Assembly: GCA_035610835.1 (NCBI GenBank)
Contig: CM069452.1
Location: forward strand, 62,954,368 to 63,018,367
DNA length: 64,000 nucleotides
Source: Ophiura sarsii
Taxonomy: Eukaryota > Echinodermata > Ophiuroidea > Amphilepidida > Ophiuridae
Reading direction: 5' to 3'
The notes beneath the pieces were generated by a model. The model was given only the letters and a program-made list of their open reading frames with translations. It searched no databases and was not told the origin of the DNA. Positions 1 through 64,000 of the stretch are shown piece after piece (within the stretch, counting starts at the first letter, position 1; the number at the start of each line of letters is the position of its first letter). The position numbers and the translations under genes were made by a program.

Positions 1-290
1 GCTACATATCTGAGCGCTAAAGTTCCATGGCACGGATTTCCTATAACCCTTACTGCTGCATTGGCTCGATTACGTCACCTACCGCAGGCATGTGGGCACG
101 AAGTTTGTGCCCGCATATGCGCTGGGGAGTTGATAGTTGCACAGACTAGGGTACAGACTGGGGTGTGGATGGTCCCGGGATCGAATCCCCGCTCGGTGAT
201 TTTTCGGTTTAAAGAAATTGTACTTTCCACCCCCCCCCCCCCCCCGCCCCCCGATACACGCAAAAACATAGCCGTGTGAGTAAGAGTTAA
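1..290 (+). mobile_element. Family A tRNA-headed SINE-like element, partial
   Basis: It shares blocks with the copy at 39784-41686: a CTGCTRCATTG..CTCGAT.ACGTC block, CACCTACCGCAGGCAT, a GGTCCCG.GATCGAATC box-B-like block, a poly-C tract and the end CAAAAACATAGCCG. The telomere-like terminus is decayed to GTAAGAGTTAAG. Box A is degraded in this copy. The left end may lie outside the window. Confidence 0.65.
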
Positions 291-393
291 GTATAACTAT
301 ACCAACCGCGCACTAAGATGCATTGAAATAAATCACAGTTCACCATTCATCCGTCGTCTAAACGAATCAAAGATCCCTCACAAAAACACACCT

Positions 394-462
<69 letters not shown>

Positions 463-1145
463 TTGTTAAAAAATATCCAGTCAAATTTTATGAATGAGTT
501 GTCATATTGTGGAGAGGAAAATATCTGTTTTTATACCTTACAGGTTATAATATGTGATGGATGTTTATTATAAGTTGACGGTAAACTGAACTTCTGCTAC
601 AGGAAAATGTTATGTGATAATAATAACAACAATAAAACTGCGTATAGTAACTACTACTCTGGCCGGCCATAAATATAGTGCAACTGCGACAAAAGTGCAG
701 ATCTGTGAACTACACAGGTGGCGTAGTATATTATATAACGAGTGAACTTGATTGTTAAAACATGAATGGCCGTATACTATCCCGAGCAATCTTTCCCATA
801 GGTCTTACTATTGGTTTCCTCTCCCTCTCTACTGGGAATACTGTCTATGTTTGGCCTATGAAGGGAAAGACATTTGACTCAAAAAGTCATCGTTGTTCTC
901 ATGTCTTTTAGGCCTAATAACATTTTATCTGTCAGCGTCTCCTTAAAACCCGATACAAATCAGGATATTTTTAAGACAGAAACCGCTAAAAATAGCTTGA
1001 ACTGTCAGCACAAAGTTGATATTTGACTTTTTAAAAGGTATAGTGGGTTATCCAATATCAATCCTTAATGTTTTGAGAAAATATTGTTGAAGTGATTAAT
1101 TGGTATAAAATATGTGCATTGCTGCCTTCAGTTCAGACGAATGTA
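290..1145. other. Intergenic, no gene seen
   Basis: AT-rich apart from the poly-C tract at 395-461. The block AATCACAGTTCACCATTCAT at about 331 recurs inverted near 1405 inside the CACCTAACAC element. Nothing else recognised. Confidence 0.6.
395..461. repeat. Poly(C) tract, 67 bp
   Basis: Uninterrupted C run. Longest of more than a dozen poly(G)/poly(C) tracts in the window. Confidence 0.9.
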
Positions 1146-2387
1146 CACCTAACACAAAAAGTTCCTGACCAGGTGCTTTTAATGTTAGCTAATTCAAACA
1201 TAAAAATCAATATCAAAGGTATAAAATACACACTAAACGAGCCAATTTCCTCTCAATGGGACACCTCATTCATAAAAATTGAATGGATACTTTTTAAATT
1301 ATGACGCTTTTAGTAACCACACCTTAAAAAGGGAAAAAGTTGTTTTGTATGGGATGTCATTGATTTGTATCGAACACTGTGTACTATTGAAACCGGTCAA
1401 GCATGTACGGATGAATGGTGATCTGTGATTCATTTCACTCAAATTGTCACTGCTAAGCGCACACTATAGGCAATGGAAGAGGAGAAATCGTAGTCGGCAA
1501 ATAATGCACCACGATTTAAAAACATGGCAATAAAATAAAAACGACATGTGTATCAAGTTGTACCGGTTCCCTTACAAACATGCAGTTTTGAGCTTTGGAT
1601 TTGACAAGCTAAATGCTGATCATTAGTGGATTCATCAGTATCATTGGGGAGGACTGTGTTTCTTCTCTCCAGATTTGGTTTTCTTTTCACTAATGATCAC
1701 TGTTTTGAACCAATTTGAACCAATATGAAACAACCTATTCCTGGATTTGATGAAAAAAAGTTACACGAATCCAGCAAACTATTTTGTATGCCGACACACC
1801 TTTTCAATCAATAGTATCATGACCTCGATCTATTCATTCATTAAAAGCGATTACGGCTAATACGCTTATGATTGTAAGTTTGAATGCGCACAGCATTACA
1901 CCTGATATTTAAAGTTCGCGCGGTCATTCAATTGTTCAGCAAGGCATGACGATGGGCAAGAGCTAACATTGTAAGAGTGTGTGTAGAAACATAGACTCTA
2001 TAGGGTCTAATAGCAGAGATCACATGACTTATGAGAAGATACTTTGTTGTACTCACGATGAACTGATACGTCTGAAGAACACACTTTATTACGCATTATG
2101 GGATATAATAAGTTTGTCACAGTTTGACATAGTGCATTGTTTGCCAACTACGATTTCTCCTCTTAGGCAATGGTATCCCTTAGAAAAAGGTTTGACTTGG
2201 TTACTTAGGTCATCATAGCTTTTAAAGTACCCACTCGATTATTATAAATGAGGTCTCAGATTACAGTGGGGGGGGGGAGGGGGGGGGGGGGGGTTGCTCG
2301 TTTAAATTCTCAGATTTTTGATACCGATTACTGATTTTAAATCAGCTAACATTAAAGTACCTGGTCAGGAACTTGTTGTGTTAGGTG
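1146..2387. mobile_element. CACCTAACAC TIR element
   Basis: 1242 bp flanked by TA (1144-1145 and 2388-2389). The inverted ends CACCTAACACAA match for about 45 bp, including GTTCCTGACCAGGT. Same family as 5802-6417, but with a longer interior. A poly-G tract sits at 2268-2293. Confidence 0.75.
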
Positions 2388-3270
2388 TATTATACTTACA
2401 AAGCAGTGCTTGGACGTTGATTGCAGCAAGTTGGCCACAAGCTTTTCCTTGGATTGACGAATGCAAATACAGCAATTATACAAAACTATGTGAATAAAAA
2501 CGAAAAGAAAGAAAGATCAATCACATTGTGACGTGGATATAAACTTTGTGCCTAAAGACATTTTTCCTGAACTTCAAGCTTACAGGGCAAATATTTGTTA
2601 GCGTAAGAGCTAGAATTCTAAATTTGGCATTTGGTTTCTTATCATTGTCAACGCAATGGTCAGTCTTATTCATAATAGAACCGCCCCCCCCCCCCCCCCC
2701 CCCCCCCCCCACCACCACCACCTTAATTTAGCCCGAAATAATGTTTGGTTATATTTTCGGATTTTAAAAATGTTTTACTGCCTTTTTCAACAAGACGATA
2801 ATGAGACGACAATTCGTACTTTGTTGATGTTAATAGAACTTGATGAGTATGGTGTCGCTGGCTGTTGAAACATCATATCGCACATCATCGTGGCATTAGA
2901 CGTTCAAAATGCAGTTAATTTTTCATTCATTTTGAACTTGAACCAAGATGACATCTTTAACCATGAACCGCTAAGGGTACCATAATGCCCTTTGACCTTG
3001 AACCTTGACCTTAACTCTCCTCTTTACCCGTAACCCGAAGTCCTATACTACTAATTTTAGTTATCTTGACTCGGAAAATTTAGTTATGAGGTTTTTTTCT
3101 ACGTGGGGATCTAGTTTTGACTAGATTCTTGTCAAAAACGAATATGTATTTTATAATTCGAAACTTTAACAGTGTCGCAACAAACAATAATTATTTGGTT
3201 TTTATCTAATATAATTCCACACATAAAAGCATAAAATCTGTTCAAAGAAAAATAAACATGTTCCACTCAC
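2388..3270. other. Intergenic or intronic, no gene seen
   Basis: Contains a poly-C tract (2684-2710). If the unknown gene at 3271-3905 continues, its next exon should lie here or further left; I could not identify it. Confidence 0.5.
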
Positions 3271-3352
3271 AGAGGGCAGCAGACTCCATTCCACCCAATC
3301 AATCAAGTCGTACTTGGGATTATCGCATCCGTACGTGACGTTAGCACCGTTT
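3271..3352 (-). CDS. Second exon of the same unrecognised gene
   Basis: 82 nt, acceptor CATTGTAG, donor GTGAGT. Joined to the previous exon it reads NGANVTYGCDNPKYDLIDWV then EWSLLPS, and ends in phase 0. It shares the Asp/Trp-rich style of the upstream exon. The donor implies more coding sequence to the left. I found no convincing continuation in 2388-3270. Confidence 0.5.
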
Positions 3353-3674
3353 CTACAATGCAAGCAAAGATCAAATTATTTTGTGGTTATTCTTAATGAC
3401 GAAATTTAAATACAGGGGAATTGCGGTGTTGGAGAAAGACATCCCACCAATTTGCCTTCAAGGGGATTGCAACAATAAAATGGCATTCATTCCACAATGG
3501 AAATTTGCATACAGATGAAAAGACAATGACACTCTACGCATAGCAATGTACTTAGGTGACTTTCATCTGCAGGATAAAATTGAACGCGTGTAGCAGATCA
3601 ATTACAAGAAAAGCCTTGAAAATGAAATAGTCTACAATCAATCAATATATCACAGCTGAACCTTTAATTCTTAC

Positions 3675-3905
3675 CCGGATCCATAAACCCAGTTCTGAAG
3701 CGCAATCCAAAAATCATCCTCTTGAAAATCGTCATAATTCAAGTAGTCTAACAACTGATCCAGATGACTATCTGATACATTGGCCTCAAGGACATACTCC
3801 CGTAGTTCATCTGGTGGCCAGTCCTCTGCCCCGTCCGGTAACCAGTCGGCCATTTTGTCATTCGCGTCAAATATATGCATGGTGTCTCGTGAGGCAATAC
3901 TGTCG
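3675..3905 (-). CDS. Internal exon of an unrecognised minus-strand gene
   Basis: A 231-nt open stretch bounded by an acceptor (TTTTACTTTAACAG ending at 3906) and a donor (GTAAGA from 3674). It encodes an acidic, Trp-rich stretch including DWLPDGAEDWPPDELREYVL and DDFQEDDFWIALQNWVYGSG. The reading frame is open to the acceptor upstream of the first Met, so the exon may be internal rather than initial. It joins in phase to the next exon at 3352. I do not recognise the family. It could be a genuine lineage-specific gene, or a decayed one. Confidence 0.55.
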
Positions 3906-5799
3906 CTGTTAAAGTAAAACCTTAGGAGTAGAACAGGTAATTAATGGGGAGGTAATAGACCAGGTCCAATCTTAGCGGATTAAATCAATTGGAGTCATGT
4001 CTAACTTCTTAACAGTCAGCTTTATAGAGTGACTTTAAAAAGTTCTTAGAAAACTCTAAAACATGATTCAAAAGCCTGTGATTTTGATAGTTGTCAGAGA
4101 TAAACATTTATAAAGTAACTGATCACAGTCCGCAACATTAATTTATGAAGCTATGAAGCTGGCTATATAAAAAGTAAACATTGTCATTATTTTGTATACT
4201 TATCATTGCCTCTTTAATTTTGTTTCCTGGTCAATCCCGTACATTTGAGGGACAATTATGATAAATATTTTCGAACAGGTTTAATCATACATTTTACTGC
4301 CCAATTGAATTTACAGTCAAGAAACAAAAAGTAGGATTCTGAGGTAATTCAAATTTGTATTCGTCCCATGGTCCCACCGGCTGCCATTTTAAAATCGGTA
4401 GGCCTATAGGTATTGCTTCAAATAACGATTTCGCAGATATAATGTCAGAATGTAGAAAACGTTAAAACTAGAGGATTCATCTTTGTATTTATAAAAGGAA
4501 TATTTCTTACAATGGCATAAGTGACATTTTGTCAAATAGGTGATATTTTGTGACATGTTCTAACATCCTATTTTACGCAAAATCCTGTTATCGATACACA
4601 TTAATGGAAGTCCTCAAACCGTCAAACTGATTTCTTCGATGGATAGCTCTCAAATTTACGGGTTATCACACAATTTATATTGGACTTTAAGATAACATCA
4701 ACTAGTCTTAGTTACACATGACCGATTGTACATGCAGAGACTCACGGTCGTAAGAAATCAACCTCCGATAGAATTAAGCACTTGACAATATTCGTATTAC
4801 AATAATAAGACTTACCTTAATTATTAACCGATTTTTTTTTGGCAGGATCGAGGAGCGCGCATGCAACAACTACGTTCTATATAGATGAGTTAACTGTATA
4901 TAAAATGGCTGCCCGAGTGATATGGTGTCACAGTTTCTTTTTTTTAAGGGTTAATTATGATAATTATGTGGTATCAACACACAGCATAACACAAGTATAG
5001 AGAAGAGCTAACCAGCTATGGCGTCTACGGAAGTGGTTCATAGATACCAACAGGAAAAATATTATGGAGGATCGAGGAATGAACTTTGAACAGCAAACAT
5101 TCGTGACTGAGAACTAATACGGTCAATGTTGACTTAAATAATTAAAGCAAATTCGAAACATTATATTATTAGAAACCACTGCCGCCGCTTCATTGATGGA
5201 TAACGAGGAAAATGTATCTTCACATTTCTAATAGCGAGAAAAAAGATGAAAATAGTTCGTAATAAAAATGAAATGTATTAAGATCGAGTATGCAGATTAT
5301 GAAGAGTGGCCGAGCGGGTGCTTTACAACTCATTAAATTACACAAAAATTGAGCCGAACTCAGAAAGCCAACAGAAAGCCACAGAAGACAGTTCCTTCTG
5401 TTATCTTCTTTTAATTAGTAGAAAGTATTGCAACAAATAACGTTGAATCTTAATGTTCAATACAATCGTTTTACGTGGGATCTCATGTGCGATAAATGGG
5501 CTCAAAATCTCTTATCTGCCTTGTGATTGGCCAATAACAAAATAACAATAAGCAACTACGATGATCTATAAGTCGTATAGCCTGATTGGTCAATATTACG
5601 CAAACATATCATAACAACTTTGTTTGACTGTCAAGTTAGGTGAATACCCCGGAATGCGAAATGTATCCGTCAAAACAGTTGGTCTCGATTAAAATTAGAT
5701 TAAAGGCGTACTGCCGGACTTACGTTACTCAGCGATAATAAAATATAATCGTTTTCTTTTGTACGATATTACTTTATTGTCACACAGATCAAGTACCTA
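3906..5799. other. Unannotated AT-rich stretch
   Basis: No exon is recognisable. A 20-bp GAAGAGTGGCCGAGCGGGTG at 5299 resembles a tRNA-Leu/Ser box A, but no box B follows. Confidence 0.5.
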
Positions 5800-5801
5800 T
5801 A

Positions 5802-6417
5802 CACCTAGCAGCACAAAAAATTCCCTGACCAGGTGCTTTGATGTTGGCTTATTCAAAATAGATAATCGTTTCCAAAAATCTGAGATATACATTAAATGAG
5901 CAAATTTCTTCTCCGCACTTTGATACCTCATTCAAAATGTGAAAAAATCGAATGGATTACTTTTAAATTTATGGCGATTTCAATGACCGCGCCACAGCAA
6001 AGTTGCACTAGAAATGGTTTTCTATGGGATATCATTGATTTGTGTGTGATTACTGTCATAACTACTGAGTGCTATCTGAACCAGCCACCTAGGTATATGG
6101 ATGACTATGGGTCTGGAGTGATTGCGGTATAAAGGGTGTGACTAGCTGTGAAGACTAAATGTCTTTTGCTGATTAGCTGTGAGTCTTTACCATGTTTACA
6201 TACACATTTTCACTGCATAATCACACACAAATCAATGATATCCCATAGAAAACCATTTCTAGTGCAACTTTGCTGTTGTTATGCGAGGTTAGTATTGAAA
6301 TCGCCATCAATTCGGTGTTTTTTGAATGAGGTATCAAACTGCGGAGAAGAAATTTGCTCATTTAATGTATCTCAGATTTTTTATCAAAGCATCTGGTCAG
6401 GGACTTTGTGCTAGGTG
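5802..6417. mobile_element. Palindromic CACCTAG TIR element
   Basis: 616 bp flanked by TA (5800-5801 and 6418-6419). The inverted arms of about 250 bp include CAAAGTTGCACTAGAAATGG. Internal small ORFs are arm translations, not genes. Confidence 0.8.
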
Positions 6418-6616
6418 TATTTGTTTACCCGACATGCCAGAGACAAATGTTTTGACTGTTTATATCGAAAAAGTGTCTTATTTCTCCACTTGACATACTT
6501 TAACAAATGTAAAGAAAAAATAGCGCACAAGGTGATTTTCCATACGAATCTTTCCTAAACTGTCTTACAAATTCTGTATATTTAGTCAAATTCGTAAGAC
6601 AAAAAACAAAAGCATA

Positions 6617-7226
6617 CACTGTTAGAAATGTTTACGGCCAAAAGCTGGCAGCAAGGATGCCAACTTTTACCATAAAATGTACAGTATAGGCTACTGTAAA
6701 AAATAATTCAATAAAAACACTTGAAAATATACATATTTGGGGAGTTGATACAGAGCTTGGGCATGTGTAGAGAATAAAAAAGCACTGGCATGACTGGCGA
6801 TCTCCCCAACTTAGTAAGCCTGTCTACTTCTTTTTTACGTTGCGTAACTGTATTGTTTACTGCGTAACTGTAAAATTTACAATTTGTTGTAAAAATATAC
6901 CTGTAAAAGTTGTATTTTTACGGTCAAAAGTTGGCATCCTTGCTGACAGCTTTTGACCGTAAATTTACAGGGGTTCTTTTACTGTAAAATTGAGTACGTA
7001 ATCGTATAATTGACAATTCATAATAGTGTATTATGATGTTGATATGATTTAACACTTGAATAAGACCTGCAGTTTTAAATCTAGTCATAATAGGCCTGGA
7101 AAATGGAACATAATAGATACAGTATTTTGCTGTATTCCAAATTACAGCCAAATACTGTCACTTTTTAACCTTTTTTACAGTATTTAATTTTTTTGACTGT
7201 AAATTTTACAGTAATTTCTAACAGTG
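6617..7226. mobile_element. CACTGTTAGAAAT TIR element
   Basis: 610 bp, TA on both sides, with TIR CACTGTTAGAAAT. TTTACGGYCAAAAGYTGGCA lies near both ends in inverted orientation, and TACTGTAAAA-type motifs recur throughout. Confidence 0.75.
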
Positions 7227-7857
7227 TATGCTTATTTTGTCGTCTATGGACCGTACATTTTAAGCGTCAAATAATTATGGGCCAATTATTTATCGAAACC
7301 AAGGGGTTTACGCCAAGTGAACAGGTTATTAATATTGTGTGTATATTTCTTAAGAGTTCAGTTCAAATCTGGTTCATCTGTCATGGTAAGGATATCCAGG
7401 TTACGATACAATTAGGGGGGGGGGGGGGGGGGTATGTAAGACTACCTTTGGGGAGCAATTAATTGGGTTGTTTTTTTTCACTCAGAGACTCCTTTTTTTA
7501 AATGTTTGCCAATATTTGTGGGGGCAATCAGGAAGGCTCTCGTCTCGTCCATTATACTTGTTAGTATATTCTGCACATTTTCTGTCACGAACCCCTAGGT
7601 TTGAAAAGTGCTTGCCCTTACACCCGTACATTTCCCCCTGGGCCATTATGCTTGAGCGTACCCACTGGAATATACTTACGTCAACAAAATGACAATTATA
7701 CCGTCAGTCTTGTGATTTCCCGAAAATCCAACAAACCAGACAAGCCACGTTCATGACCTAGGCCTACTTACTTGTATGACGAACGGAAATACGACAAGAT
7801 TTGAGCCATATCAATTCATCTAATCTACATGTACGTACATGTATATAAAGTGCTCAA

Positions 7858-8370
7858 CAAAAGAAAGTCATACACTTTGTTTAGGTCATTTCTAGAGTAA
7901 CTTCCTATTATTTTTTGACCAATTATTTTTTGAACAACAAAGATAAACCATGATTAGCACCATTTAAAGAAAAATTAGTCACTTTTCAAAAGTCATATTT
8001 TCAATACACTACGCGGGAAGAAAAGACCACATGTTGCCTGTTCATAATCAAATAGCCCGCTCGCTCAAGCACAACACAACGCAGTTGCACTGTGTGATCA
8101 ATATCCATTTCATTCCCGGCCATTCAAAGTGCCACGAACAGCATTTTCTCGCGGCTTGCGTGCGTTGAAAATGTGACTTTTGAAAAGTGACCAATTTTCT
8201 TTAAATGGTGCTAATCATAGTTTATCTTTGTTGTTAGGCGGCAACTTTGGTATCAAATTGTGCCGGAAACATTCATCCAAATGTCTATCTAGTCTGTTTG
8301 GTCAAAAAATAATCGGAAGTTACTTTAAAGGACCTAAACAAAGTGTATGACTTTCTTTTGTTGAGCACTT
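7858..8370. mobile_element. AAGTGCTCAACA palindromic MITE, copy 1
   Basis: 513 bp flanked by TA (7856-7857 and 8371-8372). The inverted arms exceed 150 bp and include AAAGTCATACACTTTGTTTA and CCATGATTAGCACCATTTAA. Confidence 0.8.
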
Positions 8371-8681
8371 TACTTTTCTCTACTGATTATAAACCTGTCC
8401 TGTATATATATCAACGCCAACCTCCCCTCTCCCGCCCTCACAACTACTCTTTTACCCTCGTCCTCCAAAGGGGTAACCACCTCCCTCTAAGAATTTTCGC
8501 CAATTGCGCTAAAACTCAAAGGATAGTGGTGACCTAGGGCGTGTAGGTGATCGCTTTTATGATCCCTTGCGCTCATTTTGACGAAATGAAATTGAGGGTA
8601 CCACCTTACCCGGGGTAGGGTAAGCCGTCAAAGACCGAGGGTAGGTGGTAGGGGTTGCCACCTTCCAATTTTTTTAAATCT

Positions 8682-8720
8682 CCATTTTGAAAAATATCTT
8701 TAAGATATTTTTCAAAATGG
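8682..8720. repeat. Perfect short hairpin
   Basis: Arms of 19 bp (CCATTTTGAAAAATATCTT and its inverse) around a single T. Immediately followed by the larger palindrome at 8740-8965. Confidence 0.85.
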
Positions 8721-8739
8721 CGGGTGCACACTACTAAAT

Positions 8740-8965
8740 AGAGGCACATATTATGGGGATATGAACAAAATTAGTGACATTAACCCCTATTTTTTTAGAC
8801 AACTGCATTTTGAATTGGGATTGCTTGAAGATGAATATTTGTTCTCACCAAAAAGTGAAAACAGTATACTTTTTTCACTTTTGTGATAAAAAAATATTCA
8901 TCTTCAAGCAAAATTCACTTTTTTAAAGGTCCCATTTTAAGTCTATGGGTTTATGTCACTAATTG
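8740..8965. repeat. Palindromic repeat (MITE-like)
   Basis: Outer arms ATTAGTGACATWAACCC and inner arms TTGCTTGAAGATGAATATTT are inverted about a centre near 8860. No clear target duplication was resolved. Confidence 0.6.
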
Positions 8966-9897
8966 TGTACACAAAAGGTAGGGTAATCTGCTCGATTTTC
9001 CAAACGACCGCCCTGAAGAGACTACATGTCCGACGAGCTTGGAAATGTCACCGTAATCGCCCTTGTTATTACTAGTAAGAAAGACAAACTTTTGAAATAG
9101 CTCTCAAAATTTACTTAGATGACATGCACATTTTATAGTCAGTGTGCATGGAATTGATGTCCCATTAATCAATAATTGTTCTTACTGTCAAGTCTTTTAA
9201 ATTTAGGATTTAATCATGCATACTCTAAGTCATTTTAGTTTAGATTGCTCTTAAAGGGTAGGGGATATCCTATTTAGTGTGCACTCTTAATAGTTATGGT
9301 CCTGAATCTTATAGTATATGTTAGAAACATGATCTATCTCAATTTTTAAGCCAAAAAACGGGGAATATTATATATTTGAAACTTTTTTGGCGAAATATGT
9401 TGGCCTATATTTAACTGTACAGACGAATAAGGCGGGATTTTGAGGTCGCCCATGTTTAGTGACGTCATGTGTGGGATGTTTGTACTTGTATGTATGGAAA
9501 AAGGGGAACCTCTAGCTACACCATGGTACCCAAATATGTATCTCTGCAAATTGGTTTGTATTTTTTTTAAGAGGGGGGGGGGGGGGGGGGGTGATAACAT
9601 GTGTCATGCCAGTTTCTTGGTAATTTTGAGGAGAAATCTGGGCTTAAAAATAGATTTGTGGAGAAATCCGGGCTTAAAACAGATTTGTGGAAATATGTGG
9701 GCTCAAGTAAAACAGATCGTTATGAATTCTTTGAAATATAACTATTTCCGCGGATTTATCAGAAATGGGGACATAACACACACAAGAACTTCTTTACAAA
9801 TTAATACATAGTTTTTATTACAAAGCAGTAATCTTTTATTGTAGCGATATATTCAGCGCATTCACCATAACTACAATTCTTTGTTTAATCTACATGT

Positions 9898-10175
9898 ACA
9901 GGGTGAGTCATAAAGAATGGACGTCTTTTTAAATTCTATTTAACACTTCCCCCGGCGGCTATTAGTTTTATCTTTCCCAACTTTCAAAGTCTATCTCAAG
10001 GATTACTGAACCGATACTAGACATGTTTGTACTTATTTCAATTTTCAATGCATTTCTCATGGTGATTCCAAATAATGATAATGAATTTCAATAATTAAGA
10101 CATTTTTGAAACATGTTGTGAAATTTAGGAATGTCGTCTGCCGATGGACAGTGTTAAATGAAGCATACTCTCTTG
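9898..10175. repeat. Unpaired CAGGGTG terminus region
   Basis: It starts ACAGGGTGAGTCATAAAGAA, the CAGGGTG-type end, with no inverted partner nearby. It abuts the truncated MITE at 10176, so each may have lost its facing end at the junction. A second lone CAGGGTG end lies at 13910. Confidence 0.5.
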
Positions 10176-10696
10176 TAACTTCCGATTATTTTTTGACCAA
10201 ACAGACTAGATAGACGTTTGGATGAATTTTTCCGGCACAATTTGATACCAAAGTTGCCACCTAACAACAAAGATAAACCATGATTAGCACCATTTAAAGA
10301 AAATTAGTCACTTTTCAAAAGTCACATTTTCAATACACTACGCGGGAAGAAAAGACCATGTTACCTGTTCATAATCAAATAGCCCGCTCGCTCAGGCACG
10401 ACCCAACGCAGTTACACTGTGTGATCAATATTCATTTCATTCTCGGCCATTCAAGTGCTACGCACAGCATTTTCTCGTGGCTTGCTTGTGTTGAAAATGT
10501 GACTTTTGAAAAGTGACTAATTTTTTTAAATGGTGCTAATCATGGTTTATCTTTGTTGTAAGGTGGCAACTTTGGTATCAAATTATGCCGGAAAGATTCA
10601 TCCAAATGTCTATTTAGTCTGTTTGGTAAAAAAAATAATCGGAAGTTACTCTAAAGGACCTAAACAAAGTGTATGACTTTCTTTTGTTGAGTACTT
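10176..10696. mobile_element. AAGTGCTCAACA palindromic MITE, copy 2 (left end lost)
   Basis: Highly similar to 7858-8370 over its whole length, but the leftmost 40 or so bp are missing. It begins abruptly at TCTTGTAACTTCCG. Confidence 0.75.
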
Positions 10697-10907
10697 CACT
10701 AGTTATTACCATCATGTGTATTCGCTTACAAATAAAAGGCCTTTGTCAAATTGCAATGGAGGTAGCAATGGAGGTGTATACAGATTTTTAATAAAAACTT
10801 GAAAACCGTATTATCCCTATTAAGCACCCAGGACCTTATAAGCGCCCACCCCTGTTTTTCTCAATGACTACCAACAAAAACAATCCCTTATAAGCGCCCA
10901 CCTTTTC

Positions 10908-11205
10908 AAATGGTCAGCATCCTCAAATGACCACTTGTACATATATTTCATTTAGTACATGAAATGGTCAGCCTCCTCAAATGACCAATTGTACATTTTC
11001 GTTAGTACGGTGTCATGTGGTCAGCCTTCTCAAATTACCACTTGTACATTGTATTTAGTACATCAAATGGTCAGCATCTTCAAATGACCATCAAATGGTC
11101 AGCATCTTCAAATGACCATCAAAAATGATCAGCATCTTCAAATGACCATCAAATGATCATCATCTTTATATGACCACTTGTACATTTTATTTAGTACGAA
11201 AAAAT
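10908..11205. repeat. Minisatellite with TGGTCA..TGACCA units
   Basis: Tandem units of about 50-57 bp (AAATGGTCAGCATCCTCAAA, TGACCACTTGTACATT, then TTTAGTAC), with shorter units of about 27-29 bp in the middle. Each core is an inverted TGGTCA/TGACCA pair. Confidence 0.75.
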
Positions 11206-11872
11206 GAGTTTAAAAAGGTAACATAATAAGCGCCAACCCAAAATGACTTTGCTAACCGCCCTGGTAATTTTTGATTTGGAATACAAACACCTGACACCTG
11301 TGACATATTTGAAAAAATGTGTGTGCGTTTTATAACTCACTGCGTAGTACAGGCATACAATGATCAACATATATATCAGATTTGTTTAAAATATGCATAG
11401 ACATATTAATTAATTTGTTTCATATAAAATATAGTTTAGCGTTGAATTTACATTGTCATGCATTATCCAACTTTTCGAATACCAAGATATAATACTGTGA
11501 ATTGACTGCACTTAACTTTGGTTTGGTCTCAAAAATCCTATAGTAAAACGTACTTTAGCCTGATAATGCAATTACAATACAGTGTTTGTTCATCCGTACT
11601 AAAGAAAATGTTTGGCAATGATAAGCCAACATATTTAATACTATCATTGGCAATTATCAAAACATAATCCACAAGGTACGCTTGGGTTTCTAAATCTAGT
11701 GCAATATCTGACAACATTTAGAATGTTGTCTCCATAGCATTTTATCGTTATTATGCTATACTATTTTGCTAATATTTGTAACTATCTACATAAACGGTAT
11801 CATTATGTAATGATTTGAGAGCCAAATGAATATTGACATTTATTTACATCACTAAACATGATAAGCATAGTT
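11206..11872. other. Intergenic, nothing recognised
   Basis: AT-rich unique-looking sequence without splice-bounded open frames that I could defend. Confidence 0.5.
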
Positions 11873-12247
11873 ATATGCAGCTATGGAAATACCCACATGA
11901 CTTTCCAACCGGGGTAGACCAACCCGGGGTGGACTTGAACTACACACTTTTTGAACTTTGAATATTTCTAACCCTAACTTTTACAAAAGGAAATATTATC
12001 AGTTGAAAAAGTGGTCCTAGTGGGAATCGAACCTTGGACCTCTGCATTGTAAGGCATGTATCTCAACCACTAGACTAGCGAGGAGTGAACTGATCAAGAC
12101 ATGATTTTAACCCCTCTTATTATTATGGAATAAAGTGATACTATACTATTATGATCACAGTACACACAATATTAATAATAGAGCTGGGACACACATGATC
12201 GTCAACCCTGGGTTGACAGTCCTGTGGATATTTCCATACCTGCATAT
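11873..12247 (-). mobile_element. Family D: TIR element with tRNA-like core
   Basis: Terminal inverted repeats ATATGCAG.TATGGAAATA.C run about 30 bp at each end, then CAACC-type text. On the minus strand 12086-12011 is tRNA-like: box A TAGTCTAGTGGTTGAG, a TTACAA anticodon region and box B GGTTCGATTCC. The acceptor arms pair poorly, so this is a tRNA-derived head, not a functional tRNA gene. Confidence 0.65.
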
Positions 12248-12503
12248 TTATATATTACACCAACTGGAATTCCTGGTATGGAGTGGTAAGAAATCTTTTG
12301 ATGATGCAAGATGCAACCAAGTTGTTTTAGTTTCAAAATGGGAAATACCGCAATAATACAGACGGTACCATGGATATATTGGAAAAAGTTCACAGGAATG
12401 GACAAAATTGCAAGTCCCATATCACACGAAATGTACAATAACCTTACCTTACCTTGTTTATCTGTGTATGTATGTATAAACATTTCTGAAAAAACATACT
12501 TTA

Positions 12504-12831
12504 GGTCCCAAATACTGGTATGTACCAGTATCGATCAATAATTGAACATAAAAGTTGCCAGTATCGGTCGATACTGGTACGATTTACTCTTCCAGTATTG
12601 GTTGATACTGGAACACACAATTGGGCGATACTGGTACTAAGATAGCAGTGAGATTTGTTCCAGTATTGAACGATACTGGTACATAATTATGTTCCAATAT
12701 CACCAGATACTGGAAATTTTGTTGTTGTTGAGAGTATTGGCCGATACTGGAACTCTGACAATGTACTAGTAACGGACAATACTGGGTGTTCCAGTATTAG
12801 ACGATACTAGAACAGTCCAGAATCTGGGACC
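12504..12831. mobile_element. Short TIR element made of CCAGTATCG/CGATACTGG palindromes
   Basis: 328 bp with TA on both sides (12502-12503 and 12832-12833). Ends GGTCCCAAATACTGG and, inverted, GGTCCCAGATTCTGG. About seven diverged copies of a 20-bp palindrome with arms CCAGTATYG and CGATACTGG fill nearly the whole interior. Confidence 0.75.
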
Positions 12832-12833
12832 TA

Positions 12834-14093
12834 GAGTACACTTTTTCCAACAGTTCTATTGTGCAATAGAGGCACTGCATGTGATATAGTTTACCGTTAT
12901 CATGGCTGATTTAAAAATCCCATTTTATTCATGCAAGTGTACATCATGTTTGAAAATCCGGCGTCATATCAAAGAATAATTTGAATGGACTGAATGGTGC
13001 ATGGTTCCTTTCAGTTAAGCTGATCGCTAAATACGAGCTGGGTATCAGTTAACAAGAATTCTTTTATACAATTTTAAAATATTTGATCACATAATTTGTT
13101 CATCCTTCATAATACAGTGCCCCCTTCATACTACAGTGCCTTCATAATACAGTGATGTTAGCTCTGCTGGTAATAGAAGTGGCTTGGCTAATTTATCGTC
13201 TTAATGTCATTGGTAAAAAAATAAATACTGCTTATAAATCAATGATTTACATGATTTCGCATGGTCACTCTCTTCAATGTACAACACATTTGACACCAGA
13301 GGGCAGCATAATGAGATTTCAGAGTGAGTGTGTCACTATAAAAGCAAGTATGGTGTAGATGCCTCCAAGGGGTAAGCTACCGCCCTCTATAGTTCAATCT
13401 ATGAATAGAGCTACTATGAGTAAATGAGGCACAATGCTGTAGAAGACTGAGGGCACAAATGTGAGCCAAGGTCATAATAACATAATAGGTTAAATTCATA
13501 ACAAGTCTTATTTCTGATCTTTGACCTCTCTTGTATCCAACCAAATACCGAAATTAATGAAGAGTTTAAACTACATTTTGAGGTATTTATTTTTTTATTT
13601 ACTCCATTGATTTTATAACAAGACCAACACTTTTAATATCAATAACTTGACAATTGTATTTGGTGTTTTGAGACAAGGTGATTTTCAATAATCAGTAACA
13701 CTTGTTATGAATACATGTATAACATAGCCTTTGGTACCAAAATGTTCCTTAATTTATACATCATGATACATAACTCAATTTTCATATTTCCCTCATTGCA
13801 CCTCATTGACTCGTGTTGGGTCGCATTTGTGTAAAACTTCACATACCATGCTATCAATTTGCATAAAACAACAAGTTATTTGATTAAACCTGCATAGTAT
13901 CAATTGTACAGGGTGTCCCAAGTTTTGATACCTTTTCCATTTTTACAGATAACCATGATCATCATGAAGTGGTTCTGACATGCAACTACAACCCATGCAT
14001 TCGCATAATACACAAAGCTTTTTTTTTTAACTCATATTATTTGTTTGTGCATTTTCCAACCAAAAATGTCCCATGTATAATAATAATAATGTC
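12834..14093. other. Intergenic, minor repeats
   Basis: Three tandem CTTCATAATACAGTGCC-like units (13107-13155) and a lone CAGGGTGTCCCAAG end at 13910. Confidence 0.5.
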
Positions 14094-14360
14094 TATAGAT
14101 GGGGTGACACCGTGACAGGTGATGTCACACCGGGCAAAATGTGGCTAGTTGCCATTGTTTTTTGCCCAGTGGCTTGCGCGAGCATTTTTTTTTTAAATAT
14201 AGGAACTGTGCTTTTAAAGCTAGCGCCAAAGCATCATAAAGGGCAATACGGCATAATGGTCATATGCTGTTCCCTCAAGCGTGTATCGACAGTCCAGTCC
14301 CTTCGACAGTTGCGTTTGTTGATAAACATTGGATGTAAACAACGGTCACCTCATCTATAC
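14094..14360. mobile_element. TATAGATG TIR element, copy 1
   Basis: Inverted ends TATAGATGGGGTGAC and TATAGATGAGGTGACC with ACACCGGGCAAA nearby. Same family as 35288-35632. Confidence 0.6.
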
Positions 14361-14561
14361 AAATTAACATTTCAAATAGGCAATATGATTTGCACAGAAT
14401 GTTCTCAATTGTGTATATTAGGCAATGGCTCATTTGTAATGTGAGCCTGTGTTATTTGTTCTGGCAGCATTGTCCAAAATAAGATTTCAGTTTTAATATT
14501 GCAGCATTTGGGAATGTCTGAAGCAGAGTGAAACATAACCATTTCAGGAAATAGTGTGCCC

Positions 14562-16538
14562 TTATGCAGGCGTCAATTCACAGCTTGGACCCACCCTCCT
14601 CAAGCGCTCACCTTTCTTCACCTGAGCCAATTATTTATAAGGTCAAGACTTCACTTTCTTCACACAAAATTAAGGTCACACATCACCATTATGCCACTGT
14701 TTTACGTTCAAGCTTCACCATTCAAATTATTTATATAGTTCAAGCTTCACTTTTGATTTTTTTTCCCATAGGTTAAGCTTCACACAAGTTTCATCAAATT
14801 GAAAAATGTGGTACATCACCATAATGCCACTGTTTTTTCGTTCAAGCTTCACCATTAAAATGATTTACATAGGCCCTAGTCGAAGCTTCACTTTTGACTT
14901 GTTTCCATAGGTAAGCTTCACATAAGTTTCACCCAATTGACAAATGTGTTCAAGCTTCCCCGTTTGAGCCAATTGTCAATTTCTGCTGCTTGGTTGTTGC
15001 AATCAGTATTTGTATGAAAAAGAAATGTCATTTTTTGATGTTTCAGCTTATGTTACAGCTTTGCCTCAGATTACCTTTAACCTTGATATATGACCGTTGA
15101 CCTCGTTGACACATGAATGGTCCTATGTTGCATGTATGTAAGTTTGGTTTGCAATTGGTGTTGTTGGCCCGTTCCTAGCCTTGCGTTTGGGCCAAGGACT
15201 CCTCGTTATTTTGCTAAATAAATGCAGATCTGGGAAACCAGCGTAACCTTATGGATGAGCCTTTCTCCTCCCTAACCATCTGAACCTGGAGGGGTCTGTG
15301 AACCCCATTGACAGTCAATCAACTCTTGAATACCATGTGCTGAGGCTAAGGGAACTTTGCCATCTAGACAACAACACAGGCCAAAGGTTGATGACCTCCA
15401 GGCAGAGGTGGGTGTGCAAGCACAGAACTTAGACTCTCAATCTAATTTTTTTTTTAAATAAAAAAATAAAAATTGTTTAAGCTATTTTGTAAAAGTGAGT
15501 TGTTGTTTTTTAATTTAAAAAGGGTTTTTTTAAAGTTTTTTTGAGGGTTTTTTCATTTATTTTTTTGTTAAAGTTTTTTGTTAAAAAAGATTTTTTAAAG
15601 TGATTTTTTAAAAGTGTTTTTTTTACAAATATTTTTAAGAGTGTTTTTTTCTTCTTCTTTTTTTGTAAAAAGTTTTTTAAAAATAAATAAATTTTAAAGT
15701 GTTTTTTTAAAAGTTTTTTTGTTTAAGTTTTTTTTAAAAGTTTTTTTAAGAGTGTTTTATTTAATTTATTTATTTATCTATTCATTTAGTTAGTTATTTA
15801 TTTATTTATTTATTTATAAGAAACACGATGGACCATTTCATCTACTTGGGGAATTCAAAATCTAGTCAAATGAGGTGCTACTTTCATATAGGGATTTTAT
15901 ACCCTTTCATATAGGGATTTTATACCATCATGACTGAGGTCAAGGGTCAAACATGTGATACGATTTTGGGGTTGCCCGATTTTGGTTTTGTAAACATGTT
16001 TCATTTTCATGAACATTTGCAGTGACTTTGAATCACTTTGATGAATAATATTACCTATACTTTAACATAATTTTTAAAACTAAAGAGAAATTATGAATGA
16101 GCAATAAGTTGTGTATCATATGCTAATGTTTGAAGGAAATTGGTGATGCAGAATGATGAAAAATGTGATATTTTGGAAATTTAGATCAAGTTGAAAACGG
16201 ACTTTGACTAGTATTTGGGTCCGAATTTTGATACCTATCGCGGAAATCGCCGATTTCTGTTTTGATTTTGAACTTGAAAGACAGAAATTCGATACTACTT
16301 CGACTTGGCATACTATATTATTCGATGTGACTTCACCCAAATACACAAACTATGTGTTCAAGCTTCACTTGATCATCAAAATTGTAGGTAAAGCTTTCAC
16401 AAAATAAAAATAAAAATACGTCAGGCCATCACCTCAGGAACAAATTTATGACCCCACACTTCGGTGTCGATTCGACGTCGATGTAGCGACGAGGCTTGAG
16501 GAGGGTAGGTTCAAGCTCCGAATTGACGCCCGCATTAG
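14562..16538. mobile_element. TIR element with TTCAAGCTTCAC motifs
   Basis: The outer ends GCAGGCGTCAATTC and, inverted, GCGGGCGTCAATTC are each followed by AGCTTGRACCYACCCTCC and TCAAGC, about 45 bp of inverted repeat. TTCAAGCTTCAC and variants recur about nine times (14708-14960 and 16357). The middle is a 400-bp AT simple-sequence block (15440-15830). The target duplication was not resolved. Confidence 0.65.
15440..15830. repeat. AT-rich low-complexity tract
   Basis: Runs of T(6-9) and A(4-6) alternating with AAAGTG/AGTGTT, ending in TTTA repeats. No coding content. Confidence 0.85.
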
Positions 16539-16599
16539 GTCCCAGCCTTGCATCACATCTATGACATAATCTGATACTAATATACTTTAGTTATACTAG

Positions 16600-16780
16600 A
16601 GCTGATATGTGGGTACGAAACCGCTGCCCGGGCAAGCGATGGCAGGTTAGCTGGGTGGTTAGGGACACGGCGTGGGTATCGGATGGTTTTGCGGCAATTT
16701 GTTGGGTACAAAATTCATACTTTGTCCCCCTTCCCCAGTTTCCACACAAAAACATAGCCTGGCTGGTTAGTGTTAATGCA
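16600..16780 (+). mobile_element. Family A SINE-like element, degenerate
   Basis: It ends with CACAAAAACATAGCC.GG..GGTTAG, as in the other family A copies, after a CCCCCTTCCCC stretch, and begins with a weak A-box-like GGTTAGCTGGGTGGTTAGGG. No clear box B remains. Confidence 0.45.
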
Positions 16781-17377
16781 TGTCTGGGATCCGAAGTACA
16801 CATTAACCAAATACTGTATTTTATTCTTCATAAATTCTAGACTTGTAAAGCATGAAGAAAAAAAATGCAATCGGTTAGATATGAGGCTATTTTGAGGTAC
16901 ATTTAATATTCTCAGAGTCGAGCAGGCTGGGATGAGGCCAACATTTACAGGCAATATCACGAAGCATAATAAGTGCTGAAGAAATGATTGCATGCTTGTG
17001 TAAAATGAAAGACAATTAGCAATATGCAGCAATTTGGTGTTTTTTTTGTCTCAACCTCAACAAGTCTCCCAACGAACTTCCAACACGGAGGGAATACTAC
17101 CGGCCAGGACTACAATGTTTGGAAAATATTGTTTGAACCCTTTGCAAGTCTAATATGGAGTGTTCCCCCTTTTCTCTGATCAATGTTGAATCCCACAATT
17201 TGTCTACCATCAGTACATTGCCACGCCACATTGAACGGTGGGAAAGGGGGAAGGGTATGAGGAAGGGGAAACCATAAACAAGGTTCTATTTTCATGTGGC
17301 CCAAATACTATGCATGTTTTGATACAAACAAAACAACATGTCAATGTATTCAAACACACTTTTCTAAGATTGTAGGA
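16781..17377. other. Intergenic, nothing recognised
   Basis: The region between the degenerate family A copy and the first family B copy. No coding evidence. Confidence 0.5.
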
Positions 17378-17668
17378 ATAACCCTAACTCTAGATCACCA
17401 CACGGCAACAGATTTCTTTTCCGACCCCCAAAATTCACCAGAAAGGTCACCCGACCCCCCCCCCCCCCCCCCCGGATTTGAACCACGGACCTCCAGCACC
17501 AGGGCCCAGATCCTAGCCACTACACCACGGCTGCCAGTCAACACTCGGCGAGTATATTCGCCTTGTTATAAAGCCTGGGTCCTTTTTGTAGCCCAAAAAC
17601 CTGCACGCCGGGTTATAAAAACATTTTCTCCGCACAGTTGCCATGTGGTGTAGTAGAGTTAGGGTTAT
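17378..17668 (-). mobile_element. Family B tRNA-headed element, copy 1
   Basis: About 291 bp with imperfect inverted ends: ATAACCCTAACTCTAGATCA and, inverted, ATAACCCTAACTCTACTACA. On the minus strand the tRNA-like head has box A TGGTGTAGTGGCTAGG and box B GGTTCAAATCC (17475-17530). A poly-C tract lies next to box B. Located just downstream of the SLC27A stop. Confidence 0.75.
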
Positions 17669-17722
17669 CTATGATGAAAATTACACAATTTTGGAATGAA
17701 AATTTAAAAAAAAAATTGCTGT

Positions 17723-18008
17723 ATAACCCAACTCTAGATCACCACACAGCAACAGATTTTTTTTCTGACCAAAATTCACCAGAAAGGTCACCCCGACCCC
17801 CCCCCCCCCCCCCGGGATTTGAACCACGGACCTCCAGTACCAGGGCCCAGATCCTAGCCACTACACCACAGCTGCCAGTCGACACTCGGCGAGTATATTC
17901 GCCTCGTTATATAGCCTGGGTCCGTTTTGTAGCCAAAAAACCTGCACGCCGGGTTATAAAAACATTTTCTCCGCACAGTTGCCGAGTGGTGTAGTAGAGT
18001 TAGGGTTA
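17723..18008 (-). mobile_element. Family B tRNA-headed element, copy 2
   Basis: A second, same-orientation copy of about 286 bp, 54 bp away, with the same inverted ends, tRNA-like boxes and poly-C tract. It is followed by degenerate telomere-like GGGTTAGGATTAGGG text up to 18050. Confidence 0.75.
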
Positions 18009-18155
18009 AGGTTTAGAGTAAGGCTTGGGTTAGGATTAGGGTATGGGTTGAGAATTATGAATTCAAGATCAACTATACTAAAGCGAATCTACAGCAAATC
18101 TACAGCAAACCTCGCCCAATCTTATCAACAAACCTTGCCCATATTACCACCCTAT

Positions 18156-18466
18156 CTACAGCCTATACTTCCCGTCTAAGATATCTTGATATACAGCAGT
18201 GTCCACAGGACTAAATGTCTTCTTTGAGGCATCCGTGACATACAGCGCATCAGCAATGTCATTGGGGTTAAAGCCTTCTTTCACCAAATCACCCTTCAAT
18301 TGTTTGAACGTGCTGGTCACTGCCATGCTCTCTCTGATACGTATAAACTTTGGACAAGCGTACACGGCTAGATAACTGGTAACGTGGGTGTAAAACTTGT
18401 GCCAGTCCATTTCTTTGTGGTCGCAAGTCAACACCATCGCTGCCATTCCGCACCTGCCTTCACATC
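18156..18466 (-). CDS. SLC27A2: SLC27A coding exon 11 (C-terminus and stop)
   Basis: 311 nt, phase 1 in, ending with TAG at 18158-18156 after GKYRL. It carries the family C-terminus: [26 protein letters not shown] and [19 protein letters not shown] saw no AATAAA in the roughly 150 nt downstream, which run straight into SINE-like repeats at 17378-18008. Confidence 0.92.
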
Positions 18467-21400
18467 CTGAATGATTCAATGAAAATAAGACATAATTGAT
18501 TGAATTAAACCACAAATTATAGGCACATGGTCATTCAAAAAGACACACTAGCAATTGAAGACAGCGTTAAGATTTTTAAAAATAACATCTTGCTACCAAA
18601 TGGTAGCTATTCTATTGTTAGACATTTATGTATTAGATAAAGGACGAGTAGTAGACCACACCCTCAATATAATGGGAGCTCGGCTAGCCTCTTGTGCAGT
18701 CGAGGTGTGCCGGCGCCCTTTATCATTGTGGATTGTCTACTATGAGTTCTTTATCTTTCATACGCATTGATACACCATATACAATGGTAAATTTATATAA
18801 AGATAATAGTTTTAAATATTGGTATGTATTCATCTTTTTAACAATTGTGCAGATGATCTATATTAGGGGATCTGTAATAAAAGGCCTAATTTTGATATCA
18901 CAGAACTAGGCAAGAGTCTCAGTAATTGGACAGGGTGCTCAGTACCCATTATGCGATATATACAATCTCCTTAGACAAAGCTAACAAACCATGACTATGA
19001 CTATAATTTATGTGTTACAAACACTGATTTAATAGTTGATATAACAGAATTAACATAATCTTTAGTCCTATTGAACTGGCATTTCGGAATCAGTGTATCA
19101 GTTAAGATTCATGTTCCACCAGGTTAACATCACATTGGTTATGTCTCGAGCTCCCTACCAACGAGAGTGTCTGTATTACCTAGATCAAACAAGATATGGA
19201 CGAAACAGCTGAAGTTCCATGATAAATGTCACCTTTAAAGAATGGAAGATATTTGAAGAAATGGTTTTCAACCTGTTTCAAAGAATGGCAGTGTCTCAGA
19301 AGGTTATTTATATTTTGAACTGTTTGTTTTGGGGACAATTCGTAGCATGCTGGACTATACAGGGTGAGTCAAAAAGAAGTTTACCCGGATTGGTGATGTT
19401 TTAAAGAACAAACAAATGACACTCGAGAGTTCAGTAAAGCATATATTTAACAAGCATTCTCTCCTGCTTGTTAGGAAAAATGAATGACACAAATTGATCA
19501 TTGCTAATCGAGTTATGCCTATTTTAATAAAGGTACTCATTTGCAAGCTGTCCACGGAATACTTGACAAAACAAATGTAAAGTATTAAGAGAATAGGTTC
19601 ATCAGGAATCCAAGGAAACATAATTAGAAGATTCATAAGATAATTCCAAAATTGAACTTACTGTTCCAGACAGTTTCGACGTCCGATCGGATGTCTTTCT
19701 CAATGGTGTATGACTGTTGATCCAGTGTTACCAGAAGTAGTTGATTTTCTGATGATGTCACAAGATGGACAAAAGGACAAAATAGTCACCGAACCCGAGG
19801 ACAAAATCGCGGAGGAACAGATTATTAAGTCAGCACTTCAACAATGTGGATACCCTCAATGGTCGATTGATAAAGTCAACAAAGCGCGACAGCAACCGAA
19901 GAAACAGAACAATAAAAATGCAAAAAGTGAGAGAAAAACTCTAACAAACGTCACTCTACCATATATTGCAGGAGTCACAGAAAAGATCCAACGAATCTTC
20001 AGAACTCACAACATTAGGTTCGGCGGTCAAACCCCACACGAGTCTCCGCAATATGCTAGTACATGTGAAAGACAAACAGGACAATGACGATAAAGCAGGC
20101 GTGGTCTATGAGATCCCTTGTCAAAATTGTGATAAAACCTACATAGGCGAAACAGGTCGCCGTTTCGGTACACGAAAAAAGGAACACAAAACAGAAACTG
20201 ACAAAATGACATGCCGCAAATTTACACGCACGGCAAGGAAAGACTCACAAAATACGGAGATGAAGTCTTCGATCGCAGATCACGCTGCTATGGAAAACCA
20301 CCTAATAAAATGGGACGACATAAACATTCTCGCGAGAGACAACACTAGAAACACCAGATGGATTAGAGAATCCATTTGGATCCATCGCAAATCCCATCTA
20401 GACATGAAACAGCACCTCATGAACAGCGACGAGGGGGCCTACCAACTTAGTCACCTGTATGATCAATTGATCCAGAAAACGTCATCTAACACATCTCGTG
20501 ACGTCATCAGAAAATCAACTACTTCTGGTAACACTGGATCAACAGTCATACACCATTGAGAAAGACATCCGATCGGACGTCGAAACTGTCTGGAACAGTA
20601 AGTTCAATTTTGGAATTATCTTATGAATCTTCTAATTAAATGTAAAGTAAGCATTTTAGCTGTGTACTTGCCTACAAACATGAGCGCTTTCAGTAAAACA
20701 GGCATAACTTCTCTTAGGAATGATCAATTTGCTTCATTGATTTTCTCTAATAAGCAGCAGAGTATATTTGGTAAATAAATGCTTTACTGAATTTTTAAGT
20801 GTCATTTATTTGTTTTGAAAAACATCACCAATCTCAGTCAATAGGGAAGTACGCAGCTAAAATGCATACTTTACATTTGTTTGGTCAAGTATTCCGTGGA
20901 CAGCTTGCAAAATGAGTACCTTAATTAAAATAGACATAACTCCTCTTAGCAATGCTCAATTTGTGTCATTCTTTTTTCCTAATAAGCAGGAGAGAATGCT
21001 TGTTAAATATATGCTTTACTGAACTCTCGAGTGTCATTTGTTTGTTTTTTAAAACATCACCAATCCGGGTAAACTTCTTTTTGACTCACCCTGTACAAGA
21101 AATCTTCTTAGGTATATGTGACGTGTTCTACCGAAACCAGTCACACTTGGGCAAGATATCAAAATTGAGTTAGTAATTGATTATTAAAGTAGAGATCTTA
21201 TGCTTTACAATGGTACCTCTCTTTTTTTAATCAGACTTCCCAAAGCAGAGTTACATAATTTTCAAGTTCGTCTTTAATAGTCTTTATGAAATCTCCAAAC
21301 TGAGATATAGCCCTTTAAAGTTACTTTGAACCATGGTTTTACATGTTCATATTGCCCTTTAAATCACTGAAACATATATTTAGGATGATATTTTGATCAG

Positions 21401-24400
21401 AATCTTTCACAATAATGTAATAAACACTCTGAAGATTAATTATTTACCCGAAACTCAAATTCCCAAAATATCACCCCCAATTATGTTTTGGGCTATTTCT
21501 CAGTTTGGAGCTCTGCCCAATTCCGTCTGGTTTCGGTAGAACACGTCACATATGTTTCCATACTAACCTGGCACCTCAACACCATATACATTGGATTCCT
21601 GTATCCCTGGATACTCATCCACAACGCAGGCTACTTCTGTAGTGGATACATTTTCACCTTTCCATCTGCAAACATAAGGATAAACATAAGGGTTTTCAGT
21701 AGACATTTTTGGCAGAATTTGCTAAAAGTAGCCCTCATAGCCAAAAAAGCATTTAAGGGGGGACTTAAGGAAGTTTTTTTGGAATTTTGTGAGTGCTGTA
21801 ACTATTGAACTATTAATCAAATGTATATAAAAGTATACATTTTTGGAAGGGATTTTGGTCAGAGAATCCATTTTTGGCATCAATTTTGACCAAAAATGTT
21901 GATTTTTGAGAAAATCACAAAAACATCGCCAAAAAAGTGATTTTTTCATTTTTTTCACTTTTTTGGCGCTTTTTTTGTCAAAATTTCAAAAAATATTAGA
22001 TTAGGTATTAAAAAAAAAAATTCGTCCCTAAGTTAGTGTCATTACATCATAATCTAGCAATTTGGAATTTTTTTACTCAAAATTATTTTTGTTAGCCTTG
22101 TTCAATTTTTTTGGGTCAAAAAAGTGATTTTTTTGTGATTTTCTCAAAAATCAACATTTTTGGTCAAAATTGATGCCAAAAATGGATTCTCTGACCAAAA
22201 TCCCATCCAAATATGTATACTTTTATATGCATTTGATTAATAGTTCAATAGTTACAGCACTCACAAAATTCCAAAAAAACTTCCTTAAGTCCCCCCTTAA
22301 AACCCTGCCATTGATGCTTCATACAATGACTGGCTTATAGCAGTTACTGATTGAGGTTCTTCCTGAATATCCTGCAGCAAGTGGCACAACTAATATAACT
22401 TCGATCCAGTCCTAAGACACTGCATTTTAAACATAACATCTATAATCTAATCTATTATGGTTAAAATAAAATTTGATCCAAAGCTTAATGATTCAGTGAG
22501 AAGCCCTATGAGCACTACAGTGTGGCATGCTTGACTGCACAAGAAGTCTTCTTTGACCCTCAATCAAATATTCTTAAACAGCTAAGAAAGTTTAAGCAAT
22601 CTCATTGGTTCTCAGAGAAATCGGCGACATTTAGATGAGACAAACTTAACTCGGGGAGGTACAGTGGTGCCTACGTTTTAACTGTGCGCCCGACCTTCAC
22701 AATGCATGGTTTGCTCCATAACGCGGACTTCTGAAGTGCGTCTTTGGCGCCTTTTCTGCGTTTATGCCGACGCCGCGACGCTTACGCATGGTGTACTCAT
22801 CGCATGTGATTGGATGGAATGTTTGTGGGTTATTCGATCCTAGCAGGGGTAAAAGTTGTCAAATGTGGACAATAAAATGTACTTATTTCTTTGATAAATG
22901 TCTTTAGTATGATTGTTTAAGAATGAGAATAAAGGTATTGTTTTTAGACGTACCCGTGTTATATTGTCTGACATAAATGCGTTCGGTAGTATTATTTTTT
23001 GCAAAATAATACACCGAACGCATTTATGTCAGACAATATAACACGGGTACGGTCTAAAAACAATACCTTTATTCTCTAAAAATCACTCAATCTATATTTG
23101 TCAGTGTTCTGTCAAAACCTTGTATTTCCATCCGGCCCTTAACCTTTGGACAGTCTGCGCTAGTCATGTTCAAGGTTAAAAAACACACCTATCAAAACTT
23201 CGTAAGTGCTTTTGACCCTGAACATGTATAAAGCAACCCTTCCTATGCATAACCATCAGGCAATTTTACTTGATACATGCTGAAGGGCCAGAAAAACATA
23301 CAAGGTTTTGACAGAACAACAACAAATTTACAATTACTATCAATAATACAAGAACCAATAACAGTGATATGAGGAGGCAAGCAAAAGGCTATTTAGCCCT
23401 GAAGAGTGCCTTCTTACAATAAAACTAAAACCAACCATTAGAAACAAGATAACTATTTCGTTGCACACAAGAAACAAAACCAGACAGGTCAGTGGTTTTT
23501 GTTGTTGGTTTTTTTGTTTTTGTTTTTTTAATGTTTTTTTTTTTTTTTGGGGGGGGGGGGGGGGGGTGGGGAGGGGCAGTACATTATTAGACTAGGATTA
23601 GACAATATCATCTGCTTCACTCACCTGAAAGTATCTCCAAGCCTGTCTTTGAAGTAGATGTAGAAATCCTCATCTATCTCTAACAAATCACCGGTGTTGA
23701 AGTACACGTCGCCATGACGGCGTACATTACAGATCACTTTCTTGTCGTTGACCTTCTTGCTGGCGACGTACCCATCCATAGGCGCTATTTTGTCTACTCG
23801 TATGGCCAACAAACCGGCAACACCTATTATAAAGTTAATGTAAATTAATAGAAGTTCTACCTGCTGTATAATAAGTGTGCAATATATTTGCCAGTTGAAT
23901 GAAGTTTTATATCTTGGCTATTGCATAGAGTTTTGTTAACATCTCATATAGCACTCAGTATAGTAGTGATGATAAAACCATGTTACTTGTGTTGAGTCAA
24001 CTTAAGTTTTGCTGAAGTCAAACTAATTCAATCAAAAGGCGACCAAAAAAACCTACCCTCTTGTACAGGCAAACGGACCTCTCAGGTAGGATCGGTAGGT
24101 CTGGCGGGTTTTTAATTTCAGGATGTACTGTTAACATTTACATGTTGTGATTATTTGATAATGTGCAATTTTTAGGTCTTTATGGGGGGGGGGGGGGGGG
24201 GGGGGGGGCTAATAGTACTTTTCATGTGCAATGTTGTTTGGTAGGTGGGCTTGTGAGTTTGTGTATGAGTGCATGCTTAGTGGATACATGTGTTGTCGAG
24301 TGTGGTATAGGGGGTTTATGTGTGGAGGGGTGAGTGTACACTTGTGGTGTGAGGATGTTTGTTTCATTTGCTTGTAAATGTGTGTGTTTGGATTCTTAAA

Positions 24401-27400
24401 TAATTTTTGTGTGGGGATTTGCAATCATAATTATGTATTTTATATGTTATCGCTGTTTTATCATGTATTTATATGTATTTTTGATGATAATATTATATGT
24501 TTTTATATTGTAAAAAATGCGCAATTTGGCCTTTGGCCACGATGTTATTTTATAATAAATTGAATTGAAATTGAATTTTGGGTACATTTTCAACATTTTT
24601 CGAAATAAAAATAAATAAAATCTTAATAAAAACTTTTCATAAAATGTCCTCAAATGTTTTCTAAAAAAAGGGAAAATGTGAACAAAAATGGGTCGGTCGG
24701 ACCCTTACAAAAGGGTGGTGCTTTTATTTGTCCCTTAACCCCCTGAGAACTACCGGCCGATTGGTTAAAAAGATGGATACATCATTTATTACACCAATGA
24801 GAGACATAGTTAGAATAATTGCATCCCTGATAAAGATGGGAGTGAAACATTTTACAAGCTGCATTTGAATTGGCTATTCATATGAGTACATCTTGTTGTA
24901 ATAAACCAATCAGAACCACTGTAAGATAGACAGGTAGACCCCAAGGGGTTAAGCTGAGTATAAACTTAAGGCACTGATTCTATTCAAGGTACAGCAATAA
25001 TTGAATATGAAAATTACAGATCCTAGAGGGATAGTTAGTTAGGTCAACATGTGAAGATCCAAACCATGTGTCAAATTTTTTCATATAAACTTTGCAGTAA
25101 CTGAACAAATTGAGTAACATTTTCCAACTATCTCTGACATTATAGTCGATTGATATAAAAGATCTATTGACTGAGTAGGGTAAGCAAGTGATTAGTCACA
25201 TTAAATTACATTCTTTCAAACAGCTAAGAATGTTTAGGCAATTCTCATTGGTTCTCGGAGAAATAGGCAACATTTATATTAGACAACTTAACACAGCTTA
25301 AATTAATGAGCGTGACCACCCACACGCATTGCGTGGTAACTAAAAGTTTTCTTCCATAACATGAGTGCATTTCTGCCGCCTGTCTACTGCTAATTTCCTG
25401 CGTGCGTGCTTATGCGGCGCATTTTGCCGACACATGGTGTACTCACTGCATAGGATTGGGTTATTCAATACTAACAGGGGTAAAAGTTGACAGATGTGGG
25501 CAATTTAAGGTACAATTTTGATTAAATAAATGTCCAAAGTACATGACTGTTAAAGAATGAGAATAAAGGTATTGTTTTTAGACCATACCTGTGTTATATT
25601 GTCTGACATACATGCGTTCTGTAGTATTATTTTTTTGCATGAAACAACGACGCTGCATGTTCCACTTAAAACAATACTACCCTCCGCATTTATGTCAGAC
25701 AATATAACACGGGTACGGTCTAAAACAATACTTTTATTCTCTTAATGATCATCATATGGAAGCATTGGAAGGACAGATGGATGGAATGGATAGGATGGAC
25801 TGGTTTCCACGGAAAGATGGATGATTGGAAGGATAGATGAGCGGATTGATGGATTTGACTTACCATTTGGTTGAGGTATACACAATCCATCAGGCCCTCT
25901 CTCAGGCTCGGCTGTAACCACATCACATTTTAGAATTTGTAAGTTACCGGAGAGAAGCTGCAACACAACACAGATATATATACCAATAAGAATTGGTCCT
26001 CAGTTTTTATCTAGTCAATGGCACATATCTTTGGGAAATGTACATTACGGGTCTATAATTTGTGCACTTCTTTGAACATAATTCAGTCAAATTGTTATCT
26101 TCTAGACTTTCAAATTCAGGGTGATTCTAACTGTCAGTTTATAAGTTAACGTTGTTAGAGCAAAAACAAAAACAAATGTCCAAGATATCCTTTGGAAATA
26201 TATTAATCTGCAATTCTTGACAAATGTAAACCATCGTTGAGAAACATAACATTTTCTATCCAAGTTGAGTGGGGGAACGAATAAGATTTTACATCAAACT
26301 ATTTTTGCCAGATATCTTTGGGATTACATTTAAACCTAATGCCCTGAAAAGCAGCAACTACCAGCATAGGGTTAGGGTTGGCATATTCATTATTTTAGTA
26401 GTACTTTCAGGGTGCTAGGGTTAAGAAAACGGGATTTGGACATACAACAAAATGTGTTCTTAACCTTAATGCCTAAGTGTGGATTCAGAAATGACAGAAG
26501 GGGGTGCCTTGTGGCAGAGATCAAACATGGGTCACTAGGTTGAGAAACTTAAGTCCAACGTCACTCAACAATTAAATTGACCTCTCAAAGTTAACAGTTC
26601 TGTCACCATAGACTTCCATGAATGCTTAATAAAATTGACAAAGCGAGGGCTATCAGCATTGGCTCATGATGTATTTTATTGAACTTGTGATCGTATGCAA
26701 GTGTCAATTTGAATCTTGAACCTAACCCTCCTTCCTCAATTCTTCACCTTCCCTCAGAATAAAACAGGTGAAATAGTCATTCTTTCCTGTAATGTATCAG
26801 TTGAATATTCACATCATGCAATTTGTTTGTTTACAACAGTGGTGTTTACAAATTGATTAGCGCCTGGTCTGAAGACATGCGAGAGGTACTAGTCCATTAC
26901 TACTGCATACATACTATTCAAAAGCAAAATACTCATCACTGAGCGCCAATTTTAAAAGCACCTGCCCTTATGGTGCATACTCATACTGTCGGGCAACTAG
27001 ATTTAGTACCTGGTTTCTCATTGTGCTAGGGATGCAGACCATGACTACTGCACTATTCTACACCATAATGATCAATCAAGTGTGGATTTAATTTACAAAG
27101 CACATTCCCTGTAGATGCACACGCATACCGCCGGGCATTACGTCAGGGCACATCATCTATAGTAGTATACAGGAGAAGCTTAATTAATGGTGAAGATTTG
27201 TCACAGATTCATCTGTCCAGAATATATTACTTCAAAATGCACCACATCAAGAACTAGACAAAGTGTAGGCGTCTATGATTAATCTTGAGCAGGCCTAGAA
27301 ATAGCACAACCCGCCCGCCCGCCCGCCCGCCCGCCCGCCCGCCCATAGCGGGTAACTTTTGCACCGGGAGGGTGAAGATGCAAAAGTACCTGCCCACTGG

Positions 27401-30400
27401 CTGGTAAAAATGTTCAAACTCATACATGTAGTGTACATGAGTTACACTGGCTAGTGGAATTTCTGCCGGGCAGGTTTTTTTTGTGAGTTACCTGCCCGAC
27501 TGGCTGGTTGAAAAAAATCTGAAGTTCCAGTCATGATCTTGAGGAGGGTAGGTTCAAGATTCACACTGACATTTGCATTAAGGGTTAATACACAAACTTA
27601 CCTTCACAAATGGGGTATATCGTCCAACAGCTCCAACTTTACCATCGAGATTAAATACCATAAAGTTGGCTTCAGTGGCGCCGTAAAATTCACCGATCCT
27701 TTGGATGTTGAAACGACTCTTGAATTCTAACCAGAGATCGCTGCGTAGACCGTTACCAGTAGCTACTTTGAGCGGAACTGGGTACTGTCCATCGTCATCT
27801 TGCTACAGGAAGAGAATGAAAGGGAACTTTTTTTAATTTTTTTATATTTTCAATTTTTTATTTTTTATTTTTTTATTTATGCTTTCTTATGCTTTTATTT
27901 TTTTATTTATGCTTTCTTATGCTTCAGTGACTTGCACTGCTTTCCAAGCAGGCCCTCATTTCGATACATTACAGTATACATACAAATAACAAATGTTACA
28001 GTGTTTAAATATAATACAAATTATTATATTATTAAATTATGATACAGTGGAAATATAGGATTTGAATTGACCGAGAGACATATTTTCTAAATCAATACGA
28101 ATAGATGGTGATAAATTGTTCCACAGATGGCCAGATCTGAAAAGAAAAGAAAAGATTGTTGATAATTCACAAAAGTTCTCATATTTTTTTTAATGCTCAT
28201 GTTTTTTAAAAAATGACCATAGTTTTTGAAAATGACCATAGTTTATTGTCAACAAAACCACAAACAAATTTTGAAGCCCCCTACCTGAAAAGAGACAGCA
28301 CAGGGTATAACCACATCTGTACTCTCCGGGATAGAATAATTACAATACAATCACATAACAGCATAATGGTTCTGAAAAGCCAGCTTGTTTTTATTATCAC
28401 TGGCTGGCAATACAAAATATAAATACTTGGAAAAGTATCAAAGTTGCCCACCAGAGAGGAATTATACCACTGCTGCAAACATAAAACTTCATTAAAGCAT
28501 GCTGTCGATGTTCTGTCAAACCTTGTATCTCTATCTGGCCCTTCAGCATGTATAAAGTAATACTTCCAATGTATTTACCTTTGGGCAGTCTGCTCTAAAC
28601 ATTTTTAAGGGCCAAAAGACATCTATTAAAATCTTGTAAGTGCTCTTGCCCCTGAACATATAGCAACTTCCTTTGCATAACCGATGGGCAGTTTTACTGT
28701 ACACATGTTGAAGGGCCGGAAAATACAACCATTGGATTTTTTGTTCCTATTGATCTCAGGAAGAGTTTGATATGCATCTCAATATAATCAGACAATTTTT
28801 ACATTTTTATACCTTTATATGACCTTTGACGATGTGAAATTATCACTTCAGCTATTACATATTTATCAGTGGGTCATCCACAAATATAAGGTCAAAATTA
28901 CCTTTGGCTGTGCCAACAAGTATCTGCAAGTTTCTCCGATATACTGAATAGCAGTGGCTCGAAATTTACGCACATCTTTCCAAAACTGTGATGCTGAAAA
29001 CTTTGGTCGCATTGCAGCAGTAGCTCCTGGTGTTTTGTTGAAAAGAATAAATAATTATACTATTTGTAAAAACTATGAATCAATACAAGGCATCCTTATT
29101 GATACATCTTGAGTTTAATAAACTCATTGCAACTCCTACGGTACAGCATCTTGGCCTACATAGAATTGCTAATGGGTTTATACCCGCATGGACTTTAGTA
29201 TGATGAAAATGGGGGCAGACTTATACATACATGTAGCCACATATGGGATTACATTTTTGTATAAACGCATCAGTACAGTAAAAGCTAAAAGAAAGCTGGG
29301 CTGCATGAAGTATAGAAGCAAAGAGCATGGATCCGAGGAAAGGGTACTGAAGTAAAATGAGAGAAATCCTACACTCAATCATGATTTAATGGGATTTTCT
29401 TGTGCTTCTGCGCAAGAAATAACTTTGTGCTAAAAATGTGATTGCTTTTAAGCAATCACATTTTAAAAAGGTGGATGTTCCGCGATCACTTTGGGTTTTT
29501 TCCCCCCATCCACATATGAAGAGCTTTGTTGCAAAAGGGCCACCAGACCACCCCGACATGTTACTCATTTTGCATTAGTGAATTTGTATTGACAAGTCCA
29601 TGGAATTAATCAAATTATCGTATGGCTGTGTTCATTACTGTTTCTATGACTTGGATTAGTGCATCCATGCACGTCAATTGAGGCACCAACAATACAGGCC
29701 ACATTCCACATAATGAATAGCCATCCATTTAACAATGCAAAATGAGAAAAAAGGCAGAAGTGGATGTAAGCCCTTTTGCAAAATAGCTCTTCATATTTTG
29801 ATATCAGAAGAAACCCCCAGATTATTCTCATTATTTCTGTAAAATGTTTGGCGCAAGATATGTTCCATTTCGATGTTACAGACCAAAATGCAATGAATTA
29901 CTGCCAAAGGTGGTTAACCACCTGAATAGTTTGTGTATTACTCAATGGGCAAATTTCATCTCTTTAAAAATATATAGTTAGGCCAAATTAAATTAATTGT
30001 TTGTCTCAAAGCTCCTCTCCTGTTGTAAAACTAATGCGGAATGCGGGTTTTTTTCTATTTTTTTTATTTTATTTTTTTAAATATAAAATATTGAAATCCT
30101 TGTAAAAGTGAACTTTTGTATTTAAGATGATGTGATCAATGAAAATCTGAAAAATCTGTGACATTTTGGGATTTTTTTTTTTTTTGAAAAAAAAAAAAAA
30201 GAAAGAAAAAAGAAGTTTTTTTTCAGATTTTTGTGTTTCTAATGCGCATCAATAAACTAACGCGCGCGGGAGCTTTGAGACAAACAATTAATTTAATTTG
30301 GCCTTATAATAAAAAATAAAAAATAAATAATAATAAAGGTCTAAATTTTATTGTCATCGCAGCCAACCGGCTGAATTGTAACAACATTACAAATCAAATA

Positions 30401-33400
30401 CATTAATAAACAATGCAACGTCCAGGCAGCAGCTAAATCAGCGCCAAGTTGCGACATAAACCAACATGAAAACATACATAACCCCAATATAGTAACCCCT
30501 AATAGGCAATGTAGATTAAGTGCCTTGCCCAAGGACACAAACACATTGGCACTAGAACTCACAACCTTATGATTAGGAGACCGGTATTCCACTGTAACAC
30601 ACATGCTCTATGCAATTCAAACTATTTTAAGGATGACCCTCCATGAAGAATACAAAACAATAAGTTGAAAATCAGGCCAGCAATCGGAACACCTACCTTT
30701 AAAAGGCGGGAGAATATACATCTTAACTACTTACCTGATCGAAAGACATTCATAAGTCCAACGCAAAATCCAGCACTGTGATACATTGGCAGAGGGATGT
30801 AGACCACATCAGAAAATCCCACATCGAAGAAGTATGAACACTGACTGGCCAGTGTAAGACGTCTGTGGGTCATACGGGCAGGCTTTGGCAGGCCTGTGTC
30901 GGATGCAATGCAATTGAAAAAGAAATTATGAGTTTTTTTAAGTTAGTGGAAAACTTAGTGGAAAACGACATCATGGATAATCAATTTACATACAGAATCG
31001 CAGCATATCAATAAGAAATAGAATGAAGAAGGAAAGACTACACTGGTTACCCATATGGGAGTGCATCACATTTAAAATCTGCATTGTATGTCTTCAAATG
31101 TCTTCAGGGTAATGCACCAGATTACCTTACACACTTTCTTTCCCATACACTCAAACCTGCCACTGGACCCATGTTCATCATTGGATACTTCTCTTCTCAC
31201 TACTATTATGGGGGAAATCGTATTGGGGATAAATGTTTCTGCACCCTAACTGTGGAACAGCCTTCAAAAAATATATCAGAGAGGCCTGAACGCTGCCTAG
31301 TATCATGAAGATTTTGAAGTCATATTCCTAATTATATCCATCATATTGACTCTGTTTGCACTGTTCTATTTGGTTTTTGTTTCTTTTTAGTTTCATGGCA
31401 CCTTGATCCTTCTGGAAAGGTGCCTTAATGTTGTTTATGTATGTATGTAAAGCAACAGTCTGTGATTTACCTGTTGTGCCTGAGGTGAAAATATATACAG
31501 CGCTATGTCCCATCTTAGTACTCTTCTTGATTTGTTTGCGGAAATCAGATGGTAGTGGCTGTTCACTGGCATTCCTTATGGAAGGCTCCAGGTTGGTCAT
31601 GCCATCTGGTACCTGCTGGTCTTTAGCTCCATACACCACCACTTTGATATCCTGAGCTTGCAGATCTGGTAAGATTTCATTGATGGCATCTAAGAGGGCA
31701 GCATCTGGAAATCAAAACATGTTATTCATGAATTCTCCCGCTTTCAATACAAGTGCTAATAGAGGTGCAATAAAAACCCATTTTAGTGATTCAAAACAGG
31801 AGCTGGGATTTATTTACATAACATACTAGTTACCATGTATGGAATAGCTCCTGGTTAACATTCCACAAGACATGACCAGGGACCACATTTCACCCATAAG
31901 TTATACCTGGTTGAACTGAAAGCTGTTTTTGGCCAAGAGCAGCACCTGGTTCAAACCTTGATATTTCTAAAGCCCATGTATATAACCTATACCTGATTCA
32001 TGGCATTTGCACTCCATTTACTTCATAACAGGTTACCACAATACAATAATCTTGTATTTAAACATTGGCATGTTTGTTGTTATTGGTTTTTTAAATGGCT
32101 CTTTAATTGCATGGTTCTGTAAAACTGCTCCTGATTCCTCCTTCAAAGTAACCCCGGGGTCCTGTTTCATCAAATGTATGCTTCGTCTTTGTCTTAAGAA
32201 AGACTGTTCATAGCTATACAGTAGAATCAGTCCTCCTTTATGGATGTGAGACATGGACAGTCACCCCAAGCTTGGTAAACAAATGGATGGATGCTACACT
32301 AGGATGCTAAGATCTGTGTTCAACATCAACTGGAGACTGGAGTCAGCATGTGACAAATAAGGACCTGTATGGGGACATGCCAAAAGTCTCAGACAAGATC
32401 AGAGAACGCAGAGCAAGATTTGCTGGACACTGCTTCAGGGGGTCCAAGGAGCTTGTACACAAACTCATACATTGGATTCCAAAGCAAGGAGTAAAAAAGC
32501 GTGGTAGACCACCCCTGACCTACATTGACATACTAAAACGTGATAGAGGACTGCAGGTGGAAGAAATCAAGACAGCTATGTTGGAAAGGAAGATCTGAAG
32601 AGGCATTGTGGTTCGGAAAAATCATCCGCCCTAAGTCAAGTCAAGTAAGTAAGAAGAGTTACTCTTCTTAATTTTTAACTCTTCTTATATGAAGAATATT
32701 TAAGAATTCATAATTTGATTTTCATGGAATAGAAGCCATGTCAAACTTTAGACTTGGGTCTTACCACATGAAGCTCAACTTAGAAATAATTCATTCATAT
32801 TTTTCTTAGCAACAGTTAAAACAGCACTCTTATTAAAGTCACAACAAGACTCTTAACTTTTATGCAATAGGGCACTGGTCTAGACCTGCTTATTTGGAGC
32901 CCTGACCCAGGTTATGGCTTAGGGAGCCTCAACCACGTGTAGGCTTCCTTCCATATGACGTCTGCTCATATCTTATCCTCTCACATCCCATTTGGCACAG
33001 CACACTAACCTTTTCCGCACATGACAAGGGTGGCCTCGCTAGCAGTGATACAATGCAGAAGAGAGCGCCCTCTTAAGTTGACATTTATAAGAGACGACAC
33101 TGCACCCAACCTGCTGTTTGCCAGCCATGTGTAAGGATATGCAGGCTCATTGTACATAAAGATACATGCTACATCTTTGAACTGTAAAGAAAGAAAAAAT
33201 ACACTTATTAAGAATCTAAAACTATTATAAATAAATTGTATCAGGAAGCAGAAGGGGGATCCCTCCCTAAAATTTGCAAAGTCTACAATAAAACATGTTT
33301 TTCCCTCCCCCCTAAAATCGTCCCTGAACACCCTCCCCCACCCCCCCCCCCCCCAAAAAAAAAATGCTGATGTTTCTGCTATCAGTGGGTTCAACTGATT

Positions 33401-34767
33401 GGAGGCTTCACATAATAGGTAAAATGAAGGTGAATTCGGAGAAAGTCCAAAATATATGTGACCAGTCACATCAAAAAGGACATGTTGTCGGCAAACACTG
33501 TTTTGAAATAGAAACCAATAAAGTTGGTGAAATAAAAAGAAAATAATAAATATAAAATAAAAAATATGGTTCTTGCAACTATATCTTGGGATGTCAAAGT
33601 CCAATTTCCTTCAACAAGGTATCATTTTAAAGCTTAGAATGTGCTCTTTCAGCTGATATGTGTAACTCAAATTGGAGTCATGCCTCCAACATGTCCATTT
33701 TGATGTGACGGGTCACATATATGACCCATCACGTGTATGGTATAATTCGCTACATAGCCTACCTTGAGTAGTTTAGCATCTCTCAGTGAATGGGCTAGCT
33801 TATTTGACTGCTTCTGCACATCACTGTATGTCAGCGTCTCATCGCCAAACAGAATACATGGTTTGTTGGGTTGCTTACTGACCTGCAATTGAGGAGATTA
33901 TACGATATTGATGAAAGTCAAATGTCTGAAATATATATGACAGCAGGACCTGTAACGTTATAAACATTTTAAAAGTTTCATAAGGCAACAATAAAAAACT
34001 GTTCTACGGGCAAATGGACCTCGCAGGTAGGGTCGGTCGGTCTGGCATTTTTGTTACAAAAAATCAATATTCAAAATATTTCAAAAATTTCAAAATGTTT
34101 TTTAATCAAAAATCCCCCCCCCAAAAAAAAAAATCTACAAAACAATTGCAAATATTTAAAAACAAAATTCTAAAAATAAAAAACATTGTTTTAAAATATT
34201 TATAAACATGGATCGGTCTGGCCTTAGAACAGGGTGGTTTTTTGTAGCCAAAAAACATATCTCTACTACACCACACGGCAACTTGGCGGGAAAAAAATGT
34301 ATTTATAACCCGGCGTGCAGGTTTTTGGGCTACAAAACAGACCCAGGCTATATAACGAGGCGAATATACTTGCTGAGTGTCGACTGACAGCCGTGGTGTA
34401 GTGGCTATGATCTGGGCCCTGGTGCTGGGGTCCGTGGTTCTAATCTGGTGTGTGGGGGGGGGGGGGGGTCAGGGTGACCTTCTGGTGAATTTTGGGAGTC
34501 GGAAAACAAATCTGTTGCATGTGGTGCATGTGGTGTACTAGAGTTTTAGGGTTATAGAATCAAAATGATTTCACATACCCAACTTTCAAATACATCCAGC
34601 ATGGTTCTCTTCATCAGCAGCTGGTAACCAAGCCATGCCCCGACCTCAGCTAACTTCTTGAAGTAATCGAAATCATCGCCAATTGTTGGATACTTGAGGT
34701 ACATAAACACAGCCAAGATGACGGCACCGATCACGATGGTAATAAGGAGGGTGATCAGGTCAGGCAT
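18156..34767 (-). CDS. SLC27A2: SLC27A-family fatty acid transport protein / very-long-chain acyl-CoA synthetase, 11 coding exons
   Basis: Spliced minus-strand gene. Exons, 5' to 3': 34767-34579, 33882-33763, 33181-33010, 31704-31471, 30893-30735, 29026-28902, 27802-27602, 25957-25864, 23823-23625, 21665-21568, 18466-18156. All introns are GT-AG and the phases join into 1902 nt (633 aa plus stop), close to the usual 620-650 aa of the family. Residues 4-24 form one N-terminal membrane segment. The AMP-binding loop TSGTTGLPK lies near residues 234-242, [10 protein letters not shown] near 370-379, and the family motif [16 protein letters not shown] spans the exon 9/10 junction. Known members activate long and very long chain fatty acids with ATP and CoA at ER, peroxisomal or plasma membranes and assist uptake. 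The motifs and C-terminus look closest to the FATP2/3/6 branch, so the SLC27A2 symbol is provisional; the family is secure. Confidence 0.93.
18635..18757. repeat. Small imperfect inverted repeat
   Basis: ATAAAGGACGAGTAGTAGAC faces GTCTACTATGAGTTCTTTAT across 80 bp. Possible MITE remnant in SLC27A intron 10. Confidence 0.45.
19623..19760. repeat. Left inverted repeat of the Penelope-like fragment
   Basis: About 138 bp matching the reverse complement of 20500-20640 almost throughout, including GACGTCCGATCGGATGTC. Penelope-like elements are known for terminal repeats that may be inverted. Confidence 0.8.
19710..20559 (+). pseudogene. Penelope-like element fragment: RT C-terminus and GIY-YIG endonuclease
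   Basis: Two overlapping frames together read as the end of a Penelope-type RT ([20 protein letters not shown]). A GIY-YIG nuclease follows: [20 protein letters not shown], then [12 protein letters not shown] frameshift lies near 20005-20025. The RT palm is absent, so the copy is 5' truncated. The order RT then GIY-YIG identifies a Penelope-like element rather than a bacterial-type nuclease. It is antisense to the host gene. Confidence 0.85.
20500..20640. repeat. Right inverted repeat of the Penelope-like fragment
   Basis: Partner of 19623-19760. The last nuclease codons read into it, so the left arm is an inverted copy of the 3' end. Confidence 0.8.
21568..21665 (-). CDS. SLC27A2: SLC27A coding exon 10
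   Basis: 98 nt, phase 2 in and phase 1 out, acceptor TTTGCAG, donor GTTAGT. It encodes [20 protein letters not shown] followed by [12 protein letters not shown], the most conserved FATP signature. Confidence 0.93.
21757..22296. mobile_element. Palindromic MITE with TTAA duplications
   Basis: 540 bp between TTAA (21753-21756) and TTAA (22297-22300). The ends GGGGGGACTTAAGGAAGT start inverted arms of about 200 bp. TTAA targets suggest a piggyBac- or Kolobok-type source. In SLC27A intron 9. Confidence 0.8.
22571..22924. repeat. Duplicated segment adjoining the GAGAATA hairpin, copy 1
   Basis: It shares an ordered series of blocks with 25211-25558: CAGCTAAGAA, CTCATTGGTTCTC.GAGAAA, ATGGTGTACTCA, CAGGGGTAAAAGTTG. 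The GAGAATA hairpin follows in both cases. Confidence 0.7.
22925..23076. mobile_element. Near-perfect GAGAATAAAGG hairpin, copy 1
   Basis: 152 bp with arms of about 70 bp: GAGAATAAAGGTATTGTTTT then a TAGAC block, and GTGTTATATTGTCTGACATA. In SLC27A intron 9. Confidence 0.8.
23105..23317. mobile_element. GTTCTGTCAAAACC MITE, copy 1
   Basis: 213-bp palindromic element with arms GTTCTGTCAAAACCTTGTAT and an internal GGCCCTT/AAGGGCC pair. In SLC27A intron 9. Confidence 0.7.
23625..23823 (-). CDS. SLC27A2: SLC27A coding exon 9
   Basis: 199 nt, phase 1 in and phase 2 out, acceptor AATAG, donor GTGAGT. It encodes the hinge and start of the C-terminal subdomain: [20 protein letters not shown], then FKDRLGDTF and a split Arg codon. 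The YFNTGDLL spelling is FATP2-like. Confidence 0.93.
24041..24733. mobile_element. TIR element with GGTCGGTCGG sequence, copy 1
   Basis: Imperfect inverted ends (ACCTACCCTCTTGTACAGGC and ACCACCCTTTTGTAAGGGTC), then GGACC and GGTAGG text. A 25-bp poly-G run lies at 24184-24208. In SLC27A intron 8. Confidence 0.5.
25211..25558. repeat. Duplicated segment adjoining the GAGAATA hairpin, copy 2
   Basis: Diverged partner of 22571-22924 in SLC27A intron 8. The two copies share the same orientation and the same hairpin at the right end, so segment and hairpin probably moved or duplicated as one unit. Confidence 0.7.
25559..25741. mobile_element. GAGAATAAAGG hairpin, copy 2
   Basis: 183 bp with the same arms as 22925-23076 and a longer, different loop (25640-25675). 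Confidence 0.8.
25742..25862. repeat. GGAT-rich simple repeat
   Basis: Degenerate GGATGGAT/GGAAGGAT units beside SLC27A exon 8. The ORFs on either strand are repeat translations. Confidence 0.7.
25864..25957 (-). CDS. SLC27A2: SLC27A coding exon 8
   Basis: 94 nt, phase 0 in and phase 1 out, acceptor GTTGCAG, donor GTAAGT. It encodes [20 protein letters not shown], matching the family segment before the GE.GLL motif. Confidence 0.9.
26885..27140. repeat. Diverged direct duplication of about 120 bp
   Basis: Two tandem, diverged copies share the order ACTACTGCA, AAAGCAC.T.CCCT, ATGCACAC.CATAC, CGGGCA. Non-coding, SLC27A intron 7. Confidence 0.5.
27309..27342. repeat. (GCCC)n microsatellite
   Basis: Eight uninterrupted CCCG/GCCC units, followed by CCATAGCGGG. 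Confidence 0.9.
27530..27590. repeat. Solo end of the TTCAAGCTTCAC family
   Basis: CTTGAGGAGGGTAGGTTCAA followed by GATTCACACTGACATTTGC matches the right terminus of 14562-16538. No partner end is nearby. It adjoins the donor of SLC27A exon 7. Confidence 0.6.
27602..27802 (-). CDS. SLC27A2: SLC27A coding exon 7
   Basis: 201 nt, phase 0 in and out, TAG acceptor and GTAAGT donor. It encodes [11 protein letters not shown] and the second signature [10 protein letters not shown], then KVGAVGR. Confidence 0.93.
28510..28735. mobile_element. GTTCTGTCAAACC MITE, copy 2
   Basis: Diverged copy of 23105-23317 whose right terminus is degraded. In SLC27A intron 6. Confidence 0.65.
28902..29026 (-). CDS. 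SLC27A2: SLC27A coding exon 6
   Basis: 125 nt, phase 1 in and phase 0 out, donor GTAATT. It encodes the conserved block [14 protein letters not shown] followed by [11 protein letters not shown]. Too short and stop-interrupted outside the exon to show as a long ORF, but unmistakable in sequence and phase. Confidence 0.92.
29981..30303. mobile_element. GGCCAAATTAAAT MITE with TTA duplications
   Basis: 323 bp between TTA (29978-29980) and TTA (30304-30306). The TIR of about 40 bp begins GGCCAAATTAAATTAATTG. A 3-bp TWA target and a GGC start fit PIF/Harbinger-type MITEs. In SLC27A intron 5. Confidence 0.75.
30340..30605 (-). mobile_element. tRNA-derived SINE fragment
   Basis: On the minus strand it reads CCTAATCATAAGGTTGTGAG, TTCTAGTGCC and then CCTTGGGCAAGGCACTTAA. 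A box-B-like element followed by this TTGGGCAAGGCACTT core recurs in many animal tRNA SINEs. In SLC27A intron 5. Confidence 0.55.
30735..30893 (-). CDS. SLC27A2: SLC27A coding exon 5
   Basis: 159 nt, phase 1 in and out, donor GTAAGT. It encodes [12 protein letters not shown] followed by the conserved [13 protein letters not shown] segment of FATP proteins. Confidence 0.92.
31025..31175 (+). pseudogene. Non-LTR (CR1/L2-like) RT C-terminal fragment
   Basis: One frame reads [16 protein letters not shown]; after a shift another reads [19 protein letters not shown]. This is the typical LHWLPV..RI.FKI..L.YKCL.G.AP.YL segment near the end of CR1/L2-type LINE reverse transcriptases. Frameshifted and truncated, within SLC27A intron 4, antisense to the gene. 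Confidence 0.75.
31471..31704 (-). CDS. SLC27A2: SLC27A coding exon 4 (AMP-binding loop)
   Basis: 234 nt, phase 1 in and out, donor GTAAAT. The exon ends inside the phosphate-binding signature YIFTSGTTG. The last Gly codon is split with exon 5, which continues LPK. Confidence 0.93.
32205..32650 (+). pseudogene. Non-LTR (RTE-like) RT C-terminal fragment
   Basis: It reads [20 protein letters not shown], then after a frameshift [27 protein letters not shown] and [20 protein letters not shown]. This is the conserved LYGCETW ... GHC.R ... RGRP..TY.D.LKRD pattern of LINE 3' ORF ends. The sequence ends in a short AAGT/TAAG-rich run at 32632-32655, a plausible 3' tail. It lies in SLC27A intron 3. 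Confidence 0.8.
33010..33181 (-). CDS. SLC27A2: SLC27A coding exon 3
   Basis: 172 nt, phase 0 in and phase 1 out (donor GTTAGT). It encodes residues with the family pattern AxFMxNEPxYxxx[20 protein letters not shown]. The acceptor is a pyrimidine-rich TTTCTTTACAG. Confidence 0.92.
33763..33882 (-). CDS. SLC27A2: SLC27A coding exon 2
   Basis: 40 codons, phase 0 on both sides, with a CAG acceptor and GTAGGC donor. It encodes the [20 protein letters not shown] region, the typical start of the adenylate-forming domain in this family. Confidence 0.92.
33990..34250. mobile_element. TIR element with GGTCGGTCGG sequence, copy 2
   Basis: Shorter relative of 24041-24733 sharing CAAAYGGACCTC.CAGGTAGG. 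It abuts the family B SINE at 34256. In SLC27A intron 1. Confidence 0.5.
34256..34554 (+). mobile_element. Family B tRNA-headed element, copy 3 (opposite orientation)
   Basis: It contains GCCGTGGTGTAGTGGCTATG (box A) and CCGTGGTTCTAATCT (box B), then a poly-G tract, and ends ...GAGTTTTAGGGTTAT. Its left end lacks the CCCTAA part. It lies in SLC27A intron 1, and its right end is about 18 bp from the exon 1 donor. Confidence 0.75.
34579..34767 (-). CDS. SLC27A2: SLC27A coding exon 1 (start codon, membrane anchor)
   Basis: ATG at 34767-34765 with A at -3. It encodes 63 residues, with a hydrophobic helix at 4-24, then [15 protein letters not shown]. The donor GTATGT at 34578-34573 follows ...FESW in phase 0. 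A splice acceptor (pyrimidine-rich, TTTTCAG) lies only 7 nt upstream of the ATG at 34775-34776. A separate non-coding leader exon is therefore likely; I did not locate it. Confidence 0.88.
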
Positions 34768-34776
34768 TTTGATGCT

Positions 34777-35287
34777 GAAAATAGTTGTTCTTGGATGTCA
34801 ATTTGTCCCAGAGCTTTGGTAAGAAAATAAGATCAGAGGACACAAACTATATTAACAATCGTAACAATAACTAAAATGGCTATCTGATTTGATCAGAGTG
34901 AGCTTGAAGTCACAACTGTAGTGTACGACTTTACGTCTTGTACAACACATCAAACTTAGAGTAATTTGGTCATCAGTTGGTATTGTTCATCTTTTTCATT
35001 TTGCAACACTATCATCTGACCCATGTTACATAGCAAGATATCAATATCATGTCCTGGACTAGAAAATTATTGATGAAAATATCTGACGTCCCAGTTGAAA
35101 TGTTAGTCAATGGCATAGCTCTTGTCTATGACTGTAATGTATTGTATGTGTCAGACTCAGAGTTAATGAAACTGCATCATTCATGATAATGCACACAAAG
35201 GAAATACAAAAAATACCCGCAAAAATATAACTTTTTATAAGATCATTCATGATGATATTATTATATATCATGTATAAAATACATGAT
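34777..35287 (-). other. Presumed upstream intron of SLC27A
   Basis: The acceptor 7 nt upstream of the ATG implies that this stretch is intronic and that a leader exon lies further right. No convincing leader exon or promoter was located. Confidence 0.4.
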
Positions 35288-35632
35288 TATAGATGAGGTG
35301 ACCGTTGTTTACATTTATGACGCCCTCTGTTGATTTGAGACAAAACACACCGGGCAAGAGTTCCTATAGTTTACATATCAGGTTTTCTAACTAGATTGTG
35401 GTGTTACAGCAAATTGTTATCAAAACTATCAAAACTGTCTTTAATCTTGCTTAGGACTGCTATAAGCTATAGCATTTCACAAAAAAAAAATTTTAAAAAA
35501 TGAGTTTTACAATTCATTAGAAAGAAATTTCATGTTGTCTTCATTAACTTTACTGTATATTTTGCCCGGAGGGAATCAACAGAGGGTGTCCCATTTGTAA
35601 ACACACAACGTCACCGGTCACCCCATCTATAG
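35288..35632. mobile_element. TATAGATG TIR element, copy 2
   Basis: Ends TATAGATGAGGTGACCG and, inverted, TATAGATGGGGTGACCG. CACCGGGCAAGAG and GCCCTCTGTTGAT recur inverted near the other end. Confidence 0.65.
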
Positions 35633-35850
35633 ACATTACTTACAATCTTGTGATTTATGAATGCAATGAATTAATGATATCATTTAATTATCATTCATTA
35701 TGATACAGAATAGTATCATAGTATGAGAGCTATGATACAGAGCTATCATTATGATTATGATAGGGAAGTTCATATCATATCATTGACTACAGAGGGCAAC
35801 ATTGTTTTGAAAATTTGTAGCCAAAATATGTGGAAAACTCCATGTTTACC

Positions 35851-36235
35851 TCTTTTAAAGGCATATTATGTGATCTTTTCCAGAGAGCGCCCTCTATTCA
35901 TTTTTTTTTTTTTTTAGAAAGTAGATTTCTTGCAGATTTACATTTCTGATGATAAATCATACATTCCAAGTTACAGAGCGATACGATTCCTAATTACCTC
36001 AAAATCATGGTTTTAGAGTGAATTTAGAGTGAAAATATAAATTGTCGGTATATACCACAGTTTATTTTCACTCTAAAATCATGATTTTGAAGTAATTAAG
36101 AATCGTATCGCCCTGTAACTTGGAATGTATGTACAATTTATGATCAGAAATGTAAATCTGCAAGAAAATCTTCTTTCAATTTTTTTTTCGATGTTGAGGG
36201 CGTTCCCTGGAAAGATCACATAATATACCCTTAAA
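35851..36235. mobile_element. AAAGG(C/T)ATATTATGTGATC palindromic MITE
   Basis: Inverted arms of about 170 bp, including CTTGCAGATTTACATTTCTG. TTTAAAGG/CCTTAAA at the ends allows a TTAA target. Solo arms of the family lie at 52940-53080 and 53638-53665. Confidence 0.7.
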
Positions 36236-37081
36236 TCCAGCGAAAAAGGAAGACACGAGCTGGGATGTATTCAACGATGTCTAACTTACCACACACAAGC
36301 AACTGGAGTACTGGACATCATGAAAGTATAAATGCCCATTTATTAAAGCTAAAAAAGTAAAATAGTTTAAAATTTGCATGACTTGACCAGTTTTAGCAAT
36401 ATTCTCACGGTCGCAATGATGTCACAGAATGGAATACTGGCACCTGATTGGTCAATTACAGGCAATTACCGCTGCTCCAAGTTACTCCCTGGAGTGAAAG
36501 ATTGCTTTACGGTGTGAAGTAAACAAAATCACACTTTTATATTGCAAACTTGCTCGTTATAAAAGGCTTCTTTGTTCAAAATACTACCAATAATAATGTT
36601 CTACAGCTGTGTCTCGAATAAAATTAAATGTATCGGGTCAAAAACAATTCATAAAAGACATATTTCCCAGCACCCCAGACACACTCCATGCTGAGTTTCA
36701 CTCCAGTTATCGGGAGTGAGTACGCCACATTCAACAACCGCGACCATGAGAATAACGCAAACTACTTTTGGTTATAACTTTGTGATTATTCAGCCTGCAG
36801 ACATGGCTGTTACTTTCATGGTTGAACCATCATTTCTTTTTATTGTAAAGCACTTTGTTTCCATGTATTCATTTTTCAAAGAGATGTTTTTATTTTGAAA
36901 ATGTTATGATCATGCCTAGCCCTAGGCTAGATCATTATAAGCTTACTTTACTTCACTAAAACTTTTTAGAGCGTGACAACGTTAGAACTTGATTAAGATG
37001 TCACCAAATGGCACCCAATGTTGGATGCACAAGTCCCTTGACTGTGGGATCATAAGTAGCTGGTTGGATGCAAGTCGAAAT
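36236..37081. other. Upstream region of SLC27A, no gene seen
   Basis: It contains a CCCTGGAGTGAAAG ... ACTCCAGTTATCGGGAGTGA imperfect inverted pair (36490 and 36700). The SLC27A promoter could be here, but nothing in the sequence proves it. Confidence 0.35.
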
Positions 37082-38215
37082 GGGCTATTCCAGATAATAC
37101 ATACACCCCCCCTGTGGATGACCTTTTGTTGAGTTGCACGAAAGTGATGGATTTCCAGGCTTAATATTTGTAAAATGACCGGATGTCCCTTGAATGCTTC
37201 TATTTTGTCCGGATATCCAGTGGCACAATGTCAAGCTGAATTTCAACCGGATATGATTTTTCCAGGTATTTATGCCCCCTTCGAACCCCTGTGGATGACA
37301 TGTCACCAAAGTTTTTAAAATGCCGGATATCCACAAGTGGTATTTAAAAAATATCCTGGATATCCGGTGATGATGTGCTGAAATGCCCTGTGGATGACAT
37401 GTCGCCAAATGTTTAAAAATGCCGGATATCCACAAGCTGTATTTGAGAAATATCCCGGATATCCGGTTACAATTATACTGGAATGCCCTGTGGATGACAT
37501 GTCGCCAAATGTTTAAAAATGCCGGATATCCACAAGTGGTATCTGTCAAAATATCCCGGATATCCGATGACAATTATGTGCAGCGTGATAATCGTTCGAT
37601 GCACTGCTTTTTAATTGGACCAATCGATTGGTGATACGGATGGGGAAAGTATCCGGCCTCCAGTGCGGATCATACTGGCCATGCGGAATATCCAGCCAGA
37701 TATCCGGAAATATTCAGACTGTCAGCAGAAATTCCGAAACATTCTTAAGTTTTTTTTGTATCGTATCGCATCACTGTTGATGATTCAGGATATCCGGAAA
37801 TATTTAGACTTTCAGCAGTTAGACGCCGGATATCCGGAAATATTCAGATTTTCAGCAGAAATTCTGAACATTCTTTATTTTGTATCGCATCACAGTGGAT
37901 GACTCGGATATCCAGAAAAAAATATCCAATATTTATTCTTTAGCAATATAATTATAAGTTCTAACAATATCATTCATTATTATTTATATGGGCCTTCCAA
38001 CGTAACAATAAAAGTGTGTATTTGAGTATTGAGCACCAAAGTTCCCGGATGTGTGACCAATATTCAAAAAAAATTGCCGTCCAATATTTTTAGTGTGGCG
38101 CAGAAGATGTGCGCGTTAGTATCCGCAGAGAAGGTCAGTTCGGGCTAACTTATTTAGTTTTTTATCAAAACAGTCTTTATATTAAATAATATTAATATCA
38201 AATGTCTACATTTTT

Positions 38216-38267
38216 GGGTGATACAAGAATATATTACATAAATCATATTCTTGTAATGTATCACCCT
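38216..38267. repeat. Short hairpin GGGTGATACA
   Basis: Inverted arms of about 22 bp (GGGTGATACAAGAATAT against its inverse, with one extra base pair step) around an AT loop. Confidence 0.7.
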
Positions 38268-38290
38268 CAAAGCCATTAGATATCCAGGTG

Positions 38291-39783
38291 AAAATACTGT
38301 ATACATTAATTTATAAATAATAATTTATAAGCAAAAGGCACTACATGTATAAAAAGCCCCCCTGAACATTTTGGGATTTAAGTATACATACATGTAGGGG
38401 ATATGTTGGGAATTTTTTTGGGGGATATCAAGCTGAAAAGCAGAAATGTGTTAGTTTACAATCGCATCAGTAGTCAAACCTATTACGAAACTGAGTAGTG
38501 TATTAAACAGTCTTATTTATTTTGTTCAATTTCATTTCACTTTTATAGAATTCATCCATGAATTCAAACAAGATTTCACATTGTTTACATTTCCAGCCAT
38601 CTATTTTTAGCCAACTACTGCAACAATGTAACCACAGCCAATAACCTTCATGGCCCCAGGCTAACCTCAGGTCCAGTTTGTCCTTGCAATACTGCTACAC
38701 TGCTATAGTACTAATGTACATGTGTAGTGGTGGTATTATACATAGATAGTACTTGTTGCACATTTTTGGATTTGATGGCGTGTGGATAAGCTTTATATGT
38801 GTAAACCCATTTTACGAGGTAAAATTTCACAAATCTCAACAACATTGTTTTCTGGCGTATTTCCAGCATGTTTTTGCACTAGATTATTATTGTGAATGTA
38901 TCTCAATTATTGAAATAATAAATGGATGGACTACATTAAAATTAAAATAAATCAAAAGTGAAAAAAGTATGTGCGCGAATAAAGAAGAAAAAAACCATAA
39001 TCCTGTTAGAACATCCAAGGCTACACACTGTAATGGTTTGGGTTCTGATCATTTATATGTGCCCTAAATGTACCATATTATAATTGAATGAACTTATAAC
39101 AATCAGACATTATTCATTAATTCAGTGTACAGAGTTCAAGATTATGTCAAGTTTTCTGGATGTGTGAAAAGTAAAAGAAAATAGCTGAGACTTGAGAGTA
39201 TTTAATTATAATGTTGGCAACATGCATAAAAGTTTCTAATGTTTGCATTTTGATAATATTTACATGTATTTTCTGGGTCCTAAAGTAGATTTAAATAACT
39301 AAATTTAACTAATGGGAAGTTTTTGTTGAATTGAACAACAGTGATTACTATTTAAAACATACTATATTTTTTCAGCTTCGACATGAAACAAAATTCAACA
39401 TTTATAATCACAATGAAAATAAAGATAAAACATTTATTAAAAGGGACACAATGTCATGCTGATTTTTTTTTAAATTTTAATTAATTTACTTCAGAATTCA
39501 AGATGAACATTAAAAATTGCCATTATTGTAAACACCCAGCAAAACTTGATTTAAACAATATTTTAAATATGTTGGAATACCACCCTTAACCATGTAAAAT
39601 GCTGGTTGCGGCTCTACCAGCATTTTTGAAGCGACGTTTTGTTGTACAAAAAGGGCTGATTTTTCTTAATCCTGAAGTTATAGGTGTAAGTTCCTACATG
39701 TACTAATACAATTGTAAAATTATACAAATCCCAGTTTTTATCATATAATTTTGTAATTGAGGGCGCTGCCTCCACCACATCTC
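38291..39783. other. AT-rich interior of the 37082-54882 interval
   Basis: No genes, TIRs or tandem repeats that I can support. Confidence 0.5.
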
Positions 39784-39948
39784 TTAACCCTAACCGCCGC
39801 GGCTATGTTTTTGTGGGTATCGGGGGAGGGGGGAAAAAGTACTATTTTTTAACCTGAAAATCACCCAGCACCCCCCGAGATTCGATCGCGGGACCATCCG
39901 CACCCCAGTCTGTCCCTCTACCAACTGAGCTAAACTCCAAGTGCATTT

Positions 39949-41563
39949 GGGCGATTCCATGAAAATGTGACGGAGCAAAAAAACTAAAAAATGCTCCAAA
40001 AGATTTAATTTTACATTCATGTTGTGCAAAGCCTATGCAAACGTTCAGGAAAAAAATATTGCAACCATTGACCGTTGTTAACTATGATTTTTTTAAACTT
40101 TTCTTACTTCCAAAACGGTAACACGTGTTACCGAAGCAACACTTTTTTGAAAATATTTCCTAATTGATTTGATTTTAATTGATGCCACTTATAATTTTAA
40201 TCCTACTAGTTAGGCCCTATTTAAAAATAGTAAACAATTTGATAAATTCATAACCACCACTCCACTATAAGCCATCAAAATGTCGTAACGCGTGTTACCG
40301 AACTCATATTCAGTAAAACCTGCTAAAACCTTAATTTTTTTAGAGTTAGTTATCACTATTCATGGTTTATATGTTAGTTCCATTGTCAAGGTCAAACTTA
40401 ATTTTAATTTAGAAATTAAATAAATAATATACTTGTAAAGTAAAGCTAGTAAATTATGGATTGACAAAATGTAACGCGTGTTACCGTAACACGTGTTACC
40501 GACTATTTTGCAATTTACAAAAAAGTGAGAACTTAAATTCTTGTTATTATTCTAGTATTATAAACCTTGGGTAGGTACTTGCTCACAGTAGTGACCAATT
40601 GATTGCAGGTAGGTTAGTTTAAATACACAAGCAAAACAAAGTTGGGATTTTTTTTAGTGCGTTTTTTTCCGTAACGCGTGTTACCGATAATCAGAGCGGT
40701 CTTACATTAACATGAGCTGATATTTCATATTGGTGTTAGCATGAGGATTTAGCCTAAGTCTTGGGTATTACATTACAATATAAAAGATGTAAACTTCATT
40801 CAGTCTACTTTTACAGTTATACAGGGTGTATCAACAAAATTAGGACACTTTTTGATGATGGTTTAAATCTTTGTTAAAAAAACTTAAATCACTGAAGCAT
40901 GACCAATTTTTATTTCAATGTAAAGTACAACCGATAAAGATAAAATCCTGAAGAGATGAGAAAAATCCATCATTAATTAAGGAAATTGTGACCTATTAGG
41001 CAAGGCAATCTATTTTGTAGATGGTCATTCACACAGTAACAGTAGAGTAACATGAACACGCACACAATTTATGCCAATATCATGGTAATGAACCAGCTAC
41101 AGTGGGTTCGAGAACTTTTTTAATTTGCACAGAATATGCATGCATCTGATTTGTGGATTTTAGCCAGTATTGATTTGTGCCAGAATTAAATGGATTACCA
41201 AACTAATCTTTGCTATTGACTGATAGATTATTTTCTATGTTTATCATTATTGTAACGTATTGAAACGTAAACTATGTTATTTACTGGTCTATACATGTAA
41301 ATCCATTTGTACAAACCAGTAAATGACATGGTTTACGCAAATTATGCTAGTTTTCTTATTTTTCATCGGATTGATCTCATATTTTCAGGATATCATAATA
41401 ATTAATTGTGCTTTACATTGAGATTAAATTGGTCATGGTCCAATGATTATAACAAGTATTACACCGTCATGAAAAAGTGTCCTAATTTTTTTGATACACC
41501 CTGTAGAGGGGAGAATAAAGAATGGCGCCCTAAAATGTAACGCATGTTACCGTGGAATCGCCC
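39949..41563. mobile_element. GGGCGATTCC element with GTAAC-n4-GTTAC motifs
   Basis: A 1615-bp element with ends GGGCGATTCCATG and, inverted, GGGCGATTCCACG. It is inserted in a family A SINE at an ATAT site (ATTT at 39945-39948, ATAT at 41564-41567). Six copies of a 14-bp near-palindrome GTAAC-RCGT-GTTAC lie at 40118, 40285, 40471, 40486, 40671 and 41537 (the last has CGCAT). No coding region. It contains a nested CAGGGTG element. Confidence 0.8.
40822..41503. mobile_element. CAGGGTG TIR element nested in the GGGCGATTCC element
   Basis: 682 bp with TA on both sides (40820-40821 and 41504-41505). Ends CAGGGTGTATCAA.AAAATTAGGACACTTT are inverted over about 32 bp. No coding sequence. Confidence 0.8.
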
Positions 41564-41956
41564 ATATGCGGGCAGCAACTTCCTGCCCACATATGCCTGC
41601 GGTAGGTGACGTCATCGAGGCAATGTAGCAGCATATATGCGTGGCGTTTCTGGCAGTGATGTGAGATTTAGCTGGGTTAGGGTTAATGCCCCTTTAACCT
41701 TTCAATTTGGTAAGCCTTGACTTTTGTTCATTCATAATTAAACTGATCAAATTTTATTGAGTTCTTCATGAAACAAGTTGCTTCGCCTTTCTCATTTTTT
41801 ATTGATCACTAATATTTTTAATTCTTGCCAAATCTTCACAATACTTGGGAGGGGGCTGGACATTTTTATTTTTGGTACACCCGCACTTTTTTACCCTTCT
41901 AACCAAGCCTAATTTTGTTGACCCCCTTCTTGATAATTGGACCCAAAACTTCTTTG

Positions 41957-41957
<1 letters not shown>

Positions 41958-41996
<39 letters not shown>
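41958..41996. repeat. Poly(C) tract, 39 bp
   Basis: Uninterrupted C run; the neighbouring Gly-rich ORF on the minus strand is an artefact of it. Confidence 0.9.
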
Positions 41997-43176
41997 TAGC
42001 TGAACATTTCTCTGACAGGTCCTGTTGAAGTCAAAGTCAAGAATCATAGTTATAATGTATGTAGTTATAGGGCCTTATAGATAATATAACTGGCGGCAAT
42101 TACATTTAGTGAATTGGATCTCCTAGCAAAATTAGCGAAATTAAACTGCTACTGTAAAACGGGATGAATAGGGACATGGGATAGGGACAAAAATGGGGAA
42201 AAAAATTGAAATGTCAATTTTTTGTATTTGAACTTTGATGTATATTATTTATTTTCTTTTTTCTAAATGTTTAAAGAGCAATTTAATAGTGTTCAGGAAA
42301 TGGTTCATGTAGTTGATGTGAAAGAACAAATGTGGAGCCCAGGGTATCGAGAATAAAGGTGTCCGAAAAAAACCACTAAAAAATGGTGTAGTCAAAACTG
42401 TCCTGCTCCTAACTGCATAATTTGGACAAATGAGCTAGAAATGCGCCAGGACCTCGCTTTTAAGGTTCTTCGACGTACTCTTTGACATTGGTAAGACATT
42501 TTGAAAGGATTTTACATTTCAAGTTTATTTGCATTTTCCCGTAAAATTTGTAAAATCTGGGGTCAATAGGGACAGCAACATTTTTAATGAAAATATTATA
42601 CCAACTCCATATATTTAATTTTTTGAAAGAGCAGTTTAAAGGTTTTGTATTATGTGGACATAATATCATCTTAAAAGTTCGACTCATTTGAGTACAAATT
42701 AGGACAATTATGGTCTGGATAAGTGTATAAATGTCCCTATCGACCCAGTTCTATGAACGCTTGATTTTGAAAGCTTCAATTTTTGTTATTTTGCCATTGT
42801 TGACCAGAAATGTTCATATTTCTTGTTAAAACTGCTACTATAACTTGTCTAAACATATAAATTAGTTGATTTATTTTGTTTTGTTTTCGTTATATATCTC
42901 TATCAAAATATATTGTATTTGTTTGTCGACTCGACTGAGAGCGTCATGTACCTTTGAAAATCGTGAACCACTAAGCTAAGGTTAAACGATATTTGATGGT
43001 ATAGGTGACTCTCTGATCGAGGCATGAATTTTTCTTTGTAACTTATCAACAATAACAAAAATGAATATTCTTAATACTATGTTATAAATATGTTATGATT
43101 AAGAAAATAAAAGCACGAGTGCTCCATGCACTGTGGAAACGTAAAAAAAAATTTAAAAAAAAAAAAAAATGTTATA

Positions 43177-44012
43177 CAGGGTGACCCAATAAAAAGTTTA
43201 CCCAAAATGAAAGTGATATTTTTCCACTTCCTATAATTTGATATCTGTGTTTTTTTATTTGATTATAAATAATGGGTAATGAAGCATCTACCCTGAACAA
43301 ATTATTTGTTTTGGTTGAGTGGTTTTCAAGATATGGTCCATTGAACATTACATCAGCAAAACAGACTTGTCCACGGAGCATCATTTTTCTTAGGCATGGT
43401 TAAACCACACAACTGCAACATCAAAAGTAAAATTGTGAGATAGGCTTTTAACTTATATCAAAAGTAAAGGTAAGACTTAAGATAAATTTCTTGTTTTATA
43501 TGAAATTAAGAGGACAGGACGACATCAATAACCCATTATTGATCACAGGATAAAGGACGCTGCTTTGCACGATTGGAAATTGATTTAATGTATTCATGGC
43601 ACGTCATTTTTGGAGTTATTCCATAAACAAAGACTGGTGTGTGATTTTTCGCTCCGTGTGGACGTCCTTTGTCCTGTGTAGATATCAATGATGGGTTATT
43701 GATGTCGCCCTGTCCTCTTAATTTCATATAAAAACAAGATATTTATCTTAACACTCTTTCCTTTACTTTTGATGTTGCAGTTGTGTTTGACCATGCCTAA
43801 AAAAAATGATGCTCTGTGGACAAGTCTGTTTTGCTGAAGTAATGTTCAATGGACCATATCTTGAAAACCACCCAACCAAAACAAATAACTTGTTCAGGGT
43901 AGATGCTCCATTACCCATTATTTATAATCAAATAAAAGACACATATATCAAATTGCAGGAAGTGGAAAAATATCACTTTCATTTTGGGTAAACTTTTTAT
44001 TGGGTCACCCTG
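43177..44012. mobile_element. Large palindromic CAGGGTG element
   Basis: 836 bp, TA on both sides (43175-43176 and 44013-44014). The arms of about 300 bp are near-perfect inverted copies; only the centre near 43600-43640 is unpaired. No coding capacity. Confidence 0.8.
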
Positions 44013-44564
44013 TATGTGAGTCTAAAATAAATAAATAAATATGAATGAATTAAAAAATATAAAAAAATGAACGCTTGATTGAAAGCTTCAATTTTTGTTA
44101 TTTTGCCATTGTTGACCAGAAATGTTCATATTTCTTGTTAAAACTGCTACTATAACTTTATGTCTTAAACCAACTCCAAAAGTGTGCCAAATGTACTTCG
44201 TGCTAATATTCCGAGAGATGAGGGTGCTATTTTGTTCACTTAGTATTTTTCACATTTAATGACACATAATATTTATCTCCATATTTGTAGAAAAGATGAA
44301 CATTTGATACTGAATTGTTACATACATTGTATCAATTAGAATATAAAGCTCAATTCAAAGAATAACAAGTGATATTTTATGATCTTCAAGCACCTAGATA
44401 AATCGCTACCTAAATAAGTCAAATATTTATTTCCTTGTTATTAAATTGACACGTCTAAGAAATATTGTTAAACAATAATTGTGAATAGTTATAATGGTAA
44501 AAACTAAATAAAAGTGATTGTTTGGGTTTTTCAAAACTCATTCATTATCCATATTCACCCATAT

Positions 44565-46234
44565 GGGCAATTCCATAGATTGGTGATATGACCTGAAAAT
44601 TTAAAATTCAATTTGGATGCTTATTACCCATTTTGTTTTATTGTATACACTTGTAGGTATATGGGACAATCAAATGTTTGAATGATTTGTTTGTAAATTT
44701 CAAGAAATTATCGTCGTAAGTTGGAAAATGGTTTTTTCATAAAAAATAAGTGAAAAATGTGTGTTCAGGTTATGTTGACCTCTTACATATTAATATTAAC
44801 TGTAAATATAAATATTTGTTGATTTCTGAAATGCATAATACCTTAGTTTCAAGTTACCAACTATGAAAAATACCTATGCATTGACACAAGTTGGGAGGAA
44901 TCTCCTGTGTGTCCGATGGTAATTGAAAATGTAACGTGAGTAACGATAAACATCAAATAGTTGTCCTACTCAATTGTTCTTTGCTTTTAAATTCTGCCAA
45001 ATGGAATAATAATCATACTCCAGGTACTTAATTTGAAAACAGGAAATATAATGGGCTATGTATAGTTTTATTAAAATGGCAGAGGTTTGAAAACTGTAAC
45101 GTGAGTAACAATTGTAACATGAGTAACAAAAATGTAACGTGAGTAACGGCCTAAAATGCATTGTAGCAATAAGAAATGGATCTCTTTTTGCTTTTACTGC
45201 ACTTAGTTTTATTCATTTATCAGTCTTATGTCAGTCTGGCACTTCCATCACTTCATACGCAATATTTCCAGGGGTCATTGCGTGTCTTTCCAAGTTTTTC
45301 AACAAGTAAAACAGTAACTTTGTCCTCTGAAAGTCACTTTTGAAGGAAAATATTCAATTTTGTTGGTTACAAAGTGTTAAATATACATGCATAGCTTATG
45401 TACACAAATATTGTAGAGCATTTTCTGCATATTTCTTGCGTTCATCGTTCCTAAGTTCTAAAATATTGATTTTTGCGCAAAGGTGCTGAATTCGGCAACC
45501 TTGATAACTATGGTGTAATTCATCAATTATATGCAAATATTTTCACCTAACACTTGTTAAACATAATGTTAAGTTTCAAAAAAGAAAATAGCTCTCAAAT
45601 TGTTTCTGTTTTAATGCAAAATGATACCATTTTCATCAAGATATTGTGGATGTAACAGGTAGAGAGTTTGCAAAATGTCCTGTGAACTTGTCTCGCGGTC
45701 ATAATTGACTGTTTGGAGACATAATAACATTTTGGGAAATTGAATACATCATGCCAAGACTATTTCATAACATTTTGAGCTAATCTGCATGAGCTATATA
45801 AATACAATTTGAATTTGCAAAAACAAGTAACGTGAGTAACGTAACTTGAGTAACAGCTATTTTGGTCAATTTTCTGAAAAGTGTTTGTCTAATCAGATTA
45901 GTTTCACCTTGCATTTGTAGATCTTAATGTTAGCTTTATCAACCATGTTAAACTTGTTTCCAAAAATATCCTGTATGAGGACACTTTGTGAATGAAGGCT
46001 TGTTGCCATTTTATGATGGCCAATCAAATGTAACGTGAGTAACAAAAGTGTTTTCCTTCTCACTCGCAAGTCATGTCTTGTATTGCAATTCTAATTGCAT
46101 ATAAAGTTAATGTTGGGTCTTGTGTAACTACTGCAGAAAAAATAATTCTGTCAAGCTTGTTCTTCTAAAAAATATGGCACTTCCAAAAGTGTAACGTAGT
46201 GAAAAAGCGTAACGTGAGTAACATGGAATTGCCC
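44565..46234. mobile_element. GGGCAATTCC element with GTAAC-n4-GTAAC motifs
   Basis: A 1670-bp element with ends GGGCAATTCCAT, flanked by ATAT on both sides (44561-44564 and 46235-46238). Eight copies of GTAACRTGAGTAAC or close variants lie at 44931, 45096, 45114, 45134, 45827, 45841, 46030 and 46209. No open reading frame of note. Confidence 0.8.
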
Positions 46235-47554
46235 ATATGCAGAATAAAACAGGTAAAAACTCTTCAAATCTAGTGATTTTCCTACCCAGAATAATGCTGT
46301 CCCTATTGACCCCGACATCGGGGCGAATAGGGACACCGACCTTTGTAAGAAAAAAATATATACCCATCACATATTTTAAATAATTTATAGTGGCAGTTCA
46401 AAGACATTATAGATGGACATAATAATGTGCTAAACAGTTTGGCTCATGAGGCTACATTAAAAAAAACTACAATCTAGAGAGTGCTGAAACTGTCTACCCC
46501 GTTTTATGGTAGCGTATTATGACGTGTTAAAATCTGGGACCTAGGAAAGCCTTTGATTTCAATCACAAATCCATCTAAAGAACTTGACCAAGTCTTGTCA
46601 TTTGTTTCTAAGCATGTCTCAATTAAAATTGGTTATATTCATGACATTTGATGACAAATGATAATTGCTAAATGCCTGAGGACGTGGATGCTGTCACCAA
46701 AATAACACCTCCTGCAGCCATTTATAAATCTTGCAGATAAACTAAAATTGAGCAATACCTAAACAAATAGTGCATCCAAAGGCAAGATACAGTTTTACCA
46801 CTAGACACCTTTTAGTAGCCACTGAGCTATTTTAATACCAAAATCTACCAGACTACAGGAGAACTGATCTCGGTCGCCGGCAGACCAGAAGGAGACAGGC
46901 CGTTAGAAATCAGTGTATACTAAGGTCGTGATTGACCGATTCCAGTTCTATACTAGAGATGCTATATTAAGACTTATATTTAATATCAAAAATTTATCTT
47001 TTAACTTTTACAATCTGAAAAAAGCACTGATATCTAAAACATTCTTCTCAAGGATCTATGCTAAAACCAACTGGAATTCAACATCTGATCGGAATTTCAA
47101 TAATTGTCATAAGTCACACTTTTGGGCTTTCCCAGTTAGCGTACATAGCCAGGGTCACTTGTCAGGGGTTGTCTTCAAACCTGGCTAAAAAAAATAAAAT
47201 TGCATGGTCACAATCATGAATTTACCAACGGGGTATTTTTAGGAGGGAGGGGCAATGGCCCCCTGCCCCCAGGCTACGCCGTGGAAAATGACACCTTTTC
47301 AATCAGAAGCAAGCAAGGATTGCTTAAAAGGTGATAGAGCTATGCAGCCTGCCGTTTAGTTATCTCTTGGGCATTTTATTGAAACATGAAAAAAGATAGC
47401 TTATTATTATACCTTAGACCAACAAAAAAAAATGTGTTACCCTCAGCGACCAACCCTAAAATCGTAAAAACTAGTGTTGCATTTTTTGTTCCCAATTTGT
47501 TTCCCCAATTTTTTCTTCTTTTCATTTTTCAATTTTCTAGATTTAAATTTTTAA

Positions 47555-48340
47555 GGTTGTTCCTATGGATAATGTTTTATTTAATATTTTAATAGAGCTT
47601 GCTGAGCTCCACAATAATCTGAAATTTGAGATTGATCGGAGGTACGGTTTTCTAGATTATGACAATTTTATTGTCAAAAATTCATTTCAAGTCATTTTGA
47701 ATTCTTTTGTTTTGTATTGTTTTTCGGCCAACAGAGGGCAGTCTATTTTCTTTTGTTTTATATTGGGGTTTTTTGACTCCCTACATTGTAGGTTAAAAAT
47801 TTCTTGGTTTTTTGTTGTTTTTGCTCTAATTTTTTATTGAAAACTCCATTAGATTCTCGCAGCACATACATGAATGAAGGAGAGTTGTATAGTCAATATA
47901 TAATGTGGCATTACATTTAGTAAAGTGCATGAACTTGAAAAAATTAATTAAGTGCATTAATTAGACAATTTTTGTTTAAAAAAATTGTTTTTAGATAATC
48001 AAGTATAATTAATTATTCAGATATCTTACAGCCTCCCGCAGCACAGGTAACTTTCTAAAAACTATAATTAACAACCCAAAATTTCAGCTTTGTAGCATTT
48101 ATACTTTTCTTGTAAAAATTAATTAAACATTTTTGCATATTAAATATTTTGCTAGGCCAGCTAGGGGGTCAAAAAACAATAAGAAACAAAAGAAATGAAC
48201 GCTTCAATTTTGCTTCATTTTTGACAACAAAAATTGTCATCTAGAAAACCGTACCTCCGATCAATCTCAAATTTCAGATTATTGTGGAGCTCGGCAAGCT
48301 CTATTAAAATATCAAATAAAAAATTACCAGAGGAACAACC
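47555..48340. mobile_element. GGTTGTTCCT TIR element with TTAA duplications
   Basis: TTAA on both sides (47551-47554 and 48341-48344). Inverted arms of about 140 bp include CTCCACAATAATCTGAAATT. No transposase is visible. Confidence 0.8.
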
Positions 48341-49125
48341 TTAAGTGTCTAGTGTTACTATTTCTTGCTTGAAATGAATAAGTAAGCTTAAATTAAATGT
48401 TTTAGACTATTACCAGTCACACTAAAAACATTAGGGCCATCTGCAATTGATTCTTAGTTTCCTATTGGAGATTTTAAAATTGGAACCAGGTGAGAATTCA
48501 TTATTCATTATTTTGTGTCAATTCATTATTGACTTCCAAATTAATATATTAACTTCCAATATTCACTTGAGAGGTTTGAATACCAGGATGTACATAAAAA
48601 GGGCTAATGCTTCCTGTATACAAATACATCGTATCTAGGCCCCGGGAAAACGTGATTTCCTGTGATTTCCCTATAAATTTGCAACTCTAACCGAGAAAAT
48701 CCCGCAAACACAAATCAAATCTGAGACCGTAATTAACCGCGACCAAAAACTGTAACTCGTGTCGTACGCTATATAATTTTATTTTTAAAATCATGACCGA
48801 AAAATCGCCCTCAATCACTCTTTAGCTGCGTTCAGACCTGACTTTTAACTCGAGTTAAATATTTTATGACCTGTGATAAAATACCTAACATATTTTTGCT
48901 AACTCCACGTCGTTATCACGACCAAATTAACCCGTCAAATTTAACTTGACTGCCCTGCCCGTAGAGTTAATAAGCTCCGGATGTTAAATAAGAGGGGGTG
49001 CATGTGTTACACAAATCTATTAATGTTTGTATTGATCTATAAACATGTTGAGTACTGAAAACTCTCTCAAGATTTGGCTCGAGATTTAAACCAAAGCATG
49101 CGCAATTTTAAGAAAAGTGAGACAA

Positions 49126-51147
49126 CCCTTACCATACGTTCAGGCTTATTTAGCATGAATTTAAACAGAAATAACTTTCAGGCTAATAAATAAACCAGAA
49201 TATAAATTCTGGTTAAGATTCAGGCTTATTTAGCATGAATTTAAACAGAAATAATGTTCAGGCTAATTAATTAACCAGAATATAAATTCTGGTTAATAAT
49301 AAGCATGAATCATACCATGAAGCCAATTTCAGGCTAATGTCTTAGCCAGAATTTGTATTCTGTCTAAGACATAAGCCATATTTTTAATTCTGGTTAAGGC
49401 ATTAGCCTGAATTTTTATTCTGGCCAACAACCTTAGCCATAATTAGTATTCTGTCTAAGACATAAGCCAGATGTTTATATTCTGGTTAAGTCATATTAGC
49501 CAGAATTGTATTCAGGTTAATAATATAATAAACAAAATAAAAATTCTGGCTAAGTACAATGTCACATGACCTGTTTTATAACCTTTAACCTCAAGGCCTT
49601 GAACAGTCATGCTATCATATTTAAAAATGGCTTATATCAGTTGGAACATGGTTGGAACTATAGTGTGAATAAAGTGAATACATTTAAGGAAAGGAGTTGT
49701 GTGTCTGCATTATTTTGAGGGCATGTATGATCCAGTTGATCACCATTAGTTGTTGAGTGATTTTTAACAATGCTGCTGTGTGCTTTGGTCAGGTATGTGT
49801 GCTTTTATAGTTATGATCAAGCTATAATTTAAAAGTATAAGCTTATAGAAGCATTATTCTTTTATACATTGTAGATTTATTTTGAACCACTGGTTTGTAG
49901 GCCTATGATGTCCTGTATGTTGTTGAACATTTTATGACTGTGTTTATTTAATAATAGAGCAACCCTATAGGCCTATCAGATAATGGTTTAATTATTGAAT
50001 TCAGGATTTTTTAGTGACTTACCTTTTATTTTTAGCAAGCTGCAAGGTGAATATGTTCTCATTCTTTTGCAATGAAACACTTATTTACATGCAGCTATTA
50101 TGCACTTATCAATTGCATCCCCGGCCCCAGGGGCCCCAGGGATAACGGGATTAGGGCCGGGACGTTCAAATTGGCAATGTGAGGTCCCGGGTACAGTCGT
50201 GTACGGTCCCTGCAGGGTGGGCACCATTTTGTGTACGTCCCACTACAGTCCCGGCCCCCCTTGGCCGGGAAAAATTGTACAGTCTGCCTCGATCCCTTAC
50301 CCAGGACAAAGTGTGATGCGCCCCGGCTGCAGTCCTCGGGATGCGATTTCCTTCTGCAACCATTAACGGGATGCATTTGTATGTATGTTCCCTATGTGCT
50401 ATAGGCTTATTCCGTTAAGCGCATCGCATCCCTGGCTTTGTGTATTCTTAACGTACGTCCCCACTACATGCCCCTGCTAGCTGGGCACCGGATTTTTTTT
50501 GTATATTCGTGTACAGTCCCCGCATGGTCCCTGCCATGTCCTGTCACAGAGAGCCATAGAGAAACCACAATGGCAATTGGCAAAAGACCGGAAAATTACT
50601 GGCAACTGACGTCTATAAACCATGCTGTTTGCATGTGTAAAGCACATGATATATTTCTGGCTAATATTTCAGGCTAATATTTCAGGCTAAAATTCAGGCT
50701 AAAATTCAGGCTAATATTTCAGGATAACATTTCAAGCTAATATTTCAGGCTAATATTTCAAGCTTATATTTCAGGCTGATATTCAGGCTAATATTTCAGG
50801 CTGTTAATTCAGGACTGAATTTAACCTTTCATGCTTATCTAATTTAAATATTTCGGGGTTTTTTCTGGTTAGCGCAATGCTAATTTTATTTCAGGCTAAT
50901 ATTTCAGGCTAATATATCGGGCTAATATTTCAGGTTAATATTTCAGGCTAATATTTCAGGCTAAAATTTCTGGCTAATATTTCTGGCTGATATTTCTGGC
51001 TAATATTTCAGGCCTGAATTAAACCTTTCAGGCTTATCTAATTTAAATATTTCGGGGTTTTTTCTGGTTAGTGCAATGCTAATTATTTCAGGCCTTTTCT
51101 TAACAACTAAATTCAGGCTTAATTCAGGCCTGACACTTCGGTAAGGG
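49126..51147. mobile_element. CCCTTACC TIR element filled with TTCAGGCTAATA motifs
   Basis: The 2022-bp element has ends CCCTTACC, inverted at 51147, each followed by CAGGCTTA or CAGGCCTGAA. The interior holds dozens of TTCAGGCTAATA / TTCTGGCTAA variants (49140-49560 and 50650-51110). A GC-rich block of GTCCC-type repeats at 50110-50540 interrupts them. Confidence 0.65.
50110..50540. repeat. GC-rich GTCCC-repeat block
   Basis: A compositional island inside the 49126-51147 element, rich in GTGTACRGTCCC, GTACGTCCCACTACA and GGGCACC variants on the plus strand. The small ORFs here are by-products of GC content. Confidence 0.6.
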
Positions 51148-51472
51148 AATATATAATATTAAAATATCATGATTGGCAACAAAATATTGGTGTATCATCA
51201 GTAAGAGTACAATGTAAGACACAAATCAAATGTTATGTACCAAGTAAATGTCTACATAATATATACTCATTAGGCTGCGCAATGTTTACAAGCTAAATAT
51301 TCAATATCAAAATATGTTTGGCAACAAAGTTTTTTGTTTTTTTAGTTTCCATTTTCGGGTACCCGGGTACCCGCCCGAAAAACGGGTCGGGTACCCGGGT
51401 ACGAAACTACCCGTGCATTCACAGCCTTAATCAACAACCATTAACAGGCATGTATTTTGTAGTATTGTTTTC

Positions 51473-51753
51473 TTAACCCTAACCCCCCTGAGTGCTAAAA
51501 AATGCTAATCCAAAGTCCCTCTCCAAACGCATGCGCCGTCGGTTTTCGATGACGTAGTCAACCGAGCCTATATAATGAGTGCAGTATACTGCACGAATGT
51601 GTAGCTGAGGGCCGTGGCTTAGTGTTAGGAAGGTGGGGCTCGAGAACGGAGGGTCCCCGGATCGAATCCCGGCAGGTTCCCGGAGATTTAGTTGGTGTTT
51701 TTTCCTCGAAAATTGTGATCCCGGTCAAAAATCCTAAACCGGGGTTAGGGTTA
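51473..51753 (+). mobile_element. Family C tRNA-headed element, copy 1
   Basis: 281 bp with perfect 14-bp inverted ends TTAACCCTAACCCC. Box-A-like GTGGCTTAGTGTTAGG and box B GGATCGAATCCC lie at about 51614-51670. A TATAATGAGTGCAGTATACT palindrome-rich stretch lies upstream of the head. Confidence 0.8.
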
Positions 51754-51788
51754 TGGTAAAAAAAAAAAGTTTTTTTTTTCGTGTTCTA

Positions 51789-52070
51789 TTAACCCTAACC
51801 CCCCTGAGTGCTAAAAAATGCTAATCCAAAGTCCCTCTCCAAACGCATGCGCCGTCGGTTTTCGATGACGTAGTCAACCGAGCCTATATAATGAGTGCAG
51901 TATACTGCACGAATGTGTAGCTGAGGGCCGTGGCTTAGTGTTAGGAAGGTGGGGCTCGAGAACGGAGGGTCCCCGGATCGAATCCCGGCAGGTTCCCGGA
52001 GATTTAGTTGGTGTTTTTTCCTCGAAAATTGTGATCCCGGTCAAAAATCCTAAACCGGGGTTAGGGTTAA
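51789..52070 (+). mobile_element. Family C tRNA-headed element, copy 2
   Basis: Tandem copy of 51473-51753 with no difference I could find by eye, separated by 35 bp containing A(11) and T(10) runs. Confidence 0.8.
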
Positions 52071-52379
52071 GGTGCCTAATGATAAATAGTCTGCTAGACT
52101 AATCTTTATTAGGGGCTAATATCTTCAACGTTAAAATATGTTTGCCACAAAAATAATGTGTGTACAGTACTTTGTACAGAATCACTGTGACTATTTGTTC
52201 CCAAGTGTCTTGTGTCAGCTCAGCATCAGAAGATATTTACTTTCAACATTAAACTGTTATTACCACAAAATAGCTAATAAAGTGGTATTGGGTGAATTAG
52301 CTGTGGCTTAGATTTCATTTACACATTGGAGGATGAAGTCCGGTGAGGTTATAAAAAGTTTAAACAGTAAAAAAGGGAC

Positions 52380-52795
52380 TATATCAGCCCAAACTTCGTA
52401 CTTTATTATTGTAAATTCAAATCAACTTTCCAATGTGAAAATTATCTCCATATTCTAAATAGATCTCAAAGATCATTTATGTAAATTACGTATCAGTGCC
52501 CATAATCTTAGAATTGAAACTGGGCGTCACTCAATTCCAAGAATACCTCCTGAAAATAGAATTTGTCAGTTGTGTAGGGCCTACCCAAAATAAGGTTGAG
52601 GACGAGTTTCACTTTGTTATGAAGTGTACGGCATAAATAATCGTCCTTGCAGTGCACCGTTATCATCTCTTCAGGGATGTTTAAATATTGATATTAATTC
52701 TGATGAGTATGATACTTTTATCAATATTATGTGTGCTTCTGATTTTGATATTTTTAAAATAATTGCTAACTATGTTAATGAATCATAATGAAGAA
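52380..52795 (+). pseudogene. Non-LTR retrotransposon 3' coding fragment
   Basis: It encodes LRISAHNLRIETGRHSIPRI, then ENRICQLC and, after a frameshift, NKVEDEFHFVMKCT. The end is YDTFINIMCASDFDIFKI, then a stop. The SAHNL.IE.GR ... CQLC ... VEDEFHF pattern is typical of LINE-derived ORF ends. Decayed by at least one frameshift. Confidence 0.7.
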
Positions 52796-52939
52796 TTATT
52801 AATGATTTTAACAACCATATAACACAACAATACTGTCTGTAGTAGTTTAAAATAGAAAGGAATGAAAGATATTTATTAGCAGACAAGAGATTAAGACAGT
52901 ATCACATGTGAAAAAACAACACATCTAATCTCATTGATT

Positions 52940-53080
52940 TAAAGGTATATTATGTGATCTTTCCAACATCGAAAAAAAAAATTGAAAGCAGATTTTCTTG
53001 CAGATTTACATTTCTTATCATAATCGTATACATTCCAAGTTTCAGGGCAATATGATTCTTAATTACTTCAAAATAAAAAA
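52940..53080. repeat. Solo arm of the ATATTATGTGATC MITE
   Basis: It matches the right arm of 35851-36235 in reverse: AAAGGTATATTATGTGATCT, then CTTGCAGATTTACATTTCTT. No facing arm follows it directly; a shorter lone end lies at 53638. Confidence 0.65.
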
Positions 53081-53390
53081 CAAAGTCATTTTAGTGGGTC
53101 TTTATTTGTTACATTTTTTATATTTTTTTATTCTACAGTTACAATATTGAACAGTCTTGTTCTCGCATTTTATTTGGTTACATTTACAGGGTTAGTGTTG
53201 TAAGGATAGGGGTCAGGTTAAGGTTATGGCTATTAATAGTCATCATGACTAGGGAATCTATTATTTTATAAGAGATTTGGGATCAATTGGTTAAATAAAG
53301 TATCTCAAAACCAAATGGTGTTACTGTTACGTTCAGGTGGTATGAAATGGAGAAAGAAAACAAAGTTTGACAAAGAGGTTCATGGAGAGT

Positions 53391-53417
53391 GGGGGGGGGG
53401 GGGGGGGGGGGGGGGGG
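53391..53417. repeat. Poly(G) tract, 27 bp
   Basis: Uninterrupted G run in otherwise AT-rich sequence. Confidence 0.9.
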
Positions 53418-54005
53418 AGGGACTCTTCACAATTGGGTATTTTTCAAAAATATATATCTCAAAACCTAAAAAGATGTGATGATCTGGGTGGTGTCAAATG
53501 AAGGAGAAGAAGATAAAGCATTTATAATAATATACATATGTAATGTATAAACAAAATGATTCTGTGTTAAAAAAAGAAAAGCATGTGATATTTGTAAAAA
53601 AAAGCTTGAAAACTGAAATAGAACAAAATCAGTATAGAAAGGTATATTATGCGATCTTTTCCATGGAATCTGTGATTTTTCCCGAGAAATGCATATTTTT
53701 GGTCAAATTGCATTTATAACCATGAAACTCAACTAAAATATCTTGTAAGTTGTATTTATAGGTTACTTTTGTTAAATTGACGAAAATACAGCATTTTCAC
53801 CTGGATATTGAATGATATTGTTAGATATTGCTAATGAATGAATATTGGATTTTTTCCGGATGTCGGAGTCATCCACTGTGATATCAGGGCTGTCAACTTT
53901 TGGGATTTGCTGGGAGGGAGAGATACATACTCAAAAAAATAATCGTAAAACAATTTTTTCCCCGTCAGCAGCTGAAATCCTGATAAGTGGGGTGTGGGGT
54001 GTGGT

Positions 54006-54018
54006 GGGGGGGGGGGGT

Positions 54019-54054
<36 letters not shown>
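54006..54054. repeat. Poly(G) tract, 49 bp with one T
   Basis: G(12)-T-G(36), inside the right arm of the putative 37082-54882 element. Confidence 0.9.
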
Positions 54055-54055
<1 letters not shown>

Positions 54056-54886
54056 AGGGATGATGTTTTCCTCAGATCCGCACGAAAATTGCATGGTCAA
54101 AATCGCAAATGTACCCAAAATCGCAAATGTACCGACAGAAGTTAGTATGAAGTGTTGATACACACTTTAATTGAGGTAATTTTGTTGATGCGGGAGATTT
54201 TATATGCTATGCGGGAGTGCGAGAGAAAGAGTGTCTATGCGGGAGACTCCCGCCTAATGCGGGAGAGTTGACAGCCCTCTGGTGATATGCGATGCAAAAC
54301 TTAAGAATGGTTGAAATTTCTGCTGAAAGTCTGAATATTTCCGGATATCCGTAGTAATCCACCCATATGCGATACAAAACTTAAGAATGTTCGGAATTTC
54401 TGCTGAAGTCTGAATATTGCCGGATATCCGGAGTCATCCTGAATATTGCCTGGATATCCGGAGTCATCCTGAATATTGCCCGGATATCCGGAGTCATCCA
54501 CAGAGATACGCGATACAAACTTAAGAATGTTTGGAATTTCTGCTGAAGTCTGAATATTTCCGGATATCCGGAGTCATCCACAGTGATATGCGATACGATA
54601 CAAAAGAATAATAAGACTGTTCGGAATTTAAGCTGAAATGCTGAATATTACCGGATATCCGGCTGGATATTCCGGATATCCAGTTTGATATCATCAATCA
54701 AAAATAAATACAAAATAAAAATACAATTACCTGGATATCTGAGGATCAACTCTGATAATTCCCTGGATAATTTTCAATATCATTTCATTTTTGTCCGGAT
54801 ATCCACGGCAAAATATGGTGATATTTGTCTGGACATCCGGTGTCATCCACAGGGGGGGTGTATGTATTATCTGGAATAGCCCAATT

Positions 54887-55780
54887 TAGATTCACAGCTT
54901 GATCTGTTTTACGCAGACCGCAGTCCGTCGCTAACTGCTTCCGTTTACTAGACTCGTATGCATAGAATTTCGTAGAGTTTCACAACTCATGAATATTAAT
55001 GAGTTCGGACATGAGCTTCATTTCTTTTTTTTATCACCCATTAAGATGGCTTTTAATACAAATTATGCCCCCAATATGATAGCTAAGATGTTTCTGTCAA
55101 CTTTTTTAATCCAAAGAAGCAAATTTTCGTTTGAAAAAGGATTCAATTTTAATTAAAATCACGACCGTAAATTTCAAGTAAGCTTCCATAATTTAACCCG
55201 TCGTAATTTCGCTTCAAAACATACCTTTTTGACTTTAATCCAAGAAGCCAAGCTAAACACTTGGTGTAAAAATATGTTTTCTCTTTGAAACTTATGGTCA
55301 TTATTTTTCATGTCCGTTAAGACAGGCTAGAACTAGCACTTTGTAGCGTTTTATTGACGAGGTAATCATCCATTTTTTATTCTGGTTTGTTGACGATATA
55401 TTTGGCCTCCGATTGGTCAATCCGGTCAATCTTGGGTCGGAGGTCAATTTACGTAAATCAAACAAGAATGCCCTTTAAAATATTTCCTTTTAATATTACA
55501 TGTATTTTCCATTCACAATACTGTTAATAAGTTATTTGCCTTGGAATAAATAATTTACAATGAAAACTTTTAATAATAATTATTTATACCCGCAAAAAAG
55601 GTCAGATTTTTAAAGGGTATTTTATTTATTTTATAAAATAGGGCGTGCATTTGTATGAATGAACTGAGAAACCTGACTCATTGATTTAAATGAATGACAC
55701 GACACACAGAAAGAAATACTAGTAGAGAAGTGAAAGGTGAAAAGAGACAAAAATTTAAAGAGATTTCTACCTTTTTTTTG
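54887..55780. other. Intergenic, nothing recognised
   Basis: AT-rich. Ends at a 24-bp poly-G tract (55782-55805) shortly before the 19-bp minisatellite. Confidence 0.5.
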
Positions 55781-55887
55781 AGGGGGGGGGGGGGGGGGGG
55801 GGGGGCAACAATTTGTTATCGGGACTGGGCTGGGAATTGGATCTGGACTTTATTTTTCTTTCTTGCTTTTTTTTTCCTTCTTGAAAG

Positions 55888-56310
55888 CGGCTTTTTTGTA
55901 CGCCTGCGCCTCTTTTGAATGCCTGCGAATCTCTTGTACGCCTGCGACTTTCTTGTACGAATGCGGCTTTCTTGTACGAATGCGGCTTTCTTGTACGAAT
56001 GCGACTTTCTTGTACGAATGCGGCTTTCTTGTACGCCTGCGGCTTTCTTGTACGCCTGCGACTTTCTTGTACGAATGCGGCTTTCTTGTACGCCTGCGGC
56101 TTTCTTGTACGCCTGCGACTTTCTTGTACGGATGCGGCTTTCTTGTACGAATGCGGCTTTCTTGTACGCCTGCGACTTTCTTGTACGAATGCGGCTTTCT
56201 TGTACGCCTGCGACTTTCTTGTACGCCTGCGACTTTCTTGTACGGATGCGGCTTTCTTGTACGAATGCGGCTTTCTTGTACCCTACGCCTGCGACTTTCT
56301 TGTACGCATG
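55888..56310. repeat. 19-bp minisatellite, about 22 copies
   Basis: The unit is TTTCTTGTACGAATGCGGC with GAA/GCC/GGA and GGC/GAC variants. Because 19 is not a multiple of 3 and the unit has no stop in any plus frame, all three forward frames and one reverse frame stay open across the array. Confidence 0.9.
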
Positions 56311-57715
56311 CGGCTTTTGTTCTGCATAGCCTATAGGTCTGATATAAGTCCATCCATGATACTACTACAAGTAGTTCTGTACTGTAGCCATACATACTGC
56401 ACTGTGACTGTCACTGACTGTGACTGTACTGTACGTGTAGACCGTGTGTATGGTGTGTGTAGTATTCGATACCATCGCTATAATACAATACATGTATGCG
56501 TATAGTCGCACTCGCAGCACGTAGTACTGAAATCACGTATTTTCGATGGAAATCGTGATTCAAGCAAATTATAAGCGGCTCAGTTTAGCAAACATTGTTG
56601 ACAATCTAAAACTTAATCCAAAGGCAGACATCGACAATCCGATAGGAAATTTTCTCCTCTACATGAATATCGCCGTGAAATTCCTCGAAATGTGTTAAGA
56701 CGACCTGGAACTAGCAACTTTTGGAGTCATTTTACGAACGATTATCTACTTCCGGTTGATAATTTTGCGCTAATAACCATGATGAATTTAAGAAAACGAA
56801 GGATTAATGTGGATAGAAACCTAAACAATTATGCTCTCTGAACACTTTACTTTCAACATTTCACCATTTTGTATCGATTACGTGGGTCACGTGATCATTA
56901 TCAATAATTTTGTAGGGCTTCTTTCAGGTCAGAAAATTGACCTCGTCCTCATTTCGCGGGTCAAATCGGAAATCTCGCGAAAAACGAGGATTGTAAACGG
57001 GGAACGAGACCTCATTAACTGATCGAATGCGGTCTGCCTGTTTTGTAACTCATGAACTGTGAAATTGAACCCCCGCGCTAACAAGGTCAAAGTACGGGTT
57101 ACGGGCTGTGGGCTACATTATACCATCTGGCTGTCTTTACTCATGCGCATTCATTTCAGTGGCGGGATTTACGAAAACATTAGGGACGCACTTCATAAGA
57201 ATTGTCAGAATTGTTTTCGTAATTTGAAGGAAAACTGTCAAGATAGACCCGTTTTAATGTCTTTTTACTAAAAAAACGTTCCGTGGGCCACGCTTGTTTT
57301 TTTCTTGAGAATGCAAGTTTAAGTCTTTATCTTTCATTAAGACTATAAAAAGACGTGGCCCACGGGCCAATTAAATACAATCATTTGATTAATATTGGTC
57401 TCTACGAAAATCTATCCCATATAGACTTGTGTACAAAATACGATCGCCATGTCGCAATTTTGGAAATATCCTTGGAAAATCCCCCAAATTTAGTAACAAA
57501 ATAAAACGATGTCCTTCCCCCTGGTCAGAGGCAGACGATAGGCCGGAGGCCACGGATTTTTCAATCTGGCAAAATCCTTGGTATCGTAAGAATAGGCCTA
57601 CTCGCACACCATGATACCAGCAACACTTAAACAGTGACTGGTTAGATCTAATTTAGATCCTCGGTTTACCCCAATCATGAAGCTAGCATACCCCATCTCT
57701 GATTGCCCCAATCCA
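56311..57715. other. Intergenic, one short inverted repeat
   Basis: CCGTGGGCCACG at 57281 faces CGTGGCCCACGG at 57353, about 60 bp apart. CTGTGACTGTACTG-like microrepeats lie at 56385-56440. No gene seen. Confidence 0.5.
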
Positions 57716-57720
57716 GTGTC

Positions 57721-57812
57721 TATAATAATTACGAGGCACACATGATGTAGGTTGTGTATAACAAGCCACGTTTATTACTTCTTTGTATACACTTGAGGTA
57801 GTGTATCTTACA
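57721..57812 (-). repeat. 3' LTR (92 bp)
   Basis: Direct copy of 62177-62268. The outer end abuts the GTGTC duplication at 57716-57720 and the inner end abuts the polypurine tract. Apparent identity with the other LTR implies recent insertion, unless recombination homogenised the pair. Confidence 0.92.
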
Positions 57813-57825
57813 TCTCCCTTTCTTT
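57813..57825 (-). promoter_or_regulatory. Polypurine tract
   Basis: AAAGAAAGGGAGA on the minus strand directly adjoins the 3' LTR. This is where plus-strand DNA synthesis is primed in LTR elements, and it independently fixes the inner LTR boundary. Confidence 0.8.
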
Positions 57826-58215
57826 ATGGAAAGATGTGAACTGGATATTAAATTCCATATGAGAGATTAATAGTGAACAGCTTGCATTTGTATTGTCCAT
57901 AGCAAAGCTTAAGGTTCACAAGATGATATTAGAGTCTATGAAATTCTCACATTTCAATTAGATGCAATTGAATAAATTATTCAGAATCAGAACAGATCTG
58001 AAATATCAAAATCAGTTGGGTATAAGAGTTCTGCATTGACTTTGACTGATTATCATCAACATGATGAATGATCACATTAATTTTGATCTGAGACTTGCAA
58101 TGTGTATTATGCCTTTTCACAACAAAATTTTAGGTTGCTAAATATAACTAAAGTAAACAAATAAAGTTTCCAAAAGAAATGCTCAGATTTTAGTATCCAA
58201 ACTAACAAAGGGGTT
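57826..58215 (-). other. Untranslated 3' region of the Gypsy element
   Basis: About 390 bp of AT-rich sequence between the pol stop and the polypurine tract, with no open frame of note. Confidence 0.7.
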
Positions 58216-59124
58216 TTAGATATCCAAGCGCTGTGGTGGTTTACTGCATCTTCCGCTTCTGGTAGTGTACACAGGCGGTGGTGTCTCCTTGCGGCTGGAT
58301 GTTGGTCTGGGTCTTGGTGACTCTGGTGGTCTATTTCTGGACTCGGCTTGTCTATTTCTGGACTCGGCTTGTCTAGTTCTGGACTCGGCTTGTCTGGGTC
58401 TGGACTCTGGTTGTGGTTTCTCAGGTCTGGGTCTCTCAGCGGCTGGTGTGGGTATTGGCTTGTGTGGGTGGTCTTTAGGTGTTGTAGACCGTGGGGGGTC
58501 AGAGGACTTGGCAGGTCTCTCAGCTGTAGCTGTATATTGGTTTCTGGGATTGGGGACAGCCACATAGTCTTGATTTGCTTTAAAGGTTGAGAGTCTCAAG
58601 TCTTTTCTGTTTCTGCGGTATTTTCTGCCGTTGTATTCAACTACATACGACCGTGGACTGTGAAGTTGAATAACTTTGGCAGGAAGCCATTTATTGGTAC
58701 CGGGAAGAGGGGTCATTCTTACAGGATCTCCGGGTCGAAGTGGTGGAAGATCTTGATCACCTACTTTATTGTTGTAATAACGCTCTTGGGTTGATTTGTC
58801 CTTAGAGAGACGTCTCTTGACTTCTTCTGGGTTGATTGGTTTTGGTATGAGAAGATGTCTTGCTGCAGGGAGTTTATTTCTTGGTCTGCGTCCCATTAGG
58901 AGTTGTGCGGGTGAGAGATCACAACTAGTCAGTGGTGTGGTGCGATAATCTAACAACGCTAAGTACTTGTCATTGCACTTTTTCCACATATTTTTGACTG
59001 TTTGTACTGCTCTCTCTGCTTCACCGTTGGATTGTGGGTAATGGGGTGATGATGTTTTGTGTTGTATTTGGTATTCCAGGCTTACAGAAGTTTTGAAATT
59101 CGCTCGATGAGAATTGAGGACCAT
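58216..59124 (-). pseudogene. pol end: integrase third acid, C-terminal domain and repeat-rich tail
   Basis: True coding resumes at about 59085 with HKTSSPHYPQSNGEAERAV, which carries the catalytic Glu. An integrase C-terminal SH3-like region follows (LRPGDPVRM, then WLPAKVIQLHSPRSYVVEYN). The tail is basic and Pro-rich with short tandem repeats of the type RQAESRN (58325-58400). The stop is at 58216. I saw no chromodomain and no envelope gene. Confidence 0.85.
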
Positions 59125-60229
59125 TGTCTGTCCTCAGAATCTCCGGGATTCCATGGCGACTAATTTGTGATTTAAGAACTTCTATGGTTGATGCACTTGA
59201 CTGATCGACGAGTTTATCTACTTCGATAAACTTGGAATAATAATCAACTGTCAGTAGATAGGTATCTCCTTTCCAAGCAAACAGATCAGATGCTATCTCA
59301 GACCATGGTAAGTCTGGGATCTTGCTTGGTGTCATGGTTTCCTTCCTCTGCTTGTTTTGGTATGTGTTGCAGATGGAACAATCTTCAACCATGTTCTGAA
59401 CTTGTTGACTCATTCCTGGCCAGAAGAGTGTTTCGCGTGCGCGCTGCTTACATTTATTGATACCTAGATGTGATTCGTGTATCTGTTTCAGCATATCGGA
59501 TCTGATACTTGGTGGTACGACAATTCGCATTCCTTTGTACACAATCCCATCCGACACCGCGAGTTCATCTCTGTATGGCCAATATTCTCTTACTGAGTGT
59601 GGAGTGTCATTTCTTGTGTCCGGCCAGCCTTTGATGATCATTGAGTGTAATTCATTTAGCTCATTTGCTGTACGCGTTTGAAAGTCTTGATATCTACTCG
59701 GAGTTACTGCGACAAACTCAGCCATGTTTACCATGATTGGTTCTTCATCGGGCTCCGTTTCTGGTAGATTTGCTCTGCTCAATGCGTCTCCTATGGGAAT
59801 ATCAGTACCCGGTTTGTACTTGACATCCAGATCATAGGGCTGTAGCCGTAGTAGCATTGTTTGTAGTCTCATGGGAGCAGCTAGTAATGGCTTGGCGAAA
59901 ATTGACTGTAATGGCTTGTGGTCAGATTCTACCTTTACTGCTTTACCAAAAATGTATTGGTGGAATTTCTTGCATGAGTGTACAATTGCTAGCATTTCTT
60001 TCTCTATTTGTGCATAATTTTTTTCTGTGTGTGTCATTGCGCGCGAAGTGTATGCGACTGGACGACCTTCTTGTAGAAGTACGCCTCCTACAGCATAGCT
60101 ACTTGCGTCACATTGGATAGTTACTTCCTTCTTCACGTCATAGTATAGGCTAATACTGGCGACTTTGTGCAGAGATTCTTTAGCTTTGTAAAACTTTTCT
60201 CTTGCGGTTTGTCCCAGTGAAATTGGCAA
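59021..60229 (-). pseudogene. pol middle: RNase H and integrase zinc-binding and core
   Basis: The real continuation begins at about 60145 with the RNase H start TIQCDASSYAVGGVLLQEGR. Further on are the RNase H acidic residues (IEKEML, ESDHKPL), the integrase HHCC finger (HESHLGINK and CSICNTYQ) and two integrase catalytic acids in ASDLFAWKG and RTDNGPQF. The first 28 or so residues of the open frame are out-of-frame readthrough. A second frameshift at about 59080-59090 separates it from the third catalytic residue. Confidence 0.88.
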
Positions 60230-62176
60230 TCTTTCTTTATGACGTCGCGTAGTGGACCATCTATCTCACTTAAATTTGGGATAAATTTCGCGAGGTACGT
60301 AATGATTCCGAGAAATCTTCTTACTTCTTCCTTGGACTCTGGCTTTGGTAGCTCTCTGATCGCTCTTACTTTGTCAGGATCAGGTTTCAGTCCTTCAGCA
60401 GTAAGAATATGTCCTACGTACTTCACCGACTTCTGCTTTATATGACATTTGTCAAAGTTAAGTCTGAGGTTCCACTCTGTCGCGCGATTAACGACTTGAC
60501 GCATGATCTTATCGTGCTCTTCTGCACCCCTACCGGTGATAATTATATCATCCATAATAGCTCGCGCTCCTTCAATATCATGAAGCATTTCATCCATAAC
60601 ACGTTGGAATAACTCTGGCGCGCTCTTTATACCGAATGGCAATCTAAGCCATCTGAAGCGACCGATACACGTGTTGAAGGTAGTGAGAAGACTTGATTCA
60701 TAATCAAGTTTAAGTTGCAGGAAACCAGATTTTGCATCTATGACTGAAAATGTGTTTGCTCCGGGCATACTTGCGACAATTTCTTCTACCGTTGGAATTG
60801 GGTAGTGCTCACGACGTATCGCTCGATTTAAGTCTTTAGGATCCAGACAGATTCTTATTTTGTCACCTTTCACTACCGTGCACATCGAACTAACCCAATC
60901 TGTAGGTTCAGTCACCTTTTTGATGTGACCGTCAGCTTCCATTTCTTTAAGCTTATCAATGACTCTTTGTGCAAGCGCTTGTGGAAGTTTTCTAGGACCG
61001 TGCACGACTGGTGTCACTGTTGGATCAATTTTGAGTGAGAACGTTCCTGGTAGTGTGCCTGTGAGATTTTTCAATTCAGGATACTGGTCAATGTTGTTGA
61101 CTCTGGCAATTAAGCTTAGTGCTTTACTGGCTCTTCCTGACAAAAGAACCGGTTTCTTTTCAGCTTTTACTACATAGAAGTCTATGTCTATGTGTTGATC
61201 TTTGTATTTTGTTGTCAATTTTACTGTTCCTACTAGTTGTAAGGCATGGTTTGAATAACTTTCAAACTGATGTTGTGTTTTTCTAAGTTTCTTTTTGCAT
61301 TTTAGGGACTCATAGACGTTCAACGGCATTATTGATTCTTTTGTTCCTGTGTCTATTTGAACTGTGACGGGTTGGTTTTCTATCTCAATTTGTTCATACC
61401 ATTCATCTTCAGAGTTGCCCATAGCATTTATCAAATCATTTTGATGGACTGAGTGTGCATATTCATCATCATCAGTTTCAGGTTGACTATCATAATCTGA
61501 ATTGTTGTAGTCGCTTTCATAATCATCGACGTAATTAGACTGCGATTGAGATGATTTTTGTCTCTTTCTACAAACTGAGGCAAAGTGATTTGGTTTGTGA
61601 CAATAGCCACATTCTTCACCTATGGCTGGGCATTTTTCATGCGTTTTGTGTTCATTGTATCCGCATTTGTAACATTTTGCACCATTGTTACGCTCAGTAC
61701 GCTGCGAGTTTTGTCTATAGTTTCTGTTATAGCCAGCTCTATTTTGTTTAGGATTTGTTTTGTTTTGATATTTCCTTCCTTTTGAGGATTTGGATAGAGC
61801 ATGTATTTTAGCATCTTCGCCTTTTATAGCCTTCATGCTTTCTTGTGCAGTTTCATGATTTTGCCCTATTTCTACCGCCATGTCTAATGTTAATGTGTCG
61901 CCTTTGTCTAGACATTTTTCGCGTACGGCCTCATGAAACGATCGCAATACAATTGAGTCGCGTAACATTCTGTCGTTATCAGCGTAGCCACAATCTTTGA
62001 CTAGTATCTTTAGATCTACAACGAAATTATCAAACTTTTCGTTTTCAGCCTGCTTACGGTTATTGAAATTTACCGTTGCTCTGATTTCGTTCTTCTTTGG
62101 TGCTACGTAATTTGTAAACTTTGCGTATACTCCCGCGAGTGTGTCTTTTTCGGCTGCTTGATCTTCTACGGCACCA
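60133..62176 (-). pseudogene. gag (N-truncated) - protease - reverse transcriptase
   Basis: Open from the LTR boundary at 62176; the first Met is at 61968. Counting from that Met, zinc knuckles occupy about 99-113 (CX2C..C) and 120-133 (CX2CX4HX4C). An acidic linker follows, then the protease triad DTG at 206-208 and RT with VIDAKSGF near 409 and the catalytic IMDD at 471-474. Upstream of the Met the frame still reads as the end of a gag capsid domain, so the N-terminal half is missing. The ORF ends prematurely at 60133, where a frameshift near 60141-60148 moves the rest of pol to another frame. Confidence 0.88.
62160..62176 (-). promoter_or_regulatory. Possible tRNA primer-binding site
   Basis: The bases after the 5' LTR read TGGTGCCGTAGAAG on the minus strand. 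TGG pairs with the CCA end of a tRNA, as expected for a primer-binding site. The same bases are also open gag codons, so the match may be fortuitous (see findings). Confidence 0.4.
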
Positions 62177-62268
62177 TATAATAATTACGAGGCACACATG
62201 ATGTAGGTTGTGTATAACAAGCCACGTTTATTACTTCTTTGTATACACTTGAGGTAGTGTATCTTACA
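62177..62268 (-). repeat. 5' LTR (92 bp)
   Basis: Read on the minus strand it begins TGTAAGATACACTACC and ends GTAATTATTATA. It matches the other LTR with no difference that I could see. The 3' boundary is TA rather than the usual CA. The target duplication GTGTC lies immediately outside. Confidence 0.92.
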
Positions 62269-62273
62269 GTGTC

Positions 62274-63061
62274 CATTGAGAGTGAGCGGAGCGAGCGAAA
62301 AGGACCAACAACTCTAAAATGGATAAATGTAAGGCTGGTCACTGGGCTGGTGGTCAGGAGGATGTATTCTATACATCTATGACTGGTTTGAAAGTTTGAA
62401 CATTCTACGGTCACATTTCTTGAAAGAAAAAAAACACACCTTTGTTTATTCTATATTGCATTTTTGTTTCAAATTTCAAACCAAATCTCTCTAGCTGTTT
62501 AGAATCGTCACAATCGAGTGATACGTTCTCTTTTTCTTAATTTAATTAATTTCTTTAACCGAATTTATATCTAGCGCCATCATTAAACCCTTTTCCCATA
62601 ACTTATTACCAGTAACTGCTTATTACACTTTAGGGTTCCTACGTACTTTATCTATTGAAACAATTCATGTTTTCCACATTTCATTTTTTCTCGGCAACAA
62701 TTGCTAAAATTAATAATAATTTCCTAGTTCATTTGTAGACGACAGATCTCCTTTTTGCTTAGGTTCTTTCTTTATTTCAACGCTAAATGTGACGTACGGT
62801 ATTCGTACCTCTGTGTGGATATGATACGGCGTTTGTTTTACAGTCCATTTACTTATATATATTAGTTTTATTTATTTGCCATTCTTATATAGTGTGGGTG
62901 TGGATTTGGAGATTAGTTCAAAGCAGGAAGTTGGTAAAAAGCTCGCTGGATTCGCCGATTTTATAAAGGGGGAAATTTGTTGTTGTTTGATTGAAATAAA
63001 TCTCACAAACTGCGTTATTTTAGGATAAAAGATCAAAATAACCAATAAACTAAATAAGAAT
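62274..63061. other. Right flank of the Gypsy element, no gene seen
   Basis: AT-rich with GAGTGAGCGGAGCGAGCG at 62280. No open frame with recognisable content. Confidence 0.5.
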
Positions 63062-63223
63062 GAGAATAAAGTATAGTTCTTAGCTGTTTTGCTATATACG
63101 ATGGTCTTATTATCGTAATTGTGTCGTCGTGTATGGCCGCCGCACGACTCCAAATATGGTACAGCCTATACATTATAAGACCATCGTATATAGCAAAACA
63201 GCTAAGAACTATACTGTATTCTC
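63062..63223. mobile_element. GAGAATAAAGT hairpin of a different family
   Basis: 162 bp with arms of about 60 bp: GAGAATAAAGTATAGTTCTT, then AGCTGTTTTGCTATATACGA. Only the outer GAGAATAAAG is shared with the two hairpins in SLC27A introns. Confidence 0.75.
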
Positions 63224-64000
63224 TAATTAACGTTCATACAATATTGGTGATGAGTTGTTTCCCCAAAATATCAAGTCGTTTCCCACAGGTTTCAATCTTA
63301 GTGATAAGCACATTCTTCTTAGAGACAAACCTAGACTTTATCCTCCAGTCGTACAATACGCTCCACTGCGTTTGCTGTTGTGACGACTGGAAATGTTCCA
63401 GCCCAAATGACGGAGCACTTTTTGACAGCAATTTGCTTACCGCGCGAGCACAAACACGCGCATTGGTAGGGCACTTACGCACACGCGGGCGCGCACATTC
63501 ATGACATCCATTTAAAACACGGCTGAATCATGATCAAGTTGATTAATCATGCATTTATATTCATTTTTGTTTACTAGCAAAACCGTCGTTTTCTTTCGAC
63601 AGCAAGCCTGCACTTTGCAGCTGTTTACATACGTACCGGGTTGTTGGTCAATATTTAAGATGTACATATTTTCACATACCTAAAATAGATGGAAGAAACT
63701 CCCAAACCTAAGTTTTAAAAGGCCTGCTGCTGAGCTGTCCCATGTTTTTCATTCTTTTTTTCGTAGAGAATTAAATCAATGAAGTGTTAATGATTTCCAA
63801 TATCGGCCGGTAAAAAGATATAATTCGTACCGATGTGGCAGTACACGGGCATGCAAAAGTCTGATAAGTGATAAGCTTAAAAGTTTTAAATACCAGCTGA
63901 ATGCTGCTGTACTGTTGGATCATCAAGCACTTTTGGTCATACAACACATGATCATAGTATAACTTTTAACTTATTAGTATCTGTACCAGACCACCCCTCC
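63224..64000. other. Window end, nothing recognised
   Basis: A 127-codon ORF crosses the hairpin at 63062-63223, so it is not credible. The local GC-rich ACACGCGGGCGCGCAC at 63480 is the only compositional feature. Confidence 0.4.

Follow-up and report, generated by a model that had tools for sequence, protein, structure and literature searches.

Families of probable non-autonomous DNA transposons with a common tip and a common site layout in Ophiura sarsii

Two elements, E1 and E2, in a 64-kb stretch of the genome of Ophiura sarsii (the window, that is, the whole stretch of DNA analyzed here) are probably non-autonomous cut-and-paste DNA transposons in which the arrays of internal sites have been altered in concert while the geometry of the arrays was held (Table 1). 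The E1/E2 group is characterized by the tip GGGCNATTCCA, by 4-bp, mostly A/T-rich target site duplications (TSDs) and by approximately six to eight family-specific bipartite sites located at fixed distances from the ends.

Table 1. Features of the window and site distances in five families
Feature	Position	Strand	Details
tRNA-like repeat without E1, paralogous empty site	53..291	-	single ATAT
E3, long element	37082..54882	.	TSD AAT/AAT, 3 bp; 41-bp identical terminal repeats
E3 left arm	37082..37980	+	10 GGATATCC
E3 right arm	53805..54882	-	8 GGATATCC
E1, putative non-autonomous element	39949..41563	+	TSD ATTT/ATAT, ancestral ATAT; ends GGGCGATTCC; ~0.9 kb without nested insert
E1 site 1	40118..40131	+	GTAACACGTGTTAC
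E1 site 2	40285..40298	+	GTAACGCGTGTTAC
E1 sites 3 and 4, tandem pair	40471..40499	+	starts 40471, 40486
E1 site 5	40671..40684	+	
Insert in E1	40822..41503	.	CAGGGTG...CACCCTG ends, between TA dinucleotides, ~0.7 kb
E1 terminal site	41537..41550	+	adjoins right inverted repeat
E2, putative non-autonomous element	44565..46234	+	TSD ATAT/ATAT; ends GGGCAATTCC
E2 site 1	44931..44944	+	GTAACGTGAGTAAC
E2 sites 2-4, triplet	45096..45147	+	starts 45096, 45114, 45134
E2 sites 5 and 6, tandem pair	45827..45854	+	starts 45827, 45841
E2 site 7	46030..46043	+	
E2 terminal site	46209..46222	+	adjoins right inverted repeat
Layout, E1 (one copy)			from right end 14, 192, 377, 392
Layout, E2 (one copy)			from right end 13, 192, 381, 395; from left end 367, then 532, 550, 570
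Layout, F22 (one copy)			from right end 15, 195, 393, 406; from left end 368, then 524, 539, 552
Layout, F23 (one copy)			from right end 14, 173, 369, 383; from left end 359, then 538, 558, 572
Layout, F70 (one copy)			from right end 14, 181, 371, 392

The common end and the length of the target duplication

The end pattern GGGCNATTCC has 16,250 matches in the 1.57-Gb genome of O. sarsii, compared with 1,898 for the reversed-pattern control. In the window, it occurs exactly six times, as three inverted pairs, whereas 100 shuffles of the window contain 0.41 copies on average and never six, in agreement with the sequence-only reading of E1, E2 and E3 as three elements with a common terminus. That reading also united the three in a single family with 4-bp A/T duplications; this part stands for E1 and E2, which group together by both end and TSD, but not for E3, the duplication of which is 3 bp. 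The 4-bp duplication of E1 is genuine and reflects insertion into ATAT, because a related, unoccupied tRNA-like repeat retains a single ATAT. The insert within E1 is missing from the consensus of nine aligned E1-type copies, and without it E1 is of the same length as most of the other copies (901-921 bp in six of the eight; 867 and 1260 bp in the others).

Additional end pairs were sampled from the first 11.7 Mb of contig C1 and through exact-pattern searches for the E2 and E3 ends. All 15 sampled pairs of the A/G/C type contain GGGC[AGC]ATTCCA at both ends, and all except L020 and L023 show a perfect 4-bp TSD; these TSDs include ATAT, ATTT and AATT, but also ATAG, ACAT, GTAT and TGGA. Exact E2 ends are abundant genome-wide (195 left-end 28-mers and 182 right-end 26-mers), and on contigs C2, C3, C4 and C7, 37 of the 46 left ends pair up; 29 of the resulting elements measure 1645-1671 bp, one falls below this range and seven exceed it. 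Three long pairs were examined, two from this set and one on C6, with the 2.4-3.2 kb pairs left aside: one contains a long LTR-retrotransposon-like frame (as judged by eye) and the other two carry 3-4 kb inserts. The 4-bp TSD is perfect in three of three further E2 copies, with ATGT and ATAA among the duplications. At one locus (L121), an F22-type end sequence is abutted, by eye, by an E2 right end.

Under the Repbase rule for a non-autonomous superfamily, as worded in passages of the respective paper that also name Zator (PMC4455052), members have TSDs of equal length and alignable positions 1-11 with at most one mismatch. By this rule E1, E2, F22, F23 and F33 belong together, with a 4-bp TSD and the GGGCNATTCCA end; the end of F70, GGGCAATTCCG, shows one mismatch, and a second end and TSD were looked for in this family and not found. 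The TSD of E3 is 3 bp and, by the same rule, E3 therefore lies outside the E1/E2 group. Thus, with respect to the proposal that a coincidental end would undo the family, the sample leaves E1/E2 intact, whereas E3 is split off.

Eight E3-type pairs, spanning 9.6-22.8 kb, were detected genome-wide; among these eight, a 3-bp TSD (AAT/ATT) agrees in each of the six pairs fetched at both ends, and a 4-bp TSD in none of the six. E3 itself encompasses E1, E2 and other repeats, and its arms hold 18 of the 20 copies of GGATATCC in the window, the remaining two being located at 7390 and 9263. The left arm includes 99-bp units arranged in tandem. No long open frame was found in the 9.6-kb relative of E3. 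Probably, E3 represents a separate group, perhaps a sister lineage of the E1/E2 group, that would cut 3 bp apart at an AWT target and use GGAnnTCC palindromes. Alternatively, E3 and E1/E2 could be a single lineage, with the E3 transposase acting with a 3-bp rather than a 4-bp stagger: the ends align with one mismatch in 11 bp, and the targets are AWT, often AWWT, with the outer A and T in common. However, TSD length follows the type of the end (3 bp in 6/6 E3-type and 4/5 other T-type pairs; 4 bp in 13/15 pairs of the A/G/C type), and the type and spacing of the E3 sites are unlike those in E1/E2, so that a single lineage appears unlikely, even if it is the most viable of the alternatives considered here.

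Site arrays and their layout

The expectation that each element carries its own internal motif was borne out: in the window, all six copies of GTAACn4GTTAC are inside E1, all nine copies of GTAACn4GTAAC are inside E2 (eight sites and one overlapping register), and GGATATCC is concentrated in E3 as described above. For E1 and E2, the further suggestion that the motif was replaced wholesale is too strong given that the two are one oriented site with 11 of 14 positions identical, a match that none of 3,000 shuffles equaled. The E1 and E2 sites are variants of one bipartite site of 13-14 bp, with additional variants in other families; the summed similarity across families was not attained in 2,000 shuffles. 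Within families, non-CpG differences are about eightfold less frequent in the sites (4/1,316) than in the surrounding DNA (411/17,556), and both right-arm sites of E2 are letter-perfect in all 14 copies, among the 20 probed, in which the right end is in place. F33, represented by two copies, shows no clear site conservation (1/42 in the sites vs 139/3787), and its sites abut no end. The AAAACGTT-rich family of L078 and L087 displays a different pattern, and in L072 and L080, which have the terminal site at 14, a second copy with at most four mismatches is absent from the 701 bp searched.

Measured from the right end, the sites of E1, E2, F22, F23 and F70 recur at about 14 bp, at 173-195 bp and, in paired form, at 369-406 bp (Table 1); E1 matches in the right arm only and not in the left arm with its 1+3 arrangement. 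Random placement did not reproduce the layout in 1,000,000 trials for either arm. In F70, an inverted site at 426, weaker than the others and within the tested range, was omitted from this test, and the families included had been chosen because a site was recognized in them. BLAST comparison of the site-masked interiors yielded only matches of 18-38 bp, in three of the ten family pairs, and global alignment surpassed all 20 shuffles in one of five pairs (F22/F23, by identical columns), with E2/F22 scoring lower than the average shuffle and the remaining three pairs between the mean and the maximum. Because the interiors barely align between families, the case for homologous positions depends chiefly on the layout; F22 and F23 retain some similarity, so part of the layout may reflect plain descent.

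These features probably reflect mobilization of the E1/E2 group in trans, by transposases whose genes lie elsewhere. The catalytic part of the transposase, which is conserved, would recognize the tip for cleavage, and a DNA-binding domain that evolves faster, or an accessory protein, would occupy the bipartite sites and join the two ends. A shift in the DNA-binding domain could then cause the whole array to be altered to match, with the spacing of ~160-200 bp preserved, and the families E1, E2, F22, F23 and F70 would be the outcome of such concerted change. More tentatively, and with somewhat greater doubt than assent on our part, one lineage in one genome might have repeatedly re-specified its recognition code, with an array of about eight sites rewritten in five or more families and the geometry and the tip retained throughout. 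The idea, put forward in the sequence-only reading, that modular site arrays are matched to different DNA-binding domains accords with the site positions kept in five families; the domains themselves were not seen. No transposase was found in the E3 interior, in L064 or, by eye, in the frames of at least 90 codons in the three long E2 copies, so the co-evolution of the binding domain is only inferred; a search with the PF07592 profile (ISAzo13-like transposase, the type relevant to Zator) yielded no match in this genome or in any of 14 control genomes.

Two alternative accounts of the arrays dispense with binding by a transposase. The motifs could be sites for host proteins, such as a transcription factor, an insulator or a silencing factor, that have no role in transposition and aid the persistence or expression of the elements. 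This possibility is in line with the lack of observed coding sequence in the elements, with motifs that span the full element length and with their nucleosome-like spacing of ~160-200 bp, but it appears improbable: in five families, a copy located 13-15 bp from the right end and adjoining the inverted repeat points to end recognition and, because the site differs between families of one genome, several host proteins would be needed. Slightly less probable still, the arrays could have spread through recombination or gene conversion, without selection for binding, as in the neutral concerted evolution of satellites. Such a process would yield concerted change of about eight copies and is compatible with the tandem pairs and triplets and with the array of 99-bp units in E3; nevertheless, most copies in E1, E2, F22, F23 and F70 are dispersed and have different flanks, positions are kept between families, and the sites are less diverged than their surroundings. 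Finally, a coincidental resemblance of the ends of unrelated transposons can be effectively dismissed, although the end is only ~10-11 bp long and the control predicts about one-ninth of the genomic matches, given the genome-wide surplus over that control, the agreement of TSD lengths within the 4-bp group and the site layout common to the families, observations that already contradict coincidence for this group, E3 not included.

No Rfam family reached its gathering score in the window; plasmids searched with E2, and viral contigs searched with the second end pattern, gave no match, and of 23 papers containing an end or motif string, the 15 that were listed had unrelated titles. The single match of a phage-like contig (L001) to the E2-type end and the single ends in four prokaryotic contigs matching the second end pattern were attributed to chance; in L003 and L005, the match lies inside a frame that encodes a peptide (MGYSIRN..RYR) recognized by eye as conserved and sulfatase-like.

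Relationship to known transposons

The impression that no described superfamily presents this combination of features is not supported, given that Sola2 is reported with a 4-bp A/T-rich TSD and CACTA elements are known for conserved ends with divergent subterminal motifs. Sola2 DNA transposons were reportedly described by Bao et al. in 2009, and their termini, which we take to be GRG, would agree with the GGG found here. Passages of a paper on Fanzor (PMC3627910) give AWWT as the target duplication (for example, ATAT, AAAT or ATTT) and mention families with one end region yet different interiors, so that short inverted repeats and common ends with differing interiors are shared with the E1/E2 group, in which the duplications ATAT, ATTT and AATT occur; however, the description in these passages does not include such a site array. 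Furthermore, ATAG, ACAT, GTAT, TGGA, ATGT and ATAA are not AWWT, and the TSD of E3 is 3 bp. No Sola2-type DDD transposase was found in E3, L064 or the three long E2 copies, and placing the 4-bp group in Sola2 is tentative.

Transposons of the hAT superfamily differ in their 8-bp duplications and their termini. According to parts of the respective studies, they resemble the present elements in having positioned subterminal repeats, which are bound by BED domains and require precise placement relative to the end (Hermes, PMC10368747; maize Ac/Ds, PMC3260210), but the Hermes sites discussed there are only tens of base pairs away from the end, not hundreds (PMC10368747). In the soybean Tgm elements of the CACTA (En/Spm) superfamily, as outlined in sections of PMC2613891, the inverted repeats are kept whereas the subterminal motifs and their presumed binders diverge, even within a species, which is akin to the conserved ends and family-divergent repeated motifs observed here. 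CACTA elements, however, have a 3-bp TSD and CACTA termini, in contrast to the GGGC ends of the E1/E2 group, and the sites described in the same sections are no farther than 159 and 732 bp from the ends (PMC2613891), as opposed to single sites every ~160-200 bp here. The coral CMITEs are likewise MITE families of a single animal genome, and their ends and interiors change at unequal rates; they present the reverse situation, with the interior better kept between families than the inverted repeats, and are linked to piggyBac (PMC2872659). Hence conserved ends combined with divergent subterminal motifs are already known from CACTA; what is unexpected here is the layout, which, unlike in CACTA, is common to five families of one genome.

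Escape from cross-mobilization and the joint change of transposase and site are hard to test because matched transposase/site pairs are few. One genome with several families of equal tip and geometry and unequal sites makes a family-by-family test of co-evolution possible. If one lineage has indeed re-specified its recognition code repeatedly, these families would form a naturally occurring set of DNA-binding domains paired with their sites, with many mutually independent transposition systems built on one architecture. A spacing of ~160-200 bp is close to that of nucleosomes and raises the idea that the transposition complex, or chromatin packaging, is organized by nucleosome-length intervals. 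For E3, a parallel is offered by Zator, in which the TSD is 3 bp, as in the six E3-type pairs.

Common tips and two lengths of target duplication

The terminus GGGCNATTCC occurs exactly six times in the 64-kb window (shuffled mean, 0.41), as three inverted pairs that bound the elements E1 (39949-41563), E2 (44565-46234) and E3 (37082-54882). The assembly containing the window (1.57 Gb, 748 contigs) encompasses 8,169 + 8,081 copies of this terminus; the pattern in reverse, as a control, occurs 947 + 951 times. The sequence-only reading, that each element is filled with a motif of its own, proved exact: E1 holds 6/6 window copies of GTAACn4GTTAC, E2 holds 9/9 copies of GTAACn4GTAAC (eight sites plus an overlapping register), and E3 has 18 of the 20 copies of GGATATCC within its two inverted arms. 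E1 is interrupted by a TA-flanked insert and is therefore about 0.9 kb long by origin.

For families other than E2 and E3, our statements rest on the first 100 matches, which all fall within the initial 11.7 Mb of contig C1; 20 regions around pairs, 20 unpaired ends and 13 more ends were fetched from this set. Pairs with A, G or C at the variable position of the terminus are flanked by a perfect 4-bp duplication in 13 of 15 sampled cases (the misses are L020 and L023), whereas T-type pairs show a perfect 3-bp duplication (AAT or ATT) in 4 of 5 cases and a perfect 4-bp duplication in none of the five; the T-type pair L031 matches at neither length. The genome listing contains 38 exact 24-mer ends of the E3 family, making 8 pairs 9.6-22.8 kb apart. 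The E3-type pairs with both ends fetched agree at 3 bp in 6/6 cases and at 4 bp in 0/6, and of 17 single ends, 16 adjoin AAT or ATT. One additional left end, L040, shares its right end with L041 and has no duplication match to that end. Because the duplication lengths differ, E3 is a group separate from E1 and E2, despite tips that differ at one base in eleven. Thus, the 4-bp duplication previously attributed to all three elements holds for the A/G/C-type group but not for E3. Under the Repbase rule for non-autonomous elements, which in the pertinent passage of PMC4455052 groups them by end and duplication, E1, E2 and the further families F22, F23 and F33 go together, with E3 outside.

The insertion of E1 is demonstrated, with no assumption needed, by an unoccupied copy of its host sequence, a tRNA-like repeat: this second copy (window 53-291, minus strand) has a single ATAT where ATTT and ATAT flank E1. 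In the E2 copy L121, the right end by eye adjoins an end sequence of F22 type, which would fit an insertion of E2 into an F22 element.

Relatedness, conservation and layout of the internal sites

Families of the 4-bp group: sites, site starts counted from the tip (one copy per family), and differences from the family consensus at non-CpG positions
Family (copies)	Site	Right arm, from right tip	Left arm, from left tip	Differences in sites	Differences elsewhere	Copies compared
E1 type	GTAACGCGTGTTACCG	14, 192, 377, 392 (L015)		3/509	288/7138	9
E2	GTAACGTGAGTAAC	13, 192, 381, 395 (window)	367, then 532/550/570	0/345 (right arm)	36/2549 (right arm)	15
F22 (L022/L024/L025 and others)	GTCATTCCGCAAC	15, 195, 393, 406 (L022)	368, then 524/539/552	0/262	36/5030	5
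F23 (L023/L026/L085)	GTCACGCTGTTACCG	14, 173, 369, 383 (L026)	359, then 538/558/572	1/200	51/2839	3
F70 (L070/L100; placed here without a duplication seen)	GTTGCGGACGTACA	14, 181, 371, 392 (L070)				
F33 (L027/L033)	CGGCGTTATCC			1/42	139/3787	2

In five families, the terminal sites, taken from the right tip inwards, read GTAACACGCGTTAC, GTTACTCACGTTAC, GTAACAGCGTGAC, GTTGCGGAATGAC and GTTGCGGACGTAC. Their summed pairwise similarity was equalled in 0/2,000 shuffles, with single pairs ranging from 0/3,000 shuffles to p = 0.115 (E1-F22). These sites are therefore better regarded as versions of a single bipartite site than as unrelated motifs, and the notion that the internal motif had been replaced wholesale overstates the difference between E1 and E2.

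Within families, the sites vary less than their surroundings (pooled E1, F22, F23 and E2: 4/1316 vs 411/17556; Fisher p 7e-9, to be read with caution because the copies share ancestry; F33 is outside the pool). At CpG positions the contrast is less clear (for example, 15/290 vs 20/198 in E1). Of 20 probed E2 copies, 14 have the right end at the expected place, and in all of these the two sites, at 26 and 204/205 bp, are letter-perfect. Among the other six, L114 has both sites without an exact end, L121 is the copy nested in F22-type sequence, L113 terminates in the end of another family, and L104, L108 and L120 show neither sites nor right end. All eight sites are kept in three long E2 copies.

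The layout of the sites is common to several families. Random placement was equally good in 0/200,000 trials for the right arm (0/1,000,000 given three sites per window) and in 0/1,000,000 for the left arm, in a test limited to families with a recognised site and omitting one F70 site, at 426, that is weaker and inverted. E1 fits on the right arm only, and neither F33 nor the L078/L087 family shares the layout. The ends L072 and L080 carry the terminal site with no further copy within the 701 bp examined, and in most other sampled ends no clear site was found. Between families, the sequence around the sites is hardly alignable: short BLAST matches were found in 3/10 pairs, and global alignments of inter-site DNA scored above all 20 shuffles in one of five family pairs (F22/F23).

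Mechanism and classification

These elements combine 4-bp or, in E3, 3-bp duplications with a common tip and family-specific conserved sites at conserved positions; the overall pattern of tip, sites and layout is well supported. A transposase would recognise the tip through its catalytic part and the repeated sites through a DNA-binding part or a partner protein; as the latter changed, the site arrays were probably rewritten in concert. The account of the Hermes structure in PMC10368747 shows that subterminal sites can require exact placement. For CACTA elements, the relevant part of PMC2613891 describes constant tips with diverging subterminal motifs and binding proteins, even in one species. 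What is new here is the fixed array geometry combined with a changing site, not the motif difference per se. A literature search by sequence string, with Repbase outside its reach, found no description of these ends or sites: 23 papers matched, and the 15 of them that were listed have titles on other subjects. The A/T-rich 4-bp duplication agrees with that of Sola2, printed as AWWT in the section of PMC3627910 concerned, but several duplications here depart from AWWT and no transposase gene is visible in the E1-, E2- and E3-type elements examined, so that Sola2 is a lead, not a result.

The E3 family and neighbouring features

The E3-type copy L064 (9.6 kb) has long segments in common with the window E3, most of them 87-98% identical; it lacks any open frame of 150 codons, a six-frame search yielded no Pfam match, and no transposase was found in the interior of the window E3. 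Together with its relatives L065-L068, L064 marks the E3 family as a repeated element with a length of at least about 9.6 kb. Two fragments of this family recur as 124-185-codon frames in other copies, one of them resembling, by eye, the tail of a non-LTR reverse transcriptase.

The T-type elements L029, L031 and L032 are filled with GGAATTCC or GGAAATCC (16 copies of GGAATTCC in 697 bp of L031), with 3-bp duplications in L029 and L032; since the half-site TTCCAG is also present in their tip, the arrays may stem from it. Another family (L087/L090, L094, L095) has GGGCAATTCC ends, which adjoin AAAACGT as if its own motif were targeted, and 24 copies of AAAACGTT in L087 plus L090.

Around E2, a possible further element (window 42147-46516) has imperfect inverted ends, CTACTGTAAAACGGG / CTACCATAAAACGGG, recognised by eye, and an 842-bp imperfect palindrome with TACAGGGTGACCCAATAAA ends (43174-44015) is 79% self-complementary. 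On the minus strand, three long frames at 58216-62184 make up the coding region of a Ty3/gypsy-type LTR retrotransposon (protease-like, reverse transcriptase, RNase H and integrase), and two pieces at 31328-33610, with a weak match to AMP-binding enzymes under the Pfam cut-off, are the likeliest host gene seen in the window. A 19-bp minisatellite of about 22 copies, with several frames open, occupies 55887-56317.
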